From NCBI GenBank assembly GCA_039105265.1, contig JAPFFF010000001.1, positions 62,001 to 126,000 on the forward strand: a DNA stretch of 64,000 bases, read 5' to 3'. A program made the position numbers and the translations under genes. Positions 1 through 64,000 of the stretch are shown in pieces. Position 1 is the first letter of the stretch; each line of letters opens with the position of its first letter. This DNA is from Tritrichomonas musculus (Eukaryota; Parabasalia; Tritrichomonadida; Tritrichomonadidae). Under the pieces are notes generated by a model. The model saw only the letters and a list, made by a program, of their open reading frames with translations, was not told the DNA's origin and ran no database searches.

Positions 1-1
1 A

Positions 2-853
2 AAAGATGAAAGTTCAGATGATGAGTCTTCATCTCAATCTTCTCATACTGATGATAAAGAAGAAATGTTTAGAAAAGTTCCCATACAAATTCTTGATTTA
101 ATGTTCCAGAGATCACCAGAGTTAATTGAGGCAAATGATCCAAAAACAATCAATTTTATAATTAGTATTGGTGGCCGTCTATTACGCTACATTAAATTAA
201 GTAAATTGGATAAAGATCAGATTTCAAACTTAATCAAAGGGTCAAGAAAAATAAATTTAAACTACATACGAAAAAATTTAGCAGACTATTTTAATGAAAT
301 ACCTGCTAAACCACAACCATCATCTACATCAAAAAGATTAGCATTTCTCGAGAATCCATTTACTGGAATTATTAATTACTTATCCCAAAAGTGCAAATCC
401 AATCCAGCATCTTCAAAGGGAAATTTAATCACAGTAACATCTTCACCTCCCATTCGTGGAAGTTATTCAGTAAATAATATTTTTGATTACAATGCATCCC
501 GAAGCTCTTTCAAAACAGAAGTAAATGCAGAAATGACGTTCACAATAGATTTCCGTGATTCGCGTGTACAAATCGACGCTTATTCAATTAAATGTTTCCC
601 TCAAGAACAAGGTGGCGTACAACCAACAACATGGAAACTTTTCGGTTCTGTTGATAAAGAAAATTGGGAATTAATCGATCAAAAGCGAAACGTAATTCTC
701 GAGCAATGCCCTGACACGACGAAGACTTTTGTGCTTATTAAGAAAACTGAAAAGTTCAGGTATGTGAAATACTTGCACCCTCCAATAAAAAACGAGAAAT
801 TTGGCCTTTACATTGTATCATTTGAGCTTTTTGGTGTTTATCACGAAAAGTGA
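2..853 (+). CDS. F5/8 type C (discoidin-like) domain protein, 5' end missing
   Basis: The reading frame is open to the left edge, so the gene starts outside the window; the first internal ATG is at 65. The first codons are acidic and Ser-rich. The next ~90 residues (LIEANDPKTINF, then a helical stretch) resemble the alpha-helical region that follows BTB domains in trichomonad proteins. The last ~165 residues look like a discoidin/F5-8C beta-sandwich: TWKLFGSVDKENWELID, then FRYVKYL, ending in SFELFGVY, the usual closing strand of this fold. Such domains bind carbohydrate, lipid or protein partners. The BTB reading is inference because the N-terminus is not visible. Stop codon at 851-853. Confidence 0.7.
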   Translation, partial: KDESSDDESSSQSSHTDDKEEMFRKVPIQILDLMFQRSPELIEANDPKTINFIISIGGRLLRYIKLSKLDKDQISNLIKGSRKINLNYIRKNLADYFNEIPAKPQPSSTSKRLAFLENPFTGIINYLSQKCKSNPASSKGNLITVTSSPPIRGSYSVNNIFDYNASRSSFKTEVNAEMTFTIDFRDSRVQIDAYSIKCFPQEQGGVQPTTWKLFGSVDKENWELIDQKRNVILEQCPDTTKTFVLIKKTEKFRYVKYLHPPIKNEKFGLYIVSFELFGVYHEK

Positions 854-1048
854 AAATTTGTGTGATTTTATGTACGTTATAATATGACAAAAAATTCCTC
901 ATTTTTAATAAATGGCTATTACTCATTATGTTTTTGTCAATAAACAAACAAATAATTAAATATAAATGCACTAATGAATTTTTTACCAATATTTGAAATC
1001 TATCAATTATTAAAAAAACTACAAAACAAAAACTTCTAGCGTTTGAAA

Positions 1049-1621
1049 TTACCTCAAAGTATTAATGGGCAAGTTTAATTCTTTGGCGGTTTTGAGTCTG
1101 TACTTTTTAATTTTGCCATCTGATGCTAGATTCTCTTTAAACTTTTCAAATTGCTCTTTTAATTGTTCATACTTCGTTTTATAAAAAATTATCATTTTCT
1201 CTGAATTAGATGCTAGTTCTGTTTTTTTCTTTTCTATTGGTTTGAGTCTTTTCAGTTTTATAATTTCGTTTTGAAGCCTTTTTATCTCTAAATCTTTTTG
1301 CTGGTTTGATTGCTCGAGGAATTGGATTTTCTGAATTAATTCGTCTTGTTTTATAGAATTCTGTTGACGGGTTAAAATGGTATTTGTGTCGCTTGATATA
1401 AATTCATTTGAATCATTTGCATTTGCATCTTTTGGAGTTATTGGCCGACTAATTTGAGGCGCTACTTTTCTTTTTGGATCGTTTTTTTGTACTGGTTTGA
1501 TACACGGAAACGAAACCGATTCAAAAAGAACACTATCATTATCTTCAAGGTTTTTCAAACAGGTATCAAATGAAGGTGGAACCGGGGCTCTTATCAAATT
1601 GTTATTTTCCTGGTACCACAT
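1049..1621 (-). CDS. small coiled-coil protein, unknown function
   Basis: 190 aa. The N-terminal half is polar and disordered (Asn, Pro, Ser). Residues ~85-170 form a Lys/Glu/Gln-rich coiled coil with heptad-like Leu/Ile spacing (IQKIQFLEQ, IKRLQNEIIKLKRL). No enzymatic motif or membrane segment is present. It is transcribed divergently from the gene at 1685; the start codons are only 63 bp apart, so the two probably share a promoter. A cytoskeletal or scaffold role would suit a coiled coil but is not shown. Confidence 0.65.
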   Translation of the reverse strand: MWYQENNNLIRAPVPPSFDTCLKNLEDNDSVLFESVSFPCIKPVQKNDPKRKVAPQISRPITPKDANANDSNEFISSDTNTILTRQQNSIKQDELIQKIQFLEQSNQQKDLEIKRLQNEIIKLKRLKPIEKKKTELASNSEKMIIFYKTKYEQLKEQFEKFKENLASDGKIKKYRLKTAKELNLPINTLR

Positions 1622-1684
1622 TTTTTCTGTTTATTTTTAAAAAACGAGTTTTGATTTATATTCAATTTTTCAATTCAAAAATTA

Positions 1685-3736
1685 ATGAAGAAAAACGCGC
1701 CAATTGATCAACTGGATGATTTGGCTCAAGTTCAAAAAATTTTATTTAGTTCAGGCGTTGATTCAAACAGTATTCAAGATTTTTTAGGAGGTCTTCAAGA
1801 ACAACTCATTAGCCCAACCCCTAATTTTGATTTGATCACAATTCCTTTAAAAAAAGATCATTTGAAAGCGTGGTCACAAGCATTTACAATCATATCTGAG
1901 ATTATCAATTCTTATACAGATCAATCCATATACTCTCAATCAGATGATGATATGAATGATAATGTAAATCCCAGCGTTTCTGGCTATATATCCGAAGAAT
2001 ACACATCAGAAAGTGATTTAAATGTATCAGCAAAAGAAAAATTACAAACATTATTAAATAATAATTCAAACAGCCCAAAGCAAGGATTCAAAGATCGTGT
2101 TGAAAGTTTTACAAAGCAAAATGATCTTTTAGTAGATGTGAATGGTTATGAATCCTATACAATCTTTGAAGAGGAAGAAGAACAAGTGGAAAATGAATCC
2201 TATTATTCTAAAAGTGAGTATTATGAAGATGACCTCGATGAAAATATTGAAGAACCAACTATACAAAACAAACAAATAACCAAACCAATTCTAAAATCTC
2301 CAATAACATCATCAATACCAAAACCTTTACCAGAAAATCAAAATTATATTAGATCAACGAAACCTCAAAAAATGAAAAATGATGATATACCAATTGGAAA
2401 ATTCTTCATGATCGACAATTCATCCAATCTTGCAAGTAGCGCAAAGAATCTCAGACAAATTAAACCAAAAAGTAACGATGCAAGCCCTTCAAATACTGTA
2501 AAACGCAGCCCACAACTACTTTCAAAGCAATTAGAGAGTTCTCCCAAGTTTATAAATCTCGATGCTCTTGAATTACCTAATGAGGAGCGCCAAGGACATG
2601 CGCACAGCCCTCGACAATCTCCTTCATTCATTCCATTCAATAAAAACGAGACAGATGAAGAAAGAAAAGCTGCTGCTAAGAGAAAAATGAAAATCGGTGA
2701 ATCAAGTCAAGAATTACTTGATCTTGATGAGCGAACTGGCCTCATGACTCCAAAAGATGTCACACAATCAAAAAGAAGAAACCTTGCTGATTTTGGAATA
2801 GAATCAACAGATTCTGATGAAGAAAAGAAGAAGAAGAAGAATAAAAAAAAGAAAGATATAAGTGAATCAGAAGATGAAAATGATAAAAAGGAGAAAGACA
2901 AGAAAAAGAAGAAAGAAAAATCTGATTCTGAAGATGAAGGAGATAAAAAGAAGAAGAAAGATAAAAAGAAAAAGAAAGAAGAGTCTAGCGACGAATCTGA
3001 TTCAGAAAACGATAAGAAGAAAAAGAAAGATAAAAAGAAAAAGAAGGATAAGACAAAGAAAGAAAAATCTGATTCTGATGATGATTCTGATTCTGAAGAT
3101 AAGAAAAAGAAGAAAGACAAGAAGAAAAAGAAGGATAAATCTGATTCATCATCATCTTCGTCCTCTTCGTCTTCATCTTCATCTTCATCGCCATCTTCAT
3201 CATCTTCTTCTTCTTCAGACTCAGATTCAGATAAGAAGAAAAAGAAGAAAGACAAGAAGAAGAAAGATAAAAAGAAGAAAGAAAGTTCTGATTCTGAAAA
3301 TAAGAAAAAGAAAAAAGACAAGAAGAAGAAGAAAGATAAGAAAAAGAAAGAAAAGCCGGATTATGATTCTGATTCAGAAGAAAATAATAAAAAGACAGAC
3401 AGACAGATGGAAATGCTGGTTTCAGATTCAGAAGGGCTTTCCGATTCAGAGAAAATCATCAAGCAATTGAATTTTATGAAACCAAAGTCAAATCCAAAGA
3501 CGAGCTCACATACAAAATCACCGATTGTTAGAAAAACTCCTAAAAATACAAATACAACTCAAACAGCTGCTACGGCTTTTGCCAAGAGAAATGTAAAGAG
3601 AAGTAATTTAAATCACCACTCTAGAACCCCACAACAGAGAGCAACAACATATAAATCTTCTTTTATAACGACTCAAAATGATAATATGTCAGATGATTTT
3701 GTTGTTGATGAATTAGTTTCGGCAGATGATATATGA
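1685..3736 (+). CDS. Lys/Ser/Asp-rich disordered protein
   Basis: 683 aa. The first ~80 residues look folded and helical (DDLAQVQKILFSSG). The middle is acidic and polar. Residues ~375-570 are low complexity, alternating KKKKKDKKKK blocks with SDSE/SDSD blocks and one long serine run. This resembles Nopp140-like or SR-related nuclear proteins, where SDSE blocks are casein kinase 2 targets, but no domain identifies it. The C-terminus is basic and Thr/Asn-rich. Low-complexity DNA (2820-3380) leaves the opposite strands open; those long frames are compositional shadows. Divergent partner of the coiled-coil gene at 1621. Confidence 0.7.
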   Translation: MKKNAPIDQLDDLAQVQKILFSSGVDSNSIQDFLGGLQEQLISPTPNFDLITIPLKKDHLKAWSQAFTIISEIINSYTDQSIYSQSDDDMNDNVNPSVSGYISEEYTSESDLNVSAKEKLQTLLNNNSNSPKQGFKDRVESFTKQNDLLVDVNGYESYTIFEEEEEQVENESYYSKSEYYEDDLDENIEEPTIQNKQITKPILKSPITSSIPKPLPENQNYIRSTKPQKMKNDDIPIGKFFMIDNSSNLASSAKNLRQIKPKSNDASPSNTVKRSPQLLSKQLESSPKFINLDALELPNEERQGHAHSPRQSPSFIPFNKNETDEERKAAAKRKMKIGESSQELLDLDERTGLMTPKDVTQSKRRNLADFGIESTDSDEEKKKKKNKKKKDISESEDENDKKEKDKKKKKEKSDSEDEGDKKKKKDKKKKKEESSDESDSENDKKKKKDKKKKKDKTKKEKSDSDDDSDSEDKKKKKDKKKKKDKSDSSSSSSSSSSSSSSSPSSSSSSSSDSDSDKKKKKKDKKKKDKKKKESSDSENKKKKKDKKKKKDKKKKEKPDYDSDSEENNKKTDRQMEMLVSDSEGLSDSEKIIKQLNFMKPKSNPKTSSHTKSPIVRKTPKNTNTTQTAATAFAKRNVKRSNLNHHSRTPQQRATTYKSSFITTQNDNMSDDFVVDELVSADDI

Positions 3737-3913
3737 ATTTATTAATAAATTTTTTTTTATATTTCAAAGTTATAGTTCTTAATTGATAAACTGATATAAA
3801 AGTGTAAGTTAATATCAAAACAATTTATTTTACTATTATGAACAACAACAAATAAAAAAATATATACTATTAGAATAAATTAAATGATAGGATATGATAT
3901 GCAATAATAATGA

Positions 3914-5014
3914 TTAATTATCTTGCTCGCTATCCTTTTCTTTTTCCAAGCTACTTTGACGCTTTGATTGCATTTTCATTAGATCTTCAGCTGGTATATT
4001 CCAAGTAACAGTTTTTCGTCCACCAAGACTAGATTGCGCTCTCAACGAAGGCCCAAGTTGACCGCTAGTTCCTCCCAGTAATTCTATATTTTCTCTGGAC
4101 TCATCTTCACTTGCAGATGTTCGAGGAGCAAGCATAGATTGCGGCCTTTTGACTTTTTTTAATCGTCCTGAAATTGTTTCTATCTGGCGTGATAATGATC
4201 GTATTCGTTTATCGGCTTCACCAACTTCTTTCTTTTTCATCTCTATTTTTAGAAGCATAGAGTTTACATCATGCTGGGTAATTGTTGGAGGCGGAGGAGG
4301 CGGATTTGTTTTTGAAAGAGCGACTACTGCTTTGCATAAGTAACACATAATAATTAATGGTGTCTGAACGTAGTCTTGCACTTGAAAAGGTGGAGGGAAG
4401 CCAAGCTGAGATGCTTTATTAAGCGCTATTTCTGCATTTTCATCAGGCGTTTGCTCTGTATTAAATAGCTTGTCCTCATGCAAAAAATGAAATAAAACCA
4501 TACGAAAGTGCGGAAGTCCAAAAAAGTGCTGTGTAATTGTAGTTATAACTGGCAATTTTTTATGACGTTTGACTAACGTGTTGATCCACATGCATAAAGA
4601 AGATTCAGCATCTGAACAAGATGATGTTTTTGTACGACCAATAACTTTGGAAATGGCTTCTTTTGGTAAACAAACATCTAGATAGGCCCACATCAAACAT
4701 TTGTAAAGTGGAACCATGTTAATTAATCTTGGATTACCATTGTCAAATAGTTTTGAGTTTCCTTTCATATAATATCCATGCGATCGTAAAATAGGAATTG
4801 CACCTTTATTGGGTCTTTCTTTAAAAAGAGCAGCAACAAATTGTGCATATGGCTCAGGCGATGTAACAAATTTATGTGAAGGTAATGTTGGATCTTTATA
4901 TGTACCTTTAATAAAATCGTTTCTGAATGACGCAAGATTATGCTTTAATGCAAAAATAGGACACTTATCTTCTAAACAATTTAAAAACCAAATAAACTCT
5001 GGAGCTTTAGACAT
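3914..5014 (-). CDS. probable CAMSAP-like CH domain protein with coiled coil
   Basis: 366 aa. Residues ~95-190 resemble the divergent calponin-homology domain of CAMSAP/patronin microtubule minus-end proteins: an MVPLYKCLMWAYL helix, then an acidic segment leading into SLCMWINTLVKRH, comparable to the DLEDAMxFWINK helix of that family. A short Pro run and a Lys/Glu coiled coil (~255-295) follow, then a Ser/Arg/Glu-rich disordered tail. In CAMSAPs the N-terminal CH domain is followed by coiled coils and a C-terminal CKK domain; no CKK is visible here. The family call is from pattern only and moderately uncertain. Divergent from the Sel1-repeat gene, with 112 bp between start codons. Confidence 0.5.
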   Translation of the reverse strand: MSKAPEFIWFLNCLEDKCPIFALKHNLASFRNDFIKGTYKDPTLPSHKFVTSPEPYAQFVAALFKERPNKGAIPILRSHGYYMKGNSKLFDNGNPRLINMVPLYKCLMWAYLDVCLPKEAISKVIGRTKTSSCSDAESSLCMWINTLVKRHKKLPVITTITQHFFGLPHFRMVLFHFLHEDKLFNTEQTPDENAEIALNKASQLGFPPPFQVQDYVQTPLIIMCYLCKAVVALSKTNPPPPPPTITQHDVNSMLLKIEMKKKEVGEADKRIRSLSRQIETISGRLKKVKRPQSMLAPRTSASEDESRENIELLGGTSGQLGPSLRAQSSLGGRKTVTWNIPAEDLMKMQSKRQSSLEKEKDSEQDN

Positions 5015-5126
5015 TGTAAAAATTTGAATTTAAAAAATAACGATTTTTATTTAAATTTTAAATACCTATTTGATTGTGAAAAATAGAAAAAGTTGAATTA
5101 AAATAAATTCAATTTTTAATTCATAA

Positions 5127-6752
5127 ATGAAACCGAGATATAAATATATTAAAAAGGCAGCTGATAAAGGCAATGCTAAAGGAATGTATAAATATGGGTT
5201 AATGTTATATAATGGCGAAGGGGTTTCAATTGATAAACAAGAAGCAAGTCGATATTTCAAAATGTCTGCAGATAAAAATTACCCAGATGCAGCATATTAT
5301 TTTGGATTGATGCTTTACAGAGGTGAAGAAATACCAATTGATAAGCATGAAGCTAGCCATTATTTTAAAATAGCTGCAGAACAAGGGCAAACCAATGCAA
5401 TGTATAATTACGCCTTCATGCTTCAGCATGGCGAAGGTGTTGAAACAAACAAGGAAAAATCATTTTTTTATTATAAGAAAGCTGCTTGTAGAGGCCATTT
5501 AGATTCTATGTTCAATCTCGCGGTAATGCTTCAAAACGGCGATGGCGTCAATTCTGATATAAAACAGGCAATTCAATACTTTAAAAAGGCTGCACGCAAA
5601 GGTAATCTTCAATCAATGAATAACTACGGTTTAATTCTTCAACAAGGAATAGAAATCCCAGTCAATAAATCAAAAGCTGCATTATACTTCAAAATAGCTG
5701 CAGATAAAGGATATATTGAATCAATGTATAATTATGGTATAATGCTTTCAACTGGAGATGGAATTCCATCTGATAAAAAAGAGTCAAACCGTTACTTAAA
5801 AATGGCAGCAGACAGAGGACATATTAATGCAATGTATAAGTTTGCCACTTTAATTTCAAATGGCGAGTGTGGATCTTCATTTAGTAAAGAAGACGCAGGA
5901 TACTATCTTAAGATGGCAGCAGACAAAGGAAACGCTAATGCAATGAACAATTATGGCTGGATGCTTCAGCATGGTGATGGAATTTCGGCTAATAAAGAAG
6001 AAGGAGCAAGATATTACAAAATGGCAGCAGAAAAAGGTCAGAAAGATGCAATGTACAACTATGCATGGGTGCTTCAGCATGGTGATGGCATCGCTGTAAA
6101 CAAAGAAGAAGCAGCTCGTTTTTACAAAATGGCTGCAGAAAAAGGCCAAATAAACGCTATGAACAATTACGGATGGATTCTACAATATGGCGAAGGAGTT
6201 ACAGCCAATATAATAGATGCAGCTCGCTTCTACAAAATGGCTGCTGATGGAGGGCATATAAAGGCAATGTTTAATTATGCAATGATGTCTTTTAATGGAA
6301 CAGGTGTAGATGTTAATAAGATTGAATCTTGTACCTATTTTAAGATGGCAGCTGATAAAGGTCATCTTGACTCAATGTTTAGTTATGCTATCATGGCATT
6401 CAGCGGTGAAGGCACAGAAATGGACAAAAGTGAGTCATGCAAATATTTTAAGAAAGCTGCTGATTGTGGCCACATGAAATCCATTTACAAATATGCACAA
6501 CTACTTTATAATGGCGAAGGCGTTACAGCCGACAAGAAGGAGGCAATGAAATATTTCAAAATTGCTGCAGATAATGGAAATATTAATGCAATGTATCATT
6601 ATGGCGTGATAATGGCCAGAGGCCTTGGTGTTGAAATTGATCGGATTGAAGCTTGCAAATATTTGAAATTAGCAGCTGATTCTGGACATACAAACGCATT
6701 TATTGTTTATCAAAGACTTGCAACTGGTTCTCAATGTTTATCATGTCATTGA
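5127..6752 (+). CDS. Sel1-like repeat (SLR/TPR-type) protein
   Basis: 541 aa built almost entirely of ~14 Sel1-like repeats of about 36 residues, each close to A..YFKMAADKGH.NAMYNYA.ML..G.GV..DK.EA. Such alpha-alpha solenoids are protein-interaction scaffolds. Trichomonads often carry them behind a tyrosine-kinase-like domain, but none precedes the repeats here. The start is the first ATG after an AT-rich leader (TTCATAAATG) and the protein opens inside a repeat. It has no signal peptide and ends in a short Cys-containing tail (CLSCH). The DNA repeats are diverged, so this is old duplication rather than recent slippage. Confidence 0.85.
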   Translation: MKPRYKYIKKAADKGNAKGMYKYGLMLYNGEGVSIDKQEASRYFKMSADKNYPDAAYYFGLMLYRGEEIPIDKHEASHYFKIAAEQGQTNAMYNYAFMLQHGEGVETNKEKSFFYYKKAACRGHLDSMFNLAVMLQNGDGVNSDIKQAIQYFKKAARKGNLQSMNNYGLILQQGIEIPVNKSKAALYFKIAADKGYIESMYNYGIMLSTGDGIPSDKKESNRYLKMAADRGHINAMYKFATLISNGECGSSFSKEDAGYYLKMAADKGNANAMNNYGWMLQHGDGISANKEEGARYYKMAAEKGQKDAMYNYAWVLQHGDGIAVNKEEAARFYKMAAEKGQINAMNNYGWILQYGEGVTANIIDAARFYKMAADGGHIKAMFNYAMMSFNGTGVDVNKIESCTYFKMAADKGHLDSMFSYAIMAFSGEGTEMDKSESCKYFKKAADCGHMKSIYKYAQLLYNGEGVTADKKEAMKYFKIAADNGNINAMYHYGVIMARGLGVEIDRIEACKYLKLAADSGHTNAFIVYQRLATGSQCLSCH

Positions 6753-6955
6753 AGTATATAACTTTTTAATATGTATAACTTGATTTCATTTTTCTTTTTG
6801 TGTATTTTAACGGAGAAAGCTTAACTTTTTTTTTTTATTATTATTTTAATTAAAGATAATTGTTTTCGGTCTATAATTGTAAATTTTATTTATTTTTTTT
6901 TTAATGAGTAAAATTGATTATTTATTTGGCCGAATAATTTATATCTTTTATATAT

Positions 6956-8554
6956 ATGAAAAAGATCAATGATAATGATTCACCATCTAAATCAATAGTA
7001 AAAATAGGTTCACCTTCCTCTTTAAAAAAGCACAACACTCATAAAGTTATTGAAAGACAAACAATATCAAATGCACTTTGTATATGTTCTAAATGCAAAA
7101 AAATATGCTTGATTACTCCTGATTTTTGGGCTCCACCAGTTCAAAATTCTCCTATAAAATCTTTATCAAATAATTTTAAAAATTTTCAAATCTATTTAAA
7201 TAAGAACGTTAAATGGGAATACGATAAAAGTTTTAGTGCTTTTAAACAAAATTCACTATCGAACAGTCATTTTATATTTCCATGCTGTCCTCTTTGCTTT
7301 AAAATTTTAATAGATCAAATTCGATTAAATAACGATTTTTATTTAGTCCAGCAAGATTTTTTGAATTCAGCAGAGGAGAATTCTACTTCTATCAAAAAAG
7401 CATATTTATCTAAAGTTGAAACTGAAATAGATTTATTTAAACAACAGACTACCTCAATGAAAGAAATTATTGCAGATAAAAAACATCTTTTTAAAAAAAG
7501 CCAAAAAGTACATTCAAAAAAAGAATCACAGAATACTCAAACAAAAAATAATGATAACAATCACGAAGTCTTTATTCCGTGCATTTTAAATCATTCCAAA
7601 TTAAGTGACTCATCAGATAAAAATGAAGACTCAGAAGAAAACTCATCATCAAGCGATGATGAAAATTTACACTTAGGTACTAAAAAGAGTTTAACCTATA
7701 AAAATGAATATGTTCAATCACAAAACAGTATCACTTTTTCTTTCCGATCACTTGGATTTTGTGGTATTTCACTCTGCCTTGCTTTTCATATTACCACTCA
7801 CAATCATTATGGTTGTATAAATGGAATGCGAATCGGAACAATGACACCAAACAAAGTTCCAACAATGGAATTTGATCAAGGACTCTTGTTTTTTGCTCAA
7901 CTTATAAAAAGTATAGCATCTATCGCAAAAATTGATATTCCAAATCTTGTAATCTCAAATGGTATTTACCTTTATGAAGAAATCAAGTATGAAAATCATG
8001 AACAAAGCCATTCGAAAGCAGCAACAACTGATGTGCTTGCAAATAGAATTAATATCGGCCAACTTGGAAAAATGAAAATAAAAATGAAGCTTTTTGAGAT
8101 TCCAAAAATTAAAGAGAAAAGTAAAGATACAGATAAAGAACAAAATGCTGGAAAAGAAGAAATGATCAGTTTATCTACGATGACTAAGAATGATAAAAGA
8201 AAATTATCTGGCTCTGCTGATTCACTTAAGCCTAAATTTTATTCATCAGAATCAGTTCAACTCACGTCGAATGATTTAAAGACATCAAGAGGAATTCAGA
8301 TTTTTAGAAAGGCTATGTCAATACTGATGTCAATTGTTTACCGCGTTCTATATTCCTCAGCAGTTTCTAGCCAATTTAATTTGGCTTATGAACTTCAAAA
8401 TGGAGGAAGTATAATTCATGGAATTAGTCTTGATTATGACAAACAGAATCCTAGCCAATTTACATACGCAATGAAACTTCTTCTTTACGACTTAAAAAGC
8501 ATTCAATTGAAAGCTCTAGAGGAAGATGTTGATAGAATTAATGATGAGCTCTAA
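6956..8554 (+). CDS. ATG6: Beclin 1/Atg6-like autophagy protein
   Basis: 532 aa. Beclin/Atg6 is the regulatory subunit of the class III PI3-kinase (Vps34) complex in autophagy and endosomal sorting. Two N-terminal CxxC pairs are visible: CSKCKK near residue 44 and CCPLC near 112, the latter followed by an ILIDQI helix as in the family. A short helical segment (~135-200) and an acidic linker follow. Then comes the C-terminal evolutionarily conserved domain from ~258, with the GCINGMRIGTM signature, an aromatic/hydrophobic FDQGLLFFAQL helix, and later FRKAMSILMSIVYRVL. A charged insert (~385-440) interrupts the domain. Human Beclin is ~450 aa, so length is plausible. The BH3 segment cannot be judged by eye. 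Confidence 0.82.
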   Translation: MKKINDNDSPSKSIVKIGSPSSLKKHNTHKVIERQTISNALCICSKCKKICLITPDFWAPPVQNSPIKSLSNNFKNFQIYLNKNVKWEYDKSFSAFKQNSLSNSHFIFPCCPLCFKILIDQIRLNNDFYLVQQDFLNSAEENSTSIKKAYLSKVETEIDLFKQQTTSMKEIIADKKHLFKKSQKVHSKKESQNTQTKNNDNNHEVFIPCILNHSKLSDSSDKNEDSEENSSSSDDENLHLGTKKSLTYKNEYVQSQNSITFSFRSLGFCGISLCLAFHITTHNHYGCINGMRIGTMTPNKVPTMEFDQGLLFFAQLIKSIASIAKIDIPNLVISNGIYLYEEIKYENHEQSHSKAATTDVLANRINIGQLGKMKIKMKLFEIPKIKEKSKDTDKEQNAGKEEMISLSTMTKNDKRKLSGSADSLKPKFYSSESVQLTSNDLKTSRGIQIFRKAMSILMSIVYRVLYSSAVSSQFNLAYELQNGGSIIHGISLDYDKQNPSQFTYAMKLLLYDLKSIQLKALEEDVDRINDEL

Positions 8555-8885
8555 ATATTGTATATATTAATTTTTTTTTTCTTTTGACAAAATTTAATTT
8601 TGTTATTTATTTATTTGCGTTTTGAATAAAAAAAATTGTTTTCTTTTATCTATATATAAAGATATCTTGATATTTTCAAATGTCAATCTAAAACAAAACT
8701 TTTTGAATACCAAATTCATTACTGATCCACCAGCTTTCATCAAACGTTAAAAACAACAATTGGAGTTATTTTTAAAAACAAAGACAATATACTTACAATA
8801 TCAATAATATTAATATGTTTATTTAAATCACAACATTTTTTGATCACTCAACCAATAATTACTTACATTCTGGTAGAAGTTTTGG
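8555..8885. other. AT-rich intergenic region
   Basis: 331 bp between the Beclin-like gene and a small reverse-strand ORF. It contains T and A runs and an ATATATA stretch. No RNA gene, repeat or conserved motif is visible. Confidence 0.5.
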
Positions 8886-9212
8886 TCAAATAAATGAATC
8901 AAAATCAACTGAAAACAAAAAATCGAAACAATTATCTGTAATATCAAATATATCGTTATATGAATCTACCAAACTTGAAATATTGTCATTAATTAAGTTA
9001 TCATTTGATATTATAGGATTTATTGGGCCTTGTACATCAAATTCAATTGGTGGTGTAGTGAAAGATTCTAATATTTGCTCGTTTTTTTCATTATCAATTA
9101 TTTTTACGTCTTTACTTTCTTTTGCATTTTCGTTTTCTTCTTTCTCAATTTCTATAATGTGACGAAAGATTGGACGTTTTACAGTCTTTCTTGGTGCTTT
9201 CATTTCGACCAA
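8886..9212 (-). CDS. small acidic hypothetical protein
   Basis: 108 aa, not recognised. The N-terminus is basic (APRKTVKRP) and the rest is acidic and Asn/Asp/Ile-rich, ending in a hydrophobic Phe/Asp-rich tail (FDFLFSVDFDSFI). Methionines at codons 1 and 4 are both possible starts. Bias and start context look gene-like for this genome, but the size and low complexity leave doubt. The flanking 8555-8885 and 9213-9550 hold nothing else. Confidence 0.45.
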   Translation of the reverse strand: MVEMKAPRKTVKRPIFRHIIEIEKEENENAKESKDVKIIDNEKNEQILESFTTPPIEFDVQGPINPIISNDNLINDNISSLVDSYNDIFDITDNCFDFLFSVDFDSFI

Positions 9213-9550
9213 TATTGGTAGTAAATATGAAATGATTTTACTTTGAAACTTTTTGAAGACTTTTAAAATTTTTGATCATAAATTTGAACAACCAAAATAA
9301 ATTTGAAACAACCACATTATATACAACTTTTGAATAAAAAAAATAATTGAAACAACCACATTTATGGATTTTCTAAAAATTTGACACGGTTTCTTGAAAA
9401 TGAATCAACTTTCTACATATTCGTTTTCATTTACATCTAAAATAAGAATTAACTTAGAAAAGCTACCTTTCTTACAAAAATTATAATTATAATTATCAAA
9501 AAAAAAAAAAAATAATAATTCTCTTTATTTTGATTAATACACATCAATTT
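9213..9550. other. AT-rich intergenic region with short repeats
   Basis: 338 bp between two reverse-strand genes. A phrase near TTTGAAACAACCACATT occurs twice about 50 bp apart (9300-9360), and there is an A-run at ~9500. No gene or RNA is visible. Confidence 0.45.
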
Positions 9551-10603
9551 TTATTCGACAAATTCAAGAAAAGATTTTGGAACAAGTCCAACTAAATCAT
9601 TAATATTTTTACACAAGTATTGTTCTCCTTGCTCTTCAATCGTAACTAAATGCTCATCTTTACAAACAGAAAGCTGATCTTCATTTCCATTAAAATCACT
9701 TGTTGCTATAACTATTTTACCTCCTTTTGATATTTCATCTTTAAATATGTGAGGAATATCTAAATATTTAGTAATTCTATTAGAAACGTGAATTGGTTGG
9801 AAAACTTGATTACATAAGCTGTCTTTCATATATATTTTTTCTTTTAATAATTTCGCTTCATTACTTGGATCGAAATCTTTTGTTGTCATTTTAATTGACA
9901 TAGCGTTTGCCTCAAAAAATTGAGATATATAACTAATACGATTTAGAAGCTCTGCATAAAATGATTTTACAGTATCAACTCTTTTTCTTTCTAATTTTTC
10001 GTAAGTTGATAATGTTTGCTCAAATAACGTACATGAAAGAAGAGTTCTTCCATTGAGATTTTTATGGGTTACAACTGCTGCATCTTGAGCTCTAACAAAA
10101 TCTTCTCGAAGTTTAGCGATTTTATCCATCTCATTATTATCAAATGCCGTTTGAACATCATTTCCTAATTTCATATATCTATCATGCGCCGCCTTTGCTT
10201 GTTCTTCTGACTCTTTTTGCTTTTTCAAATTATCTTCTGCTTTTTTCAAAAGATCTTCATATTCTTTTTTATATTCATTGATAAAAGATATAAGTTTTTT
10301 ATCAAGAGCCATTTTAATATCATCCGCCATAAAATGGAAAATTGAAGACATGTTTAAAGTTTCTTCTAATCTTAACCAATAAGAAGGCGATTCAACAGTA
10401 CTTGGGATTTTAACATTTTTACTTTCTAAACCAACAATCGCTTCTCTAGTACTTTGAATACTTTGATAAATAGTATCAACTTTTTTGTTAAATTCCAAAA
10501 AATATTCTCTGATTTTTTGAAGCATTATCAAGCTATTAGAGTAATTCTCTTTGATGACTTCAAAAGCTTGAAAATAATCTAGATATGTATTTGTTGTCAT
10601 CAA
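9551..10603 (-). CDS. BAR/F-BAR-like coiled-coil protein with C-terminal SH3 domain
   Basis: 350 aa. Residues ~1-260 are a long amphipathic helical bundle (YLDYFQAFEVIKENY, KAHDRYMKLGNDVQ, TYEKLERKRVDTVKSFYAELL) with the length and character of a BAR or F-BAR dimer that bends membrane. Residues ~295-350 match an SH3 fold: ATSDFNGNEDQLSVCKDE, where ALYDF..E.DELS is usual, then the closing GLVPKSFLEFVE. This is the arrangement of endocytic adaptors such as endophilin and amphiphysin, so a role linking membrane to actin or dynamin is likely. The domain type (BAR versus F-BAR) is not resolved by eye. Confidence 0.7.
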   Translation of the reverse strand: MMTTNTYLDYFQAFEVIKENYSNSLIMLQKIREYFLEFNKKVDTIYQSIQSTREAIVGLESKNVKIPSTVESPSYWLRLEETLNMSSIFHFMADDIKMALDKKLISFINEYKKEYEDLLKKAEDNLKKQKESEEQAKAAHDRYMKLGNDVQTAFDNNEMDKIAKLREDFVRAQDAAVVTHKNLNGRTLLSCTLFEQTLSTYEKLERKRVDTVKSFYAELLNRISYISQFFEANAMSIKMTTKDFDPSNEAKLLKEKIYMKDSLCNQVFQPIHVSNRITKYLDIPHIFKDEISKGGKIVIATSDFNGNEDQLSVCKDEHLVTIEEQGEQYLCKNINDLVGLVPKSFLEFVE

Positions 10604-10786
10604 ATATATTAATGACCAAATTACTATAGAAACATTAATTCAATGAAAGATAAATAAATTTACAACTTTTTGACAATCCAAATCATTTTTTTTTTCTCAT
10701 GAATTTTTACATTTTTTTAAACTTTTTCAAATAAATAAACAATTCAAAATTGATATATTTCAAAAAAAAAAAAATGTCTATTTTAA

Positions 10787-13700
10787 TCAAATACAAATAG
10801 ATGAAAGAATAATATTACCATCTTCTTTCACAGCAATAATTGCATCATTATCGCTAGAATAACCAACGGCTACAACATGACTATAACATTTAATAATAGG
10901 ATTACCAAAATTCAAATAAAACGCTTCAAACACAAACACCATTCCCTTTAAATTCGCCATCACTATATAATCGAAATCCTTACACGAGTTAAACGTCGCC
11001 CAGCAAGAAATCGGGAACTTTCCAACATCAGCACATCTAATTAAGCGACCGTTTATATTATGCAAGAACATCAACAGTTTCTGATGCCCCAAGTTATCGT
11101 ACGCCTCGGCATAAGTGACGATAAAGCCCCAGCTGTTCGTTATCATCACCTTGGCGGGCTTCAATTCTGCAATCTCAAATTCTGAGGGCAACGCTTCACC
11201 TGCGTCGTGAATGAGAGGGATCACGCACACCTTCTTACCTTCAAAAAGTGAGCAAACAACGATACGACCAGAAACCGTCCCACACGCAGCCACACGGAAA
11301 CTTTTTGAGAGAGCGCAGCACGTTATCTGGTCGCCGTAAAACTCGACCTTGTGCTCGACCGGCCGCCCGAGGCAGTAGAGGTTGAGTGTGGCATCATCTG
11401 ACACAACCGCCAAAAATTCACCACTTGAGGCGAATTGTGAGATATTTGGGAGTTCAGGTATGAGGAACTTCGGGTCTAAATTTGTGCTGCTTTTGTTGGC
11501 AAGAGTGAAGTGAACTAACTTACCGGTTTTTTGGGCGGTTATGACCTGACCGAGAAACGGTTGAAAACCGATCCATGCTACTTCATTGTTCACTTCAACT
11601 TTCGAACAGTGAACGATAGAAAAAGTGACATCTTCAATTTGTCCACTTTTTGTGAAATTGAGGTGAATTTGCGCTACAGTCCTCTTCGCGTTCTGCGTTG
11701 TGTACGCGCACAGGACGATTGATCCTTCGTCTGCGTGGAGGAATGCGAGCTTGATGTCTGCGAACGGCAGCTGAAGACTCTTCTGGAAGGACTCGTGATG
11801 GTCTTCATTCTTTGAGAGGACGATACGCTTTGGATGCGGCTCAGTGAACATTTGAATGGGTATTTGGCCGACATGGCACATTGTTGACTCTATCTCAGCC
11901 CTCTTCTGGGGGTCCTTCTCTGTCTGGCTGTTCCACGCCGTGTCGTACATCTTCGGGTTGTAGAGGTTGAGCGCCTTCCTCGCCTCCTCGCCCTTCTGCT
12001 TGAAGCCCCAGAAGAGGTCGATCCACTCGTTTAGGTGCCTCGAGACGTGGTCGGACTCCAGGGCCTTCCTGAACGTGTACACGCACTCGGCGCCAGCGCA
12101 AAACTTGTTCACGCACATCATGCTCGATTTCTCATCATTTGACTTCACTTCACCATTCACTTCACCGTCACCATTTTTCACCCACTCAGGCAATACGACG
12201 TCGTTGATCCTCTTCCCTCTCGTGATGCCCAAGTCGAACTCGTTGTCGTTGAAGAGGAACTCGGGCATGAAGAAGAACTCTGGCGGCAGCTCCCTGTAGT
12301 CGTTGAGGTGCGTTGTGACCAGCTTGTAGGACGTTGGAATTGACCCGAAGAGCCGCGATGGGTGGTCAAACTTGCTGCTCTGCATCATGATGTGGAGCGT
12401 TGTGAAAGGCTCAATTCTAACGAACCACAGGTAGACAGAGAGCGGGCAGATTGCGAACGAGCTGTACAAGAAAGAGGACTCGGCGAAGAATGACATGTCG
12501 TTCATCCTCTGCAGAAGCTCTGAGAGCCTCTCTTCGCTCATTGCGCCGATAGGCTTAGAGAGATCCCGATAATTAGAAGGATCGTCAAGGTCAATTTTTG
12601 AGCCAGCATAATTTGAGAGCACCCAAGGAAAGAACGGATACTGCGAGGCATCGTTAAACGTCCTCTCCGAGTAAACGTTCAACTTCATCAAGTACTCAAA
12701 ATTTGACATCTTCCCTTCAGCCCACTTCTCAGTGAACTTCATCCCTTTGAAGAACTTCGGGCTTTCCTCACTCTGGACAACTGGCGCAAGCGATGCCGAA
12801 GTTCCCATCTGGAAGAGCCTCTGCTCTGACGGTGACGAAGGCACTGCGAAAGAGTCGAGCTGTGCGAACGACGAGTTGACCTTCTGCACGATCTCAGCAG
12901 CGCTGTTGCCTGGGAAGTTGAAGAAGTAGGACTTGCCACTCATCAAGAAGACTTCAATGGCAGTCTTCAAATGGAAACGGTTTCTCATAAAGACGTGCGT
13001 TACGTCCCTCAGGTGGATGACAATCGGGCTGCCTCCAAACTCGCCATCCTCGATGAAGTGCATCGTGTCCTTCATGAAGATGAGCTTCCCTGTCTTCAAA
13101 CCTCTGATTTTCAGTAGCTCGCATTCAAAGGATGACATCTTCCTTATCTGGCTCTTGTTCTTCCTCCTCTTCGCTGGCACAGAGAGCCTCTTCTCTGGCG
13201 AGATGAGGCTGATTGAGGATGACTTCGTCGCTCTCTTCCTCCTTTTGAATGCGCCTGACGAAGACGATGGACTTTTGAGAGGGAAAATGGACTGACTCTT
13301 GTTCGACTTAAGTGAACTCACTTTATTGGCGGTTTGTGAAGTGATATAACCACCTGATTTTGCCACTGGATGGTCAATTTCAAGGAGAATTGGAGGCGCA
13401 CTTTTCAGGTATTCCTCTTGAAGCTTCTGGTTGTGGACTTCGAGAAGTTTCGAGGCAGCGGACGAGCATCCAGCATCACGCGCGAACGACGCATCGATGT
13501 GGCTGTTTGGCTTCCTGTTTCTCTTCATTTTGAATGGACAGAAAAAGTGACAGAGCGCATTGTCTCTCTTCCACCTGACGATGTTCGGCTTGCCAGAAAT
13601 CAGCGACGAGTCCCACGGTGCTCCGTCCATCACAACATTCGACCAGAGTGTTTTCCAGCGCTTCGAGTTGATCTCCACTCTGTCTCTGATTTCCTCGACG

Positions 13701-16700
13701 ATCTCTTCAGTTGTGCTCGACAATGAGGGACCATTTTCATAGTCAATTTCATTCTCAAATTCTTCCTCGTGCTCAAAGCTTCCATCGTAGCTCTCAACCG
13801 CATCGTCGCTGCTTTCGATTTTACCTGAGAAAGAAGCAGCCTCTGACTCATCGTTGCTTTCCGCATTCGCACTAGTTTGGCCTTCAACAGCTGCCAGTTT
13901 TTCAGAGGATTCGACCATGTACCTCACAAAAGTCCTGTGAAGCTGCACATATGAAACTTCGCTCTCGATGTTCGAGTTGTCATCTTCCAAACTTTCAAGG
14001 ATGGCCGACGTGTTCTTCATTATCTCAGCGATGCTCATGTGCTTCCCGAGGAGGAAGTCGATTTCAGAGTCATTCTCCCCTTCATTCTCGTTTTCGAATG
14101 ACGATGAAAGACATCTCAATTTTCCATACAAAAAGTCGACTTGCTGTGAAAAAGTGGAAATTTCGTCACTTGTCAGCTGTATCTCACTGAGCTGCATCTT
14201 CACAAAGTCGGGGTAGCCGTGGCATAGGAAGGCCGCAATGACGATAGCGAATCCGATGTTTCTCTTCGTCGCTTCTCTGAATTTTGAGACGAGCATCAGA
14301 ACTTGCTGCGCGATGTCCTTGTCCGCCCACGACAGGTTCTCGTTTATGCTGAATCCAAACTTGTAAGTGTGACGCTTCAAGTCGAGCTTGATGAAGTCTT
14401 CTCTAGTTAAGTGAGACATATTCATCCCTGAGCTATAATTACTGTCACTTTTTTGCATCGACAAATATTCTTCCTCTTTTGTGAAGAAAGGCGAATTTTT
14501 GTAGAGTGAATTGAGCGCCCTGCTGAAGTACCTCTCATCGTCGTTTGCTCTAAAGAAGATGTGCTGCTTGATGAGTTCAAAAAGTGCGTCAAAAACATCA
14601 CTCTTAACCGTCGTGTCGGTATTCAAAATACAGAGACAGACAACCTTCAAAAACGTCGTTTTGAACTGGTCAATTTTCAGCTCGTCCATTTTGAGCGCCT
14701 GCCCGACGATCTCGATTGTATCGTATATGTTCTTCCACTCTCTGTGCGAGCAGCAGACCAAGAACTGGAAAATTGTGAATGATGAATGAAGGTCATTTTG
14801 AGTCAACGCTTCACAAACCGCCCAAAGATGCCAATTTGGCGCAATGACGAAAAATTGAGAAGGCTCGATTTCTTGGAAGAGTCTAATTTCGCCAATGATG
14901 TAGCACACATAACTGCAGATCGGAAAGATGCTGTACATTTTCTGCTTGATCAGAATGAGGAGCTCATTCAAGATAGATTCATTCATTAAACGTGGCTCGA
15001 TATACTTAATAACCGCTTCGAGATGCTGGTCAAGAGAAAGAGCCAAATTTTCGTGCGTTTCACAGTGAAGGTGAACTGAACAAATAACCGAAAGAACAGT
15101 TGAAACGATGCATTTATCGTCACTGTGAAGAAGGACTGAAACACGAGACAAGGTTTGCATTGTGTTTGTGATCTGCTGGAAAGGAAGAAAGTCTGCATTT
15201 GCTATCGTGTTCATGAAGCCAAGGAGGTCGATTCTCTGCCTTTCGTCTCTGATTGTCAAGCAATGATCCATCAGCGTTGAGAAGTCGTCATTTCGAAATC
15301 TCAGCTGTGAAATCTCGTACAGTATGTTGAACATCATTGAACGACAATCAGAGATCTTCAAGTTAGGATTTCTTTGTCTATTTGAGAAGGACGACATGTA
15401 GCTTCTTTCTGAAAATTCGCAGCTTTGCGTTGAAGTCGTAAAACCGCGGATTTTCTCCTTCTCTATCGGCGAGTACCAGTAATAGATCCTCATGAACTCG
15501 AGCAATCGAGAGAAAGGGAAGAAATCCGTGAAGAACTCGTCGTACTTCGGAATGAGGGCTCGCCAGTGGATGAGTATTCGCATGTGGTCTTGGTGCTCTG
15601 CGACGATCCAAATGTCAAAATTAAGAAGGATGTTTTTGAACATGTCCCTTTTAATTTCTTCAGAGAGGAGGATCTCGTAGATGTCGTAGAAGCACTTGTA
15701 GAGATTGAATGTGATCTGCTCAGGTGATGAGAAAATGAGCAAATGTGAAATGATCGAGAAACCGTGTTTTCTATAGAATTCAATTTGCTCCATTTCGCCA
15801 GATTCGAGCGCTTCTTTGAAGACCGATACAATGTCAGTTATATTGAAATTGGACGGTTTTCCATTGACCATCTTAAGATCAACTTGCGCAAAAAAAGGAA
15901 GAAGAATTTCAATCTTGAAAAAACGAAGCAAAATGTCTGCAAAATTTCGGTTTTGCGCATGCGTTGAATAACCGGCAATTTTTGTCATGTTGCTCTGATC
16001 AAAGGCGAGCAAGCATTTGTACTTCTTCTGCGTGCCACGGGGGCCCAACTTGTAAATGATTGCTGGCAAATGAGGGAAGTGCAAAGGGAAGATGTTAATG
16101 TTACATATTTGTGCAATAAAACTGTTATTTTCATTCAATTTTTCATTTTCATTTTCAATTTTTTCTGAGCTTTGAATCGGGCATAAAGTGATGCCTCCGA
16201 TAGAAACCGTCACAATTCCAAATGGCACTTTTATCACAATATTTTCTTCCCAAACATTCTGGTCTTCAATGACCAGACGGACTCTTGAGTCGCTGTAAAC
16301 AATTGAGACGAAAATCCACGTTTTTTTCGGCATTTGAAAATTGGTGATATGATCTTGAATAACGAACACGTTATCGTCCAATGAAAAAGTGAAAAAAGGC
16401 TTCATATCACTATTCAATAAAGCCAGGATGTTTATCCTCGCTTTCTCTTTCTTTTGGTAATGAACACCTTCAAAGTAGATCCAGCAAGTGAAAGTGAAAC
16501 TGTCCTTTTCGAGCTTCATCGACTCAATCTGCTTGCTGACGGCTTGCGAGAGTGAAAAAGTGCTAGAAGGGATCTCGTGAGCACGCTCAAGAATCATCTT
16601 CAAAGGATGCAGAAGGAGATGATGAATTGATGACGTGTATCTGTTGTCAATTGGAATGAACAACGAAATGAATTTACGAACAACAACGGGCGATGAAATG

Positions 16701-19700
16701 ACAGATGAAATCAAAACGACATTTTCAAGAATGCTTGGAATCGTTTTCAATACATTCTCATCGTCATCATTTCGATGCTTAATGACATAATCAAGAATGA
16801 GAATATCATAGCTACACTTATGAAGAGTAAAGCAATTCTTATTCAGATGGCGACACAATTTTGTAGACAATTCAATAATGTCAACTTCAGAATGATTCAA
16901 AAAAACACGAAACAAAATGTTCATCAAGTTTCCGTTTCGTATCTCAAAGTCAGCATTCATATCAGACAGAAACTTAGATGCCAACAAGTTCAGCAAACAA
17001 TGATATTCGTCATTCTTTAAAACACCGAATTTTTTCAGAGGTTTCTCAATTGAATCGAGCTCGATGTTTGGCACCAAAGTGAACAGAGTGACAATTTGAT
17101 AGAAAATGCGCCTAGAGAGGTCGGACGTGTCCAAGGAGTCGAACGTTGTCATTAATGACTGGCACAAAGAATGAACTTGCTCCAATTTACTCAGTCTTAG
17201 ATTCCTGACAGAGTTCAGCATCTGAACAATGTCTTCAAGGAGCACGAGACCTTCTTTTCCATCGGACAACGAAGGGCAGATTTGGTTGATCATTTGGGTC
17301 AGTTGGAAGATGAACCGATTCAAATTCTCCTTTGAGATGTCGCACTTCAAGTACTTCTCAAGCTCTCTGAGGACGAACTTGCGAATGTTGACTTCGAAAA
17401 GAAGCGACAAGAAGAATGACAGAAACAAGACATCACTTAGAAACAGCTTCAAAAAGGAGTTATAATTGAAAAGCTCTGAAAACAACCGAAAAATTGACAA
17501 TCTTGCTTCTTCAATGACTTCTATTGTTAAATCGACGTCTTCATTTCTTTCAGACGTCAACAATTGGAACTCAGAAGTCTGCAGCTGAAGGGCGATCAGT
17601 CTGAACGTGCGGACGATCCACGTGTGCTGCGAGATCATCGCTGACAAGTTGTTGATTTGCAGGATGCAGATCTCGATTATTTCAGACAAAAAGTGGGGAT
17701 ATTTGACATACTGCGTCAGAATTGAGTCAAAGCATCTGTCGCCGTTTTGAAGAATCTTGACAAGTGCAAAATACTGGATTGAGTAGTAGGCAGTTCTTTG
17801 GCTTTCTTCTTGAACTTTTTCTATCATCAGATTGGTCCTGACATTGAGAAGATTCCTGGGAAGATGGATCCGCCTGATGTCGTGCTTCAGCCAGAAAAAA
17901 ATAAGGATGCAGATGTAGTCGAACTCGTACGCACCGCCAATCTTCGATGCATCAATGAAAGAGGAAAACGAGTCCGCAAAGAGCTGCGCTTCCTCGTCGT
18001 GGCTCTTCACTGGGCTCAGAAGCGACTTCGAAACAAGGTCGATGATAGAAAAGTAGCTCGGCGAGAAGATCCGGCGGAGATTGGGCGTTGGGGGATGCAA
18101 AATGGTCGGACTTTGCGTGAGTTCGAGGCCGTCGGGGAAAGATGAAGCATTGGAGAACCTGAAGAGACACTCAGGACTCTGCGAGGGACTGATCGTGACT
18201 GAGCTTTTTGTTGTGGATTCATTTATATTAGTTTCTTCTTCTTTATTTATTTCTTCATTGTTTGTTTCTTCTTTATTTATTTCTTCATTGTTTGTTTCTT
18301 CATTGTTTGTTTCTTCTTTATTTATTTCTTCTTTGTTTGTTTCTTCATTGTTTGTTTCTTCTTTATTTATTTCTTCATTGTTTGTTTCTTCATTGTTTGT
18401 TTCTTCTTTATTTATTTCTTCATTGTTTGTTTCTTCATTGTTTGTTTCTTCTTTATTTATTTCTTCTTTGTTTGTTTCTTCATTGTTTGTTTCTTCTTTA
18501 TTTATTTCTTCATTGTTTGTTTCTTCATTGTTTGTTTCTTCATTGTTTATTTCTTCATTGTTTGTTTCTTCATTGTTTGTTTCTTCTTTATTTATTTCTT
18601 CTTTGTTTGTTTCTTCATTGTTTGTTTCTTCTTTATTTATTTCTTCATTGTTTGTTTCTTCATTGTTTGTTTCTTCATTGTTTGTTTCTTCATTGTTTGT
18701 TTCTTCTTTATTTATTTCTTCTTTGTTTGTTTCTTCTTTATTTATTTCTTCTTTATTTATTTCTTCTTTATTTATTTCTTCTTTATTTATTTCTTCATTG
18801 TTTATTTCTTCTTTATTTATTTCTTCATTGTTTGTTTCTTCTTTATTTATTTCTTCATTGTTTGTTTCTTCATTGTTTGTTTCTTCATTGTTTGTTTCTT
18901 CTTTATTTATTTCTTCTTTGTTTGTTTCTTCTTTATTTATTTCTTCTTTGTTTGTTTCTTCTTTATTTATTTCTTCTTTGTTTGTTTCTTCTTTATTTAT
19001 TTCTTCTTTGTTTGTTTCTTCTTTATTTATTTCTTCTTTGTTTGTTTCTTCTTTATTTATTTCTTCTTTGTTTGTTTCTTCATTGTTTGTTTCTTCTTTA
19101 TTTATTTCTTCTTTATTTATTTCTTCATTGTTTATTTCTTCTTTATTTATTTCTTCTTTATTTATTTCTTCTTTATTTATTTCTTCTTTATTTATTTCTT
19201 CATTGTTTATTTCTTCTTTATTTATTTCTTCATTGTTTATTTCTTCATTGTTTTCTTGAGTTTCAATTTTATTTATTTTCTCGCAGATGAAGATTGGACT
19301 TTTAATGAATGGCTGCGAGTCCTTTTCGACTATATTTTCGAATTTTCGAGGGAGCTCTTTGAAGTATTCCAAGACTTCTTCTCTGCTTATATAATTGACG
19401 AGGTCTTTCATGATGATGAGTGCAGACCTGCTCATTTGATCTAAACTAGGCTTGATCACATCATAAATATTTTCTAAAGTTTGATATGTAAAATATTCTG
19501 TATTATCCATAAGCAGAATCGACAAAAAAGATGAAAATTTTTCACAATTTGATGTTGCTTCTAATCCTTCTAAATTAAATAAATTTTTCAAAAAAGATGG
19601 AAGCAGAGAAAAAGTTATTTTATCGTTTTCTAGTGCTGACGGCGGGTGCTTTGGAATTTGAAATAAATAATAATCCGATATTGGACGAAAAATTAATTCA

Positions 19701-20179
19701 AAAAGTTCATTTGTCAGATTATTTGATATTATACATATTAGATCTCGAATTGATTCGTTAATTAAAAATTGAGATTCAATGTTATTCAAAGTTGATAATG
19801 AATTAAACAAAATATCAATATTCTGAATAGAATTGGTCTTTTCATATCGAATAATAAATGAAATATATTGATTGAGTATAAATTCACTAAAAAATATAAG
19901 TTCGTTAGAAGAAATTTGCGAATTTTGAATAATAATTAGAAGTTTTTGAAGTTCAGAAATATTAAAATGATTGGGAAATTCTTTTTTATCGAAAATATCC
20001 AAAACATTTGTAAATTCATTTCGATTCTGATTGATTAGTTGAAATTGATTTTTATCAAATGGCTGAATAATAGTAAAATTTGGAAATTTTTCTGTAATAG
20101 AAACAATTGGAAAATGTTTGTTTTGATAGATTTTGAAACCATTTTCGAGAATATCTAAAACTTCATTAACTCTTTTCAT
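10787..20179 (-). CDS. giant BEACH-WD40 protein with pentapeptide repeat insert
   Basis: 3130 aa without introns. BEACH proteins (LYST, neurobeachin, LvsA) control vesicle size, lysosome traffic and autophagy. Order: helical N-terminus; residues ~310-650, about 68 copies of the 5-residue unit N[KN]EE[IT]; helical armadillo-like region; a ConA-like lectin fold (~1220-1330, FTFTCWIYFEG); PH-like domain (~2350-2435, ECELLKIRGLKTGKL); BEACH (~2480-2775, KWAEGKMSNFEYLMKLN and YPFFPWVLSNYAGS); and C-terminal WD40 repeats (~2795-3130). The BEACH region is clearly richer in G+C than neighbouring genes. Its start is 107 bp from the large mobile region, which separates it from its former divergent neighbour NASP. 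Confidence 0.93.
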   Translation of the reverse strand: MKRVNEVLDILENGFKIYQNKHFPIVSITEKFPNFTIIQPFDKNQFQLINQNRNEFTNVLDIFDKKEFPNHFNISELQKLLIIIQNSQISSNELIFFSEFILNQYISFIIRYEKTNSIQNIDILFNSLSTLNNIESQFLINESIRDLICIISNNLTNELFELIFRPISDYYLFQIPKHPPSALENDKITFSLLPSFLKNLFNLEGLEATSNCEKFSSFLSILLMDNTEYFTYQTLENIYDVIKPSLDQMSRSALIIMKDLVNYISREEVLEYFKELPRKFENIVEKDSQPFIKSPIFICEKINKIETQENNEEINNEEINKEEINNEEINKEEINKEEINKEEINKEEINNEEINKEEINKEETNNEETNKEEINKEETNKEEINKEETNKEEINKEETNKEEINKEETNKEEINKEETNKEEINKEETNNEETNNEETNNEEINKEETNNEEINKEEINNEEINKEEINKEEINKEEINKEETNKEEINKEETNNEETNNEETNNEETNNEEINKEETNNEETNKEEINKEETNNEETNNEEINNEETNNEETNNEEINKEETNNEETNKEEINKEETNNEETNNEEINKEETNNEETNNEEINKEETNNEETNKEEINKEETNNEETNNEEINKEETNNEEINKEEETNINESTTKSSVTISPSQSPECLFRFSNASSFPDGLELTQSPTILHPPTPNLRRIFSPSYFSIIDLVSKSLLSPVKSHDEEAQLFADSFSSFIDASKIGGAYEFDYICILIFFWLKHDIRRIHLPRNLLNVRTNLMIEKVQEESQRTAYYSIQYFALVKILQNGDRCFDSILTQYVKYPHFLSEIIEICILQINNLSAMISQHTWIVRTFRLIALQLQTSEFQLLTSERNEDVDLTIEVIEEARLSIFRLFSELFNYNSFLKLFLSDVLFLSFFLSLLFEVNIRKFVLRELEKYLKCDISKENLNRFIFQLTQMINQICPSLSDGKEGLVLLEDIVQMLNSVRNLRLSKLEQVHSLCQSLMTTFDSLDTSDLSRRIFYQIVTLFTLVPNIELDSIEKPLKKFGVLKNDEYHCLLNLLASKFLSDMNADFEIRNGNLMNILFRVFLNHSEVDIIELSTKLCRHLNKNCFTLHKCSYDILILDYVIKHRNDDDENVLKTIPSILENVVLISSVISSPVVVRKFISLFIPIDNRYTSSIHHLLLHPLKMILERAHEIPSSTFSLSQAVSKQIESMKLEKDSFTFTCWIYFEGVHYQKKEKARINILALLNSDMKPFFTFSLDDNVFVIQDHITNFQMPKKTWIFVSIVYSDSRVRLVIEDQNVWEENIVIKVPFGIVTVSIGGITLCPIQSSEKIENENEKLNENNSFIAQICNINIFPLHFPHLPAIIYKLGPRGTQKKYKCLLAFDQSNMTKIAGYSTHAQNRNFADILLRFFKIEILLPFFAQVDLKMVNGKPSNFNITDIVSVFKEALESGEMEQIEFYRKHGFSIISHLLIFSSPEQITFNLYKCFYDIYEILLSEEIKRDMFKNILLNFDIWIVAEHQDHMRILIHWRALIPKYDEFFTDFFPFSRLLEFMRIYYWYSPIEKEKIRGFTTSTQSCEFSERSYMSSFSNRQRNPNLKISDCRSMMFNILYEISQLRFRNDDFSTLMDHCLTIRDERQRIDLLGFMNTIANADFLPFQQITNTMQTLSRVSVLLHSDDKCIVSTVLSVICSVHLHCETHENLALSLDQHLEAVIKYIEPRLMNESILNELLILIKQKMYSIFPICSYVCYIIGEIRLFQEIEPSQFFVIAPNWHLWAVCEALTQNDLHSSFTIFQFLVCCSHREWKNIYDTIEIVGQALKMDELKIDQFKTTFLKVVCLCILNTDTTVKSDVFDALFELIKQHIFFRANDDERYFSRALNSLYKNSPFFTKEEEYLSMQKSDSNYSSGMNMSHLTREDFIKLDLKRHTYKFGFSINENLSWADKDIAQQVLMLVSKFREATKRNIGFAIVIAAFLCHGYPDFVKMQLSEIQLTSDEISTFSQQVDFLYGKLRCLSSSFENENEGENDSEIDFLLGKHMSIAEIMKNTSAILESLEDDNSNIESEVSYVQLHRTFVRYMVESSEKLAAVEGQTSANAESNDESEAASFSGKIESSDDAVESYDGSFEHEEEFENEIDYENGPSLSSTTEEIVEEIRDRVEINSKRWKTLWSNVVMDGAPWDSSLISGKPNIVRWKRDNALCHFFCPFKMKRNRKPNSHIDASFARDAGCSSAASKLLEVHNQKLQEEYLKSAPPILLEIDHPVAKSGGYITSQTANKVSSLKSNKSQSIFPLKSPSSSSGAFKRRKRATKSSSISLISPEKRLSVPAKRRKNKSQIRKMSSFECELLKIRGLKTGKLIFMKDTMHFIEDGEFGGSPIVIHLRDVTHVFMRNRFHLKTAIEVFLMSGKSYFFNFPGNSAAEIVQKVNSSFAQLDSFAVPSSPSEQRLFQMGTSASLAPVVQSEESPKFFKGMKFTEKWAEGKMSNFEYLMKLNVYSERTFNDASQYPFFPWVLSNYAGSKIDLDDPSNYRDLSKPIGAMSEERLSELLQRMNDMSFFAESSFLYSSFAICPLSVYLWFVRIEPFTTLHIMMQSSKFDHPSRLFGSIPTSYKLVTTHLNDYRELPPEFFFMPEFLFNDNEFDLGITRGKRINDVVLPEWVKNGDGEVNGEVKSNDEKSSMMCVNKFCAGAECVYTFRKALESDHVSRHLNEWIDLFWGFKQKGEEARKALNLYNPKMYDTAWNSQTEKDPQKRAEIESTMCHVGQIPIQMFTEPHPKRIVLSKNEDHHESFQKSLQLPFADIKLAFLHADEGSIVLCAYTTQNAKRTVAQIHLNFTKSGQIEDVTFSIVHCSKVEVNNEVAWIGFQPFLGQVITAQKTGKLVHFTLANKSSTNLDPKFLIPELPNISQFASSGEFLAVVSDDATLNLYCLGRPVEHKVEFYGDQITCCALSKSFRVAACGTVSGRIVVCSLFEGKKVCVIPLIHDAGEALPSEFEIAELKPAKVMITNSWGFIVTYAEAYDNLGHQKLLMFLHNINGRLIRCADVGKFPISCWATFNSCKDFDYIVMANLKGMVFVFEAFYLNFGNPIIKCYSHVVAVGYSSDNDAIIAVKEDGNIILSSICI
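18231..19252 (-). repeat. 15-bp coding tandem repeat inside the BEACH gene
   Basis: About 1 kb of perfect or near-perfect 15-bp units, reading TTCTTC[AT]TTGTTT[AG]T-like on the plus strand and encoding N[KN]EE[IT] on the minus strand. Unit variants alternate in higher-order blocks. All six frames stay open, producing a long spurious plus-strand frame. The frame-preserving unit points to slippage or unequal exchange under coding selection. Confidence 0.95.
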
Positions 20180-20281
20180 TATAACTTTTTAAATTAAATT
20201 CATAAAAACGATACAACATATTTCAATTAATTTCAATAACTAATACAAATCCAATTTTAAAACTTTATAAAATCTTTATTA

Positions 20282-20286
20282 TTTCC
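20282..20286. repeat. target site duplication (left) of outer element
   Basis: TTTCC immediately before the left inverted repeat, repeated immediately after the right inverted repeat at 53,074-53,078. A 5-bp duplication is expected for Maverick-type integration. Confidence 0.8.
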
Positions 20287-20532
20287 AGTAGTGAATATAT
20301 GATAAGTTTTAGTAGGGAGATATTCGCTGAAATCACCCCAAGGCCAAATTTGACTTAAATTAGCGAGCCAGAAATGAAAATCATAATTCATTCATAAATG
20401 GTAACGTTTTATAATATATTGTGTGAGTTCATATATTCAGTCATCAATTTATTCATTATCATATTTATAAATGACGAAAAATGAGTTTAAATTAGCGAGC
20501 CAGAAATGAAAATCATAAATCATTTATAAATG
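20287..20532 (+). repeat. left terminal inverted repeat of outer element
   Basis: Mirrors 52,828-53,073 with one visible mismatch (near 20,467). It contains two direct copies ~131 bp apart of a module with TTAAATTAGCGAGCCAGAAA followed by repeated ATTCATAAATG-type words. More degenerate copies of the ATAAATG/ATTTTATAA words continue inward to ~20,800. Confidence 0.9.
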
Positions 20533-20952
20533 GCAGCATTTTATAAAGTCTGAGTGAGTTCACATATATATAAAGCTATTAATTTATTCATACGATGAAC
20601 ATAAAATACGTTTAAATTAATGATTCATTAATTCATTCATAAATGAAAATCATTTTATCTAGGTTTGGCGAGATTGTGACTTTATAAATTAATTCATTCA
20701 TCAATTAATTCAAATTATGGTGCTATTAATGAAAACCATTCACAATTTATGCCGTAATATAAAGTCTCAATGAAAATCATAAACATCGGTATATACATTA
20801 TTTCTTTATTAATCAATGTATTCATTATGTACACATCGATTTAAAATGAGTTTACTTTAGTGAGATGAATTGAGATATTCATTATGTATATTTTGCAATT
20901 TATATTTTTAATGCTCTTAAAAAATAAGTAAATGAGTAGATTTATAACATTT
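20533..20952. repeat. subterminal degenerate repeats of outer element
   Basis: 420 bp without a gene. It holds decaying copies of words such as TTCATAAATG, CATTTTATAA and GAGTTCA that also occur in the terminal repeat and in 52,540-52,827. No longer mirror of the right end is evident here. Confidence 0.6.
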
Positions 20953-21681
20953 TTATTGATTTACCGGTACTGGTAATGTGTTTCTGATATCCGGGATTGT
21001 TCCATCATTTAAGAATGGTTGGAGTTGATCCCAATAGATATCTAATTTGTGTAATAATAGTGATTTTTTACGCTTTTCATCTCGAGTAATGGGTGGTATT
21101 TGAGATTCTCTGTTTTCACGATTAAAGCGTATAATCAATTCCTCAAACAACATAGAAATTTGTCTCCAATTGAGATCATTCAAGTAATTATAGATATATC
21201 TAGTAGTAGGTGATGAAGGTTGACCATAATCTCTTTGAAATCGGATTTCTTGAAGGATTTGATTTTGAATATCTTTTATTGAAGCAAGCTCATCAGCGAT
21301 ACCAAGAAAAACTTGGTGTTGAGTATTTATCGTAGCCTGATATTGATCGTTATTATTCAGCATCAATTGTAAAAGAGGGAGCCTCTGTTGATTTGCTTGT
21401 TGACCTTGATTTGCTTGTTGACCTTGATTTGCTTGTTGACCTTGATTTGCTTGTTGACCTTGATTTGCTTGTTGGCCTTGATTTGCTTGCTGACCTTGAT
21501 TCGCTTGCTGACCTTGATTCGCTTGCTGACCTTGATTCGCTTGCTGACCTTGATTCGCTTGCTGACCTTGATTCGCTTGCTGACCTTGATTTGCTTGCTG
21601 ACCTTGATCCTGAGCATTTTGGTCATTTTGCTGATCTTGATGATTACCTTGGCCATGGTGTTGATTACCTTGTCTTGCCAT
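20953..21681 (-). CDS. QGQQAN-repeat protein, full-length copy
   Basis: 242 aa from the ATG at 21,681 (MARQGNQ); an upstream in-frame ATG at 21,846 would add an AT-rich, unlikely leader. The N-terminus is Gln/Asn/His-rich, followed by about a dozen perfect 6-residue QGQQAN repeats (18-bp units). The C-terminal ~130 residues are helical (ELASIKDIQNQILQEIRFQ) and end in a Pro-rich tail. No family recognised. The last 72 codons lie outside the inverted arm; the second copy at 47,712 lacks them. Prion-like Gln/Asn repeats plus a helical domain suggest an assembling or nucleic-acid-associated protein, which is inference only. Confidence 0.65.
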   Translation of the reverse strand: MARQGNQHHGQGNHQDQQNDQNAQDQGQQANQGQQANQGQQANQGQQANQGQQANQGQQANQGQQANQGQQANQGQQANQGQQANQGQQANQGQQANQQRLPLLQLMLNNNDQYQATINTQHQVFLGIADELASIKDIQNQILQEIRFQRDYGQPSSPTTRYIYNYLNDLNWRQISMLFEELIIRFNRENRESQIPPITRDEKRKKSLLLHKLDIYWDQLQPFLNDGTIPDIRNTLPVPVNQ

Positions 21682-22020
21682 TTTAATATAGTGGCGTCGG
21701 TTTGGGCCGAGAACGTGGGTTTGGAAGCGGGAATCATTCAATTTTTTTGAATTGAATTTGATCGTTCTTGTAATAAAAATTGTTTTTTTCTCATTTTGTA
21801 GCGGTATATGATATTTCATATATTTTAAAATCATATTGCTATGCATATATTAATACAAATATAAATATAAAAATGAAAAAAATTGAGAAAATCATAAAAT
21901 CTGATATAGAATTCGATCAAAAAAATCTCATCAAAAATAAGATTAAATAGATTAAAACTATGTATTATTAATATTAATTATGATTTTTATTTAAAAAATG
22001 ATATTATTTGTATTTGAAAA
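21169..22020 (-). repeat. left ~0.85-kb inverted arm
   Basis: Nearly identical, in reverse orientation, to 47,371-48,225. It contains the first part of the QGQQAN gene and its upstream region. Coding parts give identical protein in both arms; a few substitutions and small indels appear toward the inner end. It may be the long terminal repeat of the transposase-bearing element or an inverted duplication. A shared AATT lies at both outer borders. Confidence 0.85.
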
Positions 22021-22067
22021 ACAATGTTTTTCATATTTTTTTAATTTGTACGTTTAGATTTTTTTAA

Positions 22068-22209
22068 AAATCATTTATTCTAAAAAAAGCAGTTGCAATC
22101 CCCAAAAAATCAAAATGCTTGGAAATATTTGGTTTACCAGATGGTGAAAAAATATATTCTCAAATTTTATCTGCAGAATTTCGCAATGCCAAACTTTTAA
22201 AAGAATAAA
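22068..22209 (+). pseudogene. pogo/CENP-B-type transposase, 5' fragment
   Basis: Open frame upstream of the 1.54-kb insertion, with protein-like content (KCLEIFGLPDGEKIYSQIL). Removing the insertion and one TA joins it in frame with the fragment at 23,754, apart from one TAA stop at the junction. No in-frame ATG is visible upstream, so the true start is lost or altered. A helical DNA-binding N-terminus would be expected here. Confidence 0.45.
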
Positions 22210-22211
22210 TA

Positions 22212-23751
22212 CCCATATTTATAAACGTCCATCTAAAATCGCAGAAGAGAACTCTGACACGATTTTTAAGTAACAAAAAAGCCTTCATATTTTACATTTT
22301 ACAAAAAATAAGTATAATAATAATATATTATAAAATATAAACTAAATATATTGAATTTTATATTGTATAAATATCGATTGTTTTTTAGAGATATAAATAG
22401 ATTTATGTTTAATTCAATTATTCACTTGAATTTAAATACTCACAATTTTTTCTGAAATTAAAAATTTATCGTCGTAAAATTTATTCAAATTGGTGACAAT
22501 TCTTTTTTCTCCTCTCAATTTTATTAAATTTTGTGTGATGGTTACATTTTTTGTCCGTTTAATTTTTTGTTGGAGTGCAAAAAGTCATATATCCACTTTA
22601 TCAATCTCAAAACAAAATTTATCATCATCTTAGTTATTAATAGATGAAGCTATATTCTTATTTTTATCCAAAAATTTGAATTTTGGAACATCAAATTTGT
22701 AAATATCTTTTGATATTCACAAGATACAACCATACTTACTCTGCCAAAAATTACTTTCATTCCTCACTCTATAAGAATATCACTGTAAAAAGCGAATTTA
22801 AAAAATAGTTCACAAAAAGTTTCACTTTTTCAAGTAATATTTGCTATTTTTTAAGGCAAAACTTTAATATATTTTGTTTATATTGGTATATTTAGAATTG
22901 TCATCAGATGCTCCATATGATGGAATAGTCAAATAGAAAATTTATTTTTGGTCCGTTATTTATCACACCAAATTCCTTATTTTTGGAAAATAAATATGTA
23001 GTTATCTTTAGAATATATAAATATTGCTATTTTATATATTTTTTTTGTTTTAGAAAAGCTTTCTTAGGCTTATTTTGAACAATTTATTTTGAGAAGAAAA
23101 AAAAAGATTTGACCAAAAAAGCATTGAAAAAGTTAACCATTTCTTAGAAAATTAAAACTTAATAAAAACAAGAAAAAAGAAAAATTATACAATAAAGCAT
23201 TATCAAATATAAATTTTTATTAAATGTTTATTATATATTCAACTAAAAAGAGAGATTTAAGAAAAATCTCAAAAAAATGAAATATGCATGCCAAAAGGAA
23301 CTTCAAATTCAGCATTATATGCTTAGATAGTGATCGTAAATCTAAAAGCTTTTCAATTTTTGTATATTCCGTCGGTAATCGGTAGGATTTGGTTTCGCTG
23401 ATCTGTCTATATCTCGATTTTTTGGGCTTTGCTGATGCGTCTATCGATATTCCAATTGCTTTTTTGATGATTTTTTGTTGATTTATGTATAAATCTGGCT
23501 GAAATAAGGAGACTGTAAATAAAGGAATCTATTGACCAAATAAAAAGTGCCAATGATTTGATAGTAAATCAATAGAAAATCTTTATAACAATTTGCAAAT
23601 TAATTCAAAAAGTTATTTTTATTGAAAAAAAAGAGCTATTTCAAAGATGTAAATTCTTTTTTGAATTGCTTAATTAAAAGTGGATTTTTTCTGAAAAGTT
23701 AAGTGACAGAGGTCTCTTCTGCAATTTTAGACGGACGTTTATAAATATGGG
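22212..23751. mobile_element. 1.54-kb TA-flanked non-autonomous element
   Basis: Bounded by 49-bp inverted repeats starting CCCATATTTATAAACGTCC (22,212-22,260 and 23,703-23,751; about four mismatches) and flanked by TA on both sides (22,210-22,211 and 23,752-23,753). TA target duplication and inverted repeats fit the Tc1/mariner group. The interior is AT-rich with no ORF above 60 codons, so it would depend on a transposase elsewhere. It interrupts the pogo-type transposase gene. The terminal mismatches indicate it is older than the Maverick. Confidence 0.75.
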
Positions 23752-23753
23752 TA

Positions 23754-24460
23754 GAAAATATTAAAAAAGGTTCATATCTCGCTAGTGTTACTAATATTTG
23801 CAAGCTTTTGGATATTTCAAAAAGATCTTACTATAATGCAATAAACGATGTTTTGGTTTTTGACCATTTAAATTGTATTCCTCCTTCAAGACAATTGCTC
23901 ACAAATTCAGAAGAAAACTTTTTGATTACTGAAATACTACGCCATCAAATTGACAAGGACTGTTTGACTGGACAGGATATTCGAGATTTGGCTGAATCAC
24001 TATATGAAGAAAGAACTGGACTAACTAGGTCCTTCAACAGAGACTGGTGCAGAGATTTTAAAACAAGAAATTCAGATAGAATTGAAAAAGTGAAAGCAGG
24101 ATGCTTGGAAGATGATCGAGCATCAATTGATCCAGCACAAATTGAAAGGTACATTCTGGCAATTGAAAACATGCTACAAGATCCTCCTCCACCTGAACTG
24201 ATTCTTAATTTCGACGAAACAGGCTTTTCACGACGTCCACAAAAAGGTAAAAGAAAATCGGTTTTTATTTCAAAAAATTGTCAAGTTTCACCATATTGGA
24301 GAGAAAACTCCGAATTGCATCATATATCTTTGGTAACATGCATTACAGCTGCATGTTCTTCCCTTCGACCATTACTTTTATCAACAAGAATTAGAATGGA
24401 CAAAGATATCAGTAAAACTTTTTTTGAGTCGTGGGCAAGTCACTTCACAACTAAGAAAGG
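23754..24460 (+). pseudogene. pogo/CENP-B-type DDE transposase, middle fragment
   Basis: About 235 codons, cut at both ends by insertions. Near the start is a helix-turn-helix (SVTNICKLLDISKRSYYNAI), then a Tc5/CENP-B-type DNA-binding segment (FNRDWCRDFKTRN). The DDE domain follows, with the first catalytic Asp in LILNFDETGF. The frame runs into the Maverick and stops at its first bases (24,468-24,470). It resumes in phase at 46,872 once the Maverick and one AAAGG copy are removed. The gene is inactivated in this copy. Confidence 0.85.
24456..24460. repeat. target site duplication (left) of Maverick
   Basis: AAAGG before the left terminal repeat, duplicated at 46,867-46,871 after the right one. 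Reading frame continuity of the interrupted gene confirms the duplication. Confidence 0.95.
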
Positions 24461-25047
24461 ACTACTATAGCTAAGCAGGGCTCCGTGACTACGTCACTTC
24501 ACCCTGCTTAAAGTTGTAACATGACCCTCCACAACGTATCATCTCACGTTTCAACTCATGTCAAAACCCAAAGTTAACATCACAACGTATCATCTTACGT
24601 TTCAACTCATGTCAAAACCCAAAGTTAACATCACAACGTATCATCTTACGTTTCAACTCATGTCAAAGCCCAAGTTAACATCATAACGCATCATCTCACG
24701 TTGGCACGCCAAGTTACAACCCAATGTTACAACCCAATGTTATAATCCAATGTTACAACCCAAAGTTAACATCACAACGTATCATCTCACGTTGGAACGT
24801 CAAGTTACAACCAATGTTACATACTGGATAAAAAACTTACAACCCATTCTGAGAATCAACTGTTTAATTGCATCAACCATATTTTATTTACCATGCAAAT
24901 GTCAACTGGTTACTATGAACATGAAGCTGACTTCGAGTGTGATCCAATTGAAGAGTATATATTCCCACCTGATATTAAACGAATCATCTCACATTAATGC
25001 GTTATGAAATTAGACTGACATATATTTTTAGCGTGCCTATTTTTGTT
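24461..25047 (+). repeat. Maverick left terminal inverted repeat
   Basis: 587 bp, no difference seen from the reverse complement of 46,280-46,866 in the parts compared. It contains four ~51-bp tandem units with CACAACGTATCATCT.ACGTT and AAAGTTAACAT words (24,530-24,800), a tip hairpin (24,472-24,510) and, at its inner border, a TATTTTTGTT box. A short ORF inside is just repeat sequence and is present at both ends. Confidence 0.97.
24472..24510. other. nested hairpin at the Maverick left tip
   Basis: TAAGCAGGG pairs with CCCTGCTTA (9-bp arms). Within it GTGAC pairs with GTCAC around a TAC loop, with 4-nt bulges on each side. It lies 11 bp from the element end and is mirrored at 46,817-46,855. 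A terminal binding or replication-start structure is a plausible role (inference). Confidence 0.8.
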
Positions 25048-25094
25048 ACATCAACGCTTCACATAATGTGGTACATGTGTTTAAACAACATCAA

Positions 25095-26333
25095 ATGTCA
25101 TATAGACGTGATGCAAAACCAGATGAATCAATACCATTACCAATTGAAACGGTGTATAACTCTGTTACGGATGCAATAACAACCAAAGATGAAGATGGAC
25201 ATAAAGATTACTTTCGTAATGGCATTGAACATTTCAATCGAATCTATTTTAACTACCCACCTGAGTGGAGGACATCTGATGTAGGTGAGAAGATAATTGG
25301 CGTACGTAACATGAGAATCAACATAAGACAATGCATGCAAATAGAATTCGTATTGTATATTCGTAAGTACAAACAAGATAAATTTAATGAGCTGGCTAAA
25401 GGTTTGGGATATAAACTTGATGATATGACTGATGAACAGATTCAAGATGTAGTCGATCGTATGGAAAAGGAAGATTGTAAAGTGTTTAGAATTCAATATT
25501 CGAATGATATATATGACGATATTAATGATTTCATTGACGATTTATGCGATTGTGTTAAAGACGAAAACATTTATAACAAACTTCTTGATGACATATATGA
25601 ATCAGACCAAACTAAGGATGATAAGATAGCGGCATATGAACAATTAGATGAAGATAAAAATAACTACTATCTCATGTGCTTACGAAATGATATACCATTC
25701 CATATTAATAATGTCTATTCTAAAGCTGATTATATTATAAATGACTTTAGTGCAGTAGTTGAAATCGGTGATACTACCATACTTAGATTTTCATCACCTC
25801 AGAATGAATATGATGAATACTATGTTGATTTCATGATGACAGCTGATAATAATGATGCAACCTATAAGAAATTCTATATGTGGGATGATGATAATGATGA
25901 ACCTTTACCTTATGCTGCAGTCAATCCAGGTGAATTAGATCTTAATATATATGATGATGATGATGATACAGTTAATGATAGATTTGAGTTTGATACTGCG
26001 TGTTACTTTCATATTGGCGATAACAACCCATATCGTAATAGCATTCATCATATAACTAAGTTCCATCGTGAATTAAAGTTCAAACACATATTAACCAACT
26101 TACAATGTGAAGTAGCAGCATCATTTGCATCGCAATCCAATCATAACCTCATTGGAAGAACTAATGAAGCATACACCCCAATCAAATACTATAAATTGAA
26201 TGACAATGATGATAAGTTCTGGATTGAACTCTACGATAGAAATGAAATAAATATACCAGTTGCATTTGAAGACTTCTTTATGTTTACAATGGATGTAGTA
26301 CTATTGCAGAATCGTAAGTTAATATATAGTTAA
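25095..26333 (+). CDS. Maverick orphan, candidate minor capsid/penton-like protein
   Basis: 412 aa from the ATG at 25,095 (MSYRRDAKPDE); the upstream in-frame extension uses GTG and overlaps leader sequence. Very acidic middle (runs of Asp). The C-terminus is beta-rich and ends WIELYDRNEINIPVAFEDFF then a FTMDVVL strand. That pattern (a strand of the form IELxDxxxxPV followed by a final strand) resembles the closing strands of Polinton/adenovirus-type penton proteins and recurs at the end of the protein at 40,859. The start context is ATCAAATG as in other Maverick genes. The capsid assignment is inference; sequence alone does not prove it. Confidence 0.6.
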   Translation: MSYRRDAKPDESIPLPIETVYNSVTDAITTKDEDGHKDYFRNGIEHFNRIYFNYPPEWRTSDVGEKIIGVRNMRINIRQCMQIEFVLYIRKYKQDKFNELAKGLGYKLDDMTDEQIQDVVDRMEKEDCKVFRIQYSNDIYDDINDFIDDLCDCVKDENIYNKLLDDIYESDQTKDDKIAAYEQLDEDKNNYYLMCLRNDIPFHINNVYSKADYIINDFSAVVEIGDTTILRFSSPQNEYDEYYVDFMMTADNNDATYKKFYMWDDDNDEPLPYAAVNPGELDLNIYDDDDDTVNDRFEFDTACYFHIGDNNPYRNSIHHITKFHRELKFKHILTNLQCEVAASFASQSNHNLIGRTNEAYTPIKYYKLNDNDDKFWIELYDRNEINIPVAFEDFFMFTMDVVLLQNRKLIYS

Positions 26334-26337
26334 TAAC

Positions 26338-26344
26338 ATTTTTA
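26338..26344 (+). promoter_or_regulatory. ATTTTTR box before integrase
   Basis: ATTTTTA, 15 bases before the ATG. One of about ten similar boxes before Maverick start codons. Confidence 0.5.
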
Positions 26345-26359
26345 CTTTGCATTGATCAA

Positions 26360-27457
26360 ATGTCAAGGGTTAAGTTCAATACCATTGATGAAGTCTATGC
26401 TAAGTACCCCACCAAGTCCATATCTAAATTCAAACGCATAGCCAATCGTTATGGTTTCACTGATGATGAAGCTAAACACTATCTCAACACAATGGTTGTA
26501 CACGATCAACGTAAGCCCAAACCTAAGTTCATGCATATATATTCGAAGCTACCACATGCATTTCAAATGGACACGTTCATTGATCATAAAGCAGCAGGCC
26601 AACCTAACTACTTAATACTTATCAACATCAACACACGTAAAGCATATGCTTATATGATACATGGTAAGGGTGCTAATGAAATACATAGAGCACTTAATGA
26701 GTTCATCAAAGTTGAACCTCAATGCAAAGCCATTATGTCAGATGAGGATGCTGCTTATTTATCAAACACTGTGCTTGACTTCATGCAACAACATAACATC
26801 ATATACACAACCACAACCGATAACGATCATAACAAGCTTGGTATTATCAACCGCTTCATGAGAACGATACGTGATATGCGATTCAATCAACCAAAGCTAA
26901 GTGTACTACAGATAGTTGACTCATACAATGACATGCCACATGGTTCACTACATAACAAGTCACCCAATGATATCACTCAAGATGACGAGTTAACATACAT
27001 ACATGAGATGGAACATCAAGTTAATCCATATGATTTCAAACCAGGTGACAGAGTTAGGATAGTGTTTGATGCAAATCCATTCGTTAAACATCGTTCGAAC
27101 CTATCTAAAGTTGCATACATAGTTGATTCTAATGATGGTAACCAGTTCTTGATACGATCTACAGATGGATCTGTCAATACAATGCCAGGTTACAAACTCG
27201 TTAAAGCAGCTAGCAACATTCCATTAGCAACCACACTTAATGATGGCAAACGTGGTGTGGTTAAATCAATCACATCATATAACAAATCAAAAGACACATA
27301 CCATATCATATATGATCTAGGCAATGGTTCAACAATGAAAGACACTATCCCATCTAAGAACATGCGTGAAGGTCACCCAACTAAGCTCTCAACAATGGAA
27401 CGACAGTACTGGCTTAAACGTAAGACCATACCAGATCACATTAAGAAGTTCATCTAA
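26360..27457 (+). CDS. Maverick retroviral-type integrase (c-integrase)
   Basis: 365 aa. It would insert the element into DNA, producing the 5-bp duplication. The rve core has Asp71 (FQMDTFID), Asp128 (IMSDEDAAYL) and, 36 residues on, Asn164 (GIINRFMRTIRD) where the family normally has Glu. The N-terminus is helical with an FTDDEAKHYL segment. The C-terminus has a chromo/SH3-like region (FKPGDRVRIVFDANPF, ~225-290) and a second beta-rich module. Start context GATCAAATG. The next gene starts 6 bp after the stop. The DD35N triad makes activity uncertain, although the rest looks intact. Confidence 0.9.
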   Translation: MSRVKFNTIDEVYAKYPTKSISKFKRIANRYGFTDDEAKHYLNTMVVHDQRKPKPKFMHIYSKLPHAFQMDTFIDHKAAGQPNYLILININTRKAYAYMIHGKGANEIHRALNEFIKVEPQCKAIMSDEDAAYLSNTVLDFMQQHNIIYTTTTDNDHNKLGIINRFMRTIRDMRFNQPKLSVLQIVDSYNDMPHGSLHNKSPNDITQDDELTYIHEMEHQVNPYDFKPGDRVRIVFDANPFVKHRSNLSKVAYIVDSNDGNQFLIRSTDGSVNTMPGYKLVKAASNIPLATTLNDGKRGVVKSITSYNKSKDTYHIIYDLGNGSTMKDTIPSKNMREGHPTKLSTMERQYWLKRKTIPDHIKKFI

Positions 27458-27463
27458 TATCAA

Positions 27464-28327
27464 ATGAGTCAACATAAAAACGTTATGAATGAAGTTAAAC
27501 ATCTTATTCAAGAGTCGTTACGTAAAAACCAACGTGATATTGAGATGGCATTGATTAAACCACTAAGTGAAGAGTATCCATTCTCATCAAATGGTATCTA
27601 CTTTTTAATTGGTAAGATGGGCGCTGGTAAATCATTCTGGATATGGTCACACATCATGATAACTGAACGACTATTCGCTAAGCCATACTATAGTAAGATC
27701 ATCTTCTGTTCAACGTCGGGCAAACTTGATAAGACAGCTGAAGTACTATCCAAAAACGTTAAGACACCCATTGAATACATCAAAGAAGAACATCTATTGC
27801 CATATCTCAAGCGTCATCTCAAACGCAAGCTCAAGTACTATGCTATGGTTAAACATGTGTTATCAAAAATGGTTGACACCAATGAGGAGATGGCGAGAAT
27901 CATTTCAAAGCATTCGTTAAGTGAGATTGAAGATAGGATTGCATACATAGCAAATAAGCTAGTTAAATATCAAACAGCTTCATACCCATACAACACACTG
28001 CTGGTTCTTGATGATGCAGCTGGATCACCACTACTTAAGAATGGCAACAGTGAACTATGTCGTTTACTAACTAAGACACGTCACTACAACTTAACCTGCA
28101 TCATTGCAGTGCAAACACTTCGATTCGTTCATCTCAACGTTAAACGTTTAGCTACTGACATCATATGCTATAGTGGCTTCAGTAAAGAGGATTTCACATC
28201 AATGCTACAGCAAACACCTAACAATCTTGACATTAAATCAACTACAGAAGCATACCTCAATCATAAAGGCCAGCATGATAAATTCATAATCAATATCACA
28301 TCCAATCAATCACACTTTGAAGTTTAA
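27464..28327 (+). CDS. Maverick FtsK/HerA-type packaging ATPase
   Basis: 287 aa. Walker A GKMGAGKS at residues 50-57, Walker B in TLLVLDDAAGSP (~180-188), followed by TKTRHYNLTCIIAVQT with the sensor Gln typical of A32-like genome-packaging ATPases. It would pump element DNA into capsids. The start lies 6 bp after the integrase stop and has no ATTTTTR box, so it may be expressed with the upstream gene. The next gene begins 12 bp downstream. A packaging ATPase supports the view that the element can form particles. Confidence 0.9.
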   Translation: MSQHKNVMNEVKHLIQESLRKNQRDIEMALIKPLSEEYPFSSNGIYFLIGKMGAGKSFWIWSHIMITERLFAKPYYSKIIFCSTSGKLDKTAEVLSKNVKTPIEYIKEEHLLPYLKRHLKRKLKYYAMVKHVLSKMVDTNEEMARIISKHSLSEIEDRIAYIANKLVKYQTASYPYNTLLVLDDAAGSPLLKNGNSELCRLLTKTRHYNLTCIIAVQTLRFVHLNVKRLATDIICYSGFSKEDFTSMLQQTPNNLDIKSTTEAYLNHKGQHDKFIINITSNQSHFEV

Positions 28328-28339
28328 TGAATTACAAAC

Positions 28340-28744
28340 ATGGGATTCAAAAATTTCATTACCAGTGGATGGAACAGATTAAAAAGCGATGTCCATCAAG
28401 GATTGACTGCTGCAAAGAATGCAGCTCACCACATATGGAGTGCCACTAAGAAGGGATTGATTGGTGCAAAGAACTATGCTATGAACAATCCTAAAGCAGT
28501 TGGCAATATATTACATGCTATCACACCATTTGCAACAGCATTCAATCCAACGTTAGGTGCGATCACTACAGCAGGTGCCAATATATTCAGTCACATGCCA
28601 AAGGGGTCGGTCACAGATAAGCTAGTTAAAATCAGTGAACAGTTTGCACGTGGTGAGTTGAAACCAAGTGGATCGCCATCAGCACAAGCAGCAGCTGACT
28701 CACGTAAGAGAACACACAACGCAGTACCATTTAGAAGTGTTTAA
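28340..28744 (+). CDS. small amphipathic-helix protein, candidate minor virion protein
   Basis: 134 aa. N-terminal amphipathic helix (FKNFITSGWNRLKSDVHQGL), then Ala/Lys-rich helices, a hydrophobic middle (VGNILHAITPFATAFNP) and a basic Ser/Ala/Arg tail. This is the character of membrane-active inner capsid proteins such as the adenovirus pVI type, and Polintons often encode a small protein here between ATPase and capsid. No sequence homology can be shown by eye. Packed 12 bp after the ATPase stop and 10 bp before the next gene. Confidence 0.55.
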   Translation: MGFKNFITSGWNRLKSDVHQGLTAAKNAAHHIWSATKKGLIGAKNYAMNNPKAVGNILHAITPFATAFNPTLGAITTAGANIFSHMPKGSVTDKLVKISEQFARGELKPSGSPSAQAAADSRKRTHNAVPFRSV

Positions 28745-28754
28745 CGAGTCATAA

Positions 28755-28970
28755 ATGAGTTTCAACACAAGAACTAATGCATATCGATCAAGTCAATCAG
28801 TTATCGTATCTGGACCTGGTACGATGTACAATGAAATAACTAGACCTAGATCAAACACCAAACAATATCACGCTAACACTAACACACATGATGTAACGAC
28901 ACCATATGTAAGGTCAAGCAATAGTCACAAATCAAAGTCACATAATAAACGTAAATCATCGCGTAAGTAA
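28755..28970 (+). CDS. small basic Maverick protein
   Basis: 71 aa, Ser/Asn/Thr-rich with a strongly basic C-terminus (KSKSHNKRKSSRK). Not recognised. A basic tail could bind DNA inside a particle, by analogy with core proteins, but this is inference. Start context GTCATAAATG, 10 bp after the previous stop; no ATTTTTR box, so it may be co-transcribed with its neighbours. Confidence 0.5.
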   Translation: MSFNTRTNAYRSSQSVIVSGPGTMYNEITRPRSNTKQYHANTNTHDVTTPYVRSSNSHKSKSHNKRKSSRK

Positions 28971-28985
28971 ACAATATTGACTTTT

Positions 28986-28993
28986 TATTTTTG
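28986..28993 (+). promoter_or_regulatory. TATTTTTG box
   Basis: Ends 10 bases before the ATG at 29,004. Matches the Maverick box seen before the capsid, PolB and other genes. Confidence 0.55.
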
Positions 28994-29003
28994 TGTAATT
29001 CAA

Positions 29004-29777
29004 ATGTCCAAATATGTTACTGGCATGAAGCGCAATCAGATCATTCAACGTTGGTTGCAAGGCATTGACGATGAACAATATGAAGTGTTCCCTACTAAGA
29101 AAGAGGGTAAGTACATTGTTAAACAACGAAAGCAACCACTCATTCATAGGGATAAATCATCAGACAACCTCAATGGTATGCTTGAATCAAGTGGTAATTC
29201 AAATGCTTACCTCAATGCTAACTCAAGTGGTAACTCAAGTGGTAACTCAAATGTCAACTCAAGTGATAACTCCAATGCTAACTCAAGTGGTAACTCAAGT
29301 GCCAACTCAAATGCTCACTCAAATGCTTATCTCAATGCTAACTCAAGTGATAACCTCAATGATGAACCATCACAACAATATGAAGAAGCACAACCTATGC
29401 ATACACCAACACGTCTACCTAATAGAATCAAACAACATGCTACTCAACGTACTACATCAATACCACATCAAGTTGCCACACATGATACAACCATTAACTT
29501 GGAGATCCTTGAACAGCTACGTTCATTAGGTGAAGAGCTACGTAACGATAGATTCAAGCGTGAACAAAAGCAATACTTCAAGCATGTCGTTAATAAGGAA
29601 CTATCAAAGCCACGCATAAGAAGTAAGTACGTACCTGATCTATTACCAACTGATGATATACATGACCCACCATATGAATCACCACATGATCCATCTCATG
29701 ACCCACCGCAAGAACCACCTGATGTCATTGAATCAACACCATCGTTTAGATCGCGCATACGAAGATATCTTATGTAA
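29004..29777 (+). CDS. Maverick Ser/Asn-repeat protein, unknown function
   Basis: 257 aa from the ATG at 29,004 (MSKYVTGMKRNQ); the reading frame upstream is leader. Basic N-terminus with an IIQRWLQGIDDEQYEVF segment, then NSSGNS/NSNANS repeats coded by 12-bp-like AACTCAAGTGGT units (29,190-29,360). A helical region follows (EILEQLRSLGEELRNDRFKR) and a DPP/HDP-rich tail ends in RIRRYLM. It lies directly before the capsid gene, so a structural or scaffolding role is possible but unproven. Confidence 0.6.
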   Translation: MSKYVTGMKRNQIIQRWLQGIDDEQYEVFPTKKEGKYIVKQRKQPLIHRDKSSDNLNGMLESSGNSNAYLNANSSGNSSGNSNVNSSDNSNANSSGNSSANSNAHSNAYLNANSSDNLNDEPSQQYEEAQPMHTPTRLPNRIKQHATQRTTSIPHQVATHDTTINLEILEQLRSLGEELRNDRFKREQKQYFKHVVNKELSKPRIRSKYVPDLLPTDDIHDPPYESPHDPSHDPPQEPPDVIESTPSFRSRIRRYLM

Positions 29778-29785
29778 TACATTCG

Positions 29786-29793
29786 TATTTTTA
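29786..29793 (+). promoter_or_regulatory. TATTTTTA box before the capsid gene
   Basis: Ends 10 bases before the ATG at 29,804, the same spacing as at 29,004. Confidence 0.55.
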
Positions 29794-29803
29794 ATACATC
29801 CAA

Positions 29804-31426
29804 ATGACATTCAACGCAGAAGTCCTACATAAGACATCGCCTGAAGTCAACACTCAAGTTGCAAGCTACTTTGATGTAGTTGATAATGCTATTGCCATGT
29901 CCGATACCAATCATAAGTACGTCATTGATGCACAAGCTTCATACAGTCCATCTGCACCCATCCATGCAGGGTCATTCACCACATTCATTATCAGTCCAAC
30001 ATGTGATAACACTGCAGATATATATAATGGCTTCATCAAAGCACAGATGAAACTTACTGGTACGTTAACAAATGCAATACAAGATGACATAAGTAATATT
30101 ACTGGCTATGCTTTTAATGGCCTATGGATTGGCTTTAAAGATGCTATGGATGCAGTTGAAAAGTATGAGATCCTTGCTAATGGCATATCAATATACACTC
30201 AAAACTTCGGTCCAGAAGAATCATTCTTAACTGCATGTGGTGATAACGAAGCAAGTAAACTTGGTGATGTCTATTCTAAAGCCCGTCATAAGGATATCTT
30301 CAAACGCAAATTTGATCAAGCACGTTGTGGTTGCGTCGTTAAACTTACCAATAAAGAAGATGGTGATAAGTTAAATGACATTATCATTCCACTTAAGATT
30401 GACTTGCGAAGGTTCTTACCATTGAGCAACATTAAATATCTACCTGCATTCGCTGGTAAGCTTGAACTCAAGATTATGTTTGGTGTACAGGGTCTTGTAT
30501 ATTGTCCAGTTGGTATATCAGATGAATTGATTAATGATGTAGTCACTTACAAATCATTTAAAGAAATACCACCAATCACTAATGAGTTTACTCAAGCTGG
30601 AAGTGAATGCACTATATGGGTTGGCTTAAACGATGATGATGGGCATAAGCTCGTTATGGGCAATACTACATTCACACCAAATCGAACATATGAAGTTACT
30701 GATTGTTATAGTGTCATACCTAACTTCGGCATTGACAATGATATATATCAAGCGCTCGTTCAACGTTACACGCAACAGGAACTCATCTTTCCAACGCAGA
30801 TACTCACATTCACAACGATGAGTAAGCAACTAGCTGTTGGTCATTGTTCGTCGACTCAAACAATCACACCACGATTTGTTGATTCAATCTTCTTTCTGTT
30901 TCCATTTAATGCAACACAACATACTGTATTTAAGAATCCACTGTTTGCCAACTTCCAACTGCGATGTGGTGGTTATGGCGTAGTACCAACCATTCCATTT
31001 TCAACGATTGGTAATGATCCGATGTTCATTGAACTATGTCAGAACGCTATGAATGTTAACGGTACACAAACAGGTTTTAATAAAGAGGTCGTTCAATCAT
31101 TAGTTAATACACGACCGTATAATGAATCAATTGGTTTTGTCAGTTATGATCGTACATCATTCTTCATTGGGTTACCAACTGAAACAGATAACACCTTCCA
31201 ACAAGGTCAAACATCAAACACACCAATCACATATGAAATCGTATGTGACATAGCGGAATATGTAAGTAATCTTGAAGGCAATGGTGTTACCAAAAACACA
31301 TATGTCGACAACACAACACCACCATTAATGGCATTGTTGCAAGACACCGTTATATCAATTCATGTTCAACCCAATGGTATGCCACCTGTTGTTGAGATGG
31401 GCAGCTACGACATCACAAGTCGTTAA
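29804..31426 (+). CDS. probable Maverick major capsid protein (double jelly-roll)
   Basis: 540 aa, beta-rich with no signal peptide or TM segment. Features expected of Polinton double jelly-roll capsids: an early beta region with FTTFIISPT, a middle signature where IIIPLKIDLRRFLPL leads to FAGKLELKIMFG, then a second half with alternating strands and Pro/Thr/Asn loops. Length and position (after the ATPase and small basic genes) suit a major capsid protein, which forms the trimeric shell unit. Assignment rests on pattern and context; structure prediction would settle it. Confidence 0.7.
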   Translation: MTFNAEVLHKTSPEVNTQVASYFDVVDNAIAMSDTNHKYVIDAQASYSPSAPIHAGSFTTFIISPTCDNTADIYNGFIKAQMKLTGTLTNAIQDDISNITGYAFNGLWIGFKDAMDAVEKYEILANGISIYTQNFGPEESFLTACGDNEASKLGDVYSKARHKDIFKRKFDQARCGCVVKLTNKEDGDKLNDIIIPLKIDLRRFLPLSNIKYLPAFAGKLELKIMFGVQGLVYCPVGISDELINDVVTYKSFKEIPPITNEFTQAGSECTIWVGLNDDDGHKLVMGNTTFTPNRTYEVTDCYSVIPNFGIDNDIYQALVQRYTQQELIFPTQILTFTTMSKQLAVGHCSSTQTITPRFVDSIFFLFPFNATQHTVFKNPLFANFQLRCGGYGVVPTIPFSTIGNDPMFIELCQNAMNVNGTQTGFNKEVVQSLVNTRPYNESIGFVSYDRTSFFIGLPTETDNTFQQGQTSNTPITYEIVCDIAEYVSNLEGNGVTKNTYVDNTTPPLMALLQDTVISIHVQPNGMPPVVEMGSYDITSR

Positions 31427-31458
31427 TACATGTTAATGTGTAACTAATTTATATTATC

Positions 31459-31465
31459 ATTTTTG
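31459..31465 (+). promoter_or_regulatory. ATTTTTG box
   Basis: Ends 11 bases before the ATG of the HNH gene at 31,477. Confidence 0.5.
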
Positions 31466-31476
31466 ACTTCACGCAA

Positions 31477-32082
31477 ATGACTATTGAACAGCATTGGGAA
31501 ACACTTAAAGTTGATTCATCATATGAGATCTGTATTGAATACCCATATCAAGTCAGACGTAAGGATAACCATAAGGTTGTATCTGAATCAATGAATGGAA
31601 GTGGCTATCCACAATTAAGTTTGAACTCAACCACATATCCTAAGCATCGTGTCATTGCATTACAATGGATAGCTAATGATGACACTGTCAATAAGGTTGA
31701 AGTTGATCACATTAACAAAGATAGAACAGACTATCACATTAGCAATTTGCGTTGGGTAACACCTACTGAGAATCGGCTTAATAAAGCAGGTCATGGCCAT
31801 ATTAAGTATGAGTATTTTGATGACATACCAGATGAATCAATAGTGATTGACACGTATGAGACTAAAAATGGTATGCGTTACTTTGAACAAGGTCGATATT
31901 ACTATTACCATGATGATGCTAATGATGAAGATGTGTTCTACGGTAAGGTAGCTGATGAGCTATATCGAAGGCTTCATATCAATGTAACAAAGGATGGATG
32001 TAAAGTGGTTTCTTGCAGAGACATTAATAACAATCAAGTAGGGGTATGCATCAACAAGTTTAAACGTCAACATGATCTTTAA
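31477..32082 (+). CDS. HNH homing-type endonuclease (NUMOD4 + HNH)
   Basis: 201 aa. Opens with a NUMOD4-like segment (HWETLKVDSSYEICIEYPYQ). The HNH_3 core follows: KHRVIALQWIAND, VDHINKDRTDYHISNLRWV and TPTENRLNKAG, giving the His-Asn-type metal site. The C-terminal ~90 residues repeat a Tyr-rich beta pattern and may bind DNA. Such nucleases cut DNA and help selfish genes spread between phages or large viruses. It has its own ATTTTTG box, so it is expressed like an element gene and not as an intron rider. Confidence 0.85.
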   Translation: MTIEQHWETLKVDSSYEICIEYPYQVRRKDNHKVVSESMNGSGYPQLSLNSTTYPKHRVIALQWIANDDTVNKVEVDHINKDRTDYHISNLRWVTPTENRLNKAGHGHIKYEYFDDIPDESIVIDTYETKNGMRYFEQGRYYYYHDDANDEDVFYGKVADELYRRLHINVTKDGCKVVSCRDINNNQVGVCINKFKRQHDL

Positions 32083-32105
32083 TCAATGTATTTGTTTTTG
32101 ATGAA

Positions 32106-32294
32106 ATGTCATCACGAAACGTTCAAATCATGAGCCATCGTCAGTGTATAACACCTAACCCACCCATCACACAACCTAAGTTCAAGCACCCACCTACACA
32201 TTACAAAGAGAACCTAGCGTGTAATGATGGTAAAGCAAGTAAGGTTAATGCTAAGCAATTGATATTGTATAAGGATGACGTCAACTCATATTAA
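32106..32294 (+). CDS. small Maverick ORF, unknown
   Basis: 62 aa, basic and Pro/Asn-rich (NPPITQPKFKHPPTHY). Not recognised. A GTTTTTG box (32,094-32,100) lies 5 bases before the ATG, the strongest reason to accept it as a gene. Confidence 0.4.
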   Translation: MSSRNVQIMSHRQCITPNPPITQPKFKHPPTHYKENLACNDGKASKVNAKQLILYKDDVNSY

Positions 32295-32296
32295 GT

Positions 32297-32590
32297 GCTC
32301 GATTAATGTATCACTCAATGTATTGCCTAGTGTATCACTCAATGCTCAGTCAATGTATCACTCAATGCTTAGTCAAGTGTATCACTCAATGCTCAGTCAA
32401 TGTATCACTCAATGCTCAGTCAATGCTTAGTCAATGTATCACTCAATGCTTAGTCAAGTGTTCACTCAATGCTTAGTCAAGTGTATCACTCAATGCTTAG
32501 TCAAGTGTTCACTCAATGCTTAGTCAAGTGCTTGCCTGATGTATCACTCAATGCTTAGTCAAGTGTATCACTCAATGCTTAGTCAACTGC
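32297..32590. repeat. ~24-bp intergenic tandem array A
   Basis: About a dozen units close to TGTATCACTCAATGCTTAGTCAAG, with length variants. The first half (TGTATCACT.AATG) is shared with the array at 41,970-42,290. Non-coding, between two forward genes. Confidence 0.85.
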
Positions 32591-32656
32591 ATTACATCAC
32601 ACAGCTTACATGCAACAGCTGAAGGTGGTGAGTAAAAATGTTTTTGTTTAATTCAA

Positions 32657-33181
32657 ATGATTAAGAAGCGACCATTAAACACTGGCGTAAATGCCAACGT
32701 CAGTCTTGAGCCAGCAGCTGCAGCACAATCAAACAACAATATTAACAACAACATATTCATCAACAAGCGTGATGATGGCAAAGAAGATATCGTTATCACA
32801 CGTGATGTTCAACTTGATACACCACACGATAGCATTGATGTTGATGTTAAGGTACTCATACTTGAAACGTATGCTAAGATACTACTTGACAATGACAAGG
32901 CATTGATCAGCAATCTCATCAGCAAGCGCACTATCATCGTACCACAGCAAGCATTAGCAGCAATCATCAAGGCAGTCACTCATGGTGAGGTTGAGATATA
33001 TGTCGATGACAACCCTGGTTGTTGTGTGGGTAAAGCATCACCCATTCAAAAGGTAGACGCCATTAAGGTAATCAAAGATAATGGTGAGATTGTTACTGAC
33101 TTCAAACAGGTATACAATAAAGAGTTCAATGATCTCGTTAATGTTTATCACTTATGTTTGAAGTATGTTGTTGTATGTTAA
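32657..33181 (+). CDS. Maverick hypothetical protein
   Basis: 174 aa, not recognised. Basic N-terminus, then an Asn-rich linker. From ~55 on there is a compact alpha/beta domain (DVDVKVLILETYAKILLDND, IIVPQQALAAIIKAVTHGEV) with a GCCVGKA segment and a hydrophobic C-terminal helix. A GTTTTTG box lies 10 bases upstream, with the usual ATTCAAATG start context. Confidence 0.6.
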   Translation: MIKKRPLNTGVNANVSLEPAAAAQSNNNINNNIFINKRDDGKEDIVITRDVQLDTPHDSIDVDVKVLILETYAKILLDNDKALISNLISKRTIIVPQQALAAIIKAVTHGEVEIYVDDNPGCCVGKASPIQKVDAIKVIKDNGEIVTDFKQVYNKEFNDLVNVYHLCLKYVVVC

Positions 33182-33402
33182 ATGATAGCTCAAGTGATAG
33201 CTTAAATGATAACTTAAGTGATAGCTCAAGTGATAGCTCAAGTGATAGCTTAAATGATAACTTAAGTGATAGCTCAAGTGATAGCTCAAGTGATAGCTTA
33301 AATGATAACTTAAGTGATAGCTCAAGTGATAGCTCAAGTGATAGCTTAAATGATAACTTAAGTGATAGCTCAAGTGATAGCTTAAATGATAGCTCAAGCA
33401 GT
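33180..33402. repeat. 12-bp tandem array B
   Basis: About 18 copies of a 12-bp unit (AGTGATAGCTCA, AATGATAGCTTA, AATGATAACTTA), ordered in a 60-bp higher-order pattern. It starts at the stop codon of the forward gene and ends ~30 bp before the 3' end of the reverse-strand fibre gene, so it separates convergent genes. Open frames on both strands here are repeat artefacts. Confidence 0.9.
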
Positions 33403-33431
33403 ATGTAAAAACATAGGAGTTATTTTTATGT

Positions 33432-36400
33432 TCACGACAATGAATGTATTACATTCTTAGTGTTATCTTCAAGTAAGATACCATTTGATGTAAAGAATGA
33501 CGAGTTAATCATTATGTAATTAGCTGTTGCATTTATTATGAAATTGTTACCACTTAATGGAAATTCAATATTGTTTAACCAGATCTTAGTTGGTTCACAT
33601 TGATATTCATACTTAGGTGAATTATTAACGTTGAATGATATATTGATTTTGATTTCCCTTTTACTAGCAACATTATCTTTGGTTTCATTGTAAGTCAAAT
33701 AGAGTGTTCCATCATATGTATCAAGTTGTTTCTCGAATTGATAACGAATGATATTACTATTCGCTACACTGAATGTATAATTGATTCGTGTTAATTTATT
33801 CACCAATGCATCTAACCTAGCTCTTAATGATTCATTCTCACGCTGTAGATTTGATATCTGACTGTTCATTGTTAATATTGTAGAGACATTATCACCTACT
33901 ATCCTAGCTAGATCTTGATGAGATTTAGCATATGTGTTCAACTCACTCTTCAATGCATATCCATCGAGATCACCCATAGTAGCATAATCATCTGGCATAT
34001 CACTCTTCAACATAAGTGAATCAGATGGCATATACACATGAGTGAGTGTCAATGAACATTCACGCATACCATTGTTGGAGTAATGCCTAGCATATACATA
34101 GCCAGTACTTATATCATACTGAAGACGAACACCATTGAAATTGCCATTCAGATAGTAATTCTTTGTCATGCCCTGATCAGATGATGTCTTCCATATGATA
34201 TCGAACTTAACCGTTTCATTCGTTATAGCATCAGTGTATCTACCAATGAAGTGATAACCATTTGGATTACCTGTTGTTGGTGTTACCTTCGCATATTCAT
34301 ATCCAGAACTAGTAGCCAATGATTCGACTGTCATCTCTGAGTAAACCATTATGTTATCCAGCTTACGGTATGAACCTAATGTAATATCATTATTTGGTAG
34401 CTCACTCTTCAACATGTACTCATTCAATGTAGCAGCCTTAACATAATCAGTTGGTATATCATCTAAACGCGCATATCCATCCAACTGATCAACAACGACA
34501 TAATCATCTGGCATATCACTCTTCAACATGTACTCATTCAATGTTGATGTTAACTGCGATGTTGTAACATGATTAGTTGGTATCTCACTCTTCAACGCAT
34601 ATCCATCGAGATCAACCATAGTAACATAATCATCTGGCATATCACTCTTCAACATGTACTCATTTAATGTTGATGTCAACTGTGATGTTGTAACATGATT
34701 GGTTGGTATCTCACTCTTCAATGCATATTTGATATCAGATTCATTCTTAACTGTATCCAATGCTGTATTAACCTCATCAACAGTTGGAAAGTCATTCAAC
34801 GTTTTAGCAAGTGACTCATCGTTCAACTCAAGTTGAGCACGTAATGAATCAATGCTTTTATTCACTGCGTCAATGTCACATGTATATGCTAAATCATTCG
34901 TTGTGAGTGTCAATTGTCTAACCGATGTGTTTTCTTTAACAGTTATGCTTGTGACCTGTACATTGTGTGGGTTGTTAATCGTAATGATGTTGCCACTCAT
35001 CGTTGCTGCTGGAAATGTATCTGTACCAATGAACTCAGCTATTGCATCATCCACAATGTTGATTGTAACATAATGTTCATCATAGTCAATGTCATTGAAC
35101 TCGCTAATCGTTCTAACCATGAGTTTGACTTTAAGTACACCACTTGTGATCGTGTCTTCAGCTATGAGTTGAATCGTTTTACCATCAACCTTGCCAACAA
35201 CATCAATGGTATCATTACGTGCTAACTCATTCTTGTTAACATATCCATCCATCTGTACAGATACATCACTGATTGCATTTGCCAGTGCTTTGATGGTAGG
35301 CTTGAGTGTATGTCTGAATCGTTTACACATGTCCATTGTTGATGTCAATGTCATTGCCACTTTAGATGGATCATCGAGTTCATCACTGAAGTTCATCTCT
35401 GTTACTGGTATGTATTCTTCATCACACCATTGAGCTATTCTACTTAACGCTTCATCTTGAGTGACAGCTTGAGTTGAACTGTTAGTCACACTTAACGTTG
35501 CCATCTTAGCACTACCAACTAAGTCACCGAAGAATATGTCAGAGCCAATATCAGGTAGTTCATCAGTCAGCTTACCTACCATGTCATCCAATACATCAGC
35601 TCCAACATCACTAGCTTTAGTTATGGTGTTAACTAACTCACGACCACCTGATTTGACAGCTGAACCAACACCCTTCGTTGCAAATGATAATGCCTTACCA
35701 GCAACACCTATGCCAGTGGCACCTAACACACAGCCAACAGCACCTAACGCAATACCAACATTTGCTTTCATATCAATCTTATCAACTTCCTTCTCAAGGT
35801 ATTTAGTCTTAGCTTGTTGGTCAGTCATCTGCGAGCCAAGTGCATCAACCTTAGATTGCACTTCCTTAACATCATACGATACTACATCAACGTTGTTAGT
35901 AACGAGATTCAAGTCAGATCTCATTGTAGTGATATTGTCAGCAGTGATTATCTTCGATGATGTAATGTTGAAGTCAGTGTATAGTGTTGTAGCTGAGTTT
36001 GGATTAGGTGACACTTCATAGAACTGTTGCTTGATGATGTATTCGAATGCATTTGTAGATGGATCCCAATTAACTTCATCAATAGGATCAGTATAATCAT
36101 GACGAAGGTATAATGCAATATCACGTGGTGTTAAGCCATCATCATTGCTGGTTTGAGTGGGTGTCTTACTCCATACATATGCCACTCTTTCGACTGTATC
36201 AAGTGCTCCACTTAAATCAACGTATCCTCTATCATATACATCATTTTTATTATGAACTTCACCAACTGTGAATGATAACCTCATGGTATGCTCTTGATGT
36301 GGCAACGTCAAGTCAAGGTATAGTAATTCAATGTCGCTTACTTTGAGTGTTGATGTTGAGTAATTATTATATGTACAACTCATTGCAACCAAATCATAAC

Positions 36401-39400
36401 CATCCATCGTTGCACCATTGAGTATAAATGAATAGCCAATGTTGAGTTCATACTCAGATGCATTAACCAATCTACCATCACGCAACTTAATCAGTACCTC
36501 ATACTTGCCATCATTGCGGCATGTGTTGAGTAGTGAATATGCTAAGCCACGTGTTTTGTCTTCAGGTATTGCTCTGTAATTCAACGTATCACGCTTGACT
36601 GCAACCATACAACCAGTTGAACCATAGTTATCTTCTTTAGGATCACGTGTTTTACACTTGCTGATGACCTTGCTTTGGAACCTACCTTGAATACTGTCAC
36701 CAACCCACTTGTTACCATCCCATGTCAATGCCCATGTGTTGCCAAAGCAGTACTCACTAAATTTGAACGTTAAGTTGGTTGGTATGTCATACGTTGATGG
36801 TATCTTATACACCATTCGATAGCACTCACATTCATATTCAAGTTGTTCATTCGCAAACATGTCAGTGTATTTAACATGTTCATCATAGTCAATCATTGAT
36901 GGTCGATAGAAGTAATATGTGTCAGAGCGTTGTAACTTCAATGCATTAGTTGCATCTATGATGTCACACTTGATGGTTGGCTTACGTGCTACCAATGCAT
37001 CCGTTGAGAGTAGGTTGTGAATTACTATGTCACCATTCAAGAAGCGTATGTATGGTTCAATGTTGAAGTAACTTGCAAACATTATCTCAGGATCATCTCG
37101 TTTGCGTGTTGAGTATGTGCAACAATCACGTGCTACGTTGTGTGTCAACTCTGGGCAGATGAACTTACCATCTTTAGCTGATATGATGAAGTCATTTAAG
37201 ATGTTGCCTTGCCAATCGAATAATAACATGTTACGCAAGTGAATCTTAAACACATCAACTGATGTTGAAGCAGTGAGTTTGTTTTTGAGTGCAGTTGGTA
37301 ATGTTATCTTCATGATTATGACTGGATCATTAACTGGATCATCAACATTTGATTCACTGCTAACAGTTGGTGAGTATACGGTTATGTCATCATGCTTGAC
37401 ATAGTAAACAGGATAACCTTCTTGAATTGCAAACTCATCTGATTCACTTGTGGTGGGTTGGTTGTTAGACTCTAGCTCTTGTACCTTGTATGAGAGCAAC
37501 GCTAATGGCCCTTTGATGGTGTCACGGAATGACTTACATATGTTGACGCATGAGTTTAATGACACAGCTTGATCGTTATCATTTGGTAATGAGATATCGT
37601 CTTCAGTGCTTGTACACCAATCAATGATGGGTTGAAGAATGGATGTTGAATCATTAGTGCTAGCTTGAGTTACATCTTGAGTGCTAGCTTGAGTTACAAC
37701 TTGAGTTACAACTGGAGTGCTAGCTTGAGTTACATCTTGAGTTACATCTTGAGTTACAACTTGAGGTGATACATCATGAGCTGCATCTCGAGTTACATCT
37801 TGAGCCGATGGTTGGTTTGACTTATGAATAGCACGTGGTATGTACAGTAACGCATCAACCATAGGTACAAGTATACGCTGACCACGACATACAACATAAC
37901 GGTCAGTTAACGATGGATGATCTAATAACCATTCAACATCATGCTCGATCTCTTCAATTCTACTATTGATGTTTGAGATGAAGCCACGTAATGTGGATTG
38001 CTGTTGTTCATCATGTTGACGCATCCAAGCTATGTCACTATCACTGAGTACGAGACTGGTATGTGGATTGGAAATGGTTATGCGATTGCCATCTATTGAT
38101 ACTTGATTGAGACGCCTACGATCAATCACACCAATGACGTTGTTACTATGTAATACCTCAGTATACTCCTCATCAGCATCATTTAACGTTGCATCATGTG
38201 GTCTGAAGCGTATTGCTGGATTCTCATTGGTTAACCTATGTCGTTCATACCAATCCATCTGTTCAACGTCAGCTAACGTGAGTGTTGTATTTGGAATTGT
38301 AACATCACCATCTGTAGTAGGTGTTAACTCATGAGTTGATACGACAACATTGTATTCATTAGCAACTAACTCATGTACTTCATCCTGTCCTGTTGCATTG
38401 ATATCACCTTGCTGCATACTGATGCCGTGTGAGTTGATCGTGATATTTGACTCAGGACTATGAATTGATATCTCATCACTGCTAACATCAGTACTAACTG
38501 CTATTCTCACATCAATGACAGCTTGAATGGAACCATTCATGTCCCTCACTTCAGTCCAGCTAACTCCCATCTCATTATCAACGTTGCGTGTAAATACATA
38601 CTCTGGATGTGATGATTCAAATTGATACCTCTCATCTGGTTCCATGCGTTCAATCTGAGCTGCTGTATAAACCGTACCATTGTCATTGACACTCCACATT
38701 GAGTTGGTATTAACGCTTCTCATTGTGCATAAGCTTAATTGTTGTGACGTTAACGTGCTGCTTTCATTATCAATTCGTCTCATGTATATTATTTTATTAA
38801 CACCCTTATCATTAACACGTGTTACGTATATCAATCCGAATCGATTGTCACCTACTCGTCTAACCATGATGTCACCTATTTGTGGACCTTCAATTGGATC
38901 GTATGTGTTCAAATCAAGTAGTTCATCTATTGATAGGTTTGATAATGATTCAATGGTATGATCACCGAATAATGGTTGACTAAAAGCTGATGTATTGGTA
39001 ACTGTTTCATGAGTCAATCTAACAGCTGGTGTGTTGGTGGTAGTTGCATCATCATCAATATCATCTAACTCCATCTCATCAGTGTTAGTAATAGTGTGAT
39101 CGACAATGGTATTGTTGTTAGTTCGTTCTCTCCATCTACGTCGCAACTCACGTACAGAGTCAGTGATGGTATGCAATGATTGTTGAATCGTACGTGTTGC
39201 ATCAACTATGGCTGGTATGCGATCTAGTGTCAAACCCCCAGCAATCAATGTGGTAGTTGCATTGCCAATTTGAGTTAATGAATCTAATGCACTTAGTACG
39301 AGATCAGTTGCTGTCATAGATGATACTGCTGCTGGTATGGTTGTCTGACCAGGTATGAATCGTTTAAGCACATGACTCTCTGCATTAGTGTCCATATCAA

Positions 39401-40844
39401 GTATGAACTTACCACTGATTGGTTGCTTGCCACCTGGGTAATCATCACCGCCTAAACCAGGGTAGGTGAAATCTTCAGTACGATATGTGTTGATACTCAC
39501 GTTATCACTGCTCATCGTTAGGTTTGATAATGCACTCACCATCTTAACGAATCCAGTTAATACACTGAGTATGTCATTAGCAATGGATAGGCCACTCTTG
39601 ATTGAGTCAGTGAATTCATTGTAAGCTGCTTGTAATCGTAGTTGTTCTTGTATGCCATTGATGATTGCACGTAAAGTGGAGTAGTCATATGCTAGTACGT
39701 CAACAGTACCACCAACTACGTTTAGATCCCTACGCATTGTCATGATGTTATCAGCCCATATGATTTTCGATGAGTACACGTTATGATCTGTGACGAGTGT
39801 GGTACAATTACGTGGATCAGGTTTAACTTCATAAAACTGTTGTATGATCATTACATCGAATGGATTGAATGTATCATCAGCTAGTTGTGGTGTTTGTTCG
39901 AAGTACTGCTTTTCAATGTAGATGTTGATGTCATTATTAGCATTTGCCTCTGGTACTACCTTGTTTGAATGCACTGCTTCACGACGATAGTTGAATGATT
40001 CAATGACTGGGTTATCGTTCCATGTATGAATGTAACTCATGCTGAGTGGTGATATTGGATGAAGATCCCATCTCAATGGGGTGACGTATAGTTCATCATT
40101 AACGGTGAATGTAATGTCGGCCATCAAGTAGAGTAGGTTGTCTGATTTGATGTTGTTGACTTTGATGGTAAACTCTTGTGCATCACATGAGCTGCCATTG
40201 ATGGTGTACTTAGGTGTTGATGATAGTTTGATCGTTGAGTTCGATTCATTAAGTTCAATGATGGGACCATCTTTCTGTGCAACTCTCCAGTTGGTGATGT
40301 GGTTTGATAGTAAGGTTGCAACGTTTGATGTGTCAGTAACAGTTTCAATGCATGATAACCACTTAACGATGTAGTCAGAGTGTTGAACGATTAAACATGG
40401 GCTGCCATTGTTGTTGGTTGTGGTTGACTGCTTAGCGAATGATAAGTTAACGACGTTATTACCTGACCATGACTTACCATTCCATGTCAATGCCCATGAG
40501 TGGCCATAGAGATAATCATTGAATTCAAAGCGTGTGTCAAGTGGTATGTTGTAGTTTGAATCGATGTTCCATGTCATGACATAGTACTTTGACGTTTGAC
40601 TTATGGATGATGGTTTGTATAGGTAAAGCTGATCTGATTCATTAAGTGTGAATTGAGTATTATCCTTAATGGTTGTTTGCATTGATTGTAATGCGTCATC
40701 GATTTCATTCTTAGTATAGATGCAATTGATATGTACATCATCTGTTTTACCATTGCGTGTTAATTTTAATTCACCATTACGTATTCTCATATCGTAACCC
40801 TTATCAGTGAGTGATAGTGCTTGAGCAGCAAGTGGTGCTATCAT
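33432..40844 (-). CDS. giant Maverick fibre-like protein
   Basis: 2470 aa, a third of the element. The N-terminus has MRIRNGELKLTRNG and IYTKNEIDDALQSM, like phage tail-fibre segments. A ~300-residue beta-rich module (GHSWALTWNGKSW ... QQFYEVKPDPRN) occurs twice, near residues 50-430 and 1330-1660. Between them lie acidic repeats and a TQDVTQAST stretch (~1015-1060). A Gly/Ala hydrophobic segment (GIALGAVGCVLGATG) is near 1700. Two 42-residue repeats (YALKSEIPTNHVTT, EYMLKSDMPDD) plus partial ones span ~2040-2300. A coiled-coil stalk (NLQRENESLRARLDALVNKL) and a beta-rich ~120-residue tip follow. This architecture suggests a trimeric attachment fibre; function is inferred. Confidence 0.85.
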   Translation of the reverse strand: MIAPLAAQALSLTDKGYDMRIRNGELKLTRNGKTDDVHINCIYTKNEIDDALQSMQTTIKDNTQFTLNESDQLYLYKPSSISQTSKYYVMTWNIDSNYNIPLDTRFEFNDYLYGHSWALTWNGKSWSGNNVVNLSFAKQSTTTNNNGSPCLIVQHSDYIVKWLSCIETVTDTSNVATLLSNHITNWRVAQKDGPIIELNESNSTIKLSSTPKYTINGSSCDAQEFTIKVNNIKSDNLLYLMADITFTVNDELYVTPLRWDLHPISPLSMSYIHTWNDNPVIESFNYRREAVHSNKVVPEANANNDINIYIEKQYFEQTPQLADDTFNPFDVMIIQQFYEVKPDPRNCTTLVTDHNVYSSKIIWADNIMTMRRDLNVVGGTVDVLAYDYSTLRAIINGIQEQLRLQAAYNEFTDSIKSGLSIANDILSVLTGFVKMVSALSNLTMSSDNVSINTYRTEDFTYPGLGGDDYPGGKQPISGKFILDMDTNAESHVLKRFIPGQTTIPAAVSSMTATDLVLSALDSLTQIGNATTTLIAGGLTLDRIPAIVDATRTIQQSLHTITDSVRELRRRWRERTNNNTIVDHTITNTDEMELDDIDDDATTTNTPAVRLTHETVTNTSAFSQPLFGDHTIESLSNLSIDELLDLNTYDPIEGPQIGDIMVRRVGDNRFGLIYVTRVNDKGVNKIIYMRRIDNESSTLTSQQLSLCTMRSVNTNSMWSVNDNGTVYTAAQIERMEPDERYQFESSHPEYVFTRNVDNEMGVSWTEVRDMNGSIQAVIDVRIAVSTDVSSDEISIHSPESNITINSHGISMQQGDINATGQDEVHELVANEYNVVVSTHELTPTTDGDVTIPNTTLTLADVEQMDWYERHRLTNENPAIRFRPHDATLNDADEEYTEVLHSNNVIGVIDRRRLNQVSIDGNRITISNPHTSLVLSDSDIAWMRQHDEQQQSTLRGFISNINSRIEEIEHDVEWLLDHPSLTDRYVVCRGQRILVPMVDALLYIPRAIHKSNQPSAQDVTRDAAHDVSPQVVTQDVTQDVTQASTPVVTQVVTQASTQDVTQASTNDSTSILQPIIDWCTSTEDDISLPNDNDQAVSLNSCVNICKSFRDTIKGPLALLSYKVQELESNNQPTTSESDEFAIQEGYPVYYVKHDDITVYSPTVSSESNVDDPVNDPVIIMKITLPTALKNKLTASTSVDVFKIHLRNMLLFDWQGNILNDFIISAKDGKFICPELTHNVARDCCTYSTRKRDDPEIMFASYFNIEPYIRFLNGDIVIHNLLSTDALVARKPTIKCDIIDATNALKLQRSDTYYFYRPSMIDYDEHVKYTDMFANEQLEYECECYRMVYKIPSTYDIPTNLTFKFSEYCFGNTWALTWDGNKWVGDSIQGRFQSKVISKCKTRDPKEDNYGSTGCMVAVKRDTLNYRAIPEDKTRGLAYSLLNTCRNDGKYEVLIKLRDGRLVNASEYELNIGYSFILNGATMDGYDLVAMSCTYNNYSTSTLKVSDIELLYLDLTLPHQEHTMRLSFTVGEVHNKNDVYDRGYVDLSGALDTVERVAYVWSKTPTQTSNDDGLTPRDIALYLRHDYTDPIDEVNWDPSTNAFEYIIKQQFYEVSPNPNSATTLYTDFNITSSKIITADNITTMRSDLNLVTNNVDVVSYDVKEVQSKVDALGSQMTDQQAKTKYLEKEVDKIDMKANVGIALGAVGCVLGATGIGVAGKALSFATKGVGSAVKSGGRELVNTITKASDVGADVLDDMVGKLTDELPDIGSDIFFGDLVGSAKMATLSVTNSSTQAVTQDEALSRIAQWCDEEYIPVTEMNFSDELDDPSKVAMTLTSTMDMCKRFRHTLKPTIKALANAISDVSVQMDGYVNKNELARNDTIDVVGKVDGKTIQLIAEDTITSGVLKVKLMVRTISEFNDIDYDEHYVTINIVDDAIAEFIGTDTFPAATMSGNIITINNPHNVQVTSITVKENTSVRQLTLTTNDLAYTCDIDAVNKSIDSLRAQLELNDESLAKTLNDFPTVDEVNTALDTVKNESDIKYALKSEIPTNHVTTSQLTSTLNEYMLKSDMPDDYVTMVDLDGYALKSEIPTNHVTTSQLTSTLNEYMLKSDMPDDYVVVDQLDGYARLDDIPTDYVKAATLNEYMLKSELPNNDITLGSYRKLDNIMVYSEMTVESLATSSGYEYAKVTPTTGNPNGYHFIGRYTDAITNETVKFDIIWKTSSDQGMTKNYYLNGNFNGVRLQYDISTGYVYARHYSNNGMRECSLTLTHVYMPSDSLMLKSDMPDDYATMGDLDGYALKSELNTYAKSHQDLARIVGDNVSTILTMNSQISNLQRENESLRARLDALVNKLTRINYTFSVANSNIIRYQFEKQLDTYDGTLYLTYNETKDNVASKREIKINISFNVNNSPKYEYQCEPTKIWLNNIEFPLSGNNFIINATANYIMINSSFFTSNGILLEDNTKNVIHSLS
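34450..34735 (-). repeat. 126-bp coding repeat in the fibre gene
   Basis: Two highly similar 126-bp units encode 42 residues each (YALKSEIPTN ... DLDGYALK). Diverged partial copies lie at ~33,950-34,020 and 34,400-34,450. Typical of phage fibre shafts. Confidence 0.8.
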
Positions 40845-40854
40845 TTACCATCGA

Positions 40855-40860
40855 TAAAAT
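40855..40860 (-). promoter_or_regulatory. ATTTTA box before the fibre gene
   Basis: On the reverse strand, 10 bases before the fibre ATG (40,844). It lies within an imperfect palindrome (ATCATTT...AAATGAT, ~40,840-40,863) that also contains the start of the forward gene at 40,859. Confidence 0.45.
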
Positions 40861-41617
40861 GATACTTTCATTGAAAAGCATTGGGCCAGACTACAATCGT
40901 ATACGTGCTAACATACAAATACCATGGAACTGTCAATATATCGAGTACTACGTTGCGTCAATCAATACAAAGAATGTGTTACTTATATCACATGATGATA
41001 GCATAACATATGAGTGGAACGATAATGATGATGATAATACACGCCAAACCACTACTATGAAGTTGGAAGACAGATACTATTCAATACCAAGTGATATACC
41101 CGATTTGTTTAACGTGCAAGATGTTAATGGGCGACCAATTATGGAAACACGAATAAGTAACAATACTAATATCATTTACATAACACCACATGTTGATGAC
41201 TTTACTATCACATCAATGTCACATCGCATAGCATTGATTACTGGGTTGTATAACTTACCGCTTAACCAACCGTTAGTAAATGGTAGAACAATGAGATGCA
41301 GCATTCCAATATTAGACTACGCTAACAAGCTATACTTGATATCGAAGCAAGGTCAAGCTATTCAATCCAACTTGGGTGATGCTGAGTATACACCATCAGT
41401 GATAGCTAGCATTGATCATGTCATTCGATATGGTGTGCCAATCATACAGAACTTTGAAACGTATGGTAAGCCAATCAAAAATGTTGTTAACATTGATTCA
41501 TTCAAACAGATTGAGTTGGAGTTGGTTGACTTCGAATATCAACCTGTTAAGTTAATGTCACCTATGTTCGTTACGATTAAGGTTAACCCATGTGATCCAC
41601 CAAAGATGACGCTGTAA
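40859..41617 (+). CDS. Maverick candidate minor capsid (penton-like) protein
   Basis: 252 aa from the ATG at 40,859 (MILSLKSIGPDYN); the upstream extension would overlap the fibre start. Beta-rich, with IQIPWNCQYIEYYVASI, FTITSMSHRIALITGL and a closing IELELVDFEYQPVKLM then FVTIKVNP strand pair, similar to the end of the protein at 25,095. A single jelly-roll penton protein is expected in Mavericks, and this is the best candidate by size and pattern. It lies head-to-head with the fibre gene (14 bp between start codons), which would suit coordinated production of vertex and fibre. The assignment is inferential. Confidence 0.6.
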   Translation: MILSLKSIGPDYNRIRANIQIPWNCQYIEYYVASINTKNVLLISHDDSITYEWNDNDDDNTRQTTTMKLEDRYYSIPSDIPDLFNVQDVNGRPIMETRISNNTNIIYITPHVDDFTITSMSHRIALITGLYNLPLNQPLVNGRTMRCSIPILDYANKLYLISKQGQAIQSNLGDAEYTPSVIASIDHVIRYGVPIIQNFETYGKPIKNVVNIDSFKQIELELVDFEYQPVKLMSPMFVTIKVNPCDPPKMTL

Positions 41618-41624
41618 AAATGAT

Positions 41625-41870
41625 CTATTTTTGTTCTGCACTAATGTTGGTTGTTATGGCAGCCTTAAATGCGCGCAACTCAATGAGCTCTTGCTTTTTA
41701 CGTTCACGGTATTGCTTTTGTTGTTGCCTTCTAGCATTGATACGTTCTTCATCAGTGAGGTAAAGCTTTTTACGACCACGCTTTTTAGGTTCATTAACAA
41801 TACCCTGCTTTGATTTGAGTGATTTAACTACAGCTGTATCGTTAAACAATTCAGTGTTGATGCTTGACAT
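41625..41870 (-). CDS. small basic bZIP-like Maverick protein
   Basis: 81 aa from the ATG at 41,870 (MSSINTELFND). Very basic: a KKRGRKKLYLTDEE segment, then a single charged helix INARRQQQKQYRERKKQELIELRAFKAA. It resembles the basic region of bZIP proteins without a clear leucine zipper, so DNA binding is plausible. A TAAAAAT (ATTTTTA on its strand) box lies 11 bases upstream. A related basic helix occurs in the outer-element ORF at 52,009. Confidence 0.6.
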   Translation of the reverse strand: MSSINTELFNDTAVVKSLKSKQGIVNEPKKRGRKKLYLTDEERINARRQQQKQYRERKKQELIELRAFKAAITTNISAEQK

Positions 41871-41881
41871 TTGCAATGAGA

Positions 41882-41888
41882 TAAAAAT
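41882..41888 (-). promoter_or_regulatory. ATTTTTA box
   Basis: Reverse-strand box 11 bases before the ATG at 41,870. Confidence 0.5.
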
Positions 41889-41959
41889 CATATTATGAAA
41901 TGTGATATGAAAACAAAATGAAAAATTTTATGTGCTTATTACGTAATGCATTATGCAAT

Positions 41960-42295
41960 GTAGTGGGAATGATTTAAATATCACTTAATGTATAGCATAG
42001 TGTATCACTTAATGTATAACGTAGTGTATCACTTGAATGTATAGCTTAGTGTATCACTTAATGTATAGCATAGTGCATCACTTAATGTATAGCATAGTGT
42101 ATCACTTAATGTATAGCATAGTGTATCACTTGAATGTATAGCATAGTGTATCACTTGAATGTATAGCATAGTGCATCACTTAATGTATAGCATAGTGTAT
42201 CACTTAACTGTACATTGAGTTATCACTTGAGGTGTTACATTGGGTTATCACTTAACTGTACATTGAGTTATCACTTGATGTGAGCATTGGCTATG
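41960..42295. repeat. ~24-bp intergenic tandem array C
   Basis: About 13 units near TGTATCACTTAATGTATAGCATAG, some shifting to CACTTGAATG or CATTGAGTTATCACTTGA. The unit shares its first half with array A (32,297-32,590). It separates two reverse-strand genes. Confidence 0.85.
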
Positions 42296-42311
42296 ACCAA
42301 AAATGAATCGT

Positions 42312-42764
42312 TTAAACTGTATCATTAATAGCATCTCTAAATGCTTCAACTGAGTTCTGCTCATTGAGTTTACTTCTACGTTCATTGATGGCATCATTTG
42401 CTTTGGCATAGATTGATTCATAACGTTTCAACTCATGACGTAAGCATAACTTATCAATGTAATACTTGTAATAGGTATGTGTTTCATTGTTGTCTGATAC
42501 AAACTGACGTGGTGTTAGGTCAATGGTCAACAGCATTGGATTACGATAAATGGTTCGATAACGATTCTCACGTATAGTTATGTATGGTACCTTACCAAAT
42601 ATGTTAATCAACCCATTCATATCAATGGTTCTGTTACCATCGATGACTAGTAATGGTCGAACACTAATGCCAAATTCAATAGGGTATATCTTACTATCAA
42701 GATAGACGATTAACTTATCATCATTAGTTGGTTTGATTGTTTCAACGAAGCTAGTAACTGACAT
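42312..42764 (-). CDS. Maverick hypothetical protein next to PolB
   Basis: 150 aa from the ATG at 42,764 (MSVTSFVETIKPTN). A longer frame reaches back into the PolB gene but lacks a suitable start context. The beta-rich first half (LIVYLDSKIYPIEFGI, PLLVIDGNRTIDMNGL) is followed by a helical, charged C-terminus. Not recognised. A TATTTTTA box lies 15 bases upstream (42,780-42,787). Starts 65 bp after the PolB stop on the same strand. Confidence 0.6.
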   Translation of the reverse strand: MSVTSFVETIKPTNDDKLIVYLDSKIYPIEFGISVRPLLVIDGNRTIDMNGLINIFGKVPYITIRENRYRTIYRNPMLLTIDLTPRQFVSDNNETHTYYKYYIDKLCLRHELKRYESIYAKANDAINERRSKLNEQNSVEAFRDAINDTV

Positions 42765-42779
42765 TGTTTGTGATGCGAA

Positions 42780-42787
42780 TAAAAATA
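42780..42787 (-). promoter_or_regulatory. TATTTTTA box
   Basis: Reverse-strand box 15 bases before the ATG at 42,764; it supports that start over the longer frame. Confidence 0.5.
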
Positions 42788-42829
42788 ACAATGGTGAAAT
42801 GCAATGTTTATACATGAATTGTTGTAGTG

Positions 42830-45800
42830 TTACTTGAATTGTAGTGTACGACAGAATTGGGGTAATGTTATTTGTTGAAATGACTTTGTTTTTCGGAAGC
42901 AGTTGCAACCATCAGTTAAGTCAAATGTGATTGCTTCACCATGATACATACGTTCATACAACTCTTCAACAGTGATGTTCATGCGTTTGCACTTGTTGTA
43001 GATGCATTGATTTGGAATTCCTTTAGCCCTAACATGATACCCCACATTGTCATGTTCATCAACGAGTATATCGAGATATGTCTTCTTACCCAATGCAATG
43101 AGCTTACGTGAGTGGATCTTACCAACTGCACCAGGGAATGAATCGAAGTCACAATGAAACTGTGTCATATCACTGCCAATTAACTCTTTACCATATGTTG
43201 CTTTGAATAATGCAGCTAACTTATCAACATCATCTTCATTTAAGTGCATGCTATCAGTATCTTGGTAGTATATCGCTATGTCATTCTGTTCAGCGAGTGT
43301 CATGACTTGATTCATGATGTGCTTACTCCATGATAACACTGTCGCACCAAACTGTGGTAGGTTGTAGTGGTCATTGATTGGTTTGATTACCTTAATGAAT
43401 GCCTTAGTATTGTCATTGGTGACAACCTCTTTGATATAGTTATAGTTGCGATATATGTATGGTATGACATCATCATTGTTAACGATCTTAACTTCATCTG
43501 TGATTGGCTTTAATATCGACTTGCCATAGATTGAGTTGAGTAGCAACTTGATGGTCTTCTCAAGTGGGTTGCGTTCACGCTTGTATGTCACTCTCAAGTT
43601 GAAGAGCGTTTTGATGAAGTCATTGATGAGTGTGTTGAAACCATCATTGAAGTAATAACCACGTATGAATTCATATTCAATATCATAAGCTGCAATCAAA
43701 TCAATCAAACCAATCTTGTCAATGTAGAAGTGGTCAACTGGTTGGTTGCAAAACAGTTTAGTACCAGCTTCATTACGTATGAATACTTGACCGAACCTAT
43801 ATGGATACTTTGACTTAGGTGTTAATCGTTTGATGTTGATCTCAATGAAGAACGTATCATAACACATGAGTTGATCGTGAGTTGTGTTTGATGGTATAAC
43901 TTGTGGTTTACCCTTTGGTATGCCTGGCATGATCGACATTGCAGATGGATATAAGCTGACTGCATCGAAGTCCTGTATCTTACCTTCAACATATTGCTTC
44001 TCATTGTTAGCTGTCATTGTTCTACCATCACTAACACAACGTTGGATGAAGTTCTGTGGCTTACCTGATAGTTTGAAGCAGGCTTTGAAGCAACCGTATG
44101 TACGTGCGAAGTCATAACCTATCGCGCTGATTGATATGTACTGGTTAATGCCAGGGAATTTACTCTTAGCATTGGTGAACACTTCATTAAGATCATGATC
44201 AAACTTAAGTAAGCCTTTCATGAGTGTGTAGCAATCTGCACGGCAGTAGAACATAGCGTATTTCATTATGTCAATCATGTGTGTGGATTCATTGTATGTG
44301 TATTCGAATAACCTATTAGCGTGTCGTGCATTGATGAGTAGCTGCTTGCAATCTTGTGTAAGTTCATCTAATGTCATATCATCAATGTGTTCGTTGCGAT
44401 ATTGATCTTTGAATTCATCGAATGGTATCATCTTACGTTTGATGTTAGCTTCAGTGTAGAGTTTATATGGCATGATTTCTTTATGACATGTGAGGTTGAA
44501 CATATTACCGAACTGTGATAGTGGCGCTGGTATGAGTGAGTAACTGTTACGGAATGTTAAACGCTTGATGACATCTTCATATTCACCTTTACGTTTGTTG
44601 TATATCGTTATAGGTCGTTCCATAACTACTTGCAAGAGTGTACCAGTACGTTGTGTAACATGAACATTCCAACCTGGTTCATTGATGAAGAAGCAAGCGT
44701 CATACTTAAGGTTATGGAAGTATGTTAATGAATTGTTACATAAATCATCTAAGAATCGCTTTGCAATGTCATCACCAGTGTAATCAATAAAGCCTCTACC
44801 ATCAAACCTACAACACAAGTATGGACGGTGTGGTGATACCGTTACGTCTGTCTCGAAGTCAGCGTAGTAAACCCTTGTCCATGGCGTAATACGTTTGGCT
44901 TTAGATTCTTCTTCTTGACAACATAACGTTTCAATATAGTCGAGTTCAATGTAATCATTCAAGTGGTTATCGAACTCACATGTTGTTAATATGTTTTGTT
45001 CACATTGATTAATCTCACGGAAGCAGTTGCATTCAAACATAGTTTCCATGACTGACAACATAGGTGCACCATTTGAAGTATCACCTCGGTTATTCGTTAT
45101 CAATTGCCTTTCATTCAATGGTCGATCTGCAAATTTAACATCAAGTTCATCCCTATGTTTGATGTAATATGTAGTAATGGGTAATATCTCATTGTTATCT
45201 ATCATGAAGTGGCCTTTGTAAAGAAGCAACTTAACCTCTCTATCAGATTTAACATCAGCATTCTTACGTGTGTTTACACTTGGCTGTTTGCGGTGTCTAG
45301 ACTCTCTACTTGCATCAAATCGATACACAACGAAGTGGCATTGCATGTTGATTGCAATCTTAAGTATTTTCTTGTTAGGTACTGAACGTGTTCGCATCAT
45401 GCCACGTAACTTATCAATCTCATCATCAGTGAATACACCTGACTGAATGCATGCATATACGAAGCAGTTGTCAGTATAGTTTTTAGCATCAACCTCATGG
45501 TATATCTGATAACGTGTTAAGTCAAGCGATGGAATGAGGTTAACATATGGAAAGAATGCACCTTCATAAGCAGCACGAAATGCATCAACTGAAGTGAGTT
45601 CATTATATTCACCATCAATCTTCTCATAGAATGTTATCTTGCCATCATGCTTAGACATAGTAATGAACCTAATGACAAACCTAACTGGTATGTAATCTAA
45701 ACCAATTAACGTAGGATCAGTGTCAGAACCAAATGATTCAACTGTGACTTCACCAAGGATTGCACTAATCGCTGTTTCAATAGCTAACTCATTGTTTAAT

Positions 45801-46270
45801 GGGAATGCTTTTGGACTGCCTTCAAGAGGGTATCCTAATACAACTGGTTTAGGCATAGTTGATTTGTTCTTACGTATGTATCTTAACACTTGTGTGAATG
45901 CATATCGTGTTTCATCATCATCATTAATGTCAACCTCAAATGTTTCATGCCTTTTAATAGCAGTCATCATACGTTTCATCTCACGTTGATACTTAGCTGT
46001 GTCGTGAACGTTCTCTTCATAACGAATGCGTTCAGCAGTTTTGGATGTGTAACCTGCATCGATATTCATAAGTGAGTCAATGAATTGGTCATCGTCAATC
46101 ATTTGTAGGGTGCTAATAATCATGGATGGAGATGTGGATGTGCATGGTGCATTATCATCGTCATCAATAACAAACTCAATACCATCATCAATGTATATAT
46201 ACATATCATCGCCTTCTAATATGAGCATAACAACATCGTTATTGTCGTCGAGTAAATAGTAAATAGCCAT
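42830..46270 (-). CDS. PolB: Maverick protein-primed family B DNA polymerase
   Basis: 1146 aa. It replicates the element. Exonuclease motifs: ADFETDV (~470), FHNLKYDACF (~515) and YCRADCYTL. Polymerase motifs: A, FDAVSLYPSAM (~765); B, KLLLNSIYGKS (~910); C, YYQDTDSMHL (~1003); then a KKTY segment (~1060). All catalytic Asp residues are present. The N-terminal ~400 residues are acidic and include NYTDNCFVYACIQSG (~268) and KGHFMID (~352). A Cys near the start of a helix and a later His before a strand is the papain/OTU-like pattern reported at the N-terminus of some Polinton polymerases. Protein priming is inferred from the family. Confidence 0.95.
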   Translation of the reverse strand: MAIYYLLDDNNDVVMLILEGDDMYIYIDDGIEFVIDDDDNAPCTSTSPSMIISTLQMIDDDQFIDSLMNIDAGYTSKTAERIRYEENVHDTAKYQREMKRMMTAIKRHETFEVDINDDDETRYAFTQVLRYIRKNKSTMPKPVVLGYPLEGSPKAFPLNNELAIETAISAILGEVTVESFGSDTDPTLIGLDYIPVRFVIRFITMSKHDGKITFYEKIDGEYNELTSVDAFRAAYEGAFFPYVNLIPSLDLTRYQIYHEVDAKNYTDNCFVYACIQSGVFTDDEIDKLRGMMRTRSVPNKKILKIAINMQCHFVVYRFDASRESRHRKQPSVNTRKNADVKSDREVKLLLYKGHFMIDNNEILPITTYYIKHRDELDVKFADRPLNERQLITNNRGDTSNGAPMLSVMETMFECNCFREINQCEQNILTTCEFDNHLNDYIELDYIETLCCQEEESKAKRITPWTRVYYADFETDVTVSPHRPYLCCRFDGRGFIDYTGDDIAKRFLDDLCNNSLTYFHNLKYDACFFINEPGWNVHVTQRTGTLLQVVMERPITIYNKRKGEYEDVIKRLTFRNSYSLIPAPLSQFGNMFNLTCHKEIMPYKLYTEANIKRKMIPFDEFKDQYRNEHIDDMTLDELTQDCKQLLINARHANRLFEYTYNESTHMIDIMKYAMFYCRADCYTLMKGLLKFDHDLNEVFTNAKSKFPGINQYISISAIGYDFARTYGCFKACFKLSGKPQNFIQRCVSDGRTMTANNEKQYVEGKIQDFDAVSLYPSAMSIMPGIPKGKPQVIPSNTTHDQLMCYDTFFIEINIKRLTPKSKYPYRFGQVFIRNEAGTKLFCNQPVDHFYIDKIGLIDLIAAYDIEYEFIRGYYFNDGFNTLINDFIKTLFNLRVTYKRERNPLEKTIKLLLNSIYGKSILKPITDEVKIVNNDDVIPYIYRNYNYIKEVVTNDNTKAFIKVIKPINDHYNLPQFGATVLSWSKHIMNQVMTLAEQNDIAIYYQDTDSMHLNEDDVDKLAALFKATYGKELIGSDMTQFHCDFDSFPGAVGKIHSRKLIALGKKTYLDILVDEHDNVGYHVRAKGIPNQCIYNKCKRMNITVEELYERMYHGEAITFDLTDGCNCFRKTKSFQQITLPQFCRTLQFK

Positions 46271-46279
46271 TTAAATGGC

Positions 46280-46289
46280 AACAAAAATA
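46280..46289 (-). promoter_or_regulatory. TATTTTTGTT box before PolB, inside the terminal repeat
   Basis: On the reverse strand it ends 9 bases before the PolB ATG (46,270). It forms the inner edge of the terminal repeat, so an identical box exists at the left end (25,038-25,047), 47 bases before the ATG at 25,095. Confidence 0.6.
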
Positions 46290-46816
46290 GGCACGCTAAA
46301 AATATATGTCAGTCTAATTTCATAACGCATTAATGTGAGATGATTCGTTTAATATCAGGTGGGAATATATACTCTTCAATTGGATCACACTCGAAGTCAG
46401 CTTCATGTTCATAGTAACCAGTTGACATTTGCATGGTAAATAAAATATGGTTGATGCAATTAAACAGTTGATTCTCAGAATGGGTTGTAAGTTTTTTATC
46501 CAGTATGTAACATTGGTTGTAACTTGACGTTCCAACGTGAGATGATACGTTGTGATGTTAACTTTGGGTTGTAACATTGGATTATAACATTGGGTTGTAA
46601 CATTGGGTTGTAACTTGGCGTGCCAACGTGAGATGATGCGTTATGATGTTAACTTGGGCTTTGACATGAGTTGAAACGTAAGATGATACGTTGTGATGTT
46701 AACTTTGGGTTTTGACATGAGTTGAAACGTAAGATGATACGTTGTGATGTTAACTTTGGGTTTTGACATGAGTTGAAACGTGAGATGATACGTTGTGGAG
46801 GGTCATGTTACAACTT

Positions 46817-46855
46817 TAAGCAGGGTGAAGTGACGTAGTCACGGAGCCCTGCTTA
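46817..46855. other. nested hairpin at the Maverick right tip
   Basis: Mirror copy of 24,472-24,510: TAAGCAGGG/CCCTGCTTA outer arms and GTGAC/GTCAC inner arms. Confidence 0.8.
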
Positions 46856-46866
46856 GCTATAGTAGT

Positions 46867-46871
46867 AAAGG
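46867..46871. repeat. target site duplication (right) of Maverick
   Basis: AAAGG, identical to 24,456-24,460. Confidence 0.95.
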
Positions 46872-47343
46872 TTATATGACACAAAAATCAATGGAATTTT
46901 GGCTCCAAAACATAGTGGCACCATACGTTAAAGAAGTGAGGAATAAATTAAACGCTAATCACAAATGTGTCATTATTTGTGATAGCTGCTCATCTCATTT
47001 TTCTGATGAAGTGAGTGATATTTTGAAAGAAATTGGGAACATTGAAATAATTCCTATTCCACCTCATTCTTCTCATTTCACACAAATGCTCGATGCCACA
47101 ATTTTTGGGTCACTAAAAAGGAAATATTCATCGACTCCAAACGATTCATCATTGACATCCAGGTTCACAAAAAAATTAATTCGCATCAAGAAAGCATATG
47201 AATCAACAATGTCTCAGGAGTTAATCAAAAGTGGCTGGGAAGCAACTAGATTTAAAATTAATCTTGAAAAAGGAAAAGTAACAAGTGTCTCATTTAAAGA
47301 AGAGTTCAAAACTCGACTACGTTCTGAATGCAAGAAAACGTAA
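46872..47343 (+). pseudogene. pogo/CENP-B-type DDE transposase, 3' fragment
   Basis: About 157 codons, in phase with the fragment ending at 24,460 once the Maverick and one duplication copy are subtracted. Contains the second catalytic Asp in VIICDSCSSHFS and, 37 residues on, the third in FTQMLDATIFGSLK, after the IPPHSSH loop typical of pogo/DDE_1 transposases. Ends in a basic tail and TAA, 28 bp before the inverted arm. The DDE core itself is otherwise well kept, so the gene was probably recent when the Maverick entered. Confidence 0.87.
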
Positions 47344-47370
47344 TAAAATTACAAAAAAAGCATAATTTCT

Positions 47371-48225
47371 TTTCAAAAAATACTTAATATCATCATTTTT
47401 TAATAAAAACCATAATTAATATTAATAATACATAGTTTTAATCTATTTAATCTTATTTTTGATGAAATTTTTTTGATCGAATTCTATATCAGATTTTATG
47501 ATTTTCTCAATTTTTTTCATTTTTATATTTATATTTGTATTAATATATGCATAGCAATATGATTTTAAAATATATGAAATATCATATACCGCTACAAAAT
47601 GAGAAAAAAACAATTTTTATTACAAGAACGATCAAATTCAATTCAAAAAAATTGAATGATTCCCGCTTCCAAACCCACGTTCTCGGCCCAAACCGACGCC
47701 ACTATATTAAAATGGCAAGACAAGGTAATCAACACCATGGCCAAGGTAATCATCAAGATCAGCAAAATGACCAAAATGCTCAGGATCAAGGTCAGCAAGC
47801 AAATCAAGGTCAGCAAGCGAATCAAGGTCAGCAAGCGAATCAAGGTCAGCAAGCGAATCAAGGTCAGCAAGCGAATCAAGGTCAGCAAGCGAATCAAGGT
47901 CAGCAAGCAAATCAAGGCCAACAAGCAAATCAAGGTCAACAAGCAAATCAAGGTCAACAAGCAAATCAAGGTCAACAAGCAAATCAAGGTCAACAAGCAA
48001 ATCAACAGAGGCTCCCTCTTTTACAATTGATGCTGAATAATAACGATCAATATCAGGCTACGATAAATACTCAACACCAAGTTTTTCTTGGTATCGCTGA
48101 TGAGCTTGCTTCAATAAAAGATATTCAAAATCAAATCCTTCAAGAAATCCGATTTCAAAGAGATTATGGTCAACCTTCATCACCTACTACTAGATATATC
48201 TATAATTACTTGAATGATCTCAATT
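47371..48225 (+). repeat. right ~0.85-kb inverted arm
   Basis: Mirror of 21,169-22,020. Similarity ends at AATGATCTCAATT; beyond that the two sides differ completely. Confidence 0.85.
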
Positions 48226-48242
48226 ATAATTATGAAAATTAA
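47712..48242 (+). CDS. QGQQAN-repeat protein, truncated copy
   Basis: 176 aa from MARQGNQ. Identical to the copy at 20,953-21,681 through the repeats and the ELASIKDIQNQILQEIRFQ helix. It then diverges after NYLNDLN and stops within five codons, losing the 72-residue C-terminus. The loss coincides with the outer border of the inverted arm, so this copy is a by-product of the duplication and may not be functional. Confidence 0.55.
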   Translation: MARQGNQHHGQGNHQDQQNDQNAQDQGQQANQGQQANQGQQANQGQQANQGQQANQGQQANQGQQANQGQQANQGQQANQGQQANQGQQANQGQQANQQRLPLLQLMLNNNDQYQATINTQHQVFLGIADELASIKDIQNQILQEIRFQRDYGQPSSPTTRYIYNYLNDLNYNYEN

Positions 48243-48390
48243 ACGTATCATTAAAATTGACAAACTTCGTTTGATTTAATCAATCAAATAATTTTATGAT
48301 ATTTTAATGTATTTATTTAATGTTATATTTTAATGTAAATATTTTTGTATAAATTTATTTTTTTAATTCAATTTAAATAACCAAAAAATC

Positions 48391-50331
48391 ATGAATGACT
48401 TTTATGACACAAATGACTATTCAGATTATGAAAGCAATATTGATACCAATAATGAAAGTAGTGATGATGAGATTGATCCATTAATTGATGTTAATAATTT
48501 AAGTAATGTTTTACCAACGAATGAAGAAGCTAACGTGTCACTTGTAAAAAGTCCTGATGAAATCGACCATTTATCAATACCAGTTGAAACCTTCAATGAG
48601 CAAAATAAAGATCAACGAAAAGTCAAAAAATACTCACATGCTGATATTATCAAAGAATTAGTCAGAATTTATAGTAATAATTCATTGATCACAGGAAATG
48701 ATAAATGGATTCATGATTGTAAAAATGATGCTGAATTAGCAAATAAAATTAATGATGAAATTGAACAATTAATAAAGGATAAAAAACGTGTATCATCGTG
48801 TTATATTTTGAATGATGAGCACATTAATTTTTTCATGAATAATCATTCATTATGTGAAACTATTGATGACATCCTTGATTTATTCTATTATCATTTTGGT
48901 ATTCATGATACATATATACATACAAATCATTTATACTTTAATAATATCAATAAAGATTATAACTTAATGTCAGATGTCAAAAATTGGTTAAATGGTCTAA
49001 TCTTTATGCTTGAACGATTTATTAGTATTAATTATTCTAACGCTACATTTCATTTTAAGATATCACCAGCGTTGAATGCAAGTACTAAATATTCGCATGA
49101 TTTATTTAACAATAACTTTGAATATTACACCAAGAATCAAGAACGAATTTATGAAAAACGCGGTTCCCCACCGACTGGACCTAATGGCGAAGTGTATCAA
49201 GTTCTTGTGAAGTTATGGTATTCATCTGTTGATAGTTTAATATTACCTTCACTTTGGTCACCATTATCAAAAGAAATTACCATTAAAGATAAACCAACAG
49301 TATATAATGCTGTACTAGAAGAAACGCAATATTCCAACGTGAAATTAATAAAATTATATAATGATGTGCTTGATGAAAGAATACAACGATTATTTAATCA
49401 TTACATTGAAAATTGTTATGAGGATCCTTCTATTTACGTGGTTGTCGTTTTCGGATATGATGAAGATAAAGATCAATTTTTCATATATTCATCAAATGAT
49501 GCACCATATGATAAAGGATATAATTATCAATATTTTCAATCATCAGCAAAGTTTCAAGAAGCCGTAAATTTTAGTAAACGCCTATATTTAAGTAATGAAA
49601 AGCATAAAGGACAAATACATCCATATTGTTATGAAAATGTGAAACAATATTTGGCACAATATAACATTGAATTATTAAATGAAGAACCAAAACCAACCGA
49701 ATATTGGTATGCACTAAAATATGTTAAGTTTTACTTTGGGAGCAAATTACGGATTAAACAACCTCGATATCTTAAGAAATTTTTTGAGAAACATGGAACA
49801 ATTGATTATATTGATGTTAGCGAAATATTTGAAAATGCTGAAATTGAGAAATTTGGATATGAAATTGAATTAACTTTGAAGAATGAAGATATTGAATTAA
49901 TAGATAATGATCCTTCGTGTCAAATGTTTTGGTTTAAAATTGGTGGGAATGAATTTGAGGCAACATATGATGAATGGGTTAATCATAGCATACCTAATTT
50001 TGAATTAATCAAAAAAGTTGTGACAGCATTAAAGAATGAAAATTGTGTTATTATTTCTGAATTTATTAATGAATCGACACCATTTATATACTTATATAAT
50101 AATAAAGAATATGAAATAACATGGAAAAAATGGCGTGATTGTGTTCGTCCTCATAAGAATAACCGATTAACTCATGAAAACGTAAAGCAAATATTAGCAA
50201 ATGAAAATTGTGAATTAATTAGCACTTATAAAAACTTAAAGAGTGTAATTACATATATTTATGATGGTCAGCAATATTCAGTCAGATTTGACCACTGGAA
50301 AAATAGACATCAAAGACCACATTTAAAATAA
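48391..50331 (+). CDS. 646-aa orphan protein of the outer element
   Basis: No family recognised. Acidic disordered first ~90 residues, then a Tyr/Asn-rich alpha/beta region with SPPTGPNGEVYQVLVKLWY and a VVVVFGYDEDKDQFFIY strand pair. The last ~170 residues hold three degenerate repeats of ~50 residues, each with a Cys/Ile-rich strand, then Y.......Y...W..W (ATYDEWVNH, EITWKKWRDCVRPH, SVRFDHWKNRHQRPH). That pattern resembles small DNA-binding repeat modules in large-virus nucleases but lacks their cysteines. It ends 2.7 kb from the element border. A replication or DNA-binding role is only a guess. Confidence 0.6.
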   Translation: MNDFYDTNDYSDYESNIDTNNESSDDEIDPLIDVNNLSNVLPTNEEANVSLVKSPDEIDHLSIPVETFNEQNKDQRKVKKYSHADIIKELVRIYSNNSLITGNDKWIHDCKNDAELANKINDEIEQLIKDKKRVSSCYILNDEHINFFMNNHSLCETIDDILDLFYYHFGIHDTYIHTNHLYFNNINKDYNLMSDVKNWLNGLIFMLERFISINYSNATFHFKISPALNASTKYSHDLFNNNFEYYTKNQERIYEKRGSPPTGPNGEVYQVLVKLWYSSVDSLILPSLWSPLSKEITIKDKPTVYNAVLEETQYSNVKLIKLYNDVLDERIQRLFNHYIENCYEDPSIYVVVVFGYDEDKDQFFIYSSNDAPYDKGYNYQYFQSSAKFQEAVNFSKRLYLSNEKHKGQIHPYCYENVKQYLAQYNIELLNEEPKPTEYWYALKYVKFYFGSKLRIKQPRYLKKFFEKHGTIDYIDVSEIFENAEIEKFGYEIELTLKNEDIELIDNDPSCQMFWFKIGGNEFEATYDEWVNHSIPNFELIKKVVTALKNENCVIISEFINESTPFIYLYNNKEYEITWKKWRDCVRPHKNNRLTHENVKQILANENCELISTYKNLKSVITYIYDGQQYSVRFDHWKNRHQRPHLK

Positions 50332-51630
50332 AATATTAATGTATTTTATTTATATAAATATTAATGAATAATTCTTATATTTTTATTTATGATAAAATAA
50401 GTGATTAATAAATGAATGATATTTATGAAATCAATGATGAAAGAGGTATTCATGTAGAGAATTCGTCGATAAAATTTTAAATAAAACATTTTATATTTTT
50501 TGATATTTTATAATTTGATTATATAATGATTTGTATAATTCTTTGAGCCTCCATTTTCAAGATATGAATTTAATATATTTTTGTGAGTATAAATAACTTT
50601 ACTTCTGAATTTTTATAATTTCAATAGAAATATAAAAATATAATTATTTATTAATAAATATGCATTATATGTGATTATTAATATTCAAATTAGTTAATAC
50701 ATATATTATTAGTTTATATTTAAAATTAATTTGTATTTTTAACTTTTATAATTAAGAAATATATAGATTAGATATAATTATTTTTCAATATTTTAGGAAC
50801 GATCATTTTATACAAATTAATAAATAATCAATTGAATTTATAATCATCTTTTTTTTGAAAAAATATTTATTCTCTCAATATTATATTACAATTTAATTAA
50901 TAAACATAGAAACTTTTCAGATGAATTGAATTAAATTATCGTAAAAAATTATAATTTTATAACTAATATTTTGCATTTTATAATTAATGAACTATGATTT
51001 TTTTTATTTTTTATTATTATTCAATGTAATTAAATTATTGTTATCAAAGTTAATTCAAGAGAACATAAATATTTAAAAAAAGTTTTTCTCATTTTTTTGA
51101 TTTTGGCATTTTGCACCAATAAAATTAATAATATAAAGTAAAATCAACATTTCTCAAAAATGAGCGCATAGCCAATATATTCCATTCTCAACTGAATAAT
51201 TCAGATTAAGCCAAAACATATACATAAAATATATAAAAATTTAACGAGCGAATTTTTAAATATTCTACTTTTTTGCAAAAAAATTCATTTTCAAATTTTA
51301 AAATCTTCATTATTTTTACATATAAAACAAAGAACAAAATTTTAAGTCTCACAATAAATTATAGTACTAATAAATTACCTTTATTATTTTAAATATCTGG
51401 CATATATTTTAAATTGAGTAAAAATATCAAGATATTAGGAAAAAAATTTTTAACATTATTTTTTCAAAAAATCATGCTTAATACAATCTCCACAGGTAAG
51501 AAATTTGTTTCTCTTAATCTGAGTCTTCAAAACTTTAAATTGGCTGAAAAAATGCAATTATAAAAATTATCAAAGACGTTAAGTCACCTCACATGAATAC
51601 CTCTATGATGAAGATTTATTAGTAAAAGTT
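50332..51630. other. 1.3-kb AT-rich region without genes
   Basis: Extremely AT-rich, with many stop codons in all frames and no tandem repeat, inverted repeat or RNA gene that I can see. It may hold decayed coding sequence, since the next small ORF starts abruptly after it. Confidence 0.5.
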
Positions 51631-51879
51631 ATGAAAGAGTTGATAAATCGAAATGATATAAAAATATTAAGGAGATTATTAATAAAAAATAAATTTTGCA
51701 ATGAATTGAACACACGAAAATTAAATCAAGAAATACAGGTAAAAGATTATAAATTCACAAAGCGAAACGGAATTATGACATTTGTGAAATCACAATATCG
51801 AGCAGTAAAAGATAAACTTGATTGTGAGGTGAGCAAATTAATAAATGACATTTTACAAGGAAATGAAATTAAACAATGA
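51631..51879 (+). CDS. small basic ORF, possible gene remnant
   Basis: 82 aa, Lys/Asn/Arg-rich (IKILRRLLIKNKF, FVKSQYRAVKDKLDCEV). Not recognised. An ATG start and helical, non-repetitive content favour coding, but it could be the 3' remnant of a larger gene. Confidence 0.35.
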   Translation: MKELINRNDIKILRRLLIKNKFCNELNTRKLNQEIQVKDYKFTKRNGIMTFVKSQYRAVKDKLDCEVSKLINDILQGNEIKQ

Positions 51880-52008
51880 ATGAGATTATATGAAATCATT
51901 TAATATAATTTGATAATAATGAAAATTTAATGATTACATTTATTATCATTTAAATGTAACTGGTATTGAATGAAACATATTATAAATATAAATTAAGTTA
52001 TTATATAA

Positions 52009-52521
52009 ATGTATAATTTATTATTTTTATTGTATATCAAAGCTATAACGTTAATGATTAATTACGTGAAGCCAAAACATGAAATCAATGCAGAAATGTT
52101 TAAAGAACCATTGATGAAAACCATAGCTGAAAGTTCCACTGATTCACAAAATGATAATGAAGAAGTAACTGATACACAAATAATCCTTGATCCTAAAACC
52201 AAGGATATATTTAACAAGCAAGAAATGAAACGTTTAAAATGGAATGCATACATGAGAAAATATAATGAACGAAAAAAACATGAACGCGAAGAAAGGCTAA
52301 ATAAAGTCCTGATTAATTTTAAGAATAATGAAAAATTATATGACGTGAATGAAGTAAATGATATAATAAATAATTTTGTGATTATTGGTGAGAAAATTTA
52401 TATTGCATATGCTAATTACTTTGATCCATCCTTAACGAATGAAATTAATTTAAATGCTAATGATTTAATTAAATATTGTCAATTATTACAGAATGCAATA
52501 TTATCATTAATAAATACATAA
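52009..52521 (+). CDS. basic-helix protein of the outer element
   Basis: 170 aa; a second ATG at codon 16 (MINYVKPKHE) is an equally good start. Acidic Ser/Asp-rich segment, then a basic helix (KRLKWNAYMRKYNERKKHE) and a helical C-terminus (YDVNEVNDIINNFVIIGEKI). The basic helix resembles that of the Maverick protein at 41,625 (a YxERKKxE core), which suggests a related DNA-binding role. It is the last gene before the right terminal repeat. Confidence 0.5.
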   Translation: MYNLLFLLYIKAITLMINYVKPKHEINAEMFKEPLMKTIAESSTDSQNDNEEVTDTQIILDPKTKDIFNKQEMKRLKWNAYMRKYNERKKHEREERLNKVLINFKNNEKLYDVNEVNDIINNFVIIGEKIYIAYANYFDPSLTNEINLNANDLIKYCQLLQNAILSLINT

Positions 52522-52539
52522 AATGATAACATGGCTTAA

Positions 52540-52827
52540 ATAGTAGTCAAAAACATTTATGAACTCATTGAAGCATTAAATAATAAACTTATTTTTGAAT
52601 CATTTATGACTACACCGAAGTTTTATAAAATGATATCATTTATGAATGAATTATGATTTTCATTTATGAATCGTAATTTAAAATTCATTTATGAATCAGT
52701 TTATGAACTCATTAATTAATCATTCATGATCTCATTGATGCATTATAAAATGATATTATTTATGAATAGATTTATGAACTTATTAATGAATCATCCATGT
52801 TCTCATTGAAGCTTTAAAAAATGATAC
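52540..52827. repeat. right subterminal repeats of outer element
   Basis: Three or four degenerate ~100-bp units of the form ATGATA.CATTTATGAAT...ATGAACTCATT. Related in words, not in order, to 20,533-20,952. Confidence 0.7.
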
Positions 52828-53073
52828 CATTTATAAATGATTTATGATTTTCATTTCTGGCTCGCTAATTTAAACTCATTTTTCGTCATTTAGAAATATG
52901 ATAATGAATAAATTGATGACTGAATATATGAACTCACACAATATATTATAAAACGTTACCATTTATGAATGAATTATGATTTTCATTTCTGGCTCGCTAA
53001 TTTAAGTCAAATTTGGCCTTGGGGTGATTTCAGCGAATATCTCCCTACTAAAACTTATCATATATTCACTACT
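52828..53073 (-). repeat. right terminal inverted repeat of outer element
   Basis: Mirror of 20,287-20,532, ending in TTCACTACT. Confidence 0.9.
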
Positions 53074-53078
53074 TTTCC
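53074..53078. repeat. target site duplication (right) of outer element
   Basis: TTTCC, matching 20,282-20,286. Confidence 0.8.
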
Positions 53079-53217
53079 GAACATTATTCATGCTTTTAAT
53101 TAGAATTATGGAGTAAAATTTTTTATGATCTCAAAAAAATCTATTTTTCTCTCCCCTTAATTAAACACCCTATAAAAATCTGACAAAATTGTACGTTTAA
53201 TAAAATTTTGTATTAAA

Positions 53218-53817
53218 ATGAGCTCACCTGAAGAATTAAGGAACAGAGCTGAAGCAGCAAGAAAGGGAAAAAATTATACACAGGCAGCTGATTTATATAG
53301 CGATTTACTTGCTGAAGTTTATAGTGATGACAAAGATTTATCAGTACAAGTATGCAAAGATTTAGTTCATTACGGCGAATGCCTCTTAAATACAGGCGAA
53401 AATGATGAAGATACATTTGAAACAATTTGGGAGGTACTCGAAAATGCACGTGTTGGATATGAAAAGATGAAAGAAGAAGATAGGCCAGCTGAAGGATTAA
53501 TTGATGTTCATGAATTATTAGGCGAACTTTCTTTAAAGAGACTTGATCTTGAAGAAGCAGTATCACAATACCAACAATCAAGTGAATTAGCGTTAGCAAA
53601 TCCAAATTTATCATGGAGAATTCCATTAAATTCATTATTTATGAAAGCAACAGCTTTAAATTATTTAGGTAAACTTCCTGAGTACAGAGATGCTTTAGAT
53701 AAAGCTATCAACTTTATTGATGAAGAAAAAGCAAAACCGAAAAATGCAGCAGATATCAAAGCAATGGATGAAATTCGGGCTGATTTTGTTAATCGTCGTG
53801 AAAATATCAGACCTTAA
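53218..53817 (+). CDS. NASP: NASP/Sim3/Hif1-type histone chaperone (SHNi-TPR)
   Basis: 199 aa. Family members bind histone H3-H4 and deliver them to chromatin. TPR helices: ELRNRAEAARKGKNYTQAADLYSDLL; then VHYGECLLNTGEND, TIWEVLENARVGYEKM (the usual WE.LE.AR..YEK signature), and DVHELLGELSLKRLDLEEAVSQY with the SHNi-type helix. It lacks the long acidic insert of the animal protein and the basic C-terminal tail, so it is a compact version. Its start is 139 bp from the outer element, which separated it from the divergent BEACH gene. Confidence 0.8.
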   Translation: MSSPEELRNRAEAARKGKNYTQAADLYSDLLAEVYSDDKDLSVQVCKDLVHYGECLLNTGENDEDTFETIWEVLENARVGYEKMKEEDRPAEGLIDVHELLGELSLKRLDLEEAVSQYQQSSELALANPNLSWRIPLNSLFMKATALNYLGKLPEYRDALDKAINFIDEEKAKPKNAADIKAMDEIRADFVNRRENIRP

Positions 53818-54510
53818 AAAAAAAAAAGATTTTTAAGATTATATAGTCAACCAAATAAATATTGAAAAAATTAAATTTTACATAATCTCGCTATCTTAAT
53901 TTTTGAGGACAAAATTGATTTTTACAGAATTTTTATATTTTAGTTTTTCTTGATATAGCCATTAACTTTTCTGGCTAAAGATTTAGGAATCAGTATTAGT
54001 TTATTAAAAAATGAAAAATTATTCAAAAAGTTATTTACATTCAATTTTTGATAAAATTATTAAAAAAATTTCATAGATATATAAAAATAAACATTAGTTT
54101 ATTAAAAAATTTCATAGATATATAAAAATAAATTTTTCTCCAATTTATTAAATTGACACATAATAATATTTTTTTATTGATATATTCTATATTCTTTTTT
54201 CATTATTCAATTTGTATACAAATGAATACATATTGAATTTTTGAATTCAAAAATTTTATTAAAATTTTGAATTTTATGTAGATATCTGAAAATGAAGAAA
54301 TTGTTTTAAAAATGCATTTATTTTGTTTAATAAGAATTAAAATATAATTTATTTAATAATTAAAATAATAATTTATCTATTTATATATGTATTTAGTAAA
54401 TTAATATGCTATTTACGATAAAAAACTTAAGATATAATATTTTTATATTTTCATATTTTTTTTGATGTTTCAAAAATCATTTCATTTTTTTATTTCGTAG
54501 AATATATTTT
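53818..54510. other. AT-rich intergenic region
   Basis: 693 bp. A ~40-bp phrase (TTTCATAGATATATAAAAATAAA with a preceding ATTAGTTTATTAAAAA) is repeated in tandem at 54,000-54,140. Nothing else is seen. Confidence 0.5.
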
Positions 54511-57500
54511 ATGAGTAGTTTATTAAAAGTCGATGATAATTGGATCCCTTTACAGGTCAAAGTATTTTCACGATGGGTATCTAGTCATTTACGCAATATT
54601 GATGATCAAAATGTCACAGATATAACAAAAGATCTATCAAACGGTGTTGCCTTAGTTGAACTAGCTACAGAACTTACCAAAAAGAAACCTTTAAGACAAT
54701 GGTGCCAGGCACCAAAAAGGAATGTCGATATGGTTCAAAACTGTGATCTAGCTATTGATATGTTCACGAAAGATGGAGTCAAACTTGTTGGAATTTCAGG
54801 TAAAGATATCAACGATAGCAATCAAAAACTGATTCTCGGTTTGATTTGGACTTTAATTTTATATTATTCTATTGGAAAATCTGTAAATTATAATAATCCC
54901 ATTCAAAAAACAGTAAAAGTCAACAATAATTTCAACGATTTTAAACCAGTTCTTCCTCATGATGATGATAGTAAAAATGCATTATTATCATGGGCAATTG
55001 GAAGAACTTCAAACTATCCAAACATTCACGATTTTGTTCCTTTCGATTTATCACTTTGTGCATTATTGGATTCCTATGTTCCAGAAAAGATCAATTATTA
55101 CCAATTAGATCCCAATAATTCTCGCCATAATTCCTGCCTTGCAATTGAAGTAATGAACGATCTCGGAATTCCAGTATATGTTTTCCCAGATGAACTTGCT
55201 AGGTTTAACGATAGTGTTGATGAAAAAACATTATTAACACAATTATCTGCTGCCAAAGTTGTTTTAGATCGATATCAAAAAATAAATGTACATAAACAGC
55301 CAATACATGAAAGGGATATTCTTTTAGATGAAAAGCAAGACTTTGATTCTGATTCAAATCAGGATGATGTTGAACGTCTAACAAAGGAATTAGAAGAAGC
55401 CAGAGCAGTAGCAGCCAAAACTAAAGAAGAAAACATGAAGTTATCCCATGCATTAGCTGTTGCAGAGGCAGAAATTGAAAACCAAAAACAAGCAAACAAT
55501 CATAATGAAAAAGAAATAAATAAATTGATTGAATCTCAAAAACAATCAGATAAGGAAAGTAAGCAATTAAAAGAAGCTTTATCAGATAAGGAGATGGAAT
55601 TACGTGCAGAACAATGGGAAAAATCAAAAGTTGAAACGGAAGTCAATGAATTATCACAAACAATTAATAAGATGAGAACAGATGCTGAAATACAACAAGA
55701 AGATAAAAAGAAGGCAAACGATGAAGTTCAAAAATTATTAAAAGCTGCTAATGATGATGCAGAAAACAGTAGAAAGAAATTAAGGGAAGAATTGGTAGCC
55801 GTTCAAACAGAAAAAGATAAACTTTTGTTACAACAAAATGTATTAGTAAAGAAAATCAGCGATTTCAAGAAACAAAAAGAATTTTTATCGAAAGCATTGA
55901 AAGATGTTCAAGAGGAAAAAGAATCAGCAGAAAAAGAGGTTTCACGCTTAACAAAAGATGCTGATGAGCATCATGGTAACAGCAAATTTATTGAGGAACA
56001 ATTAAAAGCAGCTAGAAAAGAAAAAGACAAATTAGAATCACAAATTGCTTCATTAAAGAAACAAATCGATGATTTAAAGAATGAAAATCAGTTGTATGCC
56101 AAAGCATTAAAGAACATACAAGAAGAAAAAGAAGCTGCCGAAGATGAGGTTTCAAGATTAACTAAAGAAGCTCATTCTACTGGCTCTGCACAAGATGCAA
56201 GGCGTTTACAAAATGAATTAAAGATTGCTGAATCAGGAAGGAAGAAAGCAGAAGCTGATCTTTCCATTTTATCACAAAAACTAGATCAAATAATGAATGA
56301 TAGAGAATTGTTAGCAAATACATTAAGAAAGGTTCAGGTTGATAAAGAAAAAGCTGAATCAGAAGTTGATCGTTTATCAAGAGCAGTTGTTGAAGCTGAA
56401 GCAAGAATTGCTTTATTAGAGAAATCTTTGGAAGATTCACAAAAAGAAGTCGAATCACACAAGCAAGCTCATGAATTCACCCAAGTCAACAACAATAATC
56501 TATCACAAGCTTATGATGAATTACAAGAAGCAATGGATGCCAAGATCAGTGATCTTGAAGGACAAGTTGAATGGATCAATGCTGAAAAATCGGAAGTTGA
56601 ATCAGATGCAGCTGTCTTAGCCAAAGCTTTGAGAGATGCAGGCCGAGAAAAAGAGAAAGATGAAGAAGAAATTGGAAGATTATCACGAGCCGTTGTTGAA
56701 GCTGAAGCACGAAATGCACTTTTGCAAAAATCATTACAAGATTCTCAAAAACAAGTTGTTGATTTACAAGAAGAATTATATTGGACAAATGATCAAAACA
56801 ATGAAATGGGACAAGATACAACAGTATTATCAAATGCACTAACAAAGAAAGAAAATGAAGTCAAACAATTGGCAAACGATAATTTCGAAGCTAGGCAATA
56901 CGCATCCGTTTTAACCAAGCAATTAGCTCGTACTAAAAATGAAATTCAACGTCAAAAAGAAGAGAAAGTCAATGCACAGCAAAAAGCTATTTATCTTTCA
57001 GAAAATCTAGATAGAGCAGCAGCAGAATCTAGAGGAAATGCCCAAATGAGTTCAGTTGTTTTATCTAACGTATATAATGAGATTGAACGATCAAGAGCTG
57101 TTGCACAAACTTACTCAAATGCTTTAGATGAGGCTTTAGTTCAACTTCAAGACAAATCAGATGAAAATGCTGCAGCTAAACAAGAAATAAGAAACTTATC
57201 AAATGAATTACAAGAAGCGGACGATGAAGTTAGTCGATTGACTAAAGCTTGGCAGTACACAAAAAGTAAATATATGAGACAATCTGAAGAATTAAACAGT
57301 GTTACAAATGAAGCAGAATTGTTTGCTCAATCTTATTCAAACGCATTAGAAGAACTAGAAAATGAAAAAAGAGCAAGAGAAGAAGCCGAAAAAGAAGTTC
57401 AAAGATTGAATAATGAACTTGATCATGCTAATGATGATATTGATATGTTAAACGAAAATTTGGCTGACACCGAAATAGAGAGAGACTCTCTTAAAAATTC

Positions 57501-58143
57501 ACTTAGAAAATCTCAAAAAAGAGCACGAAGGGAGAAAAACGCACATGAAGAAGCTGAATTACAAGCTGAACAACTTGCATACGATTTGGCTATGACACAA
57601 GCAGCTAACAATGACAACAATAACAACAACGAAGATAGAGAAGTTCATGTTGGTCTTAATAACGATGATTCACCATATTACATCAAAGGTGATAACAAAG
57701 AATGGGCTGGTAAAACTTTTGGATTAACAATGACAATTGATAATGAAGAATATGCCCTAGCTTGGATTGATGATGGATCGCACTTTCTTAATGGTGCAGG
57801 TTATAAACTTGACCTTGTAAAACCAAACATTGAGAATGATATTCATCAACAATTCACTTTTGGTAAGGATGAGTGGAATACTGTCATTGACTCAAACGCT
57901 AAGCAGGGAATGGTTTGGGATGTTGCTAATGCTGATAATTGGAATCCACCTAACGGAACTGCTTTTTATCTTTACCCATTCCATGGAAGACATAATCAGC
58001 ACTTTGTTTACAAAGATGGAATGATTTATGCAAAGCAAAATGGTCAAGTGGTTACTTATTTAGGCGGCAATGTACCTTTTGTTATGGTAGGACCAAGCGA
58101 AATTCTCAAAGATAAGCAAACATTTCATATTCAATTACTTTAA
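54511..58143 (+). CDS. CH-CH/long coiled-coil protein with C-terminal beta-trefoil
   Basis: 1210 aa. Two calponin-homology domains, ~10-130 (LQVKVFSRWVSSHL, DLSNGVALVELATEL, KLILGLIWTLIL) and ~150-260 (ALLSWAIGRT, PFDLSLCALLDSY), as in alpha-actinin/fimbrin-type actin or tubulin binders. Residues ~290-1030 are coiled coil with internal repeats (EVDRLSRAVVEAEARIALL twice). Residues ~1050-1210 form a compact beta-rich domain with WDVANADNWNPPNGTAFYLY and HNQHFVY, typical of R-type lectin-like beta-trefoils. The CH pair and coiled coil suggest a cytoskeletal cross-linker; adding a lectin-like fold is unusual. The paralogue at 62,085 lacks the trefoil. Confidence 0.8.
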   Translation: MSSLLKVDDNWIPLQVKVFSRWVSSHLRNIDDQNVTDITKDLSNGVALVELATELTKKKPLRQWCQAPKRNVDMVQNCDLAIDMFTKDGVKLVGISGKDINDSNQKLILGLIWTLILYYSIGKSVNYNNPIQKTVKVNNNFNDFKPVLPHDDDSKNALLSWAIGRTSNYPNIHDFVPFDLSLCALLDSYVPEKINYYQLDPNNSRHNSCLAIEVMNDLGIPVYVFPDELARFNDSVDEKTLLTQLSAAKVVLDRYQKINVHKQPIHERDILLDEKQDFDSDSNQDDVERLTKELEEARAVAAKTKEENMKLSHALAVAEAEIENQKQANNHNEKEINKLIESQKQSDKESKQLKEALSDKEMELRAEQWEKSKVETEVNELSQTINKMRTDAEIQQEDKKKANDEVQKLLKAANDDAENSRKKLREELVAVQTEKDKLLLQQNVLVKKISDFKKQKEFLSKALKDVQEEKESAEKEVSRLTKDADEHHGNSKFIEEQLKAARKEKDKLESQIASLKKQIDDLKNENQLYAKALKNIQEEKEAAEDEVSRLTKEAHSTGSAQDARRLQNELKIAESGRKKAEADLSILSQKLDQIMNDRELLANTLRKVQVDKEKAESEVDRLSRAVVEAEARIALLEKSLEDSQKEVESHKQAHEFTQVNNNNLSQAYDELQEAMDAKISDLEGQVEWINAEKSEVESDAAVLAKALRDAGREKEKDEEEIGRLSRAVVEAEARNALLQKSLQDSQKQVVDLQEELYWTNDQNNEMGQDTTVLSNALTKKENEVKQLANDNFEARQYASVLTKQLARTKNEIQRQKEEKVNAQQKAIYLSENLDRAAAESRGNAQMSSVVLSNVYNEIERSRAVAQTYSNALDEALVQLQDKSDENAAAKQEIRNLSNELQEADDEVSRLTKAWQYTKSKYMRQSEELNSVTNEAELFAQSYSNALEELENEKRAREEAEKEVQRLNNELDHANDDIDMLNENLADTEIERDSLKNSLRKSQKRARREKNAHEEAELQAEQLAYDLAMTQAANNDNNNNNEDREVHVGLNNDDSPYYIKGDNKEWAGKTFGLTMTIDNEEYALAWIDDGSHFLNGAGYKLDLVKPNIENDIHQQFTFGKDEWNTVIDSNAKQGMVWDVANADNWNPPNGTAFYLYPFHGRHNQHFVYKDGMIYAKQNGQVVTYLGGNVPFVMVGPSEILKDKQTFHIQLL

Positions 58144-58787
58144 AGAGAATAATATTTTATGATTGAAAAATAGATATAGAAAATAGAAATAAAAATTATT
58201 TTTTTTTTTTTTTTTTTTTTTTTTGATTAATGCACCAATGGCTTAAAATGTTTATTAAATTATTGTTTGGCTTAAAGTTGAGCGATTTGCATTTTTTTAT
58301 AAAATTGCGAATTTAAAAATATCACATAAAATGTTAAAAAAATAATTTTTCATTTATGATTAATGGAATATAATCAATATTTAGAATAAAATAACATATA
58401 TATATCAAAACTGAAGAGGAATTCACACAGATAAAAAAAATGATGGTCCATTATTATTTAGCCTAAACCGCTATTTTATTTTGAATTTGTTTTATGAAGA
58501 TATTAAATTAAAAGGCTTAAAACATTTTACTAGCACTCTAAAAACTAAATTTCGGCATTTTGGTATGAGAAAAATATTCAATTATATTGTAAACTTTCTT
58601 TCACAAATTTTTTAATCGAAAAATTCATCAATGTTTTATACTCAATAAATTTATCTCTAATATGATAGCAATACATTTGAACATATTTTATTGTAAAACC
58701 AAATTGAATAATATTTTTTGTGATGATCGGAATCACAAAAAGTTGTTAAAGATTACTCCTTCATTTCACTATTAGAACCTTTCTGAA
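58144..58787. other. intergenic region with long T tract
   Basis: 644 bp. Begins with a T tract of ~26 (58,198-58,224) just after the stop of the CH protein, followed by ordinary AT-rich DNA. No gene seen. Confidence 0.5.
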
Positions 58788-59837
58788 ATGCCTCTTTGTC
58801 CTTGGCCACAATTAATTGTATTTTCTTTTGGAGCAGGTTCATCATTACTTATTACAGCTTTGATTGGAGGAATTGCTTACAATGGAAAATTTGGAGATGA
58901 TAACAAATTTAGAAAATATTCGTATGGTTGGGACCAAAAATTTGGAACAATTTGCGTTGCAAATGTTTCATGCGCTATATTCGCAATTGTATTCATTATG
59001 GCAGCAATATTTTTCAACATAAAGCATTTTCCAAAAACAGTTCAAATCGTTTTTTGGGTTCTTGCGGATTTAGCCTTTATTGCTACTATTATTTGTGAGG
59101 GATTATCAATTGAATGGTCAAAATATGGAGAATTTTATGTTCCTTCAAGAAATGATTATTATAACGACAAAAAATTTAAGGAGTACGTTGATAAATATTA
59201 TAGAAATGCACTAGATGATGAACCACAAATATCTGTTACAAAATTCGAAGGTTGCGATGAAAATATATATGCACAGTGTACACCAAACGTAACCTATGCG
59301 TCAAAGGACTTATTCAATTTTGAACATATGCCATATTTTTTTGCCAATTTCACATATGAAAAAAATGGTAATCAATATAATCGCTCTGTACCACAATGCA
59401 AAATTGAGTGGGAGAAGGCACATCCTTCTGGAATTGATCCATGCAATTGGGTAATCGAACATGCAATATGTATTGGAGGTTGGAGTGCTCAAAATTTCAA
59501 AAATTATTGGTGCTACGCTTTTCGTTCAAATCGTTCAACATCACATAAAATAAGAGATGAATCTGAATCCGAGGTAGAACGTTACCTTGCTAACAAAGAA
59601 AGAGCCTATCAATCTGTCGATTCTTATAACGCATTTTATGAAATAAATAACATTTTTATTGGCTTGCAATGCTCAGGATTTGGTTTAACAACACTTTCTT
59701 TATTGTTTTTACTTTGTGTTAATCCTTTTGATAAAGATAAAATTCATTACAAGCAAATTGAAGCTTCTGGCTCAGGATCTGCATCAGTTTCTAAATACAA
59801 AAAGAAAGGTGGCTCTTCTTCTGGCTCATCATCTTAA
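58788..59837 (+). CDS. four-TM membrane protein with Cys-rich loop
   Basis: 349 aa. Hydrophobic segments at ~9-30 (IVFSFGAGSSLLITALIGGI), ~65-85, ~93-112 (VFWVLADLAFIATII) and ~285-307 (GLTTLSLLFLLCV), with a large loop (~115-280) between the third and fourth. The loop has several Cys, an NVT and an NFT glycosylation site and CNWVIEHAICIGGW. The topology resembles tetraspanin/claudin-type surface proteins, but no family signature (CCG) is present. The short C-terminal tail is Ser/Gly/Lys-rich. Likely a trichomonad surface protein; partner unknown. Confidence 0.7.
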   Translation: MPLCPWPQLIVFSFGAGSSLLITALIGGIAYNGKFGDDNKFRKYSYGWDQKFGTICVANVSCAIFAIVFIMAAIFFNIKHFPKTVQIVFWVLADLAFIATIICEGLSIEWSKYGEFYVPSRNDYYNDKKFKEYVDKYYRNALDDEPQISVTKFEGCDENIYAQCTPNVTYASKDLFNFEHMPYFFANFTYEKNGNQYNRSVPQCKIEWEKAHPSGIDPCNWVIEHAICIGGWSAQNFKNYWCYAFRSNRSTSHKIRDESESEVERYLANKERAYQSVDSYNAFYEINNIFIGLQCSGFGLTTLSLLFLLCVNPFDKDKIHYKQIEASGSGSASVSKYKKKGGSSSGSSS

Positions 59838-59950
59838 ATATAGCAAAAAGAAAAATTAGAATTTTATTTTGTAAATTAAAAAAAAAACAAAGAAGAAAAT
59901 TAATAAAATCACATATCTTTAATTTTTTTTTTAAAATATGAAATAAAAAA

Positions 59951-59987
<37 letters not shown>

Positions 59988-60064
59988 CATAAAAATTTAG
60001 TGACCAAGTATCTATTTAAATTTAGAAATAAAACGATTATTACCTTCTGAAAATATCAAAAACA
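59838..60064. other. intergenic T tract
   Basis: 227 bp with a ~28-base T run at 59,955-59,982, a possible source of sequencing-length error. Confidence 0.5.
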
Positions 60065-60592
60065 ATGATTCAAACAAAAGAGATACAACTTAACGAAGAA
60101 GCTACAATTTATTTTTCAACATTTTATCGCCAAAACATAAATCTCCCAGCCCCTCATCAAATACCAACCCGAAGTTTAACTAAATCACCATCAAACAATT
60201 CCTTATCAAGCAAAACAATTTGTTATCGTTGCGGTCAAGTTGGTCATTTGGCTAGTCAATGCCCTAATGAACTTCCTAATCCATCAGAAATAGAATCTGA
60301 AATGAACAAAGAAATATTAAATCTGATTCAGCAATTAAAAGAAACTGGAAATTACGATAGTGATGAATTTGGACTATTTAGCAAAGAAAATACAAAACCA
60401 GTTAATTCTGGAGGGAAAAACTGGTCCAATTCGACTTTTTGTCCTAATTGTGGTCGTGCACACTCTCATAATAAGTGTCCTCATATAAATTATAATGATT
60501 TATATAATGATATGAGAAATTATTTTGATAATAGATCATCATACACTTCAGAACAAATAAGAAAATTATTTTATGATATATGGGAATCTTAA
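60065..60592 (+). CDS. CCHC zinc-knuckle protein
   Basis: 175 aa. A canonical zinc knuckle CYRCGQVGHLASQC at residues 53-66 (CX2CX4HX4C), which binds single-stranded nucleic acid. A second, shortened knuckle FCPNCGRAHSHNKC lies near residue 122 (CX2CX3HX4C). A polar helical linker (EMNKEILNLIQQLKETGNY) separates them. No reverse transcriptase or retroelement gene is nearby, so this is probably a host RNA-binding protein rather than a Gag remnant. Confidence 0.75.
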   Translation: MIQTKEIQLNEEATIYFSTFYRQNINLPAPHQIPTRSLTKSPSNNSLSSKTICYRCGQVGHLASQCPNELPNPSEIESEMNKEILNLIQQLKETGNYDSDEFGLFSKENTKPVNSGGKNWSNSTFCPNCGRAHSHNKCPHINYNDLYNDMRNYFDNRSSYTSEQIRKLFYDIWES

Positions 60593-60780
60593 AATTTAGA
60601 TGAGAAAAGATGAAAGCATTTTTTTACTCTTTTTTATATGTTTTATTTATTAAAATATTACTTAAATAATCTTCACTTTATTATCTCAAAATAAAGTAAA
60701 ACATATTTGAATGTTTAAAATATGTAATATATTTAATAATAATAATAATAGAATATTATTCCTTAAAACAATACAACACA

Positions 60781-61191
60781 TCATAAAGGAAGCTCTTCAT
60801 TTGAATTGGAATAAAAGAAACTTGGAAGAGCAAATCTGAAATACTGACCAACATATGGAAGCTTCTGAAGCATATTCATGAACTTTGGTAAAAATCCACC
60901 AAAAAGAGATAAAAATCCAATCAGTTCTAAGATTCCTCCAATAATGTTACGATTTGCTAATAATAAAATTAATCCAAGAGCATAAATAATTGATCCTGGG
61001 AGCCTCTTTTTGTTCATAAGAAAAGATTTAAATTTTTCTAATCCTAGTACAAGGAATACGCCAACGAGGATTAATAAATTTGCAACAATCAACATTCTTT
61101 TATTAAAACCAGACAAAATCCCTGAGATGAATGAAAGCGCACCAACAACAGATAATAATGTACCTAAACTTTTAAAATTTTGTTCTGACAT
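60781..61191 (-). CDS. GOT1: Got1/GOLT1 Golgi membrane transport protein
   Basis: 136 aa, the normal family length. Four hydrophobic segments in two pairs: ~9-28 (TLLSVVGALSFISGIL), ~32-50 (MLIVANLLILVGVFLVLGL), ~68-85 (IIYALGLILLLANRNIIGG) and ~86-104 (ELIGFLSLFGGFLP). The charged loop with LEKFKSFL and KRLPGSI and the closing KLPYVGQYFRF match Got1p. Got1 works in ER-Golgi vesicle transport and fusion. Divergent or isolated promoter; 188 bp from the convergent zinc-knuckle gene. Confidence 0.9.
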   Translation of the reverse strand: MSEQNFKSLGTLLSVVGALSFISGILSGFNKRMLIVANLLILVGVFLVLGLEKFKSFLMNKKRLPGSIIYALGLILLLANRNIIGGILELIGFLSLFGGFLPKFMNMLQKLPYVGQYFRFALPSFFYSNSNEELPL

Positions 61192-61213
61192 TCTAAAAGA
61201 TTTTAATGTATAA

Positions 61214-62084
61214 TTGACTATCGAATTTCAATTATTATTTGTTCAAACTTTCAAACAAACAAAAATATAAAAATGATGTATATACATGGAAAAAAAATTT
61301 TTTGCTTTTAAAACAATGCTCTTGTCAATTTGATGTGAAACAATTTTCACAAGTTTTTTATTTTTAATGGAATATGGTAATCATACTTATTAATTATATC
61401 TTCGATTTTGTATAATTTTTATGTGATGATAGCCAAATTACAGCCATTTCAGCATCTATTCCTACTCTTGACTCAGCAAATAACCACAACATATTTTTGG
61501 GATATTTATACTTTTTTTTTTAATAAAAAATAACTGTCAAGTATTTCAATTAATACCAAATGATAAATAAGATGACTTGAAACCTAGAGTTGAAATATTA
61601 TTATATATAGTCAATATCCTTCTTTTATTATAATACCATTTATGGTACATGAATAAATTTGAAAGAATAAGTTATTTTTTGTTTATGAAGTACTTCAAGT
61701 ATAATACTTGATATTATATATATTTCATGCATCTCGTTATTTCAACTATAAAACTTCAAGAGAAAAAAAATAATTTGAATCATTATTATTATTCAGAATT
61801 TTTGATGACGATAATTAAAAAATTTGAAAAGATTAGTTAATATTGAAAGAAAATATTAAATTTTATATAAATATAAGATATTTTAATATCTTTTTAAATA
61901 TGTTATTAGATTGAATAAATAAATTATATTTTAATTTATATATATATATTTTAATTAAATAATAATTATAAAAATCATTATATATAATGCTATTTAATAT
62001 ATCTCATCAATCTATTATTTTGATATCATCAAAATTTATTCAAAAAATTATATTCTAAAAGAACTTCATTTTTATATTAATTAT
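61214..62084. other. AT-rich intergenic region
   Basis: 871 bp between Got1 and the CH paralogue, with short AT dinucleotide and T runs. No ORF, RNA gene or clear repeat is seen. Confidence 0.5.
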
Positions 62085-63911
62085 ATGATTGAACTTTCAA
62101 AAATCAATCAAGATTGGATTCCATTACAAGTTAAGGTTTTTTCTCGTTGGGTGTCAAGTCAATTGAAGAATTCAAAAGATGTTGAAGTTAAAGATATTCA
62201 AAAAGATTTATCGAATGGCGTTGCATTAGTTGAATTAGCTACAGAACTTACACATAAACCACCAACACGTGGATGGGTTGGCAAACCAAAACTAAAAGTT
62301 GAGATGGTTCAAAACTGTGAGTTAGCTCTTGACATGTTTGAGAAAGATGGAGTTAACTTTGTTGGAATTTCAGGCAAAGACATTAGTGACAACAATCAAA
62401 AATTAATTCTTGGACTAATTTGGACTCTTATTTTACATTATTCAGTAGACCAATCAGTTAACAATTCAAATGATTTTATTCCAATATCAAACAATATTAA
62501 GCATAATCCTATTTCTAATCAACAAGATAAATCAGATAAAAAACCAATAAATAGCAAAGAAGTATTAATGTCATGGGCAAATCATAGAGTTGAAAATTAT
62601 CCTAACGTTCATAATTTTAAACCTTTCGATTTATCATTATGTGCTTTATTAGATTCATATTTCCCACAAAAGATCAATTATTACTCACTTAACCCAGAAG
62701 ATACAGAACATAACTGTGCACTTGCCACCAAAGTTATGAAAGAAGCAGGTATTCCCATTTATATTTATCCAGAAGATCTTTCTAAAAACAACAACACAGT
62801 TGATTATAAAACTCTTTTAACGCAACTCTCATCTGTAAAATACGTTTTAGACAGTGTAAATTCAGGAGAACAATCTAAACAAAATAATAGTGATGACAAT
62901 GATGATCAAAATGAAATAAATGGAAAAACAGAAAAATATAATTCATTATTATTACAAATTGAATCTCTTGAGGCAGCCCTTGAATTACAAAAGTCTCAAC
63001 TAGAGAGTGCTCTTGATAAAATTCAAGTTCAAAAGACAGCAAGAATTAAAATAGAAGAAGAATTGAAAATTGAAAAAGAATTGAAAAGTGAAGCACAAAG
63101 TGAAGTTGCTAGAGTACTGAGACAAATTTATAAAGTAGAACAAGAAAATTTCATTCAAAAAGAAGTAATTTCCAAGTTTGAAAACGAATTAGATCTACTT
63201 TCAAACGAGAATTCGGAAAAAGATGAGGAAATTGAAAGGCTTACAAGAGATTTAGAAAAAGCAAATAGTGATATCCAAGAACTCACAGAAACAGTTAAAA
63301 GGCAATCAGTACAAGAATCTCAAGAAACACAAAATGCTGAAATCGAACGCTTGTCTTACGCGTTGGAGAATTCTGAGACATATATTGAGACTAAAGAAAA
63401 TGAACAAGAAGATGGCCAAATAGCGCTTCAATTTTTCAATAAAGCTATATCAGATTTACAACAAGATTTTGATGAATTATACATACAAAAAGCTAATGAT
63501 GAAGAAGAAATAACTCGATTACGATATGCGCTTGATATGGCTCAGATAGAGATAGAGAATGAACGAAATGCAAGACAAGAAGATGAAAATGAACTAGAAA
63601 ATATACAGTCATCGCAAGGAGAAACAGTTTCAAGCAAAGAATTAGATGCAGAACAACAATTAAGAGTTCAATCTTTATTAAGTGCAATAGATGAAATTGA
63701 AAAATCAGAAGCTAAAGCGCAATCAGAAGTTGAAAGACTTGAATCTGAAATAGAATCAATTCATATGAAAAATAAAGCTACAACTGAAGCTTATTCGGAT
63801 GCTGTTGAGGTAGCTTTACACGAGGCTGAACAAGAAAAAGAAGATCGGGAAATAGCCGAAAAGAAAGTTGCTCAATTAACTATGAAATTAGAGCATAGAT
63901 CAAATTCATAA
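62085..63911 (+). CDS. CH-CH/coiled-coil protein, shorter paralogue
   Basis: 608 aa. The CH pair (~8-125 and ~160-265) is clearly homologous to the protein at 54,511 (VKVFSRWVSSQLKN, DLSNGVALVELATEL, ISGKDISDNNQKLILG, PFDLSLCALLDSYFP). The coiled coil (~295-605) is shorter, and there is no beta-trefoil. The stop at 63,911 is followed by AT-rich DNA, so the short form is natural rather than cut by the window. Both genes lie on the same strand ~4 kb apart, a dispersed duplication. Confidence 0.8.
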   Translation: MIELSKINQDWIPLQVKVFSRWVSSQLKNSKDVEVKDIQKDLSNGVALVELATELTHKPPTRGWVGKPKLKVEMVQNCELALDMFEKDGVNFVGISGKDISDNNQKLILGLIWTLILHYSVDQSVNNSNDFIPISNNIKHNPISNQQDKSDKKPINSKEVLMSWANHRVENYPNVHNFKPFDLSLCALLDSYFPQKINYYSLNPEDTEHNCALATKVMKEAGIPIYIYPEDLSKNNNTVDYKTLLTQLSSVKYVLDSVNSGEQSKQNNSDDNDDQNEINGKTEKYNSLLLQIESLEAALELQKSQLESALDKIQVQKTARIKIEEELKIEKELKSEAQSEVARVLRQIYKVEQENFIQKEVISKFENELDLLSNENSEKDEEIERLTRDLEKANSDIQELTETVKRQSVQESQETQNAEIERLSYALENSETYIETKENEQEDGQIALQFFNKAISDLQQDFDELYIQKANDEEEITRLRYALDMAQIEIENERNARQEDENELENIQSSQGETVSSKELDAEQQLRVQSLLSAIDEIEKSEAKAQSEVERLESEIESIHMKNKATTEAYSDAVEVALHEAEQEKEDREIAEKKVAQLTMKLEHRSNS

Positions 63912-64000
63912 GTTTAATTTATGGCTTTGAACAACGATACTTAATATTAATTAATAATATATATTATTGTTTATTTATTTTCCTTTTAGAACTGATAGAT

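Follow-up and report, generated by a model that had tools for sequence, protein, structure and literature searches.

A giant, modular, fibre-like gene with exchanged distal cassettes in Maverick elements of Tritrichomonas musculus

What does a single gene of 2470 codons do inside a mobile element of Tritrichomonas musculus? The question is raised by an open reading frame in the window, that is, the whole stretch of 64,000 nucleotides analysed here (contig JAPFFF010000001.1, positions 62,001 to 126,000). A preliminary description, made from the letters of this stretch, had read the protein as the long attachment fibre of a particle, and the element as a Maverick that may be an exogenous or semi-exogenous virus of trichomonads. 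According to the accessible part of PMC10120064, published estimates assign to Mavericks about a third of the genomes of T. vaginalis and T. foetus (34% in T. foetus), and 4,841 major capsid proteins (MCPs) are given for T. vaginalis, in whose elements, as a notable exception, capsid genes had gone undetected. The main text of that source, as far as it is accessible, does not use the words fiber, fibre or tail.

The element is indeed a Maverick. It is bounded by identical terminal inverted repeats and by a target duplication, and its boundaries and genes are as follows:

24461..46866, no strand: Maverick element, 22,406 bp, defined by the paired repeats and the 5-bp target duplication
24456..24460, no strand: left copy of target duplication AAAGG, abutting the left repeat
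24461..25047, no strand: left terminal inverted repeat, 587 bp, 100% identical to the right one
25095..26333, + strand: 412-aa gene, no family match of weight in profile searches
26360..27457, + strand: rve-type integrase (rve 19.1 bits, E 0.0016, below the cut-off of 32.6)
27464..28327, + strand: A32-like packaging ATPase (Pox_A32 24.7 bits, cut-off 22.8)
28340..28744, + strand: 134-aa gene, matched beside 15/15 fetched copies of the fibre gene
29004..29777, + strand: 257-aa repeat-bearing gene, matched beside 15/15 fetched copies
29804..31426, + strand: candidate MCP, 540 aa, 307 relatives at E <= 0.001
31477..32082, + strand: HNH endonuclease (HNH_3 E 2e-8)
32657..33181, + strand: 174-aa gene, 98-100% identical beside 15/15 fetched copies
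33432..40844, - strand: giant fibre-like gene, 2470 aa and stop, a single uninterrupted frame
40859..41617, + strand: 252-aa neighbour gene, putative penton or minor capsid protein, head-to-head with the fibre gene
42312..42815, - strand: 167-aa gene, an open frame with no Pfam or NCBIfam match
42830..46270, - strand: type B DNA polymerase (DNA_pol_B_2 E 4e-27 in a profile search)
46280..46866, no strand: right terminal inverted repeat, 587 bp, 100% identical to the left one
46867..46871, no strand: right copy of target duplication AAAGG, abutting the right repeat

A type B DNA polymerase, long terminal inverted repeats with a target duplication and an A32-like ATPase, by which a Maverick is recognised, are thus found together. 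The 540-aa gene is the candidate for the MCP, a label given from its position; it has neither a Pfam match nor a meaningful PDB sequence match. Among the 12 open frames scanned, no Pfam match to an adenain-type maturation protease was obtained. The GC content is 0.371 in the element and 0.335 and 0.271 in the flanks.

The Maverick is inserted into a transposase gene and splits it in two: the piece on its right matches DDE_1, and the piece on its left is an open frame that reads on into the Maverick. This interrupted, pogo-like gene occupies 23808-24470 and 46867-47343, its frame crossing one copy of the target duplication, and it is bracketed by 880-bp inverted repeats (21168-22047 and 47346-48225; 97% alike) with a QQANQG repeat open frame, which may be the ends of an outer transposon. 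Short tandem repeat arrays lie between the genes of the Maverick at 32284-32609, 33180-33400 and 41980-42230, one of them directly after the fibre stop codon. Further out, a BEACH-domain protein of 3130 aa is found at 10787-20179, with a long NNEE[IT]NKEE repeat run on the minus strand. Two neighbouring coiled-coil-like proteins lie in the flank at 54511-58143 (1210 aa, with calponin-homology domains) and at 62085-63911 (608 aa), the latter starting like the former.

The giant frame, for which the preliminary description had named no strand, is read from the minus strand, the plus strand being full of stops. From the N-terminus to the C-terminus, its parts are as follows, all on the minus strand:

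40665..40844, - strand: N-terminal segment, residues 1-60, candidate tail for docking on the capsid; its identity tiers recur in the 252-aa neighbour and partly in the MCP
39615..40697, - strand: module A, residues 50-410, 28% identical to module B, E 1e-36
39528..39584, - strand: hydrophobic segment of half A, residues 421-439, about as far past a TMR[SR]DLN motif as in half B
35895..36977, - strand: module B, residues 1290-1650, beta-rich model, mostly pLDDT 70-93
35907..35990, - strand: strongly conserved motif TTLYTDFNITSSKIITADNITTMRSDLN, residues 1619-1646, present unchanged or slightly varied in 25 module copies from 20 proteins
35820..35903, - strand: heptad segment, residues 1648-1675, score 0.95 against a 95% shuffle level of 0.78
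35703..35759, - strand: Gly/Ala-rich hydrophobic segment, residues 1696-1714, mean hydropathy 2.01
34902..35222, - strand: small beta domain, residues 1875-1981
34386..34721, - strand: LKS[DE] repeat shaft, residues 2042-2153, with 1-8 LK units across 16 copies
34017..34385, - strand: knob cassette K2, residues 2154-2276, seen in none of the 15 other fetched copies
33939..34016, - strand: second block of LK repeats, residues 2277-2302
33786..33938, - strand: distal helical or coiled-coil stalk, residues 2303-2353, TolA_bind_tri E 0.0023 (below cut-off), heptads partly within 2332-2359
33435..33785, - strand: C-terminal tip T1, residues 2354-2470, 83-99% identical in 14/15 other fetched copies

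The features that had been picked out by eye are recovered by measurement. Eight motifs of the LKS[DE] type (seven LKS[DE] and one YTKNE, the full YTKNEID being residues 43-49) were counted; 1000 shuffles gave 0.135 on average and never more than 2. The duplicated module of about 350 residues aligns residues 50-410 with 1282-1678 at 28% identity (E 1e-36), and the model of its second copy is beta-rich, as described. Residues 1696-1714 form the highest hydropathy window of the whole protein, and the heptads at 1648-1675, 2332-2359 and 946-973 score above the 95% level set by the top-scoring windows of 200 shuffled sequences. The separate tip corresponds to residues 2354-2470. At the level of sequence, a coiled-coil or repeat shaft is present ahead of a distal knob, and the coiled coils and LK repeats fit a fibre.

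Searches for a known relative yielded little. The profile search against fibres that had been advised gave nothing: Pfam and PHROGs, searched with the protein, with its pieces and with five relatives, and NCBIfam, searched with the protein and two relatives, returned hits that were weak (coiled coil) or due to chance, and no fibre-annotated family. Likewise, PF12789, PF01391 and PF13884 gave no match for P0001 (E <= 1), five relatives (E <= 0.1) or five pieces (E <= 10), though the filters of HMMER may hide weak matches. The fibre tail had no match in phage records (tblastn), and scans of IMG/VR with the fibre, the DNA polymerase, the fibre alignment and the MCP alignment returned no relative. 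PDB sequence searches gave chance hits, such as haemolysin E on residues 1644-1766 (E 0.18-0.2). One PHROG of undefined function, phrog_7927, matches the LK repeats of the relative P0017 (E 0.001). Below the Pfam cut-offs, TolA_bind_tri was seen on the distal stalk (E 0.0023), and CENP-F_leu_zip (E 0.0025) and Dynactin_p22 (E 0.013) on the relative P0009.

A host cytoskeletal origin, which the preliminary description had named among the findings that would speak against a fibre, was considered and rejected, because no match was above cut-off and nothing matched beyond weak coiled-coil hits in the protein of the window and a relative. As for structure, the monomer model of residues 1285-2470 has a mean pLDDT of 54.2, and that of residues 1-1140 (mean 43.7) is too poor for a fold search. 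Fold searches (Foldseek, VIA) gave no decisive match among the families listed, the best PDB match having E 5e-3 and no BFVD match with E <= 0.001 reaching a TM-score above 0.11.

The gene is present in many copies. In the genome searched (193,395,805 bp, 746 contigs), all 19 scored fibre copies, the best of 2703 candidates, have frames of 2246-2470 aa without an internal stop. For comparison, 15 of the 18 other scored copies were fetched, giving 16 genes with that of the window; the three unfetched duplicates (second C40, C218, C648) each equal one fetched copy in every listed value. All 16 genes are open over 2246-2470 aa, and the module B DNA of the fetched copies is 97-99.6% identical to that of the window; since the copies were chosen by best score, this sample favours intact genes. 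Over the body, pN/pS is 0.23-0.31 in the nine closest copies (L011-L019; pS 0.043-0.099) and 0.40-0.44 in six mosaic copies (L020-L025). At the synonymous rate, 12-27 stops per pair would be expected in L011-L019, and none is seen in the open frames. That is to say, the fibre body in the nine closest copies is under purifying selection.

Module B was also traced over the whole genome, where 113 places were scored of 1930 candidates, 51 of them 97-100% identical and 62 of them 68-80%, with a stop inside the match in 4 of the 113. Of the 51, 33 lie in frames of at least 2246 aa and 18 in frames of 742-2056 aa, the latter probably broken or cut by contig ends. The surroundings are preserved too: matches to the MCP, ATPase, integrase and 134-, 257- and 174-aa genes occur within 7 kb of the fibre gene in 15/15 fetched copies. 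The HNH match occurs beside 9/15 and beside none of L020-L025, and the HNH endonuclease gene adjoining the MCP gene is perhaps a mobile homing gene. The MCP is free of stops in 79 of 80 scored copies (of 2181 candidates). Internal stops were seen in one of these 80 copies and also in the 252-aa neighbour of L020 (G000:C43:60283, G000:C11:2430609). Between the window and two metagenome contigs, the MCP has dN of 0.20 and 0.41, synonymous sites being close to saturated or fully so; judged against these contigs, its constraint appears similar to that of the fibre. The contigs, from bacterial metagenome bins (L001, Lachnospiraceae; L002, Mycoplasmatota), carry Maverick integrase-ATPase-MCP stretches, with MCPs 73% and 53% identical, and are probably protist DNA misbinned into bacterial genomes.

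The distal part of the protein behaves quite differently from its body. The comparison of tips between Maverick copies, which the preliminary description had proposed, finds unrelated distal domains on near-identical bodies. Beyond residue ~2030, the 16 copies carry 1-8 LK units and differing knobs: K1 (117 aa) in 13, K2 in one (the window), K3 in one, and no knob in two. The T1 tip ends 15 of the 16, while L014 has no T1 and carries both K1 and K3. K1, K2 and K3 have no significant similarity to one another, and the bodies bearing them have module B DNA 97-99.6% identical to that of the window. Every cassette type recurs at at least 83% identity in many loci; genome-wide, K2 is found in 18 places and K3 in 38 (both at 87-100% identity), and K1 and T1 have at least 150 matches each.

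Cassettes were assigned to bodies if they lay within 4500 bp of a module B place on the same contig. The table covers all 113 module B rows, 18/38 K2 and 38/51 K3 rows (those at 87% or more), and, from contigs with a module B row, 42 of at least 150 K1 and 69 of at least 150 T1 rows, the counts being lower bounds. Among the matches listed, the 51 near-identical bodies carry seven combinations of K1, K2, K3 and T1, counting none as one: K1 with T1 (29), K3 (10), K1 with K3 (5), T1 (4), and one each of K2 with T1, K2, and none. Each of the four cassettes occurs both on bodies of 97% or more and on those of 68-80%, where the cassettes are 78-94% identical. Cassette identity follows module B identity (Spearman 0.39 for K1, 0.56 for T1, 0.81 for K3 and 0.90 for K2), so cassettes pass from one body class to the other to a limited extent, not freely. 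Slow evolution of the knobs with an old polymorphism is possible; unrelated knobs on the same near-identical body nevertheless require replacement. T1 (33435-33785) and K3 (L014:7101-7469) were never seen on one fibre in the 113 places, among the matches listed, as if they were alternative ends.

The T. musculus homologues P0005 and P0006 are identical at 2158 of 2181 aligned residues (99%) up to an LK repeat and then at 85 of 326 (26%), and in 35 of 45 pairs from ten proteins with complete C-termini, the last 115 residues have no similarity at E <= 0.01. By these alignments, distal cassettes have evidently been exchanged between copies, most clearly in P0005/P0006 at an LK repeat. Mosaicism extends beyond the tip, as in half A of L021, whose DNA is 65% identical to that of the window over residues 1-60, 98% over 60-410, 64% over 870-1010 and 99.6% over module B. 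The idea that T1 is the main variable part was rejected, as in the copies of this genome the internal knob is more variable and T1 is the commoner end. Between P0001 and P0004, T1 is 82% identical and module B 41-47% (binomial tail 4e-4, with the 68% of another stretch of the same pair as background); higher T1 identity alone is weak evidence.

At the other end of the protein, the identity of residues 1-60 to the window separates the copies into three tiers, namely 95-100% (L011-L019), 92% (L022-L024) and 63% (L020, L021 and L025). The 252-aa neighbour repeats these tiers (89-100%, 85-86% and 63%, L011 not being among those listed). The MCP follows them in part: its first two tiers overlap (87-94% and 85-88%), and the third stands apart at 69-72%. 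L021 has a third-tier N-terminus and MCP despite a module A that is 99% identical to that of the window. The start codons of the fibre and the 252-aa gene lie 14 bp apart, head-to-head, in the window and in 14/14 fetched copies for which the neighbour is listed. For the neighbour, the tiers can be explained by linkage; the MCP gene, however, is on the far side of the fibre gene from residues 1-60, with the near-identical middle in between, and its tiering across this middle fits docking of the N-terminus on the capsid. Such docking would be a lead drawn from few independent groups of sequences.

The fibre protein is intact, selected and modular, and it belongs to an element with capsid-candidate and packaging genes. 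Probably, though not with certainty, the gene encodes the attachment fibre, or a fibre-like spike, of a particle made now or recently by the Maverick. This remains the best reading, and the tip comparison supports it strongly, even though no decisive fold match was obtained and the N-terminal half is poorly modelled. The great length, the coiled coils and the conserved hydrophobic segments would also suit a large internal or scaffold-like virion protein (a tape-measure or core protein), whose variable C-terminus would reflect relaxed constraint on linkers, and very weak tape-measure PHROG matches exist (E 0.81 for the window, E 0.094 for P0009). We consider such a protein very unlikely: whole cassettes are replaced, each recurring at 83% or more in many loci, which is not decay, and T1 and K3 never stand together in the 113-row table, among the matches listed. 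Least probable of all, and highly improbable in itself, is an adhesin or secreted surface protein that is no part of a virion, is lent to the host and is selected for host colonisation. The fixed head-to-head link of the fibre gene to the 252-aa gene, the tiers common to the fibre, the 252-aa gene and the MCP, and the lack of a host family match above cut-off all speak against it, in spite of the modular, adhesin-like layout, the gut-dwelling host and a weak Big_2 match in the relative P0008 (E 0.055, below cut-off).

The knob mosaicism might, on the other hand, be mainly passive, arising by gene conversion among copies in one nucleus without selection on binding or recent infection. Material for it is plentiful, as copies are many (80 MCPs scored of 2181 candidates, 113 module B places of 1930), the repeats supply homology, half A is also mosaic (L021), and some frames are short and probably broken. 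However, the fibre body is under purifying selection, and the unrelated knobs cluster distally, among the LK repeats, with module B hardly varying; moreover, conversion alone leaves an open 7.4-kb fibre frame in a transposon unexplained. On balance, a mainly passive origin is rather unlikely.

For the attachment fibre, the following working is proposed. The N-terminal 60 residues would attach to the capsid, their partner there probably being the protein from the head-to-head 252-aa gene; the fibre body would consist of modules A and B and their coils, and the shaft of the LK repeats. The conserved hydrophobic segments may help membrane crossing, a guess from their conservation. The knobs K1, K2 and K3 and the end T1 would bind a surface, either that of the trichomonad itself or that of a bacterium or virus taken up by it. 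Exchange of knobs between co-resident elements would then change the binding target, with the body and the capsid interface kept constant. The element may have an exogenous stage. A wider proposal, made tentatively and with more doubt than belief, is that the Tritrichomonas Mavericks represent the integrated stage of an infectious virus population that recombines and switches its fibre knobs. Cassettes from a large pool within one genome would be joined at the LK-repeat region onto a constant, capsid-matched body, so that a eukaryotic virus would switch receptors much as phages do with their tail fibres.

Phage tail fibres with tip exchange have a conserved proximal part, a repeat shaft and swapped distal receptor-binding cassettes. 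The plan is the same here; the differences are the eukaryotic Maverick, the lack of a match to an annotated fibre family, and the lack of a recognised C-terminal chaperone. The adenovirus fibre is built of an N-terminal tail, a repetitive shaft and a distal knob, and is several times shorter than the fibre described here; its plan would match, but no sequence or fold match to it was found.

Closer in setting are the polinton-like viruses. It has been reported, in the accessible part of PMC12220804, that many of them have fibre-like proteins of up to 3.9 k residues and that proteins with collagen and phage-tail repeats (PF12789) occur in 20 T. vaginalis elements. The statement in the preliminary description that Maverick cores lack such a protein is thus right only in part. 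As here, these fibres (in cryptophytes and other protists) are very long modular proteins of integrated protist elements with capsid genes; they are read as attachment fibres, and a trichomonad host is common to both (PMC12220804, accessible part). Unlike them, the present protein has no listed match to phage-tail repeats, collagen, laminin G or Peptidase_S74; it has a duplicated module of ~350 aa with a hydrophobic segment, and knobs exchangeable across one genome. In the available part of PMC12724248, the virophage DSLV2 has heterotrimeric tail proteins, likewise tail-fibre-like, from a small eukaryotic DNA virus and read as receptor-binding, but encoded by three separate genes with phage relatives, whereas here there is one giant gene and no phage relative was detected for the tail. 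In that part, a bacterium eaten by a protist is also proposed as the target of a virophage (PMC12724248).

In the accessible parts of PMC4642659, PMC7805220, PMC12721341 and PMC11071308, no fibre of such a kind is found, and the literature search, with subscription journals mostly outside its reach, turned up no account of exchanged knobs in trichomonad Mavericks. The kind of fibre has therefore been published before, and what is new lies in the layout, the missing usual fibre domains and the exchange of cassettes.

A pure transposon would hardly be expected to have a selected, intact fibre gene with exchanged end cassettes, and the swapped end pieces suggest that the elements make, or recently made, infectious particles. 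Whether these elements form such particles becomes a directly testable question, and the defined knob domains provide handles for finding the target that is bound.
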